Below are positions 1-41,049 of a stretch of 41,049 nt of DNA, in pieces. Origin of the DNA: Butyrivibrio sp. GTDB taxonomy: Bacteria > Bacillota > Clostridia > Lachnospirales > Lachnospiraceae. The stretch is from assembly GCF_017940685.1 (NCBI RefSeq), contig NZ_JAGAYD010000045.1, positions 1 to 41,049 on the forward strand, read 5' to 3'. The notes under the pieces were generated by a model. The model had not been told where the DNA came from, made no database searches, and saw nothing but the letters and a program-made list of their open reading frames with translations. Made by a program: the position numbers and the translations under genes. The stretch's first letter is position 1. Each line of letters begins with the position of its first letter.

Positions 1-843
1 CAGAGGTATATAGTTGAAAGCTTTGGCAAAGCTAAGGAAAATGGCTGGATCAAGGTCTTTTACCAGTGCTTTTTGCGCATTGAAAGCGGCAATGGAATGG
101 GATTTGAAGCTCTTGCAAGGTGGATCGACCCTGAAAAGGGAATGATAACTCCGGATGATTTCATACCTACGCTTGAAAAATATCATCTTATGTACGAGCT
201 GGATCTGTATATATTTGAAACTGTATGTAAAGAGATAAAGATACGCTATGATGAAGGACTTCCGCTTCTGCCAGTTTCCATTAATTTCTCAAGGCAGGAC
301 TTTGATTATATCGATGTTGTTGGTGAGATCAACAGGATCTACGACGAGTACAATATTGAACAGTATGGCATAGACAAGAGCTATTTTATCATTGAGATCA
401 CGGAGCAGGGGATGGCCACAGCTACTGATAAATTCAACGAACAGCTGGGTAAGATCAGGGAAAATGGCTATAAGCTTTGGATCGATGATTTTGGAAGCGG
501 CTACTCATCCCTCAATGTTTTCAGTAAATTCGATATTGACCTTATTAAGTTTGACATGGAGCTTCTGCTGCATCTTGATGATCATAAGGGTGCAAACCGT
601 GAAATCCTAAAGGCTATGATAGATGTTGCCCACAAGCTGGGCATACACACATTGTGCGAAGGAATGGAAACCGAGGAGCAGAGACAGTTCCTGTTAAGCG
701 CAGGGTGCGAACTTGGTCAGGGCTTCTTTTATCACAAGCCGGAGGGGCTTGATACTATTTTGGACAGACTCCACCAGGAAATCCCCATTCCGGACTGGGA
801 AACAGAAGATGAAAGAAACGAGCGTGAAAAGAGCTGGAAGTAA
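1..843 (+). CDS. EAL-domain c-di-GMP phosphodiesterase (5' end outside window)
   Basis: The frame is open from base 1, so this is the C-terminal part of a longer protein. A TTG at 73 is not a credible start because the EAL fold already begins upstream (FYQCFLRIE matches the usual YYQP strand). The visible domain has the EAL signature as FEALARW, the metal-binding SINFS, EITE and IDDFGSGYSSL motifs, the DLIKFD lysine strand, CEGMET and the terminal GQGFFYHKP. All usual catalytic and Mg-binding positions appear present, so it probably hydrolyses c-di-GMP to pGpG. No membrane segment is seen in this part; the missing N-terminus may carry GGDEF, PAS or sensor domains. A terminator hairpin overlaps the stop codon. 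Confidence 0.93.
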   Translation, partial: QRYIVESFGKAKENGWIKVFYQCFLRIESGNGMGFEALARWIDPEKGMITPDDFIPTLEKYHLMYELDLYIFETVCKEIKIRYDEGLPLLPVSINFSRQDFDYIDVVGEINRIYDEYNIEQYGIDKSYFIIEITEQGMATATDKFNEQLGKIRENGYKLWIDDFGSGYSSLNVFSKFDIDLIKFDMELLLHLDDHKGANREILKAMIDVAHKLGIHTLCEGMETEEQRQFLLSAGCELGQGFFYHKPEGLDTILDRLHQEIPIPDWETEDERNEREKSWK

Positions 844-858
844 TGCCAGCTCTTTTTT
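827..858 (+). terminator. Rho-independent terminator of the EAL gene
   Basis: GAGCTGG (831-837) pairs with CCAGCTC (846-852), extended by A/T pairs and followed by a run of six T. The stem begins inside the last codons of the EAL gene. Confidence 0.85.
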
Positions 859-879
859 ATACCTTCGGTACAAAATAAT

Positions 880-888
880 TGGTATAAT
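880..888 (+). promoter_or_regulatory. Extended -10 promoter for the dCache/HD-GYP gene
   Basis: TGG-TATAAT lies just after the EAL-gene terminator and 42 bases before the next ATG. No good -35 is visible, which is typical of extended -10 promoters. Confidence 0.5.
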
Positions 889-930
889 GAATGAAAGATA
901 TCGCCTAATTGTTACTGTGAGGAGACCTCA

Positions 931-3387
931 ATGACCCTTGACGATTTTGAAAACGTGATCACGCTTGCGGCTACATGCCTTGGACTTCTGGGTGTTCTTT
1001 TTAAATATATCAAGTCTCCAAAGCGTTGGTATTTGCTGCTGATAACGTTTTTTTTAGCGAATTTCCTAAGTGATTACTACTGGACTGTTTATTCACTTGT
1101 AATGAATACATATCCGGAGGTATCAGAATTCCTGGCCTATTTTGGCTGGAATGTCGGATACCTGCTTCTTATGGTCGCTGTTCTAAAGACCAGCTCTGAC
1201 AGTGAAAAAGACTTTTTTCACCCTCTGATGCTATGGCCCATTCTTACGAATATCGTGCAATTCTTTCTGTATATCCAGTATGGTGGTTTATTAAACAATA
1301 TATGGCAGGTAAGTATTACTACAATCATCATGATCCTGTGCATGCAGGAGATCATGTATTATCGTGTGAACAAGGCAAAAGGGCAGAAATTTCCATATTT
1401 TGCTGTTGTTGTGCTTCTGTTTTTGCTCACAGAGTATGGCATGTGGACGGCTTCGTGCTTTACCTTTGAGAATGATTTGTTGGATCCCTATTTTTATCTG
1501 ACTATAGTCCGCTCTATACTGATCGTTATGTTTGCCTGGGCAGCGGAAAAAACTCTTGGGAAAGCCTCTAATGTCAGCTTTACTGGCGAACTGTCTGAGT
1601 TTAGATATCAGATGTTATTTGAAGCTATCGTATCAGTTCTGATAGGTGGAGCCTCTATTGGAGGTTATATACTGGCCACAGTGATTAAAAACTCCATGCT
1701 CACTATGCAGATTGGAACCACCGCTTCAGACAGGATTGTTGTAATGCTCTTTGTCATATCAGTGGTTTTGTGTCTGCTGGTGATGCTTCTGGTATATGCT
1801 ATAGACAATCATTATGTAAAGATTCTGGCTACAAGAATGAACATGGACGCCTCAAGGCGCAGCAGGTTCAGCTTTATCTTTACCATTATCATCACTTTTT
1901 CTCTCATGCTTTTTGTTGTGATATACAACACCAAGCTTCTTTACAATGCTACAGTTTCAGAGATCAACGAAGATGCTAAAGGTGCTGTGAGGTCAACTGC
2001 GGCTGAACTGGAAAACTACATCACGGTTGCCAAGACCACCTTGAGGGTTGTAGCAGATTCTGTGGATATAATGAGCCAAAATGGAGCTTCTTCAGAAGAG
2101 ATCTATGATTATCTTGTTACCCAGACCAATATACAATCCAAACAGTTTGATAAGAATTTTACCGGTATTTACGCATATGTTGATGGAGTTTACATGGATG
2201 GCTCGGGTTGGATCCCGCCTGATGACTACGATCCTGAAAGTAGGGACTGGTATGAACAGGCCCTTGAGGCAGGTGGAGATATTGCCATAGTCTCTCCCTA
2301 CATGGATGCTCAGACAGGTGAGATAGTCGTAACTTTTGCAAAAAGCCTCAGTAAAAGAGATGGATCATCGGTTCCAAGGGGAGTTGTGTGCCTTGACGTG
2401 ATGGTGAACTATATCCAGGAAATAACTGAGAATGTAAATGTTGTCGGAAAAGGTTATGGAATGGTCCTTGACGAGGACGGATTTATCATTGCCCACAAGG
2501 ACAGGGATAAGCTGGGGGGCAAGGCTGATGATGTTTTCCATAGGGGAATGGTAAGCTTTGCAAAGGGCCAGTTTGATGCAGATATCGACGGCGAGAAGTA
2601 CACTCTTTTCGTCCACGCCCTTATGGAAAAATGGGTTGTGATGATCGCTGTCAGCAATGAAGAACTTCTTGAGACGGTTCACTCGCAGCTTGCGGTAAAT
2701 ATACTGGTATCTCTGATAATCTTCCTGCTCATTTCTTTCTTCTACTATTTTGGTTACAGGATCGAGCAGCACAACAACCAGAAGGTGGAAGAGCTGAACA
2801 TGGAGGTGGTAAGCGCCCTGGCTGAGGCCATAGATGCAAAAGACGCTTACACCAACGGCCATTCATCCAGAGTTGCCAAGTACTCCAAAATGATCGCAGA
2901 AAAGCTGGGATTTCCTGAGAATGAGCAAAATGAGCTCTATATGATGGGACTACTCCATGACGTAGGTAAGATCGGTGTGCCAGATGGGGTTATCAACAAG
3001 CCTGACAGGCTTACAGATGAAGAGTTTGCCATAATCAAGACCCATCCTGTTATCGGAGGCAAGATATTAGAGAGCATAAAACAGAATCCAAGGCTTGCCA
3101 CAGGCGCAAGGTGGCACCATGAGCGCTATGATGGCAAGGGATATCCTGATGGTCTTGCTGGAGAAGAGATTCCTGAAGAGGCAAGGATCATAGCTGTGGC
3201 GGATGCTTACGATGCCATGACAAGCTCAAGGAGCTACCGCGGCGCCATGAGTCAGGAGAAGGTCCGTTCAGAGATTGAAAAAGGTCTTGGAACGCAGTTT
3301 GATCCAAAATTTGGAAAAGTGATGCTGGGCATTATCGACGAAGACACAGAATTTACTATGAGAGAAACTTTAGAGGAGGATCCTTAA
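931..3387 (+). CDS. Membrane dCache-HD-GYP c-di-GMP phosphodiesterase
   Basis: An 818-residue sensor phosphodiesterase; ATG at 931 is preceded by GTGAGGAG. About nine hydrophobic segments fill residues 1-330. An extracytoplasmic dCache-like ligand-binding domain follows (about 345-590, with the typical SRDWYEQAL and VVCLDV strands), then one more membrane helix (about 592-612) and a cytoplasmic HD-GYP domain (about 640-800). The HD dyad is in LLHDVGK near residue 675 and the GYP motif is HHERYDGKGYP near 735; both are intact, so activity is expected. Family knowledge: HD-GYP enzymes hydrolyse c-di-GMP, often to GMP. The large N-terminal membrane block in front of the Cache domain is unusual and may be a second sensor. 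It is transcribed alone from an extended -10 promoter. Confidence 0.93.
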   Translation: MTLDDFENVITLAATCLGLLGVLFKYIKSPKRWYLLLITFFLANFLSDYYWTVYSLVMNTYPEVSEFLAYFGWNVGYLLLMVAVLKTSSDSEKDFFHPLMLWPILTNIVQFFLYIQYGGLLNNIWQVSITTIIMILCMQEIMYYRVNKAKGQKFPYFAVVVLLFLLTEYGMWTASCFTFENDLLDPYFYLTIVRSILIVMFAWAAEKTLGKASNVSFTGELSEFRYQMLFEAIVSVLIGGASIGGYILATVIKNSMLTMQIGTTASDRIVVMLFVISVVLCLLVMLLVYAIDNHYVKILATRMNMDASRRSRFSFIFTIIITFSLMLFVVIYNTKLLYNATVSEINEDAKGAVRSTAAELENYITVAKTTLRVVADSVDIMSQNGASSEEIYDYLVTQTNIQSKQFDKNFTGIYAYVDGVYMDGSGWIPPDDYDPESRDWYEQALEAGGDIAIVSPYMDAQTGEIVVTFAKSLSKRDGSSVPRGVVCLDVMVNYIQEITENVNVVGKGYGMVLDEDGFIIAHKDRDKLGGKADDVFHRGMVSFAKGQFDADIDGEKYTLFVHALMEKWVVMIAVSNEELLETVHSQLAVNILVSLIIFLLISFFYYFGYRIEQHNNQKVEELNMEVVSALAEAIDAKDAYTNGHSSRVAKYSKMIAEKLGFPENEQNELYMMGLLHDVGKIGVPDGVINKPDRLTDEEFAIIKTHPVIGGKILESIKQNPRLATGARWHHERYDGKGYPDGLAGEEIPEEARIIAVADAYDAMTSSRSYRGAMSQEKVRSEIEKGLGTQFDPKFGKVMLGIIDEDTEFTMRETLEEDP

Positions 3388-3403
3388 CAAGAACGGGTTT
3401 ATG

Positions 3404-3428
3404 AGGGACAGATCATTGATCTGTCCCT
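3404..3428. terminator. Hairpin between convergent genes
   Basis: AGGGACAGATCA and its reverse complement form a nearly perfect 25-base dyad covering the stop codon of the minus-strand gene. T-runs on both sides are poor, so termination strength is uncertain. Confidence 0.45.
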
Positions 3429-4582
3429 GTTATTGTGAAGTATACATTTTTAGGTCTTACATCAGATCCTATGTCCTTAATGTAAACTTTAAAAACTGAG
3501 TAGGGATAGGTTTTGCTTATTACCCCAAAGATTGAGTAAAAATCTGATCTTTTGTAGCTGGTTTTGCCTGATTCATACTCTTTTGCTACAAAACAACCTG
3601 CTTTGTAGCGGTTTTCCATGCCAAAATCACCGTAAGGGACATAAATATAGACTACGTTAGCGCCAGAGTTTAACTCGTAGAAGTTTGTCTTTTGCCTGTA
3701 ATTGTTATCTACCGAGTTGGACCGATCCCAGTTAGTTAGAGGAAAACTCTTATCGCAGCGGGATGCAGTGATATCCAGATCTTTATATGTGCCATAGAGG
3801 ATGCCATCAACTGATTTAAGGCAGCTTTTGATATAAAAGGGCTCTTCGCCGTATCGTACATAGTAGCATTCATCTATAAATGGAAGCAGAAGAACGCAGT
3901 CCTTGGGATCTTTTCCCCAGGTCGAGGCCTGGGCTGTCTCCATAAGGTAGAATTCTTTTGTCTCGTTGTACACTTCGGCAGAGGTGTAGTCTAATATGTA
4001 GAGCTGCGTGCAGCCAATGGATTCCTTGAGCTTGTTTATGTCTATAGACGCGGCATCCAAGCCGGCTGTGTGGACCATGACTCTTGAATACTCATATTCT
4101 GAGAGCATTTCTTTTAGGTTGCTTCCATCAAAGAATGTGGAGGTTCCAAGGCCTCTGTTGGCATATATGGTGGTTTCCAAAAAGCAGCTACTGTCTTTTC
4201 CGAGGAATTCAGACACTTTATTACCTATGGCAGTATCAATCTCGTCATTTTGGTAGTTGTCTATGGTTCCAATTGAATCGCCCGTATAGGGTGAATAGAC
4301 TGTGAAGCACTTATCGTTGTGCTCCATATTAACCCGGTAATAATCCGTGGCTTTTTTCGAATAACTGATCACTATGTCGAAATTGAAATTCGTATCGTAG
4401 TATTTTTGGCTGTCAACAATCGTAGGAGTAAAGCCATATTTCTTTTCAATATATCCGATAGCATTGGCTTCTGCGGCTTTTCGCTCTTTCCGTTTTGTGA
4501 GTACGTCGAAGGTTGTCACAGCAGCAAAAATCACAATAATGGCCAGTATGACTATAAAAATCCATTTAAGAACTTTTTTCAT
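3413..4582 (-). CDS. Membrane-anchored extracytoplasmic protein of unknown function
   Basis: A 389-residue protein that I do not recognise. It starts with a short positive stretch (MKKVLKW) and a single strongly hydrophobic helix (about residues 7-28), then a Lys/Arg-rich stop-transfer segment. It is therefore probably held in the membrane with the remaining 350 residues outside. There is no lipobox cysteine. The start is supported by GGGGAGAGAG on the minus strand (4591-4600) and a TATAAT -10 (4606-4611). It is divergent from birA with only 34 bases between the two start codons, so their promoters overlap. No catalytic motif was seen. It is convergent with the HD-GYP gene. Confidence 0.75.
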   Translation of the reverse strand: MKKVLKWIFIVILAIIVIFAAVTTFDVLTKRKERKAAEANAIGYIEKKYGFTPTIVDSQKYYDTNFNFDIVISYSKKATDYYRVNMEHNDKCFTVYSPYTGDSIGTIDNYQNDEIDTAIGNKVSEFLGKDSSCFLETTIYANRGLGTSTFFDGSNLKEMLSEYEYSRVMVHTAGLDAASIDINKLKESIGCTQLYILDYTSAEVYNETKEFYLMETAQASTWGKDPKDCVLLLPFIDECYYVRYGEEPFYIKSCLKSVDGILYGTYKDLDITASRCDKSFPLTNWDRSNSVDNNYRQKTNFYELNSGANVVYIYVPYGDFGMENRYKAGCFVAKEYESGKTSYKRSDFYSIFGVISKTYPYSVFKVYIKDIGSDVRPKNVYFTITGTDQ

Positions 4583-4616
4583 GTTAAAATCTCTCTCCCC
4601 ACTGTATTATATATAT

Positions 4617-5402
4617 ATGACTACATCTGAAAAAGTACTTTTTATACTTGAATCTAATAAAGACGCTTATATATCCGGAGAGGAGATGGCCGGGCAGTGC
4701 AGTGTTTCAAGAAACGCAGTCTGGAAGGCGATAAAAGACCTTCGGGAAAAGGGCTATGTTATTGAGGCTGTCAGCAACAAGGGCTACAAACTGACGGAAA
4801 ATAATGACATTATCTCCGCAGAGGGGATAAAAGCCTGTCTGCCATCGGACTTTGAGGTGGCGCAGATCATGGTGTATGAGAGCCTTAAATCCACCAGTGA
4901 CAGGGCAAAAGAGCTTGCTATGGAAGGCGCATCTCACGGAACCGTTGTCGTTGCGAAGGCCCAGACTGGAGGACGAGGCAGGAAGGATCATTCATTCTTT
5001 TCTCCTGAAGGAGGGCTCTATATGAGCATTGTCCTTGATCCTTCGAAGCTCTTTAGTACTGACAGCAAAGCCGTTACCTCTTTTGTTGGAAACGCAGTGA
5101 TTGGCGCCATCAAGGAGCTGTGCGGCATAGAGCCGTATATTGACGGAATCAACGACCTGTATGTGGACGGGAAAAAGATATGCGGGATCCTGCTTGAGTC
5201 TGGAAGCGAGTTTGACAGCAATACCCTGCAGTGGATAGTTGCTGGAATTGGAATCAACTTTGATTCAGATATAGACAGCTTCCCTGAGGATGTAAATGAA
5301 AGAGCTTCAAGCCTGTTTCCTACTGGAAAGGCCACGATTACCAAGAATGCTCTTATAGCAAGGGTGATTGAGAAGATATTGGATTGTCACCCTGATAAAT
5401 GA
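4617..5402 (+). CDS. birA: BirA-type biotin repressor / biotin-protein ligase, short form
   Basis: A 261-residue protein with an N-terminal winged helix (1-60, SRNAVWKAIKDLREKGY) and a biotin ligase domain: STSDRAKEL, GRGR at 119-122, the catalytic-type lysine in KKICGIL (K187) and GIGINF. ATG 4617 begins the conserved helix exactly; a frame-compatible ATG at 4464 only adds antisense sequence of the divergent gene and is rejected. Oddities: the usual KWxND motif reads DGIND (176-180), the GRGRxGR loop reads GRGRKDH, and the C-terminal SH3-like domain (about 50-60 residues) is missing. No Shine-Dalgarno precedes ATG 4617, and a TATTAT lies seven bases upstream, so a leaderless message is possible. 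With bioY downstream and a BirA operator at its end, it probably represses biotin uptake; ligase strength is uncertain. Confidence 0.87.
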   Translation: MTTSEKVLFILESNKDAYISGEEMAGQCSVSRNAVWKAIKDLREKGYVIEAVSNKGYKLTENNDIISAEGIKACLPSDFEVAQIMVYESLKSTSDRAKELAMEGASHGTVVVAKAQTGGRGRKDHSFFSPEGGLYMSIVLDPSKLFSTDSKAVTSFVGNAVIGAIKELCGIEPYIDGINDLYVDGKKICGILLESGSEFDSNTLQWIVAGIGINFDSDIDSFPEDVNERASSLFPTGKATITKNALIARVIEKILDCHPDK

Positions 5403-5417
5403 TTTGGGTTGACAATC
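5383..5417 (+). promoter_or_regulatory. BirA operator overlapping the bioY promoter
   Basis: ATTGTCACCC (5383-5392), a 14-base spacer, then GGTTGACAAT (5407-5416); the arms match at nine of ten positions. This fits the known Firmicutes BirA site (TTGTnAACC, about 15 bases, GGTTnACAA). The right arm contains a perfect -35, TTGACA (5409-5414), with TACCTT 17 bases later as a weak -10. The left arm lies inside the last codons of birA. Biotin-loaded BirA would block bioY transcription directly. Confidence 0.8.
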
Positions 5418-5478
5418 TATTTTTGATGTGATACCTTCAGATAAGTGTTCAAACTTAATTGTTGGAGGAAAAGACATC

Positions 5479-6042
5479 ATGAGTAGTGCAGACGTAGCTA
5501 AGACAAGAGATAATACCAAGGTACTGGATCTGGTATACATTTCCATTGGAGCAGCGCTTATTGCAATCTGTTCCTGGATCAGCATACCAACAGCGGTTCC
5601 ATTTACACTTCAGACATTTGCAGTGTTCTTTGTTCTGCTTTCTTTGGGAGGAGAGAGAGGAACTCTTGCAACCCTGGTATATGTGCTTCTTGGAGCGGTT
5701 GGAGTTCCTGTTTTTGCAGGATTTTCTGGAGGAATTGGAGTTCTTTTAGGAAGTACGGGCGGATATATCATCGGATTTTTATTCACAGGTATCATATACA
5801 TCATCTTTACAAAGTTCTTCAGTAAGAAGATCGTAGTTAAGATAATCGCGTTGGTTCTTGGACTTGCAGTGTGTTATGCCTTTGGGACAGCGTGGTTCAT
5901 GAGTGTTTACATCAAAAACAGCGGCGAGATCGGACTTGTTACAGTACTTGGATGGTGCGTATTCCCATTTATCATCCCAGACCTTCTTAAACTGGCGTTG
6001 GCTGTAGTAATTTCCAAGAGAATCGAGCCTGTCATCAAATAA
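5479..6042 (+). CDS. bioY: BioY biotin ECF-transporter S component
   Basis: A 187-residue polytopic membrane protein with six hydrophobic segments and the family core PFTLQTFAVF, GxxxGTLATLVYVLLGAVGVPVF and GSTGGYIIGF. BioY binds biotin and works with the shared EcfA/EcfA'/EcfT module, which is not in this window. ATG 5479 has GGAGGA nine bases upstream. A GTG at 5428 in the same frame lies inside the -35/-10 region of the promoter and cannot be the start. The BirA operator directly upstream marks it as biotin-repressed. The length matches the family. A terminator-like hairpin follows at 6078-6108. Confidence 0.93.
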   Translation: MSSADVAKTRDNTKVLDLVYISIGAALIAICSWISIPTAVPFTLQTFAVFFVLLSLGGERGTLATLVYVLLGAVGVPVFAGFSGGIGVLLGSTGGYIIGFLFTGIIYIIFTKFFSKKIVVKIIALVLGLAVCYAFGTAWFMSVYIKNSGEIGLVTVLGWCVFPFIIPDLLKLALAVVISKRIEPVIK

Positions 6043-6077
6043 TGTGAAGAAAAAATAGAAAATAAGGCTATAATATA

Positions 6078-6108
6078 CCTACAGCGGTTTTACTGCTGTA
6101 GGTTTTTT
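6078..6108 (+). terminator. Terminator between bioY and the lipoprotein gene
   Basis: CCTACAGC (6078-6085) pairs with GCTGTAGG (6095-6102), followed by six T. A TATAAT at 6069-6074 stands just before the hairpin. If it is a promoter, the hairpin would lie at the very start of the lipoprotein message and could act as an attenuator; otherwise it simply ends bioY transcription. Confidence 0.8.
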
Positions 6109-6125
6109 GTTGGAGGAAAGATATT

Positions 6126-7268
6126 ATGAAAAAGAGACTACTATTTATGCTAGCGGGAGCATGCACTGTCCTGGCATTATCCGGCTGCGGCAAGAAGGCG
6201 GCAGAGGAGCCTTTGGAAAGTGCGATAGAAGAAAGCCCAGTTGTAGAAGCTGTGGAAAGCGAAGAAAATGCCAACAAAGAGGAGGCGATAGAGGAAGAGC
6301 CCGTCGAAGGGATCGTTAAGCTGACTGTTGGCGAGAACGAATATACTGACGCTGTTTACGAATTTGCAGCAGCTACAGAGGAGATGCAGGAGGGTGAGTT
6401 TGCCTACTATCTCGTAGATTTTGACGGAAATGGCATGAATGAGGCCTTTGTTCTTAGGGGACACCTTGATGAAACAGATGATTCCCGCTGGTTTTCAAAA
6501 AACGTGTGGTTTGTAAACGAAGAGCTTAAGGTAGACCAGATCTTTGGCTGGTACAGTCCAAATGTCACCTACTATTTAGAGGAAGAGTTTAAGAACGTAG
6601 GCGGCGAAAAATGCTTTTTCCTTGACGGATATGATGTTTTTGATGAAACGCCGTTCTGCTACATGTACAGGGTAAAAGATGGTGTCCTTGTTGATGTGAC
6701 AGAGGACTTTGCCGCAGAAAAAGAGCCTTTTGTGTCAAAGTATACAGAGGAAGAGCTTGGTAAAATGACTCCGCAGCAGCTGTTTGACGCATTCTGCGCA
6801 GGCGAGATCCAGGCAGAGTTTAAGGATATTGATGGTAACACAGGGTGTTTCGACACCAGAGAATGGGGATGGTCTTTAGATGACATGAACGACTATCAGA
6901 AAGTCCTTGACCCCATGGACGTTGATAACGACGGAGAGCCAGAGTACATAATTGACACGATTTACGGCATAATGTGCCTTGATTGCAAGGATGGAAAGGT
7001 TGTTGCCTTTGCTGAAGGTACTGACACCACAACTGTCTGCAGGTACATAACTTACGATAACGCAACCTGGATCGTTTATCAGGATACCCTTCACGAGGGG
7101 CGCTGCATATACCAGCTGTACAAATTTAATGGCAATCTTGAGATCACGGATTCCATGAACCTGTACTGGTATGAGGACGATGCTGGAAACCGCACCTACT
7201 TCTACAATGACGAAGAGATAGCAGAAGATAAGTACAATGAAATCAGCAAAAAGATATTTGGCGAATGA
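6126..7268 (+). CDS. Lipoprotein with Asp-rich Ca-binding-like loops
   Basis: A 380-residue protein of unknown role. A lipoprotein signal peptide ends in the lipobox LSGC (Cys21), followed by an acidic Glu-rich linker (about 25-65). Two calcium-loop-like motifs are visible: DFDGNGMNE near residue 98 and DVDNDGEPE near residue 264, as in VCBS/FG-GAP or EF-hand-like secreted proteins. ATG 6126 has GGAGG about nine bases upstream. Its last codon overlaps the glycosyltransferase start (ATGA at 7265-7268), so the two are translationally coupled and may share a surface-polysaccharide context; that functional link is inference. Confidence 0.8.
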   Translation: MKKRLLFMLAGACTVLALSGCGKKAAEEPLESAIEESPVVEAVESEENANKEEAIEEEPVEGIVKLTVGENEYTDAVYEFAAATEEMQEGEFAYYLVDFDGNGMNEAFVLRGHLDETDDSRWFSKNVWFVNEELKVDQIFGWYSPNVTYYLEEEFKNVGGEKCFFLDGYDVFDETPFCYMYRVKDGVLVDVTEDFAAEKEPFVSKYTEEELGKMTPQQLFDAFCAGEIQAEFKDIDGNTGCFDTREWGWSLDDMNDYQKVLDPMDVDNDGEPEYIIDTIYGIMCLDCKDGKVVAFAEGTDTTTVCRYITYDNATWIVYQDTLHEGRCIYQLYKFNGNLEITDSMNLYWYEDDAGNRTYFYNDEEIAEDKYNEISKKIFGE

Positions 7269-8371
7269 CGATAAAAGAGTATTTTGAAGAGCTAAAAACA
7301 AAAGACATTATCTGCTATGGAAGTGGCAAGCACTTTCGCAATATCACTTTGCCATTTTTAGAAAAGAGTGGCCTTATTGATAACCTGAAGGGATTTGTGG
7401 ATGGTAAATTGGCAAAAGACATTGAATTTGCCGGTAGGTCTTTTCGCATAATAGGAAAAGAGAACCTGGCTGCCATGGACCCCGGCTGCACAGTCATTCT
7501 GATTGCTGTCACGGGATATGAGGAGATTCTTTCTCAGCTGCGCGCAGATGCCAGATTGTCAGCATTTGAGGCGGTTCCTTCGATCTTCATTGAGGCTTTA
7601 TATGAAGATATGCAGCTTTTATCGGCAAAAAAGCCGCCGGTAAACTATAGAAAGCATGATAAGCCGGTAATCCCCAGGATCATTCACAGTTTTTGGTTCT
7701 CTGGGGACCCTATGCCCTCTCTGTACCAGAAATGCCTTGATTCCTGGAAAAAGTATGCCGGCGATTTCGAGATAAAGATCTGGAACCTTGAAACTTATAA
7801 GCCTGGGAAATGCCTGTTTTTTGATCAGGCAATAGGGCATAAGAACTGGTCTTTTGCCTCTGATTACGCAAGAGCAGACATTTTGCGCAGGTTTGGCGGG
7901 ATCTACATGGACCTTGACGTGGAGCTGCTTCGCCCCATCGATGATCTTCTCTATAACGATGCCTATATGAGCTTTGAGTCCTTGGAGCGCATAGAATGTG
8001 GCTCTGGAATGGGGGCCGCTTCCGGAAATCAGATCATTGAGGAAATCTGTGAGAGCTATGAAAAGAGGCCATATCTAAAGGCTGACGGGACCTGGGATAA
8101 CTCCACCTGTCCTGTGCGATACACCAAAGTCATTGAAAAACACGGCCTTAAAAAGGATGGTAGTTTCCAGACTGTAGGAGACATAACTATTTATCCCTTT
8201 GAGGTCCTTACGGGAAAGAGCTTTGACACCGGTATCATCTACAACACGGAACATAGCTACAGCGTTCATCATCACAAGGGAAGCTGGATCCCGGGCCCTG
8301 CTCACCACGCAATTAATGACAGATATGAGAAGATACAAAGGTTTTTAGAAACAAAAGGAATAACTACCTGA
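7265..8371 (+). CDS. DXD-type glycosyltransferase with N-terminal Rossmann-like domain
   Basis: A 368-residue protein. Residues about 130-330 match the Gly_transf_sug/OCH1-like family: IPRIIHSFWFSG at the domain start, the SFASDYARADILRRFGGIYMD segment and the DXD metal/sugar-nucleotide motif in MDLDVE near residue 214. A C-terminal SVHHHKGSW also fits the family. Residues 1-115 look like a small Rossmann-type nucleotide-binding domain (IICYGSGKHF, then FVDGK and ILIAV strands), as in sugar-modifying fusions of Lachnospiraceae capsule loci. There is no signal peptide, so it is cytoplasmic or membrane-peripheral. It starts inside the lipoprotein stop codon and is the last gene before a large hairpin. 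Confidence 0.87.
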   Translation: MTIKEYFEELKTKDIICYGSGKHFRNITLPFLEKSGLIDNLKGFVDGKLAKDIEFAGRSFRIIGKENLAAMDPGCTVILIAVTGYEEILSQLRADARLSAFEAVPSIFIEALYEDMQLLSAKKPPVNYRKHDKPVIPRIIHSFWFSGDPMPSLYQKCLDSWKKYAGDFEIKIWNLETYKPGKCLFFDQAIGHKNWSFASDYARADILRRFGGIYMDLDVELLRPIDDLLYNDAYMSFESLERIECGSGMGAASGNQIIEEICESYEKRPYLKADGTWDNSTCPVRYTKVIEKHGLKKDGSFQTVGDITIYPFEVLTGKSFDTGIIYNTEHSYSVHHHKGSWIPGPAHHAINDRYEKIQRFLETKGITT

Positions 8372-8384
8372 AAAAGGAAAGGAG

Positions 8385-8426
8385 GGGCGATGCTTGGGCG
8401 TATATATGATACACGAAGCATCGCCC
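8385..8426 (+). terminator. Large hairpin after the glycosyltransferase gene
   Basis: GGGCGATGCTT (8385-8395) pairs perfectly with AAGCATCGCCC (8416-8426). The 20-base loop contains a further GTAT/ATAC pairing. The following TTGTTATGG is a poor T-run, so it may be a terminator, an mRNA-stabilising stem or a protein site. Confidence 0.55.
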
Positions 8427-8459
8427 TTGTTATGGAGGCATGCAAAATGGCACGCAAAA

Positions 8460-8636
8460 GATCTTTTTAAATAAATACTATATATTGTATTTTGTAATTT
8501 AACTATACACTATATATTCTAAAAAGTGTATTAAATATTTGGGAAATTTATAATATCATTGAATTAAAGTTAACGATATTTAATATTTAGGTATACAATA
8601 TTAATGCACATATTAACATCACTTTAAGGAGATGAA
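8460..8636 (+). promoter_or_regulatory. Very AT-rich promoter region of the diguanylate cyclase
   Basis: Almost pure A/T sequence. It contains two copies of ACTATATATT (8477-8486 and 8509-8518, 32 bases apart), a TATAAT at 8549-8554, and TTGAAT (8559-8564) with TAATAT 16 bases later. The exact promoter cannot be fixed by eye. The ribosome site AAGGAGATG precedes ATG 8637. No c-di-GMP riboswitch signature was found. Confidence 0.4.
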
Positions 8637-10097
8637 ATGGATAAAAAGAAGGTAGCGGATAGTCTGCACGAAGGAGTAGGAAAGTTTGCTGCTGAAGATA
8701 GTATTGAAATAAAGGATTTAACGCCATTATTTGATGTTTCTGAATATTCCGAGGATCAACAGGAGCTTATAAAAGAGTGTAACCGAAGGATTGAGGAGGC
8801 AAACAACAAATATCGAGTTGCGAAGTTTAGAGAGGACATGTTCGCTAAAGGCTTAAAAGCCGGTATGTATTTCTGTACCTTTGACCGCGACGAGAATCTG
8901 ACGAGTTTTGAATTTAACGATGAGACCAGACAGATGCTTGGTTATGATGGCTTAGAGGACCTTCCTAATGAATTTGACAGCTGGGTTAAGACGTTGGTTC
9001 CTGAAGAGAGGGACGGAATCGTGAAGCTGTTCTGGGATTCGGTCAAGATGCACCGTGAGCTTCCTGATATCACCCACGCAACTTACCGTATGCAGAGAAA
9101 AGACGGCAAGATCATCTGGGTTACAGGAGCAGGAAGATTCATAAGACGTCAGGATGATGGATCATTAGAGATTTACATGGGATGTTACCGCGATATCACA
9201 GCTCAGCAGGAGCTTGAGGAATACTTAAAGATTATCGAAGCCATCGGTAAAGTCTTCAACTTCTCTATGTTTATTGATGTCAATGACATGAGCTATCGAA
9301 TGATCAGTACCAATGAGTTTGTAGAGGCAGTTCCCAAGGATCCGGATGCTCTTCAGTTCCTTAAGAACAATGTGGATTCTTCCGTTGCAGAGAGCTTCCG
9401 CAAAAGCCTGTATGACTGGCTTAATAAGGATACTATCCTGGCTGCCATTGAAGACCATGGCTCCACAACCATGGAATTTTACAGTGAAGGCGCCCATCGC
9501 TGGTTTAACGGTGTCTTTATGGTTGGTGATCGCAACGAAGATGGTAGTCTTGCACATATTGTTTATGGCTGTGCTGATACTACAGATGCCAAGCTTCAGA
9601 TTCTGGCGCAGCAGAAGCTGATATCGGAATTTGAAGCAGAGATCTATATCGATTCTCTTTCCAAGATAAGAAACAGAAGGTTCCTGGATGAGAAGCTTAT
9701 CTATGAACCCTGTCATGCTGTAGTCATGGGAGATATTGATCTGTTCAAGCAGATTAATGACACCATCGGCCACAGAGGCGGAGATATGGCGATCCAGAAG
9801 GTGGCTGAGGTTTTGGCGAAGTCAGTCAGAAAAAATGATGTGGTGATCCGTTACGGCGGTGATGAGTTCATGATGGTATTCTTTGACATTACCAAAGATG
9901 TTCTTGAACGAAAGCTCTCACAGCTAACAAGCGCGGTTAAAAAGGTTAAATTAGATGATCATCCGGAGGTTCAGCTCACCATGAGTCTTGGCGGAGCTTA
10001 CGGAACTGACCTTGTAAACAACCTGATCGCAACTGCCGACAAAGCTCTTTATGAGTCAAAAAAGACAAGAGATACCTATACAGTGATCGAAGTTTAA
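8637..10097 (+). CDS. Soluble PAS-GGDEF diguanylate cyclase
   Basis: A 486-residue cytoplasmic protein without membrane helices. Residues 1-70 are acidic and helical. A PAS fold spans about 75-195 (ends in the PAC-type GCYRDIT), followed by a second PAS-like segment (about 195-320) and the GGDEF domain (about 325-486). The active site is intact: MGDIDLFKQINDTIGH and RYGGDEF near residue 405. An RxxD inhibitory site (RKND) sits five residues before GGDEF, so product inhibition is expected. It makes c-di-GMP from two GTP; the PAS ligand is unknown. It is a single-gene unit with a long AT-rich promoter region and a terminator. Confidence 0.94.
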   Translation: MDKKKVADSLHEGVGKFAAEDSIEIKDLTPLFDVSEYSEDQQELIKECNRRIEEANNKYRVAKFREDMFAKGLKAGMYFCTFDRDENLTSFEFNDETRQMLGYDGLEDLPNEFDSWVKTLVPEERDGIVKLFWDSVKMHRELPDITHATYRMQRKDGKIIWVTGAGRFIRRQDDGSLEIYMGCYRDITAQQELEEYLKIIEAIGKVFNFSMFIDVNDMSYRMISTNEFVEAVPKDPDALQFLKNNVDSSVAESFRKSLYDWLNKDTILAAIEDHGSTTMEFYSEGAHRWFNGVFMVGDRNEDGSLAHIVYGCADTTDAKLQILAQQKLISEFEAEIYIDSLSKIRNRRFLDEKLIYEPCHAVVMGDIDLFKQINDTIGHRGGDMAIQKVAEVLAKSVRKNDVVIRYGGDEFMMVFFDITKDVLERKLSQLTSAVKKVKLDDHPEVQLTMSLGGAYGTDLVNNLIATADKALYESKKTRDTYTVIEV

Positions 10098-10106
10098 ACT
10101 GATAAA

Positions 10107-10137
10107 AAAGAGGCCATCTGGTTGAGATGACCTCTTT
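10107..10137. terminator. Bidirectional terminator between the cyclase and aldo/keto reductase genes
   Basis: AAAGAGGCCATCT pairs with AGATGACCTCTTT (one G-T pair) around a five-base loop. It is A-rich on one side and T-rich on the other, suiting both convergent genes. Confidence 0.8.
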
Positions 10138-10158
10138 GATCTTTTATGAAAAGAAATC

Positions 10159-11151
10159 TCAGCTCAGGGAAATTTTATCGATTTCTCTGAGCTCTTCTTC
10201 TGTAAAGGCAGTGTTCTCGATAGCCTTGATGTTGTCCAGGATCTGAGAGGGCCTGGAAGCTCCTACAAGGACTGAAGTTACATAGCCGTCCTTTAAGATC
10301 CATGCAAGGGCCATTTCAGCAAGAGTCTGACCGCGCTTTGAAGCGATGTCGTTAAGAGCTCTTACCTTTACAAGAACGTCCTCGTTTATCCTGTTCTCCT
10401 GAAGGAATCTGCCATCTGTGCGGACTCTGCTGTCCTCAGGGATTCCCTTAAGGTATCTGTCTGATAAAAGACCCTGTTCAAGAGGAGAGAAACAGATAAT
10501 GCCTTTATTAAGCTCTTTTGCCTTCTCCTTAAGACCGTTCTTCTCAATCTTTCTGTCGAAGATGTTGTAGCGGTTCTGATTGATGATGAAAGGAACGTGA
10601 AGATCAGTTAAGATCTTGGTTGCCTTCTCAAGAGTAGGCCCGTCGTAGTTGGAAATGCCGACGTAGAGCGCTTTTCCGCTCCTTACAATCTGAGCAAGGG
10701 CTTCCATGGTCTCTTCAAGTGGAGTCTCAGGATCTGGTCTGTGATGATAGAAGATATCTACATACTCAAGGCCCATTCTCTTAAGGGACTGATCAAGGCT
10801 TGCGATGAGATACTTTCTGCTTCCCCAGTCGCCGTAAGGCCCTGGCCACATGTAGTATCCAGCCTTGGTAGAGATTATCATCTCGTCTCTGTAGGCTGCC
10901 ATGTCCTCTTTTAAAATCTTGCCAAAGTTTGCCTCGGCGCTTCCCTCTGCAGGGCCGTAGTTGTTGGCAAGGTCAAAGTGAGTTATACCGTTATCAAAAG
11001 CGGTAAAACACATCTGTTTCATGTTCTCGAAATTTCCAGTATCGCCAAAGTTGTGCCAAAGTCCAAGAGACACAGCAGGGAGCTTAAGGCCACTGGCTCC
11101 GCAGCGGTTATACTGCATATTTTCATATCTGTTTTCATTAGCTGTATACAT
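10159..11151 (-). CDS. yghZ: Aldo/keto reductase, YghZ (AKR14) type
   Basis: A 330-residue NADPH-dependent reductase closely resembling E. coli YghZ/Gpr, which reduces L-glyceraldehyde 3-phosphate and detoxifies methylglyoxal. The recognisable segments are GLKLPAVSLGLWHNFGD, THFDLANNYGP, ISTKAGYYMWPGPYGD and SLKRMGLEYVDIFYHHRPD. Catalytic D60, Y65, K96 and H136/H137 are present. The C-terminal cofactor segment VLVGASRPSQI is intact. The start has GGGAGG on the minus strand. It is divergent from a MerR-family gene with a perfect dyad in the shared promoter, so it is probably the regulator's target. The physiological substrate here is inferred from the family. Confidence 0.93.
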   Translation of the reverse strand: MYTANENRYENMQYNRCGASGLKLPAVSLGLWHNFGDTGNFENMKQMCFTAFDNGITHFDLANNYGPAEGSAEANFGKILKEDMAAYRDEMIISTKAGYYMWPGPYGDWGSRKYLIASLDQSLKRMGLEYVDIFYHHRPDPETPLEETMEALAQIVRSGKALYVGISNYDGPTLEKATKILTDLHVPFIINQNRYNIFDRKIEKNGLKEKAKELNKGIICFSPLEQGLLSDRYLKGIPEDSRVRTDGRFLQENRINEDVLVKVRALNDIASKRGQTLAEMALAWILKDGYVTSVLVGASRPSQILDNIKAIENTAFTEEELREIDKISLS

Positions 11152-11209
11152 GGTATACCTCCCTTTACATATATATTTATTATGTCATTTTTTCGATTCT
11201 TTACAAAGC

Positions 11210-11237
11210 ATAATACTTAAAGTACACTTTAAGTCAA
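11210..11237 (-). promoter_or_regulatory. MerR-type operator inside the yghZ promoter
   Basis: ACTTAAAGT (11215-11223), two bases, then ACTTTAAGT (11226-11234): a perfect 9-2-9 dyad. On the minus strand it lies between TTGACT (11232-11237) and TATTAT (11210-11215), which is where MerR-family activators bind. On the plus strand TTTACA (11200-11205) with TACACT 17 bases on could serve the regulator gene, giving autoregulation. Confidence 0.75.
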
Positions 11238-11260
11238 CAAAAAATTTTTGGAGGTCCAAA

Positions 11261-11722
11261 ATGACTTATACAATCGCCCAGATCTCAGAAAAATTCGACG
11301 TTGCGGCGTCTACCTTAAGGTATTATGAGGAGATAGGTCTTTTAACTAATGTGGAAAGAACTGACAATGGCCGTAGAGTGTACTCTGATGCCCATGTTGG
11401 AAGGCTGAGCGCCATAAACTGCTTCAAAAAAGCCGGAATGTCCATAAGTGAGATACAGGATTTCTTTGAATATGAGAAAAATGAAGAGAAGAGCATCGAT
11501 GATATGATGCGCCTTCTAAGACGCAGAAGCGAGATAATGCTTGAGGAGTTTGCAGAAAGCTACGAATCTTATGAGCATATCCTCAAGAAACTTGACTATT
11601 ATGGCCACATTGAGAAGGCGGTCAAACAAAAAAAACAGCTGCCAAAGTGGGCAAACTACAGAAACAAAGACTATCACCAGCAGGCCCTTGAGACAATCAT
11701 GCAAAGGCTGAAAAAGGACTGA
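11261..11722 (+). CDS. MerR-family transcriptional regulator
   Basis: A 153-residue regulator. The N-terminal MerR winged helix reads YTIAQISEKF, then STLRYYEEIGLL, NGRRVYSD and CFKKAGMSISEIQDFF. A long dimerisation helix and a short C-terminal segment follow. There is no cysteine-rich metal site of the MerR/ZntR kind; the type resembles aldehyde- or stress-responsive AdhR-like regulators next to oxidoreductases. ATG 11261 has GGAGG seven bases upstream; a longer frame from 11021 is antisense to yghZ and is rejected. The perfect dyad at 11215-11234 is the likely binding site, controlling yghZ and itself. Confidence 0.9.
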   Translation: MTYTIAQISEKFDVAASTLRYYEEIGLLTNVERTDNGRRVYSDAHVGRLSAINCFKKAGMSISEIQDFFEYEKNEEKSIDDMMRLLRRRSEIMLEEFAESYESYEHILKKLDYYGHIEKAVKQKKQLPKWANYRNKDYHQQALETIMQRLKKD

Positions 11723-11764
11723 GCCTGGATTCTTCCTAAATCTCTTTTTGGGATACCGGATAAA

Positions 11765-11816
11765 TTCAGGATGTGTTAAGGTTATGTTAAGGTTCTTTTC
11801 GCTTGGCAGAAAGGTT
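11765..11816 (+). promoter_or_regulatory. 11-bp-phased direct repeats, likely response-regulator site
   Basis: TTAAGGTT occurs at 11776 and 11787, exactly 11 bases apart. Weaker copies continue the phase at 11765 (TTCAGGAT, six of eight) and 11809 (GAAAGGTT, six of eight). OmpR/PhoB-family regulators bind such head-to-tail repeats. An OmpR-family regulator gene lies in the operon just downstream, so autoregulation is likely. Confidence 0.6.
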
Positions 11817-11819
11817 AGC

Positions 11820-11847
11820 TTGTTATCCTTGGTTCATAAGATAACAA
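11820..11847 (+). promoter_or_regulatory. Inverted repeat upstream of the DUF975 gene
   Basis: TTGTTATC (11820-11827) and GATAACAA (11840-11847) form a perfect 8-bp dyad with a 12-base spacer, in the probable promoter/leader of the DUF975-regulator-kinase operon. There is no T-run after it, so it is more likely an operator or 5' hairpin than a terminator. Confidence 0.4.
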
Positions 11848-11901
11848 AACCGAATGAAAACAAGCACACATTCGGCACATTCATAAACGGAGGAAATAAG
11901 T

Positions 11902-12681
11902 ATGTGGACAAGAAAAGAACTAAAAACAAGAGGTAAAAAAGCATTTCTATTTAACTATTGGAAGACTGTTTTGGTAAGTTTTATCCTATTGGTGCTGGTT
12001 AGCGGAGCTGCTGGTTCAGTTTCAGGAGTAGGCGGCGGAAGAAGTGGCAAAAATGAAATTCAGACATCTGTAGAGTCGTCACAGTCAGAAGTCGATACAG
12101 CGTTGGAACAGGCTCAGTTATCCATGGGTTTTGATATTCCAAAGGAAGCGGCTCCTATCATAGCGGTTATAGGCGGTCTTGCCGGTATAGTGATAATCGC
12201 AGTGGTACTTGCAGTTAGCGCATTCCTTATCAATCCAATAGAAGTAGGATGCAAAAGGTTCTTCCTAAAGAATCTTAACCAGAAAGCAAGCGTTAGCGAG
12301 ATAACCTACGCATTCGATAACAACTATCTCAACATTGTTAAGACAACTCTTTTGAGAGATATCTATATACTTCTCTGGGGCTTACTTTTTATCATTCCAG
12401 GTATCATCAAGAGCTATGAATATCGCCTGATACCTTATCTTCTGGCTGATAACCCGGAGATGACCAAGGATGAGGCATTTGCAAGAAGTAAAGAGCTTAT
12501 GAAGGGGCAGAAGTGGAGGACTTTCGTACTTGATCTTTCATTCATTGGATGGGATATCCTGTCTCTTTTCACAGCAAGAATTCTTGAAATGCTCTATGTT
12601 GGACCATATAAGAACATGACCGAAGCAGCCCTTTATGAAAGACTTGTATATGGCAATCTTTCAGAAGAAGCAGGCAACTAA
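11902..12681 (+). CDS. DUF975 family integral membrane protein
   Basis: A 259-residue protein with the DUF975 hallmark block: IIPGIIKSYEYRLIPYLLADNPEMT-type sequence, then DEAFARSKELMKGQKWRTFVLDLSFIGW. About five membrane helices are seen; the first (about 20-42) is followed by a Ser/Gly/Gln-rich extracytoplasmic loop (45-85). ATG 11902 has GGAGG nine bases upstream. The molecular role of the family is not established. It leads an operon with a two-component system and may report on, or be controlled by, envelope stress sensed by that kinase (inference from context). Confidence 0.87.
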   Translation: MWTRKELKTRGKKAFLFNYWKTVLVSFILLVLVSGAAGSVSGVGGGRSGKNEIQTSVESSQSEVDTALEQAQLSMGFDIPKEAAPIIAVIGGLAGIVIIAVVLAVSAFLINPIEVGCKRFFLKNLNQKASVSEITYAFDNNYLNIVKTTLLRDIYILLWGLLFIIPGIIKSYEYRLIPYLLADNPEMTKDEAFARSKELMKGQKWRTFVLDLSFIGWDILSLFTARILEMLYVGPYKNMTEAALYERLVYGNLSEEAGN

Positions 12682-12706
12682 TCTAAGACATTACAGGAGA
12701 AAACTA

Positions 12707-13396
12707 ATGGATAAGATCCTCATTGCAGATGACGAGGCAGAAATCAGGAGTTTATTAAGGCTTTATCTGGAAAATGAAGGATATGCCGTAGAAGAAGCAG
12801 GCGATGGGCAGGAAGCCCTTAGGATCCTTGCAGGCGGAGACATCAGTCTCTGCCTGCTTGACGTTATGATGCCAGAAATGGATGGATTTCACGTGCTCAA
12901 GGAGATGCGTAAAAACAACAACATTCCGGTTATCATCATATCCGCTAAGGACACTGATCCTGACAAGATATTAGGACTTGATCTTGGCGCTGATGACTAT
13001 ATGGTTAAGCCCTTCAATCCCCTTGAAGCCGTAGCCAGAGTGCGTTCCAATCTAAGGCGCTTTCATGCACTTAAAGGAGATATGGGGCCAGAGTCTGGCA
13101 GGATAATAGAGCTTCTTGACCTTAAACTTGACACCGATGCCTGTATCCTTTACAGGGGAGATGAAAAGATCGAGCTTACATCCACAGAGCTTAAGATGAT
13201 GGAGCTGTTCATGGAAAACCCGGGCAAGGTCTTTACCAAGGAAAAGATATATGAATGTGCCTGGGGAGATAACTACGTCGTTGCTGATAACAACATCATG
13301 GTTGCCATAAGTAAGCTAAGATCCAAGCTCAGTGAGGACCCTTCAGCATATATCAAGACTGTCAGGGGCCTTGGCTATCGCATAGAAAAAGAGTGA
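12707..13396 (+). CDS. OmpR-family response regulator
   Basis: A 229-residue regulator with a receiver domain (acidic pair D8/D9, phospho-acceptor D52 in LLDVMMPEMDG, S79 in IIISAKD, K101 in MVKPF) and an OmpR-type winged helix (about 130-229, ELTSTELKMMELF and IKTVRGLGYRIE). It resembles VanR-like regulators. ATG 12707 has AGGAG eight bases upstream; a frame-compatible start at 12635 lies inside the DUF975 gene and is not needed. The kinase gene follows. The direct repeats at 11765-11816 are the likely DNA target. Confidence 0.93.
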   Translation: MDKILIADDEAEIRSLLRLYLENEGYAVEEAGDGQEALRILAGGDISLCLLDVMMPEMDGFHVLKEMRKNNNIPVIIISAKDTDPDKILGLDLGADDYMVKPFNPLEAVARVRSNLRRFHALKGDMGPESGRIIELLDLKLDTDACILYRGDEKIELTSTELKMMELFMENPGKVFTKEKIYECAWGDNYVVADNNIMVAISKLRSKLSEDPSAYIKTVRGLGYRIEKE

Positions 13397-13414
13397 ATTT
13401 TGGGATACTACAGT

Positions 13415-14467
13415 ATGGATAAATTAAAAGGTTTTTTGATAAAACGCCTGATCATGGTCATGATCATAGTAGTTGCAGTTGAGATGCTGCTTGGTACAAT
13501 ACTAAACTATATTCTTTTTCCCTTTATATGGTACCTTATGGGGAAGCCGGGAGCATCGGATCTGTCTGTCAGTAGCATTCTTGGAGTTTTTTGGGGCATA
13601 ATCACCGGTAATAATGCGTATGTATACAATGCCCTTGAAACGTCCGCAGTTATTGCGCTGATCCTTTTTTCTCTGCTTCTCATTACAATCCCAATCGTTG
13701 CGGGGATCATGATCTATGCCGGGCTGGTAACAAAACAGGTGGAGCAGCTGGAACTTGAAAGAGAAAAAGAGCGTAAAAGCTATGAGTCTAAACGAAACCT
13801 GATGCTCTCGGACTTTGCCCACGACCTCAGGACTCCCATCATGACCATAGGTGGTTATGCATCAGCAATAACAGATGGCATGGTAAAAGATGATGCTCAG
13901 GAAAAAGAGTATCTTGAAGCCATCGCAGCAAAATCCAAAAGAATGACAGAGCTTATAACCATGCTCTTTGAGTACGTCAGGGTAGGAAGCGAAGGCTTTG
14001 CACTGGCAAGGAAAAATATTGAGCTTCATGCATTTCTTACTGAGATAATAGCTGGCTTTTACTCAGACCTGGAAGATGCAGGGATCAGCGTGGATATTGA
14101 TATTCCTGAAGAGAGTTTTTATATAAGTGCAGATGAGCTGCATCTAAAGAGAGTAATTGAGAACCTGATAATCAACATAATAAGGCACAATGAGGCTGGT
14201 ACGAAGGCTGGTTTTATCATAAAAAGAGCCTCTGGCGTTGAGTTTTTTGCTATCGCAGACAGCGGCGTTGCGATCCAAAAAAGCGAAGAGGAGCTGTTTG
14301 AGCCCTTTGTAAAAGGAGATGACTCAAGATCCAAAAATACAGGAAGCGGTCTGGGACTGTCAGTTGCCAAGCAGGTAATGGACATGCATGGATTTGATAT
14401 TCATCTAAAACAGCCCTATGGAAGCTATACTAAGGCCTTTATTTTGAAGTTTATTGAAAATGTATGA
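13415..14467 (+). CDS. Membrane sensor histidine kinase, VanS-like
   Basis: A 350-residue kinase paired with the preceding regulator. Two membrane helices (about 9-35 and 75-105) flank a short external loop, followed by a coiled linker rich in Glu/Lys/Arg. The HisKA box is FAHDLRTPIMTI (His near 136). The ATPase domain has an N-box-like NLIINIIRHN, a G1 region DSGVAI and a G2 box GSGLGLSVAKQVM. The G1 box lacks the second glycine of DxGxGI and the N-box has N-I in place of the common N-A, so activity may be atypical. ATG 13415 with GGGA upstream is preferred over TTG 13400. The short sensor loop suggests it senses the membrane itself. Confidence 0.88.
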   Translation: MDKLKGFLIKRLIMVMIIVVAVEMLLGTILNYILFPFIWYLMGKPGASDLSVSSILGVFWGIITGNNAYVYNALETSAVIALILFSLLLITIPIVAGIMIYAGLVTKQVEQLELEREKERKSYESKRNLMLSDFAHDLRTPIMTIGGYASAITDGMVKDDAQEKEYLEAIAAKSKRMTELITMLFEYVRVGSEGFALARKNIELHAFLTEIIAGFYSDLEDAGISVDIDIPEESFYISADELHLKRVIENLIINIIRHNEAGTKAGFIIKRASGVEFFAIADSGVAIQKSEEELFEPFVKGDDSRSKNTGSGLGLSVAKQVMDMHGFDIHLKQPYGSYTKAFILKFIENV

Positions 14468-14525
14468 GATGGTTAAGTGGAGAAAATCAATAAAGCAGTT
14501 GAAGGAATAATTTAAAAATTATCTA

Positions 14526-14554
14526 TTACATGCCTTAAAAAAATCTGCTATAAT
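14526..14554 (+). promoter_or_regulatory. Promoter of the DUF2798 gene
   Basis: TTACAT (14526-14531), 17 bases, then TGC-TATAAT (-10 at 14549-14554, extended). The start site would be near 14561, leaving a leader of about 118 bases. Confidence 0.6.
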
Positions 14555-14560
14555 CACAAA

Positions 14561-14678
14561 TCGACGCGCAAAATACAGAAGATATCGGGCTGGTATCATT
14601 GGAAACGCACACCTTATGTGGTGATAACGAACAACACGCCTTGGTCTTCCCCTGGACAATGAAAGGAGAACCCCAGGT
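14561..14678 (+). other. Structured leader of the DUF2798 gene
   Basis: The leader holds short pairings such as CACC/GGTG (around 14611-14624) and CCTGG/CCAGG near the start codon. The last pair would enclose the ribosome site AAAGGAGA. No riboswitch class was recognised; it may be only incidental structure. Confidence 0.25.
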
Positions 14679-15161
14679 ATGTTACCACAGAACAAATTTC
14701 AGGATGTTATTTTCACAATTTTCATGGCTTTCGTCATGGTCTATGCAATGATCTGCTACAATATTGCCCTCAATGTAGGTGGTATGCAGAACTTTGTTTT
14801 TCTTGCAGCATTTAAGGAAATGCTGATCATGTGGCCAATCGCCATAGTTTTAGAGCTTTTATTTGTTGGAAAGCTTGCACAGAAGCTGGCTTTCAGATTT
14901 GTCACACCAGGAAAAGATCCTATGATCATGATGATCCTTGCTATCTCTTCCATGTCAGTATGTCTCATGTGCCCACTTATGAGCCTGGTTGCCACAATCC
15001 TCTTTAAAGATGCCGGCGCTGAGTTTGTTGCCATCTGGCTTAAGACCACAGCTATGAACTTCCCAATGGCACTTTGCTGGCAGATTTTCATTGCCGGGCC
15101 ACTGGTAAGAAATGTGTTTGGATTTTTTGTAAGAAAGAAAACTGGTGAAAGTCATAGCTAA
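14679..15161 (+). CDS. DUF2798 family membrane protein
   Basis: A 160-residue protein with four membrane helices arranged as two similar halves (FxxxFVMVYAMICYN and later AISSMSVCLMCPLMS-type helices), the pattern of DUF2798 proteins. Conserved small residues and Met-rich helices are visible but no catalytic motif. The family has no settled function. ATG 14679 is preceded by AAAGGAGA within a structured leader. It is monocistronic: own promoter upstream and a terminator just after. It sits directly before the methyltransferase operon but is separated from it by that terminator. Confidence 0.8.
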   Translation: MLPQNKFQDVIFTIFMAFVMVYAMICYNIALNVGGMQNFVFLAAFKEMLIMWPIAIVLELLFVGKLAQKLAFRFVTPGKDPMIMMILAISSMSVCLMCPLMSLVATILFKDAGAEFVAIWLKTTAMNFPMALCWQIFIAGPLVRNVFGFFVRKKTGESHS

Positions 15162-15170
15162 CATGACTTT

Positions 15171-15203
15171 AAGGGTACTCACATGGAGTGCCCTTATTTT
15201 TTT
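15171..15203 (+). terminator. Terminator of the DUF2798 gene
   Basis: AAGGGTACTC (15171-15180) pairs with GAGTGCCCTT (15186-15195, one G-T pair), followed by A and seven T. Confidence 0.88.
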
Positions 15204-15211
15204 GTAAAAAA

Positions 15212-15242
15212 GTTAGCACAAGCTAACGTTAAGAGTTATAAT
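15212..15242 (+). promoter_or_regulatory. Dyad operator and promoter of the methyltransferase operon
   Basis: GTTAGC (15212-15217), ACAA, GCTAAC (15222-15227) is a perfect 6-4-6 dyad. TATAAT follows at 15237-15242, and TTAGCA within the left arm would be the -35 at 18 bases spacing. The same dyad core occurs upstream of the S-component gene (21230-21249). The size fits a TetR-family repressor; none is encoded in the window. Confidence 0.7.
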
Positions 15243-15275
15243 GTCGGTAAATATGATTGGAGGAGGAAAGAGTAT

Positions 15276-16067
15276 ATGAAAGCAGATTATAAAAATTGGA
15301 TGCCAAAGGGCATGGTAATGGGATTTGGATGCGCAGCACTTGTTTCGCTGGTTCTTTTTCTTGCACTGGGGATATCACCGATATTACCGGAAGGAAGCGC
15401 AAAAAGAGTCATCGGAATTGTGTTTCTGATCCTTACAGTTATGTTTTGTATCATGACAATTTGGATGTATCTGATGTACAGGGCTTTTTCTTATAACGGA
15501 AAGAGGCAGATGTCCAAACAGATCATCGAAGGTGTTGCATCTTACGTAAGGCTTCCTGATGGCGGTAAAGGGTTAGGTGTCGGATGTGGAAGCGGAGCAC
15601 TAACAATAGCTTGCGCAAAGAAAAATCCAGGGGCATCATTTACCGGAATCGACAGATGGGGCAAGGAATATGCGTCATTTAGCAAAAGCCTTTGTGAAAA
15701 CAATTCCAAAGCTGAAGGCGTAAGCAATACTTTTTTTATGCAGGGAGATGCATGTAAATTGCCGTTTGAGGATGAGTCTTTTGACGCAGTGACAAGTAAT
15801 TACGTGTATCACAATATTCCAAGTGGCGACAGACAGGAAATACTGCTGGAAACACTTCGTACATTAAAGAAGGGCGGCACATTTGCAATCCATGACATTA
15901 TGTCAAAGGCCAAATACGGCGATATGCAGTCGTTTGTGAAGAAGCTTAAGGAAATGGGATACGAAGAAGTGAAGCTTGTAGATACAACAAGCGGAATGTT
16001 TATGAACAAATGGGAGTCAACCTGGATGGGGCTTTCTGGTTCAGCAATTCTTATGGGGAGGAAGTAA
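15276..16067 (+). CDS. Membrane-anchored class I SAM methyltransferase
   Basis: A 263-residue protein, first gene of the operon. Two membrane helices (about 13-35 and 46-68) precede a Rossmann methyltransferase domain: motif I GLGVGCGSG (about 99-107), GIDRW, then the post-I and motif II segments QGDACKLPFEDESFDAVTSN and LRTLKKGGTFAIHD. The acidic residue usual before motif I glycines is replaced by Gly. ATG 15276 follows GGAGGAGGAAAG; the longer frame from 15183 runs through the upstream terminator and the promoter and is rejected. The membrane anchor suggests a lipid or membrane-embedded substrate, but the substrate is unknown. Confidence 0.87.
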   Translation: MKADYKNWMPKGMVMGFGCAALVSLVLFLALGISPILPEGSAKRVIGIVFLILTVMFCIMTIWMYLMYRAFSYNGKRQMSKQIIEGVASYVRLPDGGKGLGVGCGSGALTIACAKKNPGASFTGIDRWGKEYASFSKSLCENNSKAEGVSNTFFMQGDACKLPFEDESFDAVTSNYVYHNIPSGDRQEILLETLRTLKKGGTFAIHDIMSKAKYGDMQSFVKKLKEMGYEEVKLVDTTSGMFMNKWESTWMGLSGSAILMGRK

Positions 16068-16070
16068 GAA

Positions 16071-16694
16071 ATGGGACTATTTAAGAGCTTTGTTCGTCAA
16101 ACAAGAAAACCTGAAGGTATTCTTGGAAAAATGATGGTAAACGGGATGAATGGAGGACATGCCAAGATGGCAGATTGGGGCATGTCACATCTTAAAACCA
16201 TAGCACCCGAGGAAATAGTTGAGATAGGATGCGGAGGTGGAAGAAATGCCGGAGAACTTCTTAAGAAGTATCCATCATCACATGTAACAGCGATTGATTA
16301 TTCCGAAGTGTCAGTAAGCAAAGCAACTGAATATAATTCAGAGGCAATAAAGAGAGGGCGCTGTGAAGTAAAACAAGGAGACGTTTCAGCTTTGACACTA
16401 CCAGAGGGAAAGTATGACCTTGCCACAGCATTTGAAACCATATATTTTTGGCCGGGGCTTAAGGAGTGCTTTGCACAGGTGGCCAAGGTTTTAAAGCCGG
16501 GCGGAACATTTATGATAGTAAATGAGTCTGATGGCACGGATGAGACCAGCCTTAAATTCGAGAAGATAATCGATGGTATGAGATGCCATACCGTAGAGGA
16601 AATAGAAGGAGCACTGAAAGACGCCGGATTTAGTAAGGTTAAGTCAGATCACCATAAGAGCAAGCCGTGGATAACAGTTATTGCAAGAAAGTAG
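16071..16694 (+). CDS. Class I SAM methyltransferase
   Basis: A 207-residue soluble methyltransferase beginning three bases after the previous stop, with GGGGAGG inside the previous gene as ribosome site. Motif I is VEIGCGGGRN (about 50-59), followed by VTAIDYSEVSVSKA, QGDVSALTLPEGKYDLATAFETIYFW and the motif III strand VLKPGGTFMIVNE. It is unlike the first methyltransferase outside these motifs, so the pair is not a simple tandem duplication. The substrate is not predictable from sequence. Its place in the operon suggests a second methylation step on the same or a related molecule. Confidence 0.88.
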   Translation: MGLFKSFVRQTRKPEGILGKMMVNGMNGGHAKMADWGMSHLKTIAPEEIVEIGCGGGRNAGELLKKYPSSHVTAIDYSEVSVSKATEYNSEAIKRGRCEVKQGDVSALTLPEGKYDLATAFETIYFWPGLKECFAQVAKVLKPGGTFMIVNESDGTDETSLKFEKIIDGMRCHTVEEIEGALKDAGFSKVKSDHHKSKPWITVIARK

Positions 16695-16735
16695 GATGTA
16701 TGACCTCATAAGAGAATGATTTCGGAGAAATAGAT

Positions 16736-17236
16736 ATGTTATTGACTTTGTTTTTAGCAATAGTAACATGTGCAGCAATTACAATCATGATGTTTGCTGC
16801 CGTTGTATTTATCCAGGATAAAAAGATGTTTTCGGCAGCACCAAAAGAATTCAGGGAAGTGATAAAACCAAGAGATAAAGAACTTTTTTATGGTGCCAGG
16901 GCCACAGGCTGGATTCTCATGGTATTTAGTTTTCTTATGATCATCGGTTCGTGTGTGATCACCATATGGGACGGACTTAGAAGTGAGTATTCTTTCTGGC
17001 AGTTCTTTTTGAGATTTGAATTGATCCTCACTATATATAAAATCTATGACATGATCTGCTTTGACTATTTTCTGCTTATGAAGTTTCACTTCTTTCAGTT
17101 TTATTTTCCGGAAATAGAAGGCGTAAGTCAGAACAGAAAGTATGGATTTAATATAAAGAGTCAGCTGATAAAACTATTTATCGTGTTTCCGGCGGTCTCT
17201 GCCTTGGTGGCATGGCTATGCACCGCAATTTCATAA
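16736..17236 (+). CDS. Small polytopic membrane protein, unknown
   Basis: A 166-residue protein that I do not assign to a family. Four hydrophobic stretches are visible (about 2-26, 56-79, 85-112 and 145-165). The loop between the first two carries charged residues (KPRDKELFYGARA), and aromatic residues are abundant in the third (FDYFLLMKFHFFQFYF). Fourth-to-eighth genes follow closely in the same direction, so it belongs to the methyltransferase operon. It could be a membrane subunit or scaffold of that pathway (inference only). ATG 16736 has GGAGAAATAG upstream. Confidence 0.65.
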   Translation: MLLTLFLAIVTCAAITIMMFAAVVFIQDKKMFSAAPKEFREVIKPRDKELFYGARATGWILMVFSFLMIIGSCVITIWDGLRSEYSFWQFFLRFELILTIYKIYDMICFDYFLLMKFHFFQFYFPEIEGVSQNRKYGFNIKSQLIKLFIVFPAVSALVAWLCTAIS

Positions 17237-17256
17237 TTAGCTTAGGCGGGAGGTAA

Positions 17257-17931
17257 ATGATGAAGTCTAAACAAAGAATCCTTTTTGGTTGTTATGCTAT
17301 GGTACTTGCCATAATAGGAGATTATCTGCTTGGATATGGAACGATTGGTACATCCTCGGATCCTGATGCATATATGGGCTTATCCTGGAATGTGGCTCCT
17401 GACTGGAGATATGCGGTATCGTCTGTTCTCGGCTTTTTGTGTGCGGCTATGTTTGCTTATGCCGCTACAGAATTATTGAAGGTAATGGAAACAGAATATG
17501 ACCTTAAAGATTCCAAGCTTTATAAGCTGTTTAAAATTGCCAATTGGGGAGGAATCCTTTATTTCGCCTTTATCCATATAGGTATATGCATCTTGCCGGT
17601 TGTGTTTAATGCAGGTATGGAGGCTACCGGAGATATCCCCACTGCTGTTGGAATGACGGTCAGGGTACTGAAGAGCGAATTGGTGCCTTTGGCTACTGGA
17701 TTTTTGGTATGCGACCTTTTTGTTGCTATAGGATGGATCGGAATGGTTTTGAAGGGAATGATACCAGTAAAGAAGTGGATGATCATATGCTGCCCTGTAT
17801 TTGGAATTCTCTTTGGAAATTTGCTTAATCTGATATCTGAGGGACTGGATTCGGGATCTGAATCTTTCGGATGGCTTGTATTATATCTTGTTTGTGCTCT
17901 ATGCCTGACAAAAAAGAAAGAGGCGAATTGA
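17257..17931 (+). CDS. Polytopic membrane protein, unknown
   Basis: A 224-residue protein with about six membrane helices. The first helix carries a Gly-Asp pair (IIGDYLLGYG), and the first loop (ATIGTSSDPDAYMGLSW-like, residues 26-45) is polar. Later helices include LPLATGFLVCDLFVAIGWIGM-like and GILFGNLLNLISEGLD. These features recall uncharacterised Lachnospiraceae DUF families, but I cannot name one with confidence. GGGAGG precedes two adjacent ATG codons; either could start. The stop is separated from the hydrolase ATG by one base, implying translational coupling. Confidence 0.68.
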   Translation: MMKSKQRILFGCYAMVLAIIGDYLLGYGTIGTSSDPDAYMGLSWNVAPDWRYAVSSVLGFLCAAMFAYAATELLKVMETEYDLKDSKLYKLFKIANWGGILYFAFIHIGICILPVVFNAGMEATGDIPTAVGMTVRVLKSELVPLATGFLVCDLFVAIGWIGMVLKGMIPVKKWMIICCPVFGILFGNLLNLISEGLDSGSESFGWLVLYLVCALCLTKKKEAN

Positions 17932-17932
17932 C

Positions 17933-18676
17933 ATGTACATAAATGAATATGGAAATAAAGAATATCCGGTTGTGATTCTTCTTGCTCCTATGATGGTATC
18001 CGGTTCTGATCTGTATGAGCTGTTGTCTCCGTATTTTACAAAAGCATATCATATCATCGCTCCGGATCAGGGTGGACATGGCAAGTCAGGTGCTTATGTG
18101 AGTGCGGATGAAGAATATGATTGCCTAAAAAAATACCTTATGGAGAAAGGAATCAGGGACATAAAGCTTGCTTATGGAGCATCGCTTGGTGTAGCTGTGG
18201 CTTATAGGCTATTTCTTGATTCAGATTTTAAAGTGGAACGCGCCTGGTTTGATGGTGTTGCTCTTGCAGAAAATGCGGGATTCGCTGAATGGTTTATGAA
18301 AAAACTCTTCAGAAATAGGAAAAAGAAGCTTGAAAAAACGCATGTGGAAGCATCTGAAAGCCTTGTGAAGATGTACGGTTATGACTTCGCAAAGATGATG
18401 ACCAGGAACTTTGAAAGGATTACCCCGGAGGATATTGATGCGATATGTCACGCATGTTGTCATTATAATCTTCGCAAGTTAACAGACGCCGAGCAAAAGA
18501 AACTTCACCTTGATTTTGGTGAGAAAGACTTTGATCTTAAGTATTCAAAGAAATCGATTCCTGTGTATATGCCCAAAGCTGATATGAAGATCAGAAAGGG
18601 ATATGCGCACTGTGGATATATGGCAGATAAAACTGAAGAATACGTGAAAGAAATAGAAAGATTCATGGAGGCGTGA
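17933..18676 (+). CDS. Alpha/beta hydrolase
   Basis: A 247-residue alpha/beta hydrolase-fold protein. An early strand (VVILLAPMM) and the PDQGGHGKS loop precede the nucleophile elbow YGASLGVAVA, with Ser84 in G-x-S-x-G. A candidate catalytic histidine is H226 in GYAHCGYM near the C-terminus; the acid is not obvious. A cap region (about 112-180) contains a Lys-rich amphipathic stretch and a Cys/His cluster (CHACCHYN). Substrate unknown: an esterase, thioesterase or lipase role is possible. It is coupled to the previous gene and overlaps the spacing to the next (one base), so it is an integral part of the methyltransferase operon. Confidence 0.83.
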   Translation: MYINEYGNKEYPVVILLAPMMVSGSDLYELLSPYFTKAYHIIAPDQGGHGKSGAYVSADEEYDCLKKYLMEKGIRDIKLAYGASLGVAVAYRLFLDSDFKVERAWFDGVALAENAGFAEWFMKKLFRNRKKKLEKTHVEASESLVKMYGYDFAKMMTRNFERITPEDIDAICHACCHYNLRKLTDAEQKKLHLDFGEKDFDLKYSKKSIPVYMPKADMKIRKGYAHCGYMADKTEEYVKEIERFMEA

Positions 18677-18677
18677 G

Positions 18678-19535
18678 ATGGACATTTTACATCAAGGTGA
18701 GCGCAAATATCACATTGAGAAGAACACCGTACAAGAGACCTTGATCATTCCCTTGTATGGCAGAAAGGTATGCTCAGAACACTTTCCTGAATTGTTCAAA
18801 GATCCAGAAGCAGAGCGCATTTGCAGTATGCTGGATTATGACTTTGCAGAGAAAGGCAAGAAGATGGAAAGCGCGGTAGGACTTTTTGGCGCGTTGGAAG
18901 TTGCACAAAGACAGTATGATCTTGCCTGGGAAGTAAAGGATTATTTGAAGAAAAATCCGAATGCAGCCGTTGTAAATCTGGGATGTGGCCTAGATGATAC
19001 CTTTCGTAAGTGTGATAACGGGACATGCAAAGGGTATAATATCGATATGTCCGATGTGATCGCCGTCAGAAATCAGCTCCTTCCGGAAAGTGACAGGGAA
19101 AGAAATCTTGCATATGATCTTAATGATGAAACTTGGATGGATGAGATTGATGCAAAGTGTGGAGCAGTCTTTTTTGCATCTGGCGTGTTTTATTACTTTA
19201 AAACCGATGATGTGAAAGCTTTGTTTCAGAAAATGGCTAAGAGATTTCCGGGAGCCGTTATTGTTTTCGACAGCTGTAACAGGCGTGGAGCAAAGATGAT
19301 GACAAAAACCTGGCTTAAGGAAGCTGGAATAGCCGATGTTAGCACATTTTTCTCATTAGAGGACAAGGATGAGCTGAAGAAATGGTCTGATGATTTTGCA
19401 GATGTGTCCGCAAAGAGCTATATGCGTGGTTACAGGGACATCTACAAAGATGTGAGCTTCCTTCATAAACTGATGATCCACTTCTGTGACAGACTGGTAA
19501 AAATGATCATCGTAAAGATAGAGTTTAAGGGATGA
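18678..19535 (+). CDS. Leucine-carboxyl-methyltransferase-like O-methyltransferase
   Basis: A 285-residue SAM methyltransferase of the LCM/Tcmp group. The family signature VVNLGCGLDDTFRKCDN covers about residues 98-114. A YNIDMSDVIAVRNQLLPES segment, AVFFASGVFYYF and VIVFDSCNRRG follow. LCM-family enzymes methylate carboxyl or hydroxyl groups on proteins or polyketide-like small molecules, so a carboxylate or phenolic acceptor is possible here. It begins one base after the hydrolase stop, with GGAGGCGTGAG as ribosome site. It is the third methyltransferase of the operon and belongs to a different subfamily from the first two. Confidence 0.88.
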   Translation: MDILHQGERKYHIEKNTVQETLIIPLYGRKVCSEHFPELFKDPEAERICSMLDYDFAEKGKKMESAVGLFGALEVAQRQYDLAWEVKDYLKKNPNAAVVNLGCGLDDTFRKCDNGTCKGYNIDMSDVIAVRNQLLPESDRERNLAYDLNDETWMDEIDAKCGAVFFASGVFYYFKTDDVKALFQKMAKRFPGAVIVFDSCNRRGAKMMTKTWLKEAGIADVSTFFSLEDKDELKKWSDDFADVSAKSYMRGYRDIYKDVSFLHKLMIHFCDRLVKMIIVKIEFKG

Positions 19536-19548
19536 GAGGGGAAAATGA

Positions 19549-20223
19549 ATGTCAAAAGAAACTGAGCAGGTAACTGACAGGATTAAGAGTGCGTATCATA
19601 CGTCGAAAAACATTTATGATGATGTCTTAACTCAGGGAAGCGTTTTTAGCAGGTTATATATACGTTTCTTCTGGAGCGGAACGGACGATAATGAAATTGC
19701 AGAAAAGGTTCTGTCTTACATACCTGATGACTTTGATGGAAGGCTTTTGGATGTTCCGGTAGGAACTGCTGTATTTACGGAAAAGAAATGGAAGGGCTTG
19801 AAAAAAGCAGAGATCATCTGTCTTGATTACAGCGAAGACATGCTGGATAAAGCTAAAGACAGATTGAACTACTATGAAAATATTTCATTTGTGCAGGGTG
19901 ATGTGGGAAAGTTGCCATTTGAAGATGCGAGCTTCGATACAGTCCTTAGTATGAATGGTTTTCATGCTTTTCCTGATAAGAAAAAGGCTTTTCTTGAAAC
20001 GAACCGTGTTCTGAAGAAAGGTGGAAGCTTTATTGGCTGCTTCTATATTAAAGGGAAATCAAAGCGAACAGATTGGCTGGTAAGAAGGATACTTACAAAA
20101 AAAGGATGGTTTACACCGCCATTTCTGACTGAGGAGAGCCTTCATAACGTCCTTCATAAACTGTATTCTGAAGTGGAATGCCACATAGATGGCTCAATGG
20201 CATTTTTTAAGTGTAAAAAATAA
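19549..20223 (+). CDS. Class I SAM methyltransferase with DVPVGTA motif I
   Basis: A 224-residue methyltransferase. Motif I is RLLDVPVGTAVF (about 65-76) rather than the usual DxGxGxG; this variant is known in UbiE/Methyltransf_11-like proteins. IICLDYSEDMLDKAKDRL, QGDVGKLPFEDASFDTVLSMNGFHAF and RVLKKGGSFIGCFYI follow in order. A His residue in the NGFHAF segment may take part in catalysis (inference). No membrane segment is seen, although the N-terminal IRFFWSG region is hydrophobic. GAGGGGAAA precedes the ATG. It is the fourth soluble or anchored SAM enzyme in the operon. Confidence 0.87.
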   Translation: MSKETEQVTDRIKSAYHTSKNIYDDVLTQGSVFSRLYIRFFWSGTDDNEIAEKVLSYIPDDFDGRLLDVPVGTAVFTEKKWKGLKKAEIICLDYSEDMLDKAKDRLNYYENISFVQGDVGKLPFEDASFDTVLSMNGFHAFPDKKKAFLETNRVLKKGGSFIGCFYIKGKSKRTDWLVRRILTKKGWFTPPFLTEESLHNVLHKLYSEVECHIDGSMAFFKCKK

Positions 20224-20255
20224 TATAAGCCGTTTTAAGGGAGTAAAGATAAGAA

Positions 20256-21188
20256 ATGTTACGAAACTATAATAAAAAAGGACAGAAGCTTCCTCTGTTT
20301 GGCGTAGGGCCATATATGGTTTTTGGAATGGGTGCTCTGACGCTGATAGGGATTATCCTTTTTGGGTATGTGCTTAAGATTGGAGTTTTGAACTCTCCAT
20401 GGATACTTATTTTTAGAATAGCAGGAGCCGTATTGATAATATCCGGGATTGTCATTTGGTTTGTCGGCGCACTTCGCTCCGATATGGATAATAACATTGA
20501 AAGCAATAAGCTTAAGACAGATGGGATATATGCATGGGTCAGGAACCCTATGTACAGTGGCTGGTGGATCGCATTCGCCGGTATCACGCTTATGTGGCAC
20601 AACGTATGGATGCTTGTGTTGCCGTTTATTAACTGGATTATTATGACAATCACGCTCATTAACTCAGAAGAGAAGTGGCTTTCAGAGTTGTATGGCGCTG
20701 AATATGAGATATATAAGACTAAAGTAAATCGCTGTATTCCCTGGAAACCATGTAAAGACAGGATCTACGTAACGGAAATTTCGAATGCAAGATGGATTGC
20801 TTATGACATTCCAGGTAATGTGGGATGGATTATTTATATTTTCTGTCTTGCAAGGTGCTTTTCCATAAAATCTGACTTCATTTCTTCCCGGGGATTATCA
20901 GGAATCATGGTTATTGCAGTATTGCCGGCAGTTTTAATGATGATCGGAATAGCAGAGCTTGTTTCCGAAAGATTCGCGAAGCTGGATAGAAAACTTCCTA
21001 GAGTGAGGCTTTTAAGAGGCTTTGGTGCACTTGTCCTGGGAGGCATTCTGGGAATGGTTGTAAGCATGCTTGGATTAATATATGGATATTACATAGGCGA
21101 AAGTGAGTTGCTGTTTATATGGCTCATGCTTATTGGAAGCTTACTTTGCTTTGTATTTGCCGAACTGATTTATAAAACATACAGGTAA
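20256..21188 (+). CDS. Integral-membrane ICMT/PEMT-like methyltransferase with C-terminal membrane extension
   Basis: A 310-residue polytopic protein. Residues about 20-165 match the isoprenylcysteine carboxyl / phospholipid methyltransferase family: LKTDGIYAWVRNPMYSGWW (about 86-104), a Glu pair in NSEEKWL (about 136-142) and YEIYKTKVNRCIPW (about 150-163), the SAM-binding elements of this fold. Residues 170-310 add about four more membrane helices with no recognised domain, which makes it longer than typical family members. Such enzymes methylate lipids or lipid-linked groups inside the bilayer. It is the last gene of the operon; GGGAG precedes the ATG, and a hairpin follows the stop. Confidence 0.87.
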   Translation: MLRNYNKKGQKLPLFGVGPYMVFGMGALTLIGIILFGYVLKIGVLNSPWILIFRIAGAVLIISGIVIWFVGALRSDMDNNIESNKLKTDGIYAWVRNPMYSGWWIAFAGITLMWHNVWMLVLPFINWIIMTITLINSEEKWLSELYGAEYEIYKTKVNRCIPWKPCKDRIYVTEISNARWIAYDIPGNVGWIIYIFCLARCFSIKSDFISSRGLSGIMVIAVLPAVLMMIGIAELVSERFAKLDRKLPRVRLLRGFGALVLGGILGMVVSMLGLIYGYYIGESELLFIWLMLIGSLLCFVFAELIYKTYR

Positions 21189-21192
21189 CATT

Positions 21193-21219
21193 GAAAGATC
21201 CCGGGAAACCGGGACTTTC
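21193..21219 (+). terminator. Hairpin ending the methyltransferase operon
   Basis: GAAAG-A-TCCCGG pairs with CCGGGA-CTTTC around a GAAA tetraloop (one-base bulge). The T-run is short, so some read-through into the S-component gene is possible. Confidence 0.7.
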
Positions 21220-21229
21220 TTAGTTATAG

Positions 21230-21249
21230 GTGTTAGTTAATACTAACAC
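21230..21249 (+). promoter_or_regulatory. Second copy of the GTTAGY dyad, upstream of the S-component gene
   Basis: GTGTTAGT (21230-21237), TAAT, ACTAACAC (21242-21249): a perfect 8-4-8 dyad. Its core GTTAGT-N4-ACTAAC matches the 15212-15227 site at ten of twelve arm positions with the same spacer length. It is centred about 41 bases before ATG 21281. Confidence 0.72.
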
Positions 21250-21280
21250 AAAATATTAACTTACAGGGAGGAACCTCATT

Positions 21281-21844
21281 ATGAAAGAATGGACAAAAAA
21301 GAAAACGTTATGGACGCTGCTTTACGCAGTTCTGTATGCAGTTGGAACAGCAATTGTATGTGTTACGGGTGCGATAACGCCAATACTATTTGTGTGCTAC
21401 CAGATTACGGCCGGAATCCTACTTTCAGGGATCATCATTTATGCATTCGGAAAAGTAAAGGCACCGGGAGTGGCCGTTTGTCTGGGAGTGGCAATGATCC
21501 TGTTACTTGTTTTGATAGGAGATGCTGTGGCATGGCATGTTATTCCGATTGTAGTGATAGTAATTCTTGCAGAGGCGATACGTACAATTTTCAAGTATAA
21601 CTGGACAGGGGATGTGATAAGTACAGTGATTATGACCTTCTCCAGTTTTGGCTACTATGGACAGATCTGGTTTAACAGGGATTACACATACGAGTGCGCA
21701 ATAGAAGAGATGCCTGCCGGCTATGCAGAGGGACTTATGGCTGCAAGCCCAATGTGGAGTTTGATAGTTGTGATCATTGCAGGAGTTGTATTGTCGGTTG
21801 TGGTTTCAAACATAACGACAAAACTGTTTAAGCTTGAAAAATAG
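21281..21844 (+). CDS. Trep_Strep/MptD-type ECF transporter S component (putative)
   Basis: A 187-residue protein with five to six membrane helices. The arrangement resembles the Trep_Strep/MptD group of putative ECF S components: KVKAPGVAVCLGV after helix two, an AEAIRTIFKYN segment after helix four, then SSFGYYGQIWF and a polar loop with Tyr and Cys (RDYTYECAIEEM). S components bind a small molecule and borrow the shared EcfAAT energising module, which is not in the window. GGGAGGAACC precedes the ATG. It has its own copy of the dyad that controls the methyltransferase operon, so its ligand is plausibly a substrate, precursor or product of that pathway. Assignment is by pattern, not certainty. 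Confidence 0.68.
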   Translation: MKEWTKKKTLWTLLYAVLYAVGTAIVCVTGAITPILFVCYQITAGILLSGIIIYAFGKVKAPGVAVCLGVAMILLLVLIGDAVAWHVIPIVVIVILAEAIRTIFKYNWTGDVISTVIMTFSSFGYYGQIWFNRDYTYECAIEEMPAGYAEGLMAASPMWSLIVVIIAGVVLSVVVSNITTKLFKLEK

Positions 21845-21862
21845 GAAGGAGGAGATGATACG

Positions 21863-21904
21863 ATGCGACTGTGGCATGTGATTTATAAATTTATGCTAGA
21901 ATGA
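21863..21904 (+). CDS. 13-codon leader ORF upstream of clpS
   Basis: ATG 21863 stands eight bases after a near-perfect Shine-Dalgarno (AAGGAGGAG, 21846-21854) and reads MRLWHVIYKFMLE before TGA. The stop overlaps an ATG at 21901 that is in frame with clpS, so translational coupling could make a 123-residue ClpS variant. It may equally be a decayed start. No family can be assigned. Confidence 0.35.
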   Translation: MRLWHVIYKFMLE

Positions 21905-21972
21905 AGAAAAGTGTTTTTCATCTGCCAGATGACATTGCTTGCAGATGCACATTAATCCAGGAGGCATTACCT

Positions 21973-22272
21973 ATGGCCACAGGAAGTCAGACCAAGGAAA
22001 AGACATTTAGCAGGATAAAAGAGCCACGGCAGTATAACGTGATCATGATAAACGACGATTTCACCACCATGGAGTTTGTTGTTTCAGTTCTGGTGGACAT
22101 TTTTCACAAGGACCCGGTGAGCGCAGAGGCTATCATGCTTGGTGTTCATAAGAATGGACAGGCTGTTGTGGGAAGATACCCTTACGATATCGCAGTGACC
22201 AGGGTCAACAAGGCCCTTGCGAGAGCAAAAAAAGAGGGATTTCCCTTCAGAATGACAGTGGAGGAGGCATAA
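21973..22272 (+). CDS. clpS: ClpS N-degron adaptor
   Basis: A 99-residue adaptor that delivers proteins with bulky N-terminal residues to ClpA. The family core YNVIMINDDFTTMEFVVSVL carries N27, D28 and D29 of the alpha-amino-binding site, and H59 in MLGVHKNGQ corresponds to the binding-pocket histidine of E. coli ClpS. The C-terminal block matches the ClpA-docking face. ATG 21973 has AGGAGG eight bases upstream. A longer frame from 21901 adds 24 unconserved residues and lacks a ribosome site of its own. It is followed by clpA after a one-base gap. Confidence 0.95.
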   Translation: MATGSQTKEKTFSRIKEPRQYNVIMINDDFTTMEFVVSVLVDIFHKDPVSAEAIMLGVHKNGQAVVGRYPYDIAVTRVNKALARAKKEGFPFRMTVEEA

Positions 22273-22273
22273 T

Positions 22274-24502
22274 ATGGATCTTTCAAGAGAAGCTTCAGAG
22301 GTTTTTCAGAAAGCGGTAGCGTTTGCAAGCGAGAACAGCTATGAATATGTCACTCCTGAGATCGTTCTTTTAATGATCCTTGACGATGATACCTTTGCGG
22401 AGGCCTTCAGGGAGTGCGGCGGAGACCTAAGTATCCTTGATGGTAATCTCCGGAAATATATTAGAGAATACGTGGATAAGGCTGAAAACGGCCAGCCGGA
22501 GCTGTCCATTGGAACCAATTTTGTCATAAGCTTTGCGGGACAGAGCGCCTACAGTAGTGGAAGCGACCAGATCTACGTTCGGCACCTTGTTCACGCCATC
22601 TGGAACCTGGAAAACAGCTATGCAGTCTACTACATGGAACAGCAGGATATCAGCGAAGCTGACGTGCTGCAGGAAATGGCCATTATAGAATCAGAAAATG
22701 AAGAGATTTCTGAGGACGTGGATGGAAACCTCAAGCCCAAAGAGGACAAGGCAGGGATCAGCCTTTTTGCCCCATGCCTCAATGACACATTAAGGGACGT
22801 AAACCCTCTTATTGGCAGGGAAAAAGAGCTTGAGCGCACCATTCAGATCCTCTGCAGAAAAGATAAGAATAATCCTCTTCATATCGGAGAGACGGGCGTT
22901 GGAAAGACTGCCATAACCTATGGCCTTGTGGAGCGCCTTAAATCCGGGGATGTTCCGGATGCCCTAAAGGGCGCAAAGGTCTTTTCCCTTGATCTTGGCG
23001 GAATGCTGGCAGGAACCCAGTACAGAGGCGACTTTGAAAAGAGATTTAAGAAGGTCCTTTCAGAGATCGGCAAAGAGGAAAAGCCCATCATTTACATCGA
23101 TGAGATCCACAATCTCTCAGGAGCAGGTGCAGTTGGAGAAGGCTCTTTTGACGCATCAAACATGCTTAAGCCCTATTTGACTGACGGGCATATCAGGTTC
23201 ATCGGAGCCACTACCTTTGAGGAATACAAGAAATATTTTGAAAAGAATAAGTCCCTTGTCCGCAGGTTCCAGAATGTCGAGATAAAGGAACCAACTGAAG
23301 AAGAGACTGTGGCAATTTTAAACGGCCTTAAATCCAAATATGAGAAGTACCACGGCGTAAAGTACGGCAAGGGTATCATGGAATACGCTGTGAAGATGAG
23401 CGCCAAGTACATAAATGAGCGCTTTTTGCCGGATAAAGCCATCGATCTTATTGATGAGGCAGGTTCCTACAGAAAGCTTCATCCAACAGATAAAAAGGTC
23501 CAGATCGTAGATAAAGACGTGATAAATGAGATCCTTACCGGCGTCTGCAGAGTTCCTATCGAAACTGTGGATACAGATGATGCCGCAGGACTTGAGACGT
23601 TGGAAGAGCGCATAAAAACAAAGATTTTTGGCCAGGATGAGGCTATAAGCCAGGTGGTAAATGCCGTGAAGTTCTCAAAGGCAGGACTTATCGAAGACGG
23701 AAAGCCCCTTGCCAGCCTTCTGTTCGTGGGACCAACAGGTGTTGGTAAGACTGAGATAGCAAGGACTCTCTCTGAGGAGCTTGGAGTTAAACTGATCAGG
23801 TTCGATATGAGTGAATACGGCGAAAAGCATGCGGTAGCCAAGCTTATCGGTTCTCCTGCAGGTTACGTTGGCTATGAGGAGGGTGGAATCCTCACTGAAG
23901 CCATCAGGAAAAATCCATCCTGCGTACTGCTTCTTGACGAGATTGAGAAGGCTCACGCTGACATCTACAACGTGCTTTTGCAGGTTATGGATTATGCAAC
24001 TCTGACCGACAACCAGGGCAGGAAAGCTGATTTTCGGAATGTCATTATCATCATGACTTCAAATGCAGGTGCTAACAGGCTTGGTAAGAGCGGCATCGGA
24101 TTTATCAGCACAAACCAGGATGAAAGCGTGCTGACAGAGGCAGTCAAGAACACCTTCCAGCCTGAGTTCAGAAACAGGCTCAACAAGGTAGTTGTCTTTA
24201 ACAGCATGGATGATGATATGGCGAAAAGAGTCGTTGATAAGAAGCTAAAAGAGCTGTCAGCGCAGCTTCTTTTAAAGAAGATCACTCTTTCTGCTGATAA
24301 AAAAGCTAAAGACCTGTTAAAGGACAGGGGCGTAAGCCAGGAATTTGGAGCAAGAGAGATCGACAGGATCATAAGAAACGACATTAAACCGCTGTTTGTT
24401 GATGAGATTCTATTTGGAAAGCTTAAAAACGGCGGAAAGATAAAGCTTTCAGCCAGAAACAGGGAATTCACCATAGAATCCTCAAAAGTCGCAAGGAAGT
24501 GA
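22274..24502 (+). CDS. clpA: ClpA ATP-dependent Clp protease unfoldase
   Basis: A 742-residue class I Clp/Hsp100 ATPase of typical ClpA length. The N-domain (about 1-150) binds ClpS. The first AAA domain has Walker A GETGVGKT near residue 205 and Walker B IIYIDEIHNL. The second has GPTGVGKT near 485 and VLLLDEIEKAH. There is no long ClpB-type coiled middle domain. An IGF loop (SGIGFIS, near 607) is the expected ClpP-docking tripeptide. ClpP is not in the window. The gene is tightly linked to clpS and aat, so the three likely form one transcript dedicated to N-degron recognition and degradation. This set is uncommon in Firmicutes, where ClpC and MecA usually dominate. Confidence 0.96.
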   Translation: MDLSREASEVFQKAVAFASENSYEYVTPEIVLLMILDDDTFAEAFRECGGDLSILDGNLRKYIREYVDKAENGQPELSIGTNFVISFAGQSAYSSGSDQIYVRHLVHAIWNLENSYAVYYMEQQDISEADVLQEMAIIESENEEISEDVDGNLKPKEDKAGISLFAPCLNDTLRDVNPLIGREKELERTIQILCRKDKNNPLHIGETGVGKTAITYGLVERLKSGDVPDALKGAKVFSLDLGGMLAGTQYRGDFEKRFKKVLSEIGKEEKPIIYIDEIHNLSGAGAVGEGSFDASNMLKPYLTDGHIRFIGATTFEEYKKYFEKNKSLVRRFQNVEIKEPTEEETVAILNGLKSKYEKYHGVKYGKGIMEYAVKMSAKYINERFLPDKAIDLIDEAGSYRKLHPTDKKVQIVDKDVINEILTGVCRVPIETVDTDDAAGLETLEERIKTKIFGQDEAISQVVNAVKFSKAGLIEDGKPLASLLFVGPTGVGKTEIARTLSEELGVKLIRFDMSEYGEKHAVAKLIGSPAGYVGYEEGGILTEAIRKNPSCVLLLDEIEKAHADIYNVLLQVMDYATLTDNQGRKADFRNVIIIMTSNAGANRLGKSGIGFISTNQDESVLTEAVKNTFQPEFRNRLNKVVVFNSMDDDMAKRVVDKKLKELSAQLLLKKITLSADKKAKDLLKDRGVSQEFGAREIDRIIRNDIKPLFVDEILFGKLKNGGKIKLSARNREFTIESSKVARK

Positions 24503-24508
24503 TCCTAC

Positions 24509-25177
24509 ATGCCTGTGTACAAACTTGATGACAATCAGATATCTTTTCCACTGCCAACCCTTGCAAGGGAGGACGGACTTCTGGCCATAGGCGGGACTTT
24601 GTCCACGGAAAGGCTTGTACTTGCCTATTCCAATGGGATATTCCCATGGTACAATGAGGGAGACCCCATTTTATGGTGGTGTCCGAAGGAACGCTATATC
24701 ATAAGGCCAGAGAACATCCACGTATCCCACTCCATGAAGAAATTCATGAGAAAGCACGATGTAAAGGTGGAGCTCAACAGGGATTTCTCCCATACGATGC
24801 ACAGGTGCAGGGAAAAGAGAGAGACCACAGAGGAAGGTACTTGGATAACAACTGATATGGAAAGAGCCTACGCAGAGCTTGCAGGTAAGGGCCTTGCTCT
24901 AAGCGTTGAAGCTTATATAGACGGGCAATTGTCAGGGGGCCTCTACGGAGTGAACCTGGGAAAATGCTTTTTTGGAGAGAGCATGTACTCCGATATTGAG
25001 AATGGCTCGAAACTGGCACTAATTGGCCTTGCCCAGATACTTAATGAAAATGGCTATCTCCTCATAGATTGCCAGTTTCACACTGATCATCTTGAGAGCA
25101 TGGGCGGAGAGCCCATCAGTTATAAAGATTACATGGAGCTGGTGAAAAAAGGTACTAAACATAATGGAGGGACATGA
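24509..25177 (+). CDS. aat: Leucyl/phenylalanyl-tRNA-protein transferase
   Basis: A 222-residue transferase of normal length. It moves Leu or Phe from aminoacyl-tRNA to N-terminal Arg or Lys of proteins, creating a primary N-degron for ClpS. The conserved blocks are present: FPLPTLAREDGLLAIGG, AYSNGIFPWYNEG, WWCPKER, GTWIT, LSVEAYIDGQLSGGLYGVNLGKCFFGESMYS and LIDCQFHTDHLESMGG. It begins six bases after the clpA stop. With clpS-clpA it completes the pathway from tagging to unfolding. Its stop overlaps the start of the next membrane-protein gene (ATGA at 25174-25177). Confidence 0.95.
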   Translation: MPVYKLDDNQISFPLPTLAREDGLLAIGGTLSTERLVLAYSNGIFPWYNEGDPILWWCPKERYIIRPENIHVSHSMKKFMRKHDVKVELNRDFSHTMHRCREKRETTEEGTWITTDMERAYAELAGKGLALSVEAYIDGQLSGGLYGVNLGKCFFGESMYSDIENGSKLALIGLAQILNENGYLLIDCQFHTDHLESMGGEPISYKDYMELVKKGTKHNGGT

Positions 25178-25815
25178 TGAAATACGGAGAGTCTTTATTT
25201 GATATCTGTTACCTGTTGTTTGCCATAATAAGCGGCTGTATCATCCTTAAAAGATCCAAGGATACTACGGGAAAGATCATGGGGGTTGCCGCACTGATAC
25301 TGGGGCTTGGCGATGCGTTACATCTTGTGCCAAGAGTGCTTAATTATTTTGTGAATGGTGATTTTACCGTTGCACTTGGGGCTGGCAAGCTGGTAACTTC
25401 AATAACCATGACTGTTTTTTACGTACTTATCTATTATCTGTGGATGAGGGTGTATAAGTGTGAGGAAAACAAGGCCCTGACGATGGCAATATGGGGACTC
25501 TGTGCAGTAAGGATCATACTGTGCCTGTTCCCACAAAATGGGTGGTTTCAGAATGAAAGCAGCATGGCCTGGGGCATCATCAGAAACATCCCGTTTGTAA
25601 TCCTGGGAGCTGCTATATGTTATATATATTATATAAAAAGAACACAGGATAAAACATTCCGCTCTATGTGGATATTCATACTGCTGTCATTTCTTTTTTA
25701 CATTCCCGTTGCAGTGTTTGCAGGGCTCGTTCCCATGCTGGGAATGCTGATGCTGCCAAAGACCATATGTTACATACTTATGATTGTAGCTTTTTTGCGC
25801 AAGAGTAAGGCGTGA
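25174..25815 (+). CDS. Polytopic membrane protein, unknown
   Basis: A 213-residue protein with about seven membrane helices and short loops. Noticeable motifs are GLGDALHLVPRVLNYF (about 46-62) and a Trp/Tyr-rich helix (VLIYYLWMRVY). I do not assign a family; the seven-helix plan loosely recalls lysoplasmalogenase-type or heptahelical proteins, without convincing motifs. Two adjacent ATG codons (25174 and 25177) follow AATGGAGGGAC. The four-base overlap with aat means it is co-translated with the N-degron genes, but a functional link is not evident. Confidence 0.7.
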   Translation: MMKYGESLFDICYLLFAIISGCIILKRSKDTTGKIMGVAALILGLGDALHLVPRVLNYFVNGDFTVALGAGKLVTSITMTVFYVLIYYLWMRVYKCEENKALTMAIWGLCAVRIILCLFPQNGWFQNESSMAWGIIRNIPFVILGAAICYIYYIKRTQDKTFRSMWIFILLSFLFYIPVAVFAGLVPMLGMLMLPKTICYILMIVAFLRKSKA

Positions 25816-25847
25816 CATCGAGTTCAACATATTCCATATTTTTGCTA

Positions 25848-25863
25848 ATGTAAACGCTTACAA
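25848..25863 (+). promoter_or_regulatory. Catabolite-responsive element (cre)
   Basis: ATGTAAACGCTTACAA matches the CcpA/LacI-family consensus WTGNNARCGNWWWCAW at every position. TATAAA (25882-25887) is the likely -10, so the cre covers the -35 region. ACATATTC (25827-25834) and GAATATGT (25866-25873) form an additional dyad around it. Confidence 0.8.
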
Positions 25864-25929
25864 TTGAATATGTGCGCATGATATAAATGGAGCATGTACT
25901 AAATACTCGGATAAGTGGAGGAGCAATAT

Positions 25930-27120
25930 ATGTCTGTGCACGTAATCGATGAAGCCAATCGCTGTTTACAGTGTCCTAACCCAAGATGCAGGGAAAATGG
26001 ATGTCCAATTCACACAAACATTCCTGAGATGATACGTCTTTTCAAGGAAAACCGCATGATGGAAGCGGCAGAAATGCTTTTTGAGAACAATCCGCTTTCC
26101 ATGATATGTTCACTTGTGTGCAACCACGGAAATCAGTGTGAAGGAAATTGCGTAAGGGGTATAAAAGGGGAGCCCATACATATTTCGTCAATAGAAAACT
26201 ATATTTCTGACTCTTGTTTCGAGAGACTTGATCTTACTCCTGCACCTTCAAATGGAATGAAGGCTGCAGTCATTGGTGCTGGCCCAGCCGGGATAACCAT
26301 TGCGATAATCCTTGCGCTTAAGGGTTATTCCATCACCGTATTTGAAACCCACGACAAAATTGGCGGAATACTGCGCTACGGTATTCCTGAATTTAGATTA
26401 CCTAAATCGATTCTGGACAGATACTACAAGAAGATGCGTGAACTTGGGATTAAATTCAGACCTAATTTCTCCATTGGTGGTTCAACTGGAATCCGAGATC
26501 TTTTAGAAGACGGATATAAGAGTGTTTTCATTGGTACAGGTGCCTGGAGGCCAAGAAAGTTGGGAGTTCCGGGTGAGACCTTTGGAAATGTCTTTTACGC
26601 CATAAACTATCTTAACAATCCAGATGTATACGAGCTGGGGGATAGGGTTGTTATAATCGGCGCTGGAAATGCAGCAATGGATGTGGCAAGGACGGCTATC
26701 AGACATGGCTCCAGAGAGGTTGTTGTCTATGTAAGAGGCGAGGAAGTCAGCGCTTCCCCAGAAGAGTTTGAATATGCCAAGGTTGACGGTGTTAAGTTTG
26801 AGTACAAAAAAGCAATTGTCAGAATTGAGGATGAAGGCCCCGTATTTAGAGATGCTGAAGGAAAAGAGAACCTGGTTCCGGCAGACAGCGTTATCGTCGC
26901 AATCTCGCAGGTTCCACAGGACCGCATTGTTACCCGTGAAAAGAACCTTAAACTCAACGAAAATGGAAATCTGGCTACAGATTCCCATGGCGAGACTTCA
27001 CTTCCAGGTGTTTTTGCATCAGGAGATGTGGTCACGGGTGCAAAGACCGTTGTAGCCGCAGTTGCTGTATCCAAGCAGATTGCAGAGGATATGGACAGGT
27101 ACATGAAGGAATTGAACTAA
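25930..27120 (+). CDS. GltD-like FAD/NAD(P) oxidoreductase with Fe-S motifs
   Basis: A 396-residue protein of the glutamate-synthase-small-subunit family. The N-terminal Fe-S domain has C12-C15-C20-C25 (CLQCPNPRCRENGC) and C60-C64-C70-C74. An FAD Rossmann motif VIGAGPAG (114-121) and a second nucleotide motif IIGAGNAAMDVART (about 243-256) follow; the C-terminal ASGDVVTGAKTVV closes the FAD site. No glutamate synthase large subunit is adjacent, so it may be a free-standing NADPH:acceptor or ferredoxin-linked flavoprotein. ATG 25930 has GGAGGAG seven bases upstream; GTG 25915 is rejected because it is part of the ribosome site region. The cre site upstream suggests carbon-source control. Confidence 0.9.
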   Translation: MSVHVIDEANRCLQCPNPRCRENGCPIHTNIPEMIRLFKENRMMEAAEMLFENNPLSMICSLVCNHGNQCEGNCVRGIKGEPIHISSIENYISDSCFERLDLTPAPSNGMKAAVIGAGPAGITIAIILALKGYSITVFETHDKIGGILRYGIPEFRLPKSILDRYYKKMRELGIKFRPNFSIGGSTGIRDLLEDGYKSVFIGTGAWRPRKLGVPGETFGNVFYAINYLNNPDVYELGDRVVIIGAGNAAMDVARTAIRHGSREVVVYVRGEEVSASPEEFEYAKVDGVKFEYKKAIVRIEDEGPVFRDAEGKENLVPADSVIVAISQVPQDRIVTREKNLKLNENGNLATDSHGETSLPGVFASGDVVTGAKTVVAAVAVSKQIAEDMDRYMKELN

Positions 27121-27226
27121 TATCGATATGCTTATTGTCTGACAAGACACTTTACTATATTATAATAATAAAGAAGACTGTATTATATGCATTTTTATTC
27201 ATTATTCCAGAGGAGTAACAGAATTC

Positions 27227-28333
27227 ATGCAAACATCTGAAAAAATATTCAATTCATTGTTTTATATGGGGCTTACAAGAGATCAATATCAGCGGGTATC
27301 AGATGTTATAGGAGAAGATAACCGCAGGATTGCCGTTTCAGGAGGATTTTGCGCTTCACTCTTTTGGATATTCAGCCTGATAATGTCCTTTAGTTCAGAT
27401 GCATATCTCGCATGCCGCATAGTATATGTAGTTGCATTACTGCTCAGTATTGCAACGATAATTGTGTCATTATTCATGGTTAAGAAGATGCCATGGTTAT
27501 TAAATCCTACCATAGGTGTGCTTTTGATGTCCGTCTTAGGCGCAGGCATAGGAATAGCGTTTTGTCAGCCGGATGTAAGAACTGCGTCGATGATCGCTTT
27601 CGTGATCATTACTCCCACATGTTTTATCAAGAATTCTATCACAGATTTTTTGATGCTATTTATCACTATCATTGTATATGCAGTGTTTGGTGTGAATATT
27701 ATTGAGCCTGACATTTATTCCTGGGGCCTTGTAAACCTTATCATCTTTTCTTTAGCAGGGATACTTATTGGTCATGCCATCAACAAAGAGCGAAGCGAGC
27801 GCTTTATATATGAGGAATCTGCAAAAGAGCTGGCGGAAAAGCAGGCAAGATATGCCAACCACGACGAGATGACAGGGCTTCGTAACAGACGCGCCTATGA
27901 TACAAAATTAAAGGCCCTTGCAATGAACCTTCCAGAGCACCTTAGCGTTGTCATCCTTGATATAAACGGACTTAAAAATGTTAACGATACTCTTGGACAC
28001 GAGGCAGGAGATGAGCTTATTGTGGCTGCTGCTAAATGCATAGCTTCAGCCTTTTGGGGAATAGAGTCGCTTTATCGCACAGGTGGAGATGAATTCTGTG
28101 TCATTTCAGAAGAATCAAGCGATGAAACTCTCAGAAGAATAGAAGAGATGAAAAAGCTCATGTCAAACTATAAAGGTGAGATCATCACCGACATTTCGAT
28201 CTCCTATGGATATGCTACCAATCAGGATATGAAGGATATCAAATCCATTGTGATCCAGGCAGATAAGAACATGTACGCATATAAACGTGATTACTATGCT
28301 CAAAAAGATAATGATCGCAGGAATCTTTTGTAG
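27227..28333 (+). CDS. Membrane GGDEF diguanylate cyclase
   Basis: A 368-residue protein. About six membrane helices (residues 35-185) form an unclassified sensor block, then a short helical linker and a GGDEF domain (about 200-365). HDEMTGLRNRRAYD opens the domain; LDINGLKNVNDTLGH carries metal ligands; the active site is RTGGDEF near residue 286. The segment before it (FWGIESLY) has no RxxD, so product inhibition through the usual I-site is not expected, unlike the cyclase at 8637. The ribosome site AGAGGAG precedes ATG 27227. Upstream sequence is AT-rich with several TATAAT-like hexamers. Confidence 0.92.
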   Translation: MQTSEKIFNSLFYMGLTRDQYQRVSDVIGEDNRRIAVSGGFCASLFWIFSLIMSFSSDAYLACRIVYVVALLLSIATIIVSLFMVKKMPWLLNPTIGVLLMSVLGAGIGIAFCQPDVRTASMIAFVIITPTCFIKNSITDFLMLFITIIVYAVFGVNIIEPDIYSWGLVNLIIFSLAGILIGHAINKERSERFIYEESAKELAEKQARYANHDEMTGLRNRRAYDTKLKALAMNLPEHLSVVILDINGLKNVNDTLGHEAGDELIVAAAKCIASAFWGIESLYRTGGDEFCVISEESSDETLRRIEEMKKLMSNYKGEIITDISISYGYATNQDMKDIKSIVIQADKNMYAYKRDYYAQKDNDRRNLL

Positions 28334-28377
28334 GCAATATCATGAGTATGTTCTGACCTGTGTAATTACAAAAAAAT

Positions 28378-28416
28378 AGCTCAGTCTGATGCTTATGCAC
28401 CGGACTGAGCTTTTTT
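28378..28416. terminator. Bidirectional terminator between the GGDEF and EamA genes
   Basis: AGCTCAGTC (28378-28386) pairs with GACTGAGCT (28403-28411). There are T-runs on the plus side (28411-28416) and on the minus side (A-run before 28378). The EamA stop codon lies in the loop. Confidence 0.88.
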
Positions 28417-29313
28417 CGTGGGAATCTGAGCAAGGATAACTGCTGAAAAGATAAGAAGGCACCCTGTGATCTCTTTTCCTGTCATGGTCTGATGCAGGAT
28501 GAGCCAGCCAAAAAGCGTTGAAAACACAGATTCAAGGCTCATGATCAGGGATGCAAGGGCCGGATTTAAGTCGCGCTGACCAACAGCCTGAAGGGTGTAG
28601 CCCACAGCACTTGAGAATATTCCGGTATAGAGGATAGCAATCCAGGAAGTAGGCTCTAAAAGGCTGTTAATCCAGGCAGATGGATCTGGCATAAAGTCAA
28701 AAAAGATCGCAGCAACCAGCGAAACTGCGCCGCTTACAAAAAACTGGACGCAGGCCAGCGCTACAGGGCTCATCCTGGGAGCGTAGTGATCAACGCACAA
28801 GATCTGGATTGAGAACAAAAGAGCGCAGCATAAAAGCGCAAGATCTGCAGTGGAAATCGAAAAGCCCATCCCAGCCAGGGGATCACACAGAAGATAGAGG
28901 CCAACCAGCGCTATTGCCACGGCAGGCCATACAAGAAAGCTGCACTTTCTTCCGATGAAAAGACCTAGTATTGGCACCAGCACGATATAGCAGGCTGTCA
29001 AAAATCCTGCCTGTCCAGCGGTGGCACCAAGAGCTATTCCCGCCTGCTGAAATGTGGATGCAAGAAAAAGTGCAAGACCACATATCACACCACCAAGTAG
29101 CTTATTAGGTGGGATCTTACTGGGCCTTACATTATGTCCTCTTAGAAAAGGCAAAAGGCAGATTCCGCCAATGATGAAGCGGATTCCGTTAAAAGTGAAG
29201 GTTCCTATATTGCTGCCGGCTACAGACTGTGCCACAAACGCCAGTCCCCAGACCACCGAAGCAAGAAGGAGCAGTAATGAATTTTTAATCTGAGATTCTC
29301 TTAATTTTTCCAT
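28393..29313 (-). CDS. EamA/DMT-superfamily transporter
   Basis: A 306-residue permease with ten predicted membrane helices in two EamA repeats. The first repeat starts with SVVWGLAFVAQSVAG, the second with ALLCCALLFSIQILCVDHYAPR. The motif GYTLQAVGQRDLNPALASLIMSLESVFSTLFGWLI is split here as in typical DMT proteins (an ALAS and LESVFS helix near residue 265). Substrates of such transporters include amino acids, nucleosides and sugars; none can be assigned. The start is ten bases after the upstream lipoprotein stop with a weak ribosome site, so coupling to the lipoprotein gene is likely. Confidence 0.9.
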   Translation of the reverse strand: MEKLRESQIKNSLLLLLASVVWGLAFVAQSVAGSNIGTFTFNGIRFIIGGICLLPFLRGHNVRPSKIPPNKLLGGVICGLALFLASTFQQAGIALGATAGQAGFLTACYIVLVPILGLFIGRKCSFLVWPAVAIALVGLYLLCDPLAGMGFSISTADLALLCCALLFSIQILCVDHYAPRMSPVALACVQFFVSGAVSLVAAIFFDFMPDPSAWINSLLEPTSWIAILYTGIFSSAVGYTLQAVGQRDLNPALASLIMSLESVFSTLFGWLILHQTMTGKEITGCLLIFSAVILAQIPTKKAQSGA

Positions 29314-29323
29314 AAGCTTTTTA

Positions 29324-31126
29324 CTATTTCTGCCTGCGAACGATGTTGTTGCAGGCAGTTATGAAATTCTGCAGTTCCAAATACAGGTTGTTTATGTTTT
29401 CAGGGTTACCATTACCAAAATACTCATTCTCTTCCATGAGGGAATCGTAGAAATCTTTACCCCACTTGCCGCCAGTGGTGTAGTACTCCTTGAGGGCATA
29501 GTATGTCTTATACATGCGCGGAATATTATCATCAAAATTGTTACTAGTATCTGTTCCAAAGCAGAATTCGTAACGATTTCCTATACCAACGCCCATTTCC
29601 CTGATGTCTTCAGGGAAATTTTCTTTTCCAATGGTATCCTGCACCCAAAAGCCCAGAGCCTGTGCCTCCTCACTGGTTGCAATAAAACTTTTTATCGGAG
29701 TAGTAGCGCGAAATTCTGTCAGAATATCATCTGCTACCAAATCCTTTAGCGGGTCCGAAATAATGTGGGCCAGTGAAAAGACATCTTTCTTATTTATGTT
29801 GATCTTCTCAATCCTGGTCTCATATCTTCTATAGGCGTCGCGCCATCCTACGCAGGCTTCAGGAACATATTCTTCATGGTTTCTCACAACATATATATTG
29901 TCATCAACAAGTTCACAGATTTCAGTTATGGCGCGGTCTTCATAGTTGTCAAAAAGCGTATAGCCATAGTAAGAAGCCACTGGCTTAAAAAAGCCATAAT
30001 CATCAAAATAACCCACGTTACCTTCATCATCCACACCACATGTTCTTGGTACTCCTTCAGCATAGATGAATCTGCCGGCTGTGTTTGGATTCGGAACGTA
30101 TACAACAGGGCTCTTAAGGTCATCAGAATTGAAATTACCTGGGGCTCCCGCCGGAAAAGTCTCTTCAAGAGACCCTGGCTTGTCGCAGGTCGCTCTAAAG
30201 TGCTTGCAGCCTGCGTAGAAATGACCGGATCCTTCGTAAACAGACATCTGAACAAGAACCAGGCCATCTTGTACAGCCAGATACTCAGGCTCGGCTGAAT
30301 AGTCCGCATATTTTACAATCTGTGGGAAATCGCCGTATATTATCTCTTTTCCTGTATTAAGATCATATCCGCAAAGTCGTCCATAGCTGCTGCTTTCAGC
30401 CTTGGTTACGCAAAAGAGATGATCACCGCCTATTCCGGCATAGTAGAAGATCTCTGATGAATTCTGGATCTCTTTGCTTTCTCCATTTGGATCACAGATG
30501 TACAAATGTAACTTATGATCTGATTCATATGCACCTGTCACAAAATATTCCCCAGATGGAAGAGTGCCATAGACTTTAGTCCCTGGAAGAGAACGTCTAT
30601 CTGATCCGTCTAAAGATACTGACTCTACAGGCATTTCCTCTCCATCCTTACTTTCGGAGAAAATGAACCGCCCGCCTGAAATAGTGATCGGACCATAAGA
30701 TGAATCTCGAAAAAGGCTGACAATTTCACCTGTACCCTCATCAAAAGAGGCAATAGTACATGAATTATCTGCCAAGACTACATCATAGTCGCCCCAAAGA
30801 GCAGCTTCTTTCATTGCATATTTTTCCGGAATCCTGAAATAGATTTTTCCATCGAACTTCACAAAATGTTTGCCGTTTCCTGGAATTGCTGGTGCACGGC
30901 CAGCCTCTGGATTATCAAAGGGCTTGTTCATGTAGTATTCACTGTTCAGATCAGTGGAAGAATCTTCAGAGGCAGAAACTTCGCTACTAACAGCCTCACT
31001 TATGGAAACCTCATCAGCTGAAGGCTCTACAATAGAAGCGTTTTCTGACTTATTGGTGCATCCACAAATTGATACTGTTATAATTATTAACGATAATATA
31101 TTTAAAAAGAACTTTTTATTTCCCAT
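29324..31126 (-). CDS. Large lipoprotein, probable beta-propeller
   Basis: A 600-residue protein of unknown function. A signal peptide ends in SICGC, giving lipidated Cys23; the Cys at -2 is unusual for a lipobox. A Ser/Glu-rich linker (about 24-65) is followed by repeated blocks with short hydrophobic strands and turns (KIYFRIPEKY, GGRFIFSES, DHLFCVTKAESS, YGDFPQIV), as in propeller sensor domains. The C-terminal 120 residues are helical. The minus-strand start has GGGGAG. It is divergent from the second HD-GYP gene and precedes the EamA gene, so a role in sensing or binding the transporter's substrate is possible (inference). Confidence 0.75.
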   Translation of the reverse strand: MGNKKFFLNILSLIIITVSICGCTNKSENASIVEPSADEVSISEAVSSEVSASEDSSTDLNSEYYMNKPFDNPEAGRAPAIPGNGKHFVKFDGKIYFRIPEKYAMKEAALWGDYDVVLADNSCTIASFDEGTGEIVSLFRDSSYGPITISGGRFIFSESKDGEEMPVESVSLDGSDRRSLPGTKVYGTLPSGEYFVTGAYESDHKLHLYICDPNGESKEIQNSSEIFYYAGIGGDHLFCVTKAESSSYGRLCGYDLNTGKEIIYGDFPQIVKYADYSAEPEYLAVQDGLVLVQMSVYEGSGHFYAGCKHFRATCDKPGSLEETFPAGAPGNFNSDDLKSPVVYVPNPNTAGRFIYAEGVPRTCGVDDEGNVGYFDDYGFFKPVASYYGYTLFDNYEDRAITEICELVDDNIYVVRNHEEYVPEACVGWRDAYRRYETRIEKININKKDVFSLAHIISDPLKDLVADDILTEFRATTPIKSFIATSEEAQALGFWVQDTIGKENFPEDIREMGVGIGNRYEFCFGTDTSNNFDDNIPRMYKTYYALKEYYTTGGKWGKDFYDSLMEENEYFGNGNPENINNLYLELQNFITACNNIVRRQK

Positions 31127-31177
31127 ATCACATACTCCCCGGCTAAAATTTCACGCCGAAAAAAAGTATAGCATAAT

Positions 31178-32959
31178 ATGGATAATGCTTTAAGCATATT
31201 TGAAGAAAGAATGACAATGAAAAAAAGAACTGAATTAGCCCATTTAAGCATAGCGCAGGCCGTCTGCGTCCTGATCCTTTTGCTTTTTGTATTACTTTCT
31301 GTCGCTTCGGGCAATTTTAAAGTAAATACTGATACCACAATGCTCTGGGACATTAATGATGGTTGGATCGATGAAAACGGACAGGTAGTTGATCTATATG
31401 ATCTTGCCCCGGGGAAACAGTCTGTGACGCTGGACATCAGCAATAAGAACGTTGATGGCAAGGCAATCTGTTTCAAATCTATTGATACCAATTTTAAAGT
31501 ATATGCATCCAATGGGATGATCTACGATTATGAGCCTGTGATGCCAAGGCAATTAGGTGCTTCATATGGTATGCAGTACCATACTATTGCAATCCCGGAG
31601 GGGAGCTCATTTTTAAGACTGGAGCTTGAACCGGTATTCACAAATATATCGGCAGCCGTAAATGACATAGCTATAAGTGAAGCCGGGCAGTACATGACAG
31701 GTGTATTTAAAAGAAATCTCTTTTCATTTGGACAGGGTTCAACAACTATTATTATCGGGATCTTGTTTGTTATAGCAGGAGTTACAGGCCAGATCGTCAT
31801 GAAATCAACAGGAATTGATTTCATATCCTTTGGAATATCCTGTGTAATGATCGGATTTATCGGCTTTAATGATACGCTGTTTCTTCAGGTGCTGACTGCT
31901 CGCCCTGACATCGTAAGAGTTGCAGAATATTTGTGTCTTGCTCTTATACCATTTCCTGCGCTTTCATTTTTTTCAAGTACAACCGGGGAATCTCATCCAA
32001 GGCTGTTGTCCGGCATGTTTGCAGCATGTCTTTTAAATGTTTTCCTTCAAATAGGGCTGACCCTGAGCGGTACATCAGACTATTATCATCTTGTTAATAT
32101 TTCGCAACTTATGATATTGGTTAGTTTTCTGCTGTCATCAATACTGGTTTTCAGGGCTGTTCGCCGCGGACAGATCAAGCAGACACTGCTTCGCAGCGTG
32201 GAATGGGGTCTATTCGCCTGCATACTTGGAGCTGTGATCGATATGCTCCGTTTTCATTTTATGCAGAGCTACGGAAGCTTAACCTTTACCCGCCTTGGCG
32301 TGCTTTTATTTACTGCATTTATGGGAATCTATCTATATAGGGATCATATCGATTCTTTGCAGAAAAAGCAGCGGGAGAGTGCTGTATTTGCATCTGAGAT
32401 CTCAGAAGCTTTTGCCAAAGTCATAGATATGAAGGATCCATATACCAACGGTCACTCAGTGAGAGTAGCAAAATATACAGCTCTGATCGCAAAAGAGATG
32501 GGATATGATGCTGAAACAGTAGAAAAATATTATAGAATCGGGCTTCTCCATGATGTAGGTAAGGTTGGAATTCCCAAGGCTGTGCTGAATAAGCCAGGGA
32601 AACTTACAGATGAAGAATATGACCTGATCAAATCTCACACTTTAAAGGGATATGAGGTGCTTAAAGATATCAGCATTGTACCTGAGCTTGCAGTAGGTGC
32701 TCTGGGTCATCACGAAAGGTATGACGGAAATGGCTATCCCAACGGGCTTTCCGGTGATGCAATTCCCGAGGTTGCCCGCATTATTGCCGTGGCAGATGCT
32801 TTTGATGCAATGTATTCCGACAGGCAATATCGCAAGCGCCTGGATTTTGATAAGGCAATATCTATAATTCGGGAAGCTTCAGGAACTCAGCTTAGTCCTG
32901 AAGTAGTCGATGCGTTTTTTAGGCTTGTTGAAAAAGGTGAGATTAAAGCCACAAAATAG
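31178..32959 (+). CDS. Membrane HD-GYP c-di-GMP phosphodiesterase
   Basis: A 593-residue protein. One N-terminal helix (about 22-42) leads to an extracytoplasmic beta-rich domain (about 45-165), then seven or eight helices (about 180-395) and an HD-GYP domain (about 415-585). The plan resembles 7TMR-DISM sensors. The HD dyad is in LLHDVGKVGIP near residue 456 and the GYP motif is HHERYDGNGYPNGL; both are intact. ATG 31178 lacks a ribosome site; ATG 31211 or 31217 after GAAGAAAG are reasonable alternatives. It is separate from the first HD-GYP gene and shares only the catalytic domain with it. Confidence 0.91.
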   Translation: MDNALSIFEERMTMKKRTELAHLSIAQAVCVLILLLFVLLSVASGNFKVNTDTTMLWDINDGWIDENGQVVDLYDLAPGKQSVTLDISNKNVDGKAICFKSIDTNFKVYASNGMIYDYEPVMPRQLGASYGMQYHTIAIPEGSSFLRLELEPVFTNISAAVNDIAISEAGQYMTGVFKRNLFSFGQGSTTIIIGILFVIAGVTGQIVMKSTGIDFISFGISCVMIGFIGFNDTLFLQVLTARPDIVRVAEYLCLALIPFPALSFFSSTTGESHPRLLSGMFAACLLNVFLQIGLTLSGTSDYYHLVNISQLMILVSFLLSSILVFRAVRRGQIKQTLLRSVEWGLFACILGAVIDMLRFHFMQSYGSLTFTRLGVLLFTAFMGIYLYRDHIDSLQKKQRESAVFASEISEAFAKVIDMKDPYTNGHSVRVAKYTALIAKEMGYDAETVEKYYRIGLLHDVGKVGIPKAVLNKPGKLTDEEYDLIKSHTLKGYEVLKDISIVPELAVGALGHHERYDGNGYPNGLSGDAIPEVARIIAVADAFDAMYSDRQYRKRLDFDKAISIIREASGTQLSPEVVDAFFRLVEKGEIKATK

Positions 32960-32997
32960 AAATATACTTTAGAATTTGCTACAGGGAGATACAGACA

Positions 32998-33840
32998 ATG
33001 ATTAAAATTCTATCAGATAGTACGTGCGATCTTTCAAAGGAACTGGTTGAGAGATATGATCTTGGTATTATTCCTCTTTACGTAAGATTGGGGGATGAGG
33101 AATACCAAGATGGTGTAAACATTTCTCCTGAAGAACTCTATAAATGGTCTGATGAGCACGGAGAGACTCCAAAGACAGCTGCTCCCAGCATTGAGGACAT
33201 CTCAAAATATCTGGATCCTGACAGCGGCGATGAATACATCATTTTTACAATCTCGTCTTCAATGTCTGCAAGCTTCAACAATGTGCGGCTTGCAGCTGAG
33301 AATCTTGAAATGTCTGACAGAGTCTATGTTATCGATTCTGCAAATCTTTCCACTGGTATTGGCCTGTTGGTACTATATGCAGCTGAACTTAAAAAAGCAG
33401 GAAAGTCTGCCAAAGAGATAGTCCAGGAAATAGAGAATACCAAAGGCAAAGTACGCGCAAGTTTTGTGGTGGATACCCTAGTATATCTCCACAGAGGAGG
33501 GCGCTGCTCTGGAGTGGCCGCTCTTCTTGGAACTGCATTAAAGCTTCATCCACGTATCGCAGTAGCAGATGGCGCCATGCATCCAGAAAAGAAATATCGC
33601 GGTTCCAGCAAACGCTTTATACTTGATTACGTAAAAGACATGGAAGCTGACCTAAAGAACGCAAGACCTGAGCGAGTATTCATAACCCACTCTGGATGCG
33701 ACAGAGAAATAGTTGAGGCAGTAAGAGATTATCTAAGTAGCCTTGGCGTATTTAATGAAATCCTTGAGACCAGAGCAGGAGGCGTTGTTTCCTCCCACTG
33801 CGGCCCTGGAACTTTAGGGGTACTTTTTATCGATAAATAG
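32998..33840 (+). CDS. DegV family fatty-acid-binding protein
   Basis: A 280-residue cytoplasmic protein of normal DegV length. The N-terminal signature ILSDSTCDLSKELVERY and the ligand loops TAAPSIEDI, IFTISSSMSASFNNV and IDSANLSTGIGLLV are clear; the C-terminal THSGCDRE and SSHCGPGTLGVLFI complete the fold. DegV/FakB proteins bind a fatty acid and, with FakA kinase, feed it into lipid synthesis; FakA is not in the window. GGGAG precedes ATG 32998. It follows the HD-GYP gene by 38 bases and may be co-transcribed with it and the PAP2-like gene. Confidence 0.93.
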   Translation: MIKILSDSTCDLSKELVERYDLGIIPLYVRLGDEEYQDGVNISPEELYKWSDEHGETPKTAAPSIEDISKYLDPDSGDEYIIFTISSSMSASFNNVRLAAENLEMSDRVYVIDSANLSTGIGLLVLYAAELKKAGKSAKEIVQEIENTKGKVRASFVVDTLVYLHRGGRCSGVAALLGTALKLHPRIAVADGAMHPEKKYRGSSKRFILDYVKDMEADLKNARPERVFITHSGCDREIVEAVRDYLSSLGVFNEILETRAGGVVSSHCGPGTLGVLFIDK

Positions 33841-33878
33841 CGGTAATTAAAAATATAATATCAAAGGAGATAAGAAGA

Positions 33879-34778
33879 ATGGATAACAGGAAAACTTTGG
33901 CTGTTCCAAAGATATGTACATATATTGTGATATCAGTTTGTATTTTAGGAATAATACTGGGTTCGTTTTTTGATTACAGTATCAACGTAGCACTGGCGAA
34001 CAAGACTGACATTGGGGCCTTTTTTTCCACCTATGGTTCTTACTTCTCTTACTGTTTATATCCTGCAGCAGGGATGTGTATCTTTAAGGGTCTAATGAAA
34101 AAAGGCAACAAATTTAAAATGCTGGCGTGGGTGATCATGGCAATCTCATACTTTATGGCTGTTTATTACAGCAATAATTACAACGGATCAAAGGTAAGAG
34201 AGCTGTTTGGTTACACAGCTGGAGATTCCTCACCACTTCTATCTGTAATAAGTTGGGGATTCTGGGTAATACTATATTCTTGGGTTCCATTTGTCTGCTA
34301 CCGGATATTTGATGATGTAAGTCCTGACAAGCTGATCATGACAGGCGCTGCTATTCTGATAGCTGGGATTGTAGCGGATAATACAAACCTATGGCTCAAG
34401 CAGGTGGCATCGAGACCAAGATATAAGTATCTGATAACACTTGATGATCCTATGTCGGAGTTCAGGAACTGGTGGCAGATGGTTCCGAACCTCGCAGGCT
34501 CAAATGACAGCTTTAAGAGCTGGCCCAGCGGCAACATGACCATAGCAAGCATGATGTTTTCGCTGCCAATGCTTGCTGATGTACTCAAGAAGCGTTCAGA
34601 GTTTAAAAATATGTTCTGTTTTGTCCTTGCAGCATGTTTTGTTGTTCTTTACGGATATAACAGAATACACATGACAAATCATTTTCTGTCTGATGTATGT
34701 TTTGGAACACTAATCACTTATATCATTTACTCAGTTGTTAGCACAGCATTCTTAAAGGTTGTGAATAGGGAAAAATAA
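33879..34778 (+). CDS. PAP2-like membrane phosphatase with altered motif 2
   Basis: A 299-residue protein with seven or eight membrane helices. PAP2 motif 1 is recognisable in LKQVASRPR, motif 3 in RIHMTNHFLSD (R-x5-H-x3-D). Motif 2, usually PSGH, reads WPSGNMT, so the general-acid histidine is replaced by Asn. It could be a divergent lipid phosphatase or a non-catalytic lipid-binding protein. AAAGGAG precedes ATG 33879. It follows degV by 38 bases. A MATE remnant begins at its stop codon, suggesting the region downstream is a rearrangement point. Confidence 0.8.
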   Translation: MDNRKTLAVPKICTYIVISVCILGIILGSFFDYSINVALANKTDIGAFFSTYGSYFSYCLYPAAGMCIFKGLMKKGNKFKMLAWVIMAISYFMAVYYSNNYNGSKVRELFGYTAGDSSPLLSVISWGFWVILYSWVPFVCYRIFDDVSPDKLIMTGAAILIAGIVADNTNLWLKQVASRPRYKYLITLDDPMSEFRNWWQMVPNLAGSNDSFKSWPSGNMTIASMMFSLPMLADVLKKRSEFKNMFCFVLAACFVVLYGYNRIHMTNHFLSDVCFGTLITYIIYSVVSTAFLKVVNREK

Positions 34779-34779
34779 G

Positions 34780-34983
34780 GATTATCTCTTTTCATTTGCC
34801 ATCGGTGCACCTGCGCATCTTCTTACACTGTATATGATTACGCTTTTCCAGTTGGATGAGAAAAAGAAGCTGATAGATATAACAACTGTGATCATGACAG
34901 TTGTAAATGTATGCCTGAATATACTATTTGTGGTGGAAAACATGGGGATTAAGGGTTCAAGTTTCCGTAAGCGCACCAATTAA
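34780..34983 (+). pseudogene. Remnant of a MATE-family efflux gene
   Basis: A frame without a start codon, open from just after the PAP2 stop to TAA at 34981. It reads DYLFSFAIGAPAHLLTLYM, then QLDEKKKLIDITTVIMTVVN and VCLNILFVVENMGIKGSS. The spacing of these blocks matches the middle of one half of MATE transporters (homologous to VNIxLxPLFxxxxxxGxxGAA). Only about 68 of the usual 450 residues remain and both ends are missing. It is probably what is left after a deletion. Confidence 0.55.
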
Positions 34984-35026
34984 TAGTGTTGTAAATAAGC
35001 GGTTTGCAGCTTCATACGAATTCATG

Positions 35027-35058
35027 ACACATCGGTTTATAACACCGGTGTGTTTTTT
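35027..35058 (+). terminator. Terminator after the MATE remnant
   Basis: ACACATCGGT (35027-35036) pairs with ACCGGTGTGT (35044-35053, one G-T pair), followed by six T. It may be the original terminator of the lost gene or of the degV-PAP2 unit. Between here and 35134 nothing else is recognised. Confidence 0.82.
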
Positions 35059-35134
35059 ATGAAAAGGAATGAGGTCATGGTATCTGGAATTAGAACTACA
35101 TGTGAAAGATATATAAAATTGTCGCGCTATCATA

Positions 35135-35163
35135 TTGATATTTGCCACCTCACATGTTATATT
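35135..35163 (+). promoter_or_regulatory. Strong promoter of the structured RNA
   Basis: TTGATA (35135-35140), exactly 17 bases, then TGT-TATATT (-10 at 35158-35163, extended). Both hexamers are five of six to consensus. Transcription would begin near 35170, and no ORF with a ribosome site follows for more than 200 bases. Confidence 0.68.
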
Positions 35164-35169
35164 TTAGTT

Positions 35170-35402
35170 GCCAGATGAGCGTGCTCACCTTTATGGAGAT
35201 AAGGAGCTTCTCCCACTGGTTCTGACAGTGTAAAAACTCGAACTCCGAGATGGCTTAATGTGGCGCGTGTCGTTATCAGGAGACCATCAAAACCTTTTAC
35301 TGATAGGTTAATCCGTGCCGCGAGGCAAGATGGCGGGCATCTATAAAATCAGAAAACTAGAGCAAAATCAAGTCCGATTGGATTACCAACCGGGCTTTTT
35401 GC
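35170..35402 (+). ncRNA. Free-standing structured noncoding RNA candidate (about 230 nt)
   Basis: Between a good promoter and an intrinsic terminator lies a non-coding stretch with dense local pairing. CCTT-AT/AT-AAGG (35188-35204) has a GGAG loop that can pair with CTCC at 35210-35213 as a pseudoknot. CACTG/CAGTG (35214-35230) and CTCG/CGAG (35237-35249) follow, then TATCAG/CTGATA (35274-35305) and TGCC-GCGA-GGCA with a GNRA tetraloop (35316-35327). AGATG (35173-35177) can close with CATCT (35338-35342). GATGG occurs twice (35249, 35329), both complementary to CCATC at 35284. The ornate fold and size recall large bacterial RNAs such as the raiA motif of Clostridia, but I could not confirm a family. 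It is not a tmRNA, 6S, RNase P or SRP RNA by visible signatures. Confidence 0.6.
35370..35400 (+). terminator. Terminator of the structured RNA
   Basis: AAGTCCGATTGG (35370-35381) pairs with CCAACCGGGCTT (35386-35397) around ATTA with one mismatch and a G-T pair, then five T. Confidence 0.85.
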
Positions 35403-35416
35403 TTTGATTTGGGGTA

Positions 35417-35466
35417 TATAATGGCAAGAAAAAGGATTACGACAACATCCTGGAATTATGTTGTCG
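35417..35466 (+). promoter_or_regulatory. -10 element and inverted repeat in the YhcG leader
   Basis: TATAAT at 35417-35422 is followed by a perfect 9-bp dyad, CGACAACAT (35440-35448) and ATGTTGTCG (35458-35466), loop nine bases. It lies in the probable 5' leader of the nuclease gene and could be an operator or an RNA hairpin limiting expression. Confidence 0.5.
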
Positions 35467-35516
35467 AGATCAGATGTAAATAACTGAATTAGAAGGAGTT
35501 TTTACCAGTAGAAATT

Positions 35517-36590
35517 ATGGCAGATTTACTATCAAATGAAGAAAAAATGGTGGAATACAAGGAATTACTCAAGGAGATTGGAAGTAGATTCAGGCAAAGT
35601 CAGATCAAGGCATCAATGAAGGTAAACAATGAGATGCTTGACTTTTATTTTTGGCTTGGCAGCAAAATATATATTTGGAAACAGGACAGCTTTGGCGGAA
35701 ATGCATTCTATAAAACTCTCAGTAATGACCTTATTGATATGTTCCCTGGAATAAAGTCTTTTTCTGTTACAAATCTGAAATATATGCAGTATTATTACGA
35801 GATGTATTCAAGTCCTCAAGTTGAGGACTCCGAAAATAACAGCAGTCCCCAAGTTGGGGACTTGCGTAATACTGGGATTTTTAGTATTCCGTGGGGACAC
35901 AACAAAGTAATTATTGATAAGTGCAGGAATAATAAAGATAAGGCATTATTCTATGTGAAGAAAACTATAGAGAATAACTGGTCGAGAGCAGTATTACTCA
36001 ATTTTCTTGATACAGACCTATTTGAGAGACAGGGGAAAGCCATAACAAACTTTCAGCAGACATTGCCAGCTACAGAAAGCGATTTGGCACAGGCAATAAC
36101 AAAAGATCCGTATAACTTTGACTTTTTGACATTAAGAGAAAGATACGATGAAAAAGAGCTGAAAGATGCTCTTATGGACAACATTACAAAATTTTTACTT
36201 GAGCTTGGAAACGGGTTCGCATTTGTAGGCCGTGAAATGTTGCTTAAGATTGGTGATACCGAAAATTATGTGGATATGCTTTTTTACAACATAAAACTTC
36301 ATTGCTATGTTGTTGTAGAGGTAAAAGTTGAAGAGTTTAATTCAAGAGATATGGGACAGCTTGGAACATATATGGTTGCTGTCAACCATACTCTTAAGGG
36401 CGAAATAGATGGTCCAACGTTAGGATTGATAATATGTAAATCCAAAGATAACATCAAGGCTCAATATGCGTTAGAAGCAAGTAGTCAGCCTATGGGAATA
36501 TCGGAGTATGATATTACTAAATTCATGCCTGAAGGCTATAAAAGTTCTCTGCCTACGATAGAAGAAATCGAAGCAAATTTGGGTGATTGA
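35517..36590 (+). CDS. YhcG/DUF1016 family PD-(D/E)XK nuclease
   Basis: A 357-residue protein. The N-terminal DUF1016 helical domain (about 10-190) has IPWGHNKVIIDKC and NWSRAVLLNFLDTDL; the C-terminal PD-(D/E)XK domain (about 215-345) has ELGNGFAFVGRE, YVDMLFYN with the Asp, VVEVKVEEF with E-x-K, and GQLGTYMVAVN. The nuclease residues look intact. Such proteins are common in mobile and defence-associated islands; their roles are poorly defined. An Asn/Ser-rich insert near residues 98-118 is encoded by two palindromic units (35811-35862). ATG 35517 has a good AAGGAG 18 bases away, which is too far to be ideal. It sits between a structured RNA and tiny ORFs in the accessory patch. Confidence 0.9.
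   Translation: MADLLSNEEKMVEYKELLKEIGSRFRQSQIKASMKVNNEMLDFYFWLGSKIYIWKQDSFGGNAFYKTLSNDLIDMFPGIKSFSVTNLKYMQYYYEMYSSPQVEDSENNSSPQVGDLRNTGIFSIPWGHNKVIIDKCRNNKDKALFYVKKTIENNWSRAVLLNFLDTDLFERQGKAITNFQQTLPATESDLAQAITKDPYNFDFLTLRERYDEKELKDALMDNITKFLLELGNGFAFVGREMLLKIGDTENYVDMLFYNIKLHCYVVVEVKVEEFNSRDMGQLGTYMVAVNHTLKGEIDGPTLGLIICKSKDNIKAQYALEASSQPMGISEYDITKFMPEGYKSSLPTIEEIEANLGD
35811..35862 (+). repeat. Two in-frame palindromic units inside the YhcG gene
   Basis: AGTCCTCAA-G-TTGAGGACT (35811-35829) and AGTCCCCAA-G-TTGGGGACT (35844-35862) are perfect 9-1-9 dyads, 33 bases apart (11 codons). Both encode SSPQV-[EG]-D. The arm sequence differs by compensating changes (TC/GA to CC/GG), so the palindrome itself is preserved. 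Confidence 0.8.
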
Positions 36591-36613
36591 AGAAGTGGTA
36601 TAGCTACTTTCGT

Positions 36614-36642
36614 TTGACAGTGTCATTTGTTTTTAATACTAT
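36614..36642 (+). promoter_or_regulatory. Sigma-A promoter for the tiny ORFs
   Basis: TTGACA (36614-36619), 17 bases, TACTAT (36637-36642). The start site would be near 36649, only a few bases before GGAGGAG. It shows the tiny genes downstream are probably expressed. Confidence 0.65.
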
Positions 36643-36659
36643 TAATCATAGGAGGAGAC

Positions 36660-36758
36660 GTGGTGGACACAGAATTGTGTATCGCATGTAGAAAATGTGA
36701 TTTTCTGAGTGTTTGTGTCGTAGAATACAGTCCGCCACTAAAGATAACCCTTGTGTAA
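36660..36758 (+). CDS. 32-residue cysteine-rich small protein
   Basis: GTG 36660 (or GTG 36663) stands three to six bases after GGAGGAG (36651-36657), directly behind a canonical promoter. The product contains CIACRKCDFLSVC, that is C-x2-C-x2-C-x5-C, suitable for binding a metal or Fe-S centre or for disulfides, followed by a hydrophobic and proline-containing tail (VVEYSPPL). No homologous family was recognised. It ends four bases before the next ATG, suggesting coupling. Expression from signals is well supported, but coding conservation is unknown. Confidence 0.45.
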   Translation: MVDTELCIACRKCDFLSVCVVEYSPPLKITLV

Positions 36759-36762
36759 AGCG

Positions 36763-36921
36763 ATGGAAGATAACAATATGAAGAAAGAAGTTACTGGTGC
36801 GATTAAGGGTATGAGAATTATGGGAGCAAGTGATAACGACATTATTTCAAAGATTGTCGAAAATTTTCATGTCGCAAAAGAATATGTCCTTGCCCTCCTC
36901 GCACCGCAGAAAGCGCAATAA
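36763..36921 (+). CDS. 52-residue small helical protein
   Basis: ATG 36763, four bases after the stop of the cysteine-rich ORF; an internal ATG at 36778 has GGAAG eight bases upstream and may be the main start (47 residues). The product is predicted helical: VTGAIKGMRIMGASDNDIISKI, then VENFHVAKEYVLALLAP. It resembles the short C-terminal helix-turn-helix-like tail found on Rpn/PD-(D/E)XK transposase-type nucleases, so it may be a remnant of such a gene or a small regulator. I cannot decide which. Confidence 0.45.
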   Translation: MEDNNMKKEVTGAIKGMRIMGASDNDIISKIVENFHVAKEYVLALLAPQKAQ

Positions 36922-37070
36922 GGCATGATATTGAAAAAAAGTACCGATACACATTACGTATGGCATTAGTTTTATGAAATCATTGAAAGCGAGACATTAT
37001 ACCAATGAATTTGTTTTCAAAGAATCACCGAAAAGAACTTGACACACAGATGAAGATAGGACACAATTTT

Positions 37071-37088
37071 GCCAGCCAGCCAGCCAGC
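37071..37088 (+). repeat. GCCA tetranucleotide repeat
   Basis: Four perfect GCCA units plus GC. Tetranucleotide runs change length by slipped-strand pairing. One extra unit (or two fewer) would put ATG 37050 in frame with the surface-protein reading frame that begins at 37232. Confidence 0.85.
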
Positions 37089-37155
37089 GTAGCGTAGAGC
37101 AGAGCGGTGACTCTGCTTCTTTTGGTGTAGATAAGGATCGTGCGAAATATAACAT

Positions 37156-37199
37156 AAGCCGGAGGGAAAAGCAGGAGAGCTTTTTCTCCGGCTTTTTTT
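37156..37199 (+). terminator. Strong hairpin with T-run just before the surface-protein gene
   Basis: AAGCCGGAG (37156-37164) pairs with CTCCGGCTT (37186-37194), with an inner AAAGC/GCTTT pairing, followed by seven T. An AGCAGAG/CTCTGCT hairpin lies upstream (37098-37117). It may end the tiny-ORF transcript or act as an attenuator in the leader of the surface-protein gene. Apart from the repeat and these hairpins, 36922-37231 holds TTGACA at 37040 with CACAAT 16 bases on as a weak promoter. Confidence 0.8.
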
Positions 37200-37231
37200 A
37201 TACAAGAAGGTTTAAGGGCGGCAGAAAAGTA

Positions 37232-40200
37232 TTGCTTAGCATTGTGGTTGCTTTAGCAGTGGTGTTTGATTTGTTTTGGTGTGGTTCGACTGCTCTGGCT
37301 GCTAATCATGTTACAACATGTGACGGTGACCATAGCGGATGGACCTCGATAACGAATAACAATGTAAATCTAGACGGTGGAAATTATTATATTAATACTA
37401 ATAGTTTATCTTTAACAAAGGATAGAACCGGAACATCAAATATATGCCTTGTGGACAAAACAATAAATCAACTGGTTATAAGTAATGGAAGTATAAATTT
37501 GTTCGCAGGGCAATCTGGTAAGATAGAAAGAACAACGTCATCTGGTGTAGCCATTAATATCTTTGGGGGCTCCGTAAATATGTATAGTGGTACGATTAGG
37601 AGTACATCGGCGTTTGGTGTCGGGGTTGCAACAAACGGAAGAGATGACACTGTTCATATATTCAATTTGTATGGTGGAAATATCCAAAATTTGAATTATG
37701 GTATATATACTTATTATGGTACGGTTACAATAGAGGGAGGAATAATATCTAACAACAAATTAGGCATCCAAATGAATTCGAGTGGAATGAGTGGAGAATC
37801 TCCACCAACAGTCATATTAGTAGGAGGGCAGATAAAGGATAATGATGAGGTTGGTATAAAGCTTCTTAATGGAACTCTTACTCTTACAGGTGGTTCTATA
37901 TCAGGAAATGGTTCTGATGATAAGCATGGCATTGATTATAGCGGTGGAATACTTAATCTGAGTGGTAATCCTGTGGTCAGTGATGGTATATATATCACAA
38001 ACAATAAGAAAATCAATGTAAACGGGGCACTTCAAAACGGTGCGAGCATATGTGTCCGTATTGGAACCGGAGACGGTACGGGCGTTATCACAACAGGCTA
38101 TGGAACAAATAATCAGGTTGATGGTCAGATAGTTGATCCCTCCACATTTTTTACCTGTGATGATGGATATGTTGTAATATTAAACAATTCTGGTGAAGTA
38201 GAGATAGTAAAACACTCTCACGACTTTACCTATGAAGCCGGAACAGGTAATGAGGCGAACAAGATCACAGCTACCTGCTCAAATGGTGATGAACATTGTA
38301 CGCTGAATGATGGTAACGGCAATCATACGATAAGCCTGACTATCACTAAGCCTGCGCTTACCACCTACGGCGGAACTGAAAGTGCATCTGCAACCCTGAC
38401 GAACCTTGATGCCTTCAAAACCGCAACAGGTCTGAATATTGCAGATACAGACATTAAATATGTGGGCAGGGATGGTACGATCTATGACGAAAGCACGACT
38501 CCTCCAACGGCTGTAGGTAAATATACCGCAAGTATCACCCTGAGCAATGTAGCTGTCAGTGGTGGTGGAACAGGAAATGTTACAGCCTCGGTTGATTATG
38601 AGATATCCAAGAGAGAACTTACGATTAAAGCTGATGATAAATCAATAAGCTACGGAGCGGCTGAGCCCGAGCTTACTGCCACAGTCACGGGCTTTGCGGA
38701 TGGTGATGATGCAGTAAGTACAGGACTATCTTATTCTTTAGGCAGAGAACGCGGAGACGGTTCCGGAACATATATCATTACACCATCAAACGCAACCGAA
38801 ACTTCCGGCAATTACAGCTTTAAATATGAAACTGGGACCTTTACTATTAATGGAATCCCTATCACAATCAAGGCGGCTGACAGGACTATTACTTATGGAG
38901 AGACAATCCCAAGTGATGTGTCCAAGGTATCTGTTACATCTGGAGCCCTTAATAGTGGCCATACCATAACCAGTATCAAATATACTGCTAGCAGCACCAA
39001 TGTCACAACAAACGGTACCGTGACACCATCCATGGCAGTTATTAAGGATGCCAGCGGAAATAATGTGACGGATAATTACACCATTACATACGAAACGGGT
39101 GTTCTCAGAATAGATAAGGCAGACCCGGTTTATACTGTAAATCCCTCTGCCAAAAGTGATCTCTACTATAACGACAATACATGGACCCTTATAAATAGAG
39201 GTACGACAAATGACGGTACTATTAAATACAAGGTAGAGGCTATAGGATCAGAACCCGGCGCAGCAGTACCGCAGAGCGGCTTTGGTGAGACAGACTTTTC
39301 AGACACCCTGCCATATGCTAAAGAAGTTGGTACATATAGAGTGAGCTACTATATAGAAGGAGACAGCAATCATAATAACAGTGCGGTAAGTACACTTGAT
39401 ATAATCATAGTCCCCGATGAGCCACCGGTTATTTCAGGAGCAACTAATGGTGCAAGCTATGGAGGAGGCACTACCATCAATCTTTCCGTATCCGACATCA
39501 GCGGCCTTGCCTCTGTCACTGTAAACGGAGAGTCAAAGCCTGTTTCTGGAAATACCTATACCCAGACCATATCCGGAGCCGGTACCTATAACATCACGGC
39601 AACGGACACAGCAGGTAATACAAGCACCTTAAGCTTTACCATCAAGAGCGGTGGCGATTCTGGAGGCTCAGGTGGTTCGGGCGGCTCTGGTGGTTCCGGA
39701 GGCGGTTCGTCCGATGATAACGGTGGTAATCCTTCCGGCAGCGGCAATAAACCGTCTGATAAAGGAAGCACCGATAATAAGAAAGCTGCTGATGATACAA
39801 AAAACAATAACCCCAAGGCTGGGGAACCGGGCAACAGTGGCAGGAATACAGACAAAAAGTCTGATGATATTACCTCCTCTTATGATGCGGATTCTGCAAA
39901 TGCCCCGGATGATGATATTTTAGACACTCAGGATACGGACAGAAAGCCTGATGGCGGAACCGGCGTGACAGTTCCTACCCAAACTTTTGATGGTGAGCGC
40001 ATTTACTTTAATGAGGAGCGCAAAACTGATTACGGCAACGGTACAGTGATCATTAGTGTCGATGTGGAGGACAAGGATGGGACAAGGACCAACTACTCCG
40101 GAAGTATCGTGGGTGATACGGAGTCCATCATGAGGGCAGTCCTTACACAGGATGATATAAATGCAGTATCCAGTGGTGAAACTGTATGGATCAGGCTCGT

Positions 40201-40807
40201 GGTAACGCTGATATCAGAGGATGTTCCTGAGGCAGACAGAGAGCAGATAGAGGCTGCTCTTACCACTATAGCAGATAAAGAGCTTATCCCCGGGACCTAT
40301 TATGACCTTAGTGTAATGAAGAGCGTAGGCAACGGGGACTGGGAATACCTGACAACGCTTTACGATGACATAGAGATCACACTGGATATTGATAAGGGTC
40401 TGCAGGCAGACGGAAGGATATTCTATATCCTAAGGAGTCATGAGGGAGCAGTTACGATGCTCTTTGACCTGGATGAAGAGCCCGATACCATAACCATCAG
40501 CTCCAGATACTTCTCTACATATGCACTTGTTTATACAGACTCTCCAGATATGGCAGAGCCGGTAAGCGAAAAACATAACTGCTTCATGCACTGGTTTATC
40601 CTGGCCGCAGCGCTGATAGGAGAGATACTTGCACTGCTGCTTCGCAGACATGAGGACAAGAAAAAGCTCCTTATCGGCACAGAGTGTGTGGATATAGTTA
40701 TAATGCTTGCTCTGGCCATAATTGGAAGCTGTATGTGGGACTGGATCATCTTTGCCATAGGAGCAGCAGCTATCGGAGTCACAGTATTTTTACCTCATGA
40801 ATCATAG
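37232..40807 (+). CDS. Large beta-helix/MBG-repeat surface protein with unusual 5' end
   Basis: TTG 37232 is the first usable start, giving 1,191 residues. The hydrophobic core LSIVVALAVVFDLFWCGSTALA is a signal peptide, but its positive n-region (RRFKGGRK) is encoded upstream of the TTG in a frame open back to a stop at 37040, with no ATG, GTG or TTG. The mature protein has a right-handed beta-helix-like region (about 30-310, repeated GGxI/NG turns), MBG-type and Ig-like domains (about 340-790), a Gly/Ser linker (about 805-830), an Asp/Lys/Asn-rich stretch (to about 905), a beta domain and two to three C-terminal helices (about 1117-1185). It is a probable adhesin. The 5' end may be phase-variable or broken. 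Confidence 0.83.
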   Translation: MLSIVVALAVVFDLFWCGSTALAANHVTTCDGDHSGWTSITNNNVNLDGGNYYINTNSLSLTKDRTGTSNICLVDKTINQLVISNGSINLFAGQSGKIERTTSSGVAINIFGGSVNMYSGTIRSTSAFGVGVATNGRDDTVHIFNLYGGNIQNLNYGIYTYYGTVTIEGGIISNNKLGIQMNSSGMSGESPPTVILVGGQIKDNDEVGIKLLNGTLTLTGGSISGNGSDDKHGIDYSGGILNLSGNPVVSDGIYITNNKKINVNGALQNGASICVRIGTGDGTGVITTGYGTNNQVDGQIVDPSTFFTCDDGYVVILNNSGEVEIVKHSHDFTYEAGTGNEANKITATCSNGDEHCTLNDGNGNHTISLTITKPALTTYGGTESASATLTNLDAFKTATGLNIADTDIKYVGRDGTIYDESTTPPTAVGKYTASITLSNVAVSGGGTGNVTASVDYEISKRELTIKADDKSISYGAAEPELTATVTGFADGDDAVSTGLSYSLGRERGDGSGTYIITPSNATETSGNYSFKYETGTFTINGIPITIKAADRTITYGETIPSDVSKVSVTSGALNSGHTITSIKYTASSTNVTTNGTVTPSMAVIKDASGNNVTDNYTITYETGVLRIDKADPVYTVNPSAKSDLYYNDNTWTLINRGTTNDGTIKYKVEAIGSEPGAAVPQSGFGETDFSDTLPYAKEVGTYRVSYYIEGDSNHNNSAVSTLDIIIVPDEPPVISGATNGASYGGGTTINLSVSDISGLASVTVNGESKPVSGNTYTQTISGAGTYNITATDTAGNTSTLSFTIKSGGDSGGSGGSGGSGGSGGGSSDDNGGNPSGSGNKPSDKGSTDNKKAADDTKNNNPKAGEPGNSGRNTDKKSDDITSSYDADSANAPDDDILDTQDTDRKPDGGTGVTVPTQTFDGERIYFNEERKTDYGNGTVIISVDVEDKDGTRTNYSGSIVGDTESIMRAVLTQDDINAVSSGETVWIRLVVTLISEDVPEADREQIEAALTTIADKELIPGTYYDLSVMKSVGNGDWEYLTTLYDDIEITLDIDKGLQADGRIFYILRSHEGAVTMLFDLDEEPDTITISSRYFSTYALVYTDSPDMAEPVSEKHNCFMHWFILAAALIGEILALLLRRHEDKKKLLIGTECVDIVIMLALAIIGSCMWDWIIFAIGAAAIGVTVFLPHES
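39647..39710 (+). repeat. Imperfect GGTGGYTCN repeats encoding the Gly/Ser linker
   Basis: Several nine-base units of the form Gly-Gly-Ser encode a flexible linker between the Ig-like domains and the charged segment of the surface protein. Codons vary between units, so this is not a recent slippage tract. Confidence 0.7.
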
Positions 40808-40835
40808 ATTCAAAATATATAGTAGTTAAGAATTT

Positions 40836-40878
40836 CCGGATATCAATGGACCTAAAACATCCATGGTATCCGGTTTTT
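40836..40878 (+). terminator. Terminator of the surface-protein gene
   Basis: CCGGATA (40836-40842) pairs with TATCCGG (40867-40873), with an inner TGGA/TCCA pairing, followed by five T. Confidence 0.87.
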
Positions 40879-40947
40879 CATCTATGCAACCAATGGAGAT
40901 TTGTGTGAGCAGTTTTATATGGATTGTGACGCATAAATTGCATTCTT

Positions 40948-40956
40948 TGGTATAAT
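40948..40956 (+). promoter_or_regulatory. Extended -10 promoter of the last gene
   Basis: TGG-TATAAT lies 45 bases before ATG 41001. A -35 is not clear (GTGACG at 40926 with 19 bases spacing is the best). Confidence 0.5.
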
Positions 40957-41000
40957 GACATAAATGAGTTCCGTATGAAGCTGCGGAAAGGAGAGGTATT

Positions 41001-41049
41001 ATGTTTGAGCAGCTTCATGATAACAGAATAACAGCATTATATTGCAGAC
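41001..41049 (+). CDS. Start of a gene continuing past the window
   Basis: ATG 41001 follows AAAGGAGAGG and an extended -10 promoter. Only 16 codons are visible (MFEQLHDNRITALYCR), too few to identify a family. Confidence 0.6.
   Translation, partial: MFEQLHDNRITALYCR

Follow-up and report, generated by a model that had tools for sequence, protein, structure and literature searches.

In Staphylococcus aureus, the SAM-dependent methyltransferase Spm methylates the carboxylate of pyochelin, one esterification of this siderophore among others (PMC11449898), and methylated pyochelin has a lowered affinity for Fe(III), according to the accessible text of a second report (PMC12077171). The equibactin locus eqbA-N of Streptococcus equi ICESe2, in the part of the account available (PMC3672683), combines a DtxR-like repressor with a dedicated importer (EqbHIJ), a YbtPQ-like pair (EqbKL), a membrane alpha/beta hydrolase (EqbN) and NRPS genes that build a thiazoline siderophore; the sole methyltransferase mentioned in that part is an NRPS domain. 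An ECF-type transporter of Staphylococcus lugdunensis carries heme and helps the cell to overcome iron limitation, with no methyltransferase set seen in the accessible portion of the report (PMC7299338).

Here we describe an operon in a 41,049-nucleotide stretch of Butyrivibrio sp. DNA (the window). Capping of a siderophore carboxylate in competition for iron, as described for Spm, is the action that we propose by functional analogy. Unlike Spm, a single enzyme, the operon combines five methyltransferases with a hydrolase and membrane proteins, and the methyltransferases stand behind an iron-type operator. The locus and its regulon recall equibactin in a DtxR-type repressor, a putative importer component, an ABC pair and an alpha/beta hydrolase, but no such NRPS genes were found in the window's genome; as in S. 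lugdunensis, a putative ECF-type component is tied to iron limitation. Like DtxR/IdeR iron regulons, the regulon has palindromes ahead of Feo, flavodoxin and transport genes and a repressor with DtxR-type Met and Cys. Its motif is GTTAGY-N4-RCTAAC, and its regulated set includes a methyltransferase operon, which may have counterparts in other DtxR regulons.

Eight genes in one operon

Eight codirectional ORFs from the window's ORF list occupy 15276-21188, with intergenic gaps of 3, 41, 20, 1, 1, 13 and 32 bases in order (three of seven junctions are of 1-3 bases), in agreement with a sequence-only reading of this DNA (Table 1). Pfam likewise confirmed its count of five methyltransferases of different families, which are joined by one hydrolase and two membrane proteins. 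Both membrane proteins had been called orphans; m166 indeed has no match, but the other belongs to a Pfam family, DUF6796. The first ORF is open from 15183, but alignments with relatives begin at the ATG at 15276, where a ribosome-binding site is present, so the MT1 start given earlier is right.

Table 1 Coordinates of the operon, its flanking signals and the following gene
Feature	Position in window	Strand	Basis
Terminator-like hairpin between upstream DUF2798 gene and operon	15170..15196	+	11-pair stem then T run; consensus match
Operator 1, perfect palindrome GTTAGC-ACAA-GCTAAC	15212..15227	.	Motif search
Promoter-like TTAGCA-18-TATAAT	15213..15242	+	Promoter scan
MT1: class I methyltransferase, N-terminal hydrophobic two-segment anchor	15276..16067	+	Methyltransf_11 66.7 bits
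MT2: soluble class I methyltransferase	16071..16694	+	Methyltransf_25 70.7 bits
m166: 166-aa membrane protein	16736..17236	+	Unmatched in Pfam and NCBIfam at E up to 0.01
DUF6796 membrane protein	17257..17931	+	PF20599, 207 bits
ABHa: alpha/beta hydrolase-like, GASLG nucleophile elbow	17933..18676	+	Pfam sub-threshold
LCM: leucine-carboxyl-methyltransferase-type enzyme	18678..19535	+	PF04072 37.0 bits (cut-off 22.3)
MT3: class I methyltransferase, UbiE/BioC-like	19549..20223	+	Methyltransf_11 75.7 bits
ICMT/PEMT-type membrane methyltransferase	20256..21188	+	PEMT PF04191 51.9 bits (cut-off 25)
Terminator-like hairpin after operon	21199..21214	+	6 pairs; consensus match
Operator 2, GTTAGT-TAAT-ACTAAC	21232..21247	.	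Motif search; precedes Trep_Strep gene
Trep_Strep/MptD-type putative ECF S component	21281..21844	+	PF09605 89.1 bits; behind operator 2

Most of the enzymes are members of large generic superfamilies (Pfam, NCBIfam). Among the matches listed (the best 25 for MT1, MT2 and MT3), no NCBIfam model, resistance models included, exceeded its cut-off for any operon gene. At motif-I position 101 MT1 has Gly where every other aligned copy has Asp or Glu, so the window's copy may be weakly active. The m166 family includes paralogues of 160-168 aa from related clusters, and two of its Asp residues, D105 and D110, are invariant among 27 aligned sequences; the m166 structure model is confident, yet without a match among solved folds. 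ABHa, despite its elbow motif, had a Pfam alpha/beta hydrolase score of 18.9, under the cut-off of 25.8.

LCM is a predicted carboxyl O-methyltransferase that scores above the PF04072 gathering threshold and has a PPM1-like fold. With Foldseek hits ranked by E-value, the top fold matches of its model were the leucine carboxyl methyltransferases PPM1 and LCMT-1, and by TM-score the mycobacterial ML2640c stood above them (0.69-0.72). Identity to PPM1/LCMT-1 is only 12-19%, and LCM scores 38 against TIGR00027 (NCBIfam cut-off 93.55). The ICMT/PEMT-type protein also matches PF04140 (26.8 vs 24), and both of its Pfam matches fall within residues 81-148, but among the matches listed it lies under every NCBIfam equivalog cut-off, that of isopcys_mtase included (49 vs 160). 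Its methyltransferase part covers approximately residues 1-165 and is followed by an extra hydrophobic C-terminal half, missing in several relatives. The Pfam PEMT family is not phospholipid-specific, and among the matches listed NCBIfam PmtA gave MT2 and MT3 just 27-28 bits against a cut-off of 390, which does not identify either as a phospholipid methyltransferase.

Membrane segments were predicted for MT1, m166, the DUF6796 protein and the ICMT/PEMT-type protein, and for none of MT2, ABHa, LCM and MT3. Pairwise dN/dS was 0.03-0.12 in the eight of nine genes for which it was computable (three comparisons); for ABHa, each of the three was saturated at synonymous sites. As judged from these ratios, the eight genes are under purifying selection. 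A near relative (G029) carries the operon in shrunken form.

An iron-type operator and its regulon

The earlier reading overlooked two elements ahead of the operon, an operator and a promoter-like site, as well as Trep_Strep, a ninth gene behind an operator of the same type. The −35 hexamer of the promoter-like site, found in a scan that was at chance level over the window (19 found, 18.7 expected), falls inside operator 1, and a repressor bound there would occlude it. None of 200 first-order resamples of the window contained an exact operator site; at a tolerance of two mismatches, the window itself held about as many sites as chance predicts (4 vs 3.6 expected).

The own genome has nine exact sites, against one for the reversed control, each of the nine located at a gene start or shortly ahead of one: FeoA-FeoB/DtxR, a Fur-like ORF, FeoA-FeoB, flavodoxin, DUF3793, a TetR/ABC-pair junction, a surface protein, MT1 and Trep_Strep. 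Across 61 Butyrivibrio genomes there were 455 sites versus 28 for the control. Of 21 MT1 loci in the genus, 17 have an exact operator in the 500 bp that precede the gene, and the other four have none there. In other genera such an operator preceded MT1 in 4 of 25 loci, with two more at one mismatch, and it was found in none of 11 loci labelled 'Bacteroidales'.

As in a DtxR-type regulon, the operon has its operator in common with genes for ferrous-iron uptake and for the repressor. In alignment, the DtxR-family repressor beside FeoAB carries the Met and Cys of DtxR at positions occupied by Asp and Glu in native MntR. We take these residues to correspond to DtxR Met10/Cys102, and chain 1on2, which shows Met in the alignment, is presumably an engineered MntR. 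By NCBIfam the repressor is nearer MntR, yet below the cut-off (100.1 vs 153). The role of the Cys in a DtxR-type repressor is stated in the available part of PMC3672683.

The iron link of the operon is strong, and the operon appears, from its regulatory sequences, to be induced by iron shortage. The sequence-only reading had placed its substrate among lipids or lipid-linked molecules. This is not supported: an operator common to the FeoAB, flavodoxin and DtxR genes, together with MT1 copies beside iron-uptake genes elsewhere, indicates iron limitation and siderophore-type transport instead.

Transport genes and scaffold synthetases

Through Trep_Strep, the iron regulon gains a putative S component of ECF type, as in equibactin/yersiniabactin-type uptake, although Trep_Strep scores under the NCBIfam TIGR02185 cut-off (36.7 vs 76.45). 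EcfT and EcfA do not lie beside it in the window, where clpS-clpA come next, and ABC/ECF-like ATPase matches elsewhere in the own genome are distant (best 38% identical). In one genome (G016), genes for an NRPS, a thiazolinyl imide reductase and an aryl-AMP ligase accompany this operator and a member of the Trep_Strep family. Given the heme cargo in S. lugdunensis, Trep_Strep need not carry a siderophore. The regulon also includes an exporter-fold ABC pair, for which MsbA-type NCBIfam models rank first, none above cut-off.

The absence of a scaffold-building enzyme from the operon, pointed out earlier, extends to the own genome for NRPS condensation domains (0 at E 1e-20) and NIS synthetases (IucA/IucC; 0 at E 1e-5), although in an assembly 94.8% complete and in 281 contigs a missing NRPS is no proof. 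Neither synthetase type occurred among the 30 window proteins scanned; with none in or near it, the locus does not qualify as a siderophore biosynthetic cluster of NRPS or NIS type. MT1 showed no association with NRPS over 61 genomes (11/19 vs 23/42).

MT1 neighbourhoods in other genomes

Cluster or iron partners, among them FeoB, ABC pairs, Trep_Strep and other cluster enzymes, were present in 88 of 100 MT1 neighbourhoods and in none of 19 control stretches; 12 loci had no partner and 29 had none of ten cluster-enzyme families. Gene orders included operator-MT1-MT2-FeoA-FeoB (L082), ABC pair-MT1-LCM (L115 and L127), operator-FeoB-DtxR-MT1 (L154) and MT1-MT2-Trep_Strep (L170). Metallo-beta-lactamase-fold domains are fused to MT1 or MT3 in L121, L125, L126 and L082, and larger relatives hold an ApbA-type reductase, a GT28-type glycosyltransferase, methyltransferases and hydrolases.

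The concern that the genes might never occur together elsewhere was thus not borne out; they recur in many genera. On this comparative evidence the operon is a real gene set and no chance assembly, several of its proteins recurring together in other genomes. Of the undescribed pathway proposed from the sequence, a real, apparently undescribed and co-inherited set stands; one fixed route is doubtful, since the 100 loci show 38 partner-set combinations (the empty set counted), a variation that arises partly from contig ends. With partner sets varying this freely, the gene set looks like a modular enzyme kit.

A candidate function and its alternatives

We tentatively favour, at somewhat below an even chance, an operon induced by iron starvation that modifies siderophore-like chelators; both the substrate and the direction (processing versus synthesis) are inferred. 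With sufficient ferrous iron, the DtxR-type repressor would sit on the −35 box; when iron is low, its release would allow expression together with Feo and an importer of a siderophore-like chelator. The imported chelator, or its apo form, would then be modified at the membrane's inner face. The LCM-type enzyme would form an ester on a carboxylate, donors such as phenolate, nitrogen or sulphur would be capped by the class I and ICMT/PEMT-type enzymes, and the hydrolase would cleave an ester, amide or lactone. Altered in this way, the chelator would free its iron and be unable to rebind it. The free variation of partner sets would suit an enzyme kit that must cope with many chelators.

The operon might instead finish a small metallophore or siderophore that is made and secreted, from a precursor that is neither NRPS- nor NIS-derived, such as an aromatic acid. 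The same iron operator, the enzymes of the larger relatives and the exporter-fold ABC pair would suit such tailoring, but we consider it unlikely: the own genome lacks NRPS condensation domains and NIS synthetases (the two covered by the search), MT1 does not associate with NRPS, and so many partner combinations, even with contig ends explaining part, are unlike a fixed route. If iron limitation led the cell to remodel a hydrophobic component, such as a membrane lipid or a quinone-like molecule, this would account for the four membrane proteins, one of ICMT/PEMT type. Such remodelling is quite unlikely, given the four proteins without membrane segments, PEMT/ICMT matches under the NCBIfam cut-offs of named enzymes, and MT1 neighbourhoods that, in a systematic search for iron and cluster partners, contain iron transport and regulation genes.

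Detoxification of sideromycin-like antibiotics or toxins that enter by siderophore transporters, inactivated by methylation, hydrolysis or transfer, draws on the repertoire of modifying enzymes, the metallo-beta-lactamase-fold fusions, the variable gene content and, within the regulon, TetR regulators together with ABC pairs of exporter fold. We rate it improbable: no resistance model exceeded its cut-off among the NCBIfam matches listed for the operon genes, and the closest documented methyltransferase targets the siderophore itself (PMC11449898). That unrelated small methyltransferases gathered by chance in an ordinary operon, with an incidental iron linkage, is very improbable. The generic superfamilies and the missing motif-I acid of MT1 would be in keeping with it, but the operator before MT1 across the genus, purifying selection and the partner linkage, absent from controls, contradict it.

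Beyond chelator modification by this operon, a broader, more doubtful proposal is that a horizontally shuffled, iron-regulated arsenal in gut and rumen anaerobes imports, strips and disables competitors' siderophores, a 'siderophore resistome'. Its members would be methyltransferases, reductases, small membrane proteins and hydrolases (alpha/beta, ATC-type and metallo-beta-lactamase-type), its combinatorial gene content would mirror chelator diversity, and methyl capping of ligands would be a route of iron release.

Significance

To our knowledge, iron acquisition by Lachnospiraceae without siderophore synthetases in rumen and gut has been little explored, and we know of methylation-based siderophore disabling for single enzymes only. 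The iron-type operator ties unnamed proteins (DUF6796, PF14196 relatives, the m160-168 membrane family and several methyltransferases) to one physiological state, making the function of these enzymes directly testable. If the siderophore reading is true, methylation-based siderophore disabling would be a widespread, modular strategy, and it would also be a source of new chelator-modifying enzymes, among them methyltransferases for carboxyl and phenol groups and hydrolases for thiazolines or esters.

Organization of the operon

All eight + strand genes that a sequence-only reading had claimed for the operon are present, separated in order by 3, 41, 20, 1, 1, 13 and 32 bases, and the 20 bases 5' of each start are purine-rich, which we read as ribosome-binding-site-like. 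The 5' flank holds a two-component system as well as a DUF2798 gene; on the 3' side, a Trep_Strep (MptD-type) gene for a putative ECF S component is followed by clpS-clpA-aat, a row that looks like a complete bacterial N-degron module, here in a member of the Lachnospiraceae. Further along, the scanned neighbours of a DUF1016/YhcG gene encode a PAP2 protein and a surface-type protein with an MBG domain. The window, contig 154 of a 3.67 Mb assembly (281 contigs, 94.8% complete), contained no Rfam match and no tRNA, and a reading of it as carrying an RNA element was dropped on these empty scans.

Features of the window and of related loci (positions refer to the window unless a locus is named)
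Feature	Position	Strand	Description
Terminator-like hairpin	15170-15196		before the operon
Operator 1	15212-15227		GTTAGC-ACAA-GCTAAC, precedes MT1
Promoter-like element	15213-15242		TTAGCA-18-TATAAT, overlaps operator 1; promoter scan alone at chance level
Operon	15276-21188	+	eight genes
MT1	operon gene 1	+	class I methyltransferase, hydrophobic anchor at N-terminus
MT1 motif I	15570-15584	+	GLGVG, residues 99-103
MT2	operon gene 2	+	class I methyltransferase, soluble
m166	operon gene 3	+	membrane protein, 166 aa
DUF6796	operon gene 4	+	membrane protein
ABHa	operon gene 5	+	alpha/beta hydrolase-like, GASLG elbow
LCM	operon gene 6	+	leucine-carboxyl-methyltransferase-type enzyme
MT3	operon gene 7	+	class I methyltransferase
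ICMT/PEMT	20256-21188, operon gene 8	+	ICMT/PEMT-type membrane methyltransferase
Terminator-like hairpin	21199-21214		after the operon
Operator 2	21232-21247		GTTAGT-TAAT-ACTAAC, precedes Trep_Strep gene
clpS-clpA-aat	21901-25177		consecutive clpS, ClpA-type AAA protein, aat (leucyl/phenylalanyl-tRNA protein transferase)
DUF1016/YhcG gene	35517-36590		PDDEXK-type nuclease
L064 (own genome)			operator at TetR/ABC-pair junction
L065 (own genome)			two operators: FeoA-FeoB/DtxR-family intergenic region; 5' end of Fur-like ORF
L066 (own genome, G000:C156)	8667-11526		operator at 913-aa surface protein
L067 (own genome)			three operators, at FeoA-FeoB, flavodoxin, DUF3793
Short Fur-like proteins	L065 3691-3942; L042 2321-2593; L068 7782-8015		77-90 aa, behind iron operators
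L052 (G029:C24)	1839-3400		part of MT1, then MT3, 167-residue ICMT match
L082 (G004)			operator-MT1-MT2-FeoA-FeoB
L115, L127			ABC pair-MT1-LCM
L154			operator-FeoB-DtxR-MT1
L170			MT1-MT2-Trep_Strep
L212 (Coriobacteriaceae-labelled)			P-type ATPase, ABC pair, LCM, MT1, m166

LCM has the best-defined predicted chemistry of the operon enzymes, because it scores above its Pfam cut-off and its fold hits are PPM1 and LCMT-1. These two enzymes, both of which form esters on carboxylates, have the best E-values among the matches to its AlphaFold model (pLDDT 88.7), with identities of 12-19%; the TM of mycobacterial ML2640c is higher (0.69-0.72). For LCM, phmmer against solved structures returned one weak unrelated match only. 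Solved relatives of MT1 are methyltransferases with varied functions. m166 had neither a Pfam nor an NCBIfam match up to E 0.01, and its family keeps two invariant Asp across 27 aligned sequences. Its confident, all-helical model (pLDDT 89.7) matched no solved fold better than E 3.2. The second hydrophobic half of the ICMT/PEMT protein (about residues 165-310) is missing in several relatives of 170-185 aa.

dN/dS was 0.03-0.12 in 13 of the 26 comparisons listed, those with unsaturated synonymous sites, covering eight of nine genes with the hydrolase outside; these comparisons show purifying selection. At position 101, within motif I, MT1 carries Gly, at which Asp or Glu stands in 152 of 154 aligned rows (some repeating one gene); the remaining two rows come from the window. 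This glycine may be a sequencing error, or mark a weak enzyme or early decay. In the close relative G029, whose flanking kinase and ClpA are 99% the same as in the window, the L052 stretch of a fragmentary assembly had, among the matches listed, no MT2, m166, DUF6796, hydrolase, LCM or Trep_Strep: the operon has collapsed in a near-identical chromosomal neighbourhood.

A putative iron-type operator and its regulon

The sequence-only reading left unmentioned two perfect palindromes (GTTAGY-N4-RCTAAC), before MT1 and before the Trep_Strep gene. No exact operator arose in 200 resamples of the window; matches with up to two mismatches numbered 4 against 3.6 expected, so that only the exact sites exceed chance. 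The own genome holds 9 exact sites versus 1 for the reversed control, and the 61 genomes of the genus hold 455 forward-strand sites versus 28 for the control, with at least one site in 59 of the 61.

Several own-genome sites lie at iron genes. The DtxR-family protein encoded between FeoAB sites has DtxR-like Met and Cys at the positions occupied by Asp and Glu in native MntR, although its NCBIfam score is nearest MntR, below cut-off; the presence of this Cys is associated with a response to Fe(II) (PMC3672683). The operator is a putative, iron-type site of a DtxR-type repressor. The 913-aa protein at L066 has an apparent signal peptide, several look-alikes on the same contig and, as its sole Pfam match, a weak coiled-coil below cut-off. 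The short proteins behind iron operators, assigned as Fur-like by Pfam FUR (L042), by similarity (L068) or by eye (L065), look like truncated Fur-family members and might be small real regulators.

At E <= 1e-40, 19 of 61 genomes in the genus and 26 of 250 in the family carry MT1 relatives, and at class level an MT1 profile hit 8 of 291 genomes (own genome included throughout). Counting our own and merging two rows from one interrupted gene, the genus has 21 distinct MT1 loci, and in 17 of them an exact operator lies no more than 500 bp upstream of MT1; the four without one are L134, L136, L146 and L149, the last a fragment. In other genera, four of 25 loci have an exact operator in the 500 bp upstream and two more have one with a single mismatch; neither form was found there in the other 19. 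At the own genome's site density the chance of an operator in 500 bp is 0.0012, a figure for one locus at a time, since the loci are not independent.

Gene neighbourhoods of MT1

As MT1 neighbourhoods we took 20 loci from the family search (L112-L131) and, from a profile scan of a contig collection with 336 confirmed relatives, the best 80; they were set against 19 arbitrary stretches from genomes also carrying MT1 (298 kb, versus 1447 kb for the MT1 loci). Queries were drawn from this genus's clusters, with identity and length thresholds that we set ourselves. One or more cluster-enzyme or iron/transport features, with the operator counted among them, were found in 18/20 family loci and 70/80 of the best 80, and in none of the 19 controls. 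The two sets of MT1 loci are not fully independent: the contigs of L159 and L114 are equal in length, and so are those of L193 and L117. A cluster enzyme alone was present in 12/20 and 59/80, and an iron/transport feature alone in 13/20 and 53/80. Twelve loci were without a partner (L113, L126, L155, L168, L169, L182, L187, L203, L209, L210, L221 and L228), and many MT1 loci end at contig edges.

The 100 loci contain 38 combinations of ten partner families, counting the empty set (29 loci); MT2 alone accounts for 17. Some of this variation stems from loci cut at contig ends. L121, L125 and L126 encode MT1 joined to a metallo-beta-lactamase-type domain, L119 encodes MT1 joined to an ApbA-type reductase, and in L082 it is MT3 that carries a metallo-beta-lactamase-type domain; the continuation of the MT1 start into an FtsX-type stretch in L131 may be an artefact. 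In the larger relatives, with Pfam run on representatives only, we found added PF14196 (ATC-hydrolase) proteins and more alpha/beta hydrolases (G012, G013, G019 and G020), an ApbA-type reductase (G012, G013 and G019) and a GT28-type glycosyltransferase (G012 and G019). PF14196 proteins or relatives recur as several divergent copies in iron-linked clusters (L042, L048, L122, L153, L160 and L177), which suggests an iron or siderophore role for the family. Eleven 'Bacteroidales'-labelled records are all metagenome bins and so no more than suggest cross-phylum transfer. A plasmid search gave no match for MT1, DUF6796 or m166, and for LCM gave 77 records, all below 60% identity, with two inspected regions uninformative; plasmid carriage was dropped on these results.

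Candidate substrates and proposed function

Comparison of these genomes establishes an iron-type operator and a conserved linkage to iron genes. A lipid pathway, proposed in the sequence-only reading and considered first, was accordingly lowered: the neighbours of MT1 are iron genes, and among the models listed no named lipid-enzyme model reached its cut-off. Siderophore genes do occur with this regulatory system. Under the same operators, G016 has an island with two Trep_Strep-EcfT-EcfA sets, ABC pairs, an aryl-AMP ligase, NRPS proteins and a thiazolinyl imide reductase (TIGR01761, 228.7 bits versus a cut-off of 188.8), and G035 has similar transporters and condensation domains on one contig; the operator and the Trep_Strep family therefore occur with siderophore genes in the genus. 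Among the best 60 of 299 PDB matches to one ABC protein from the own genome's regulon, the highest-placed bacterial half-transporters are 6p6i, which we take to be YbtPQ, and IrtA, which imports mycobactin; MsbA comes after them, and eukaryotic multidrug transporters outrank all three; in NCBIfam, MsbA-type models come first, none above cut-off.

Tailoring of the organism's own siderophore by the operon is a reading that we have lowered. The own genome has no condensation-domain match, and IucA/IucC was found in none of the 61 genus genomes, our own included. Condensation domains occur in 11 of 19 MT1-bearing versus 23 of 42 MT1-less genomes (Fisher p = 1; p = 0.72 for MT1 and NRPS in 35 high-quality genomes), and partner sets vary freely. 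Because there is neither an own NRPS match nor an MT1-NRPS association, the enzymes are unlikely to complete an NRPS siderophore made by the cell itself. A further cargo could be haem, by analogy with an ECF-type transporter of S. lugdunensis that carries it (PMC7299338).

We favour modification of imported chelators. Low iron would derepress the operon, a chelator would enter through an ECF or YbtPQ/IrtAB-like transporter, and it would then be modified at the membrane. Methylation could cap a donor carboxylate or phenolate and lower iron affinity, by analogy with Spm and pyochelin in S. aureus, for which this effect of capping is described (PMC11449898, PMC12077171). The hydrolase, joined in relatives by PF14196 and metallo-beta-lactamase-type proteins, might cleave ester or amide bonds or thiazoline rings; of the proposed steps, cleavage is the least certain.

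Among the papers listed from the literature searched, which covered few subscription papers, none was seen to describe the gene set or its iron operator or to link DUF6796, Trep_Strep or the methyltransferase set to iron; DUF6796 did not occur there and Trep_Strep occurred once. An MptD lead in S. saccharolyticus, a bare table entry, was set aside. With siderophore inactivation by methylation, the operon would share its proposed mode of action, inside a DtxR-type iron regulon; unlike it, the set here combines several enzymes, varies in content and lacks a synthetase. By proposed function it resembles the Spm class, of which it is at most a candidate member. The free mixing of partners across the MT1 loci fits an enzyme kit that deals with varied chelators more readily than it fits one fixed route.
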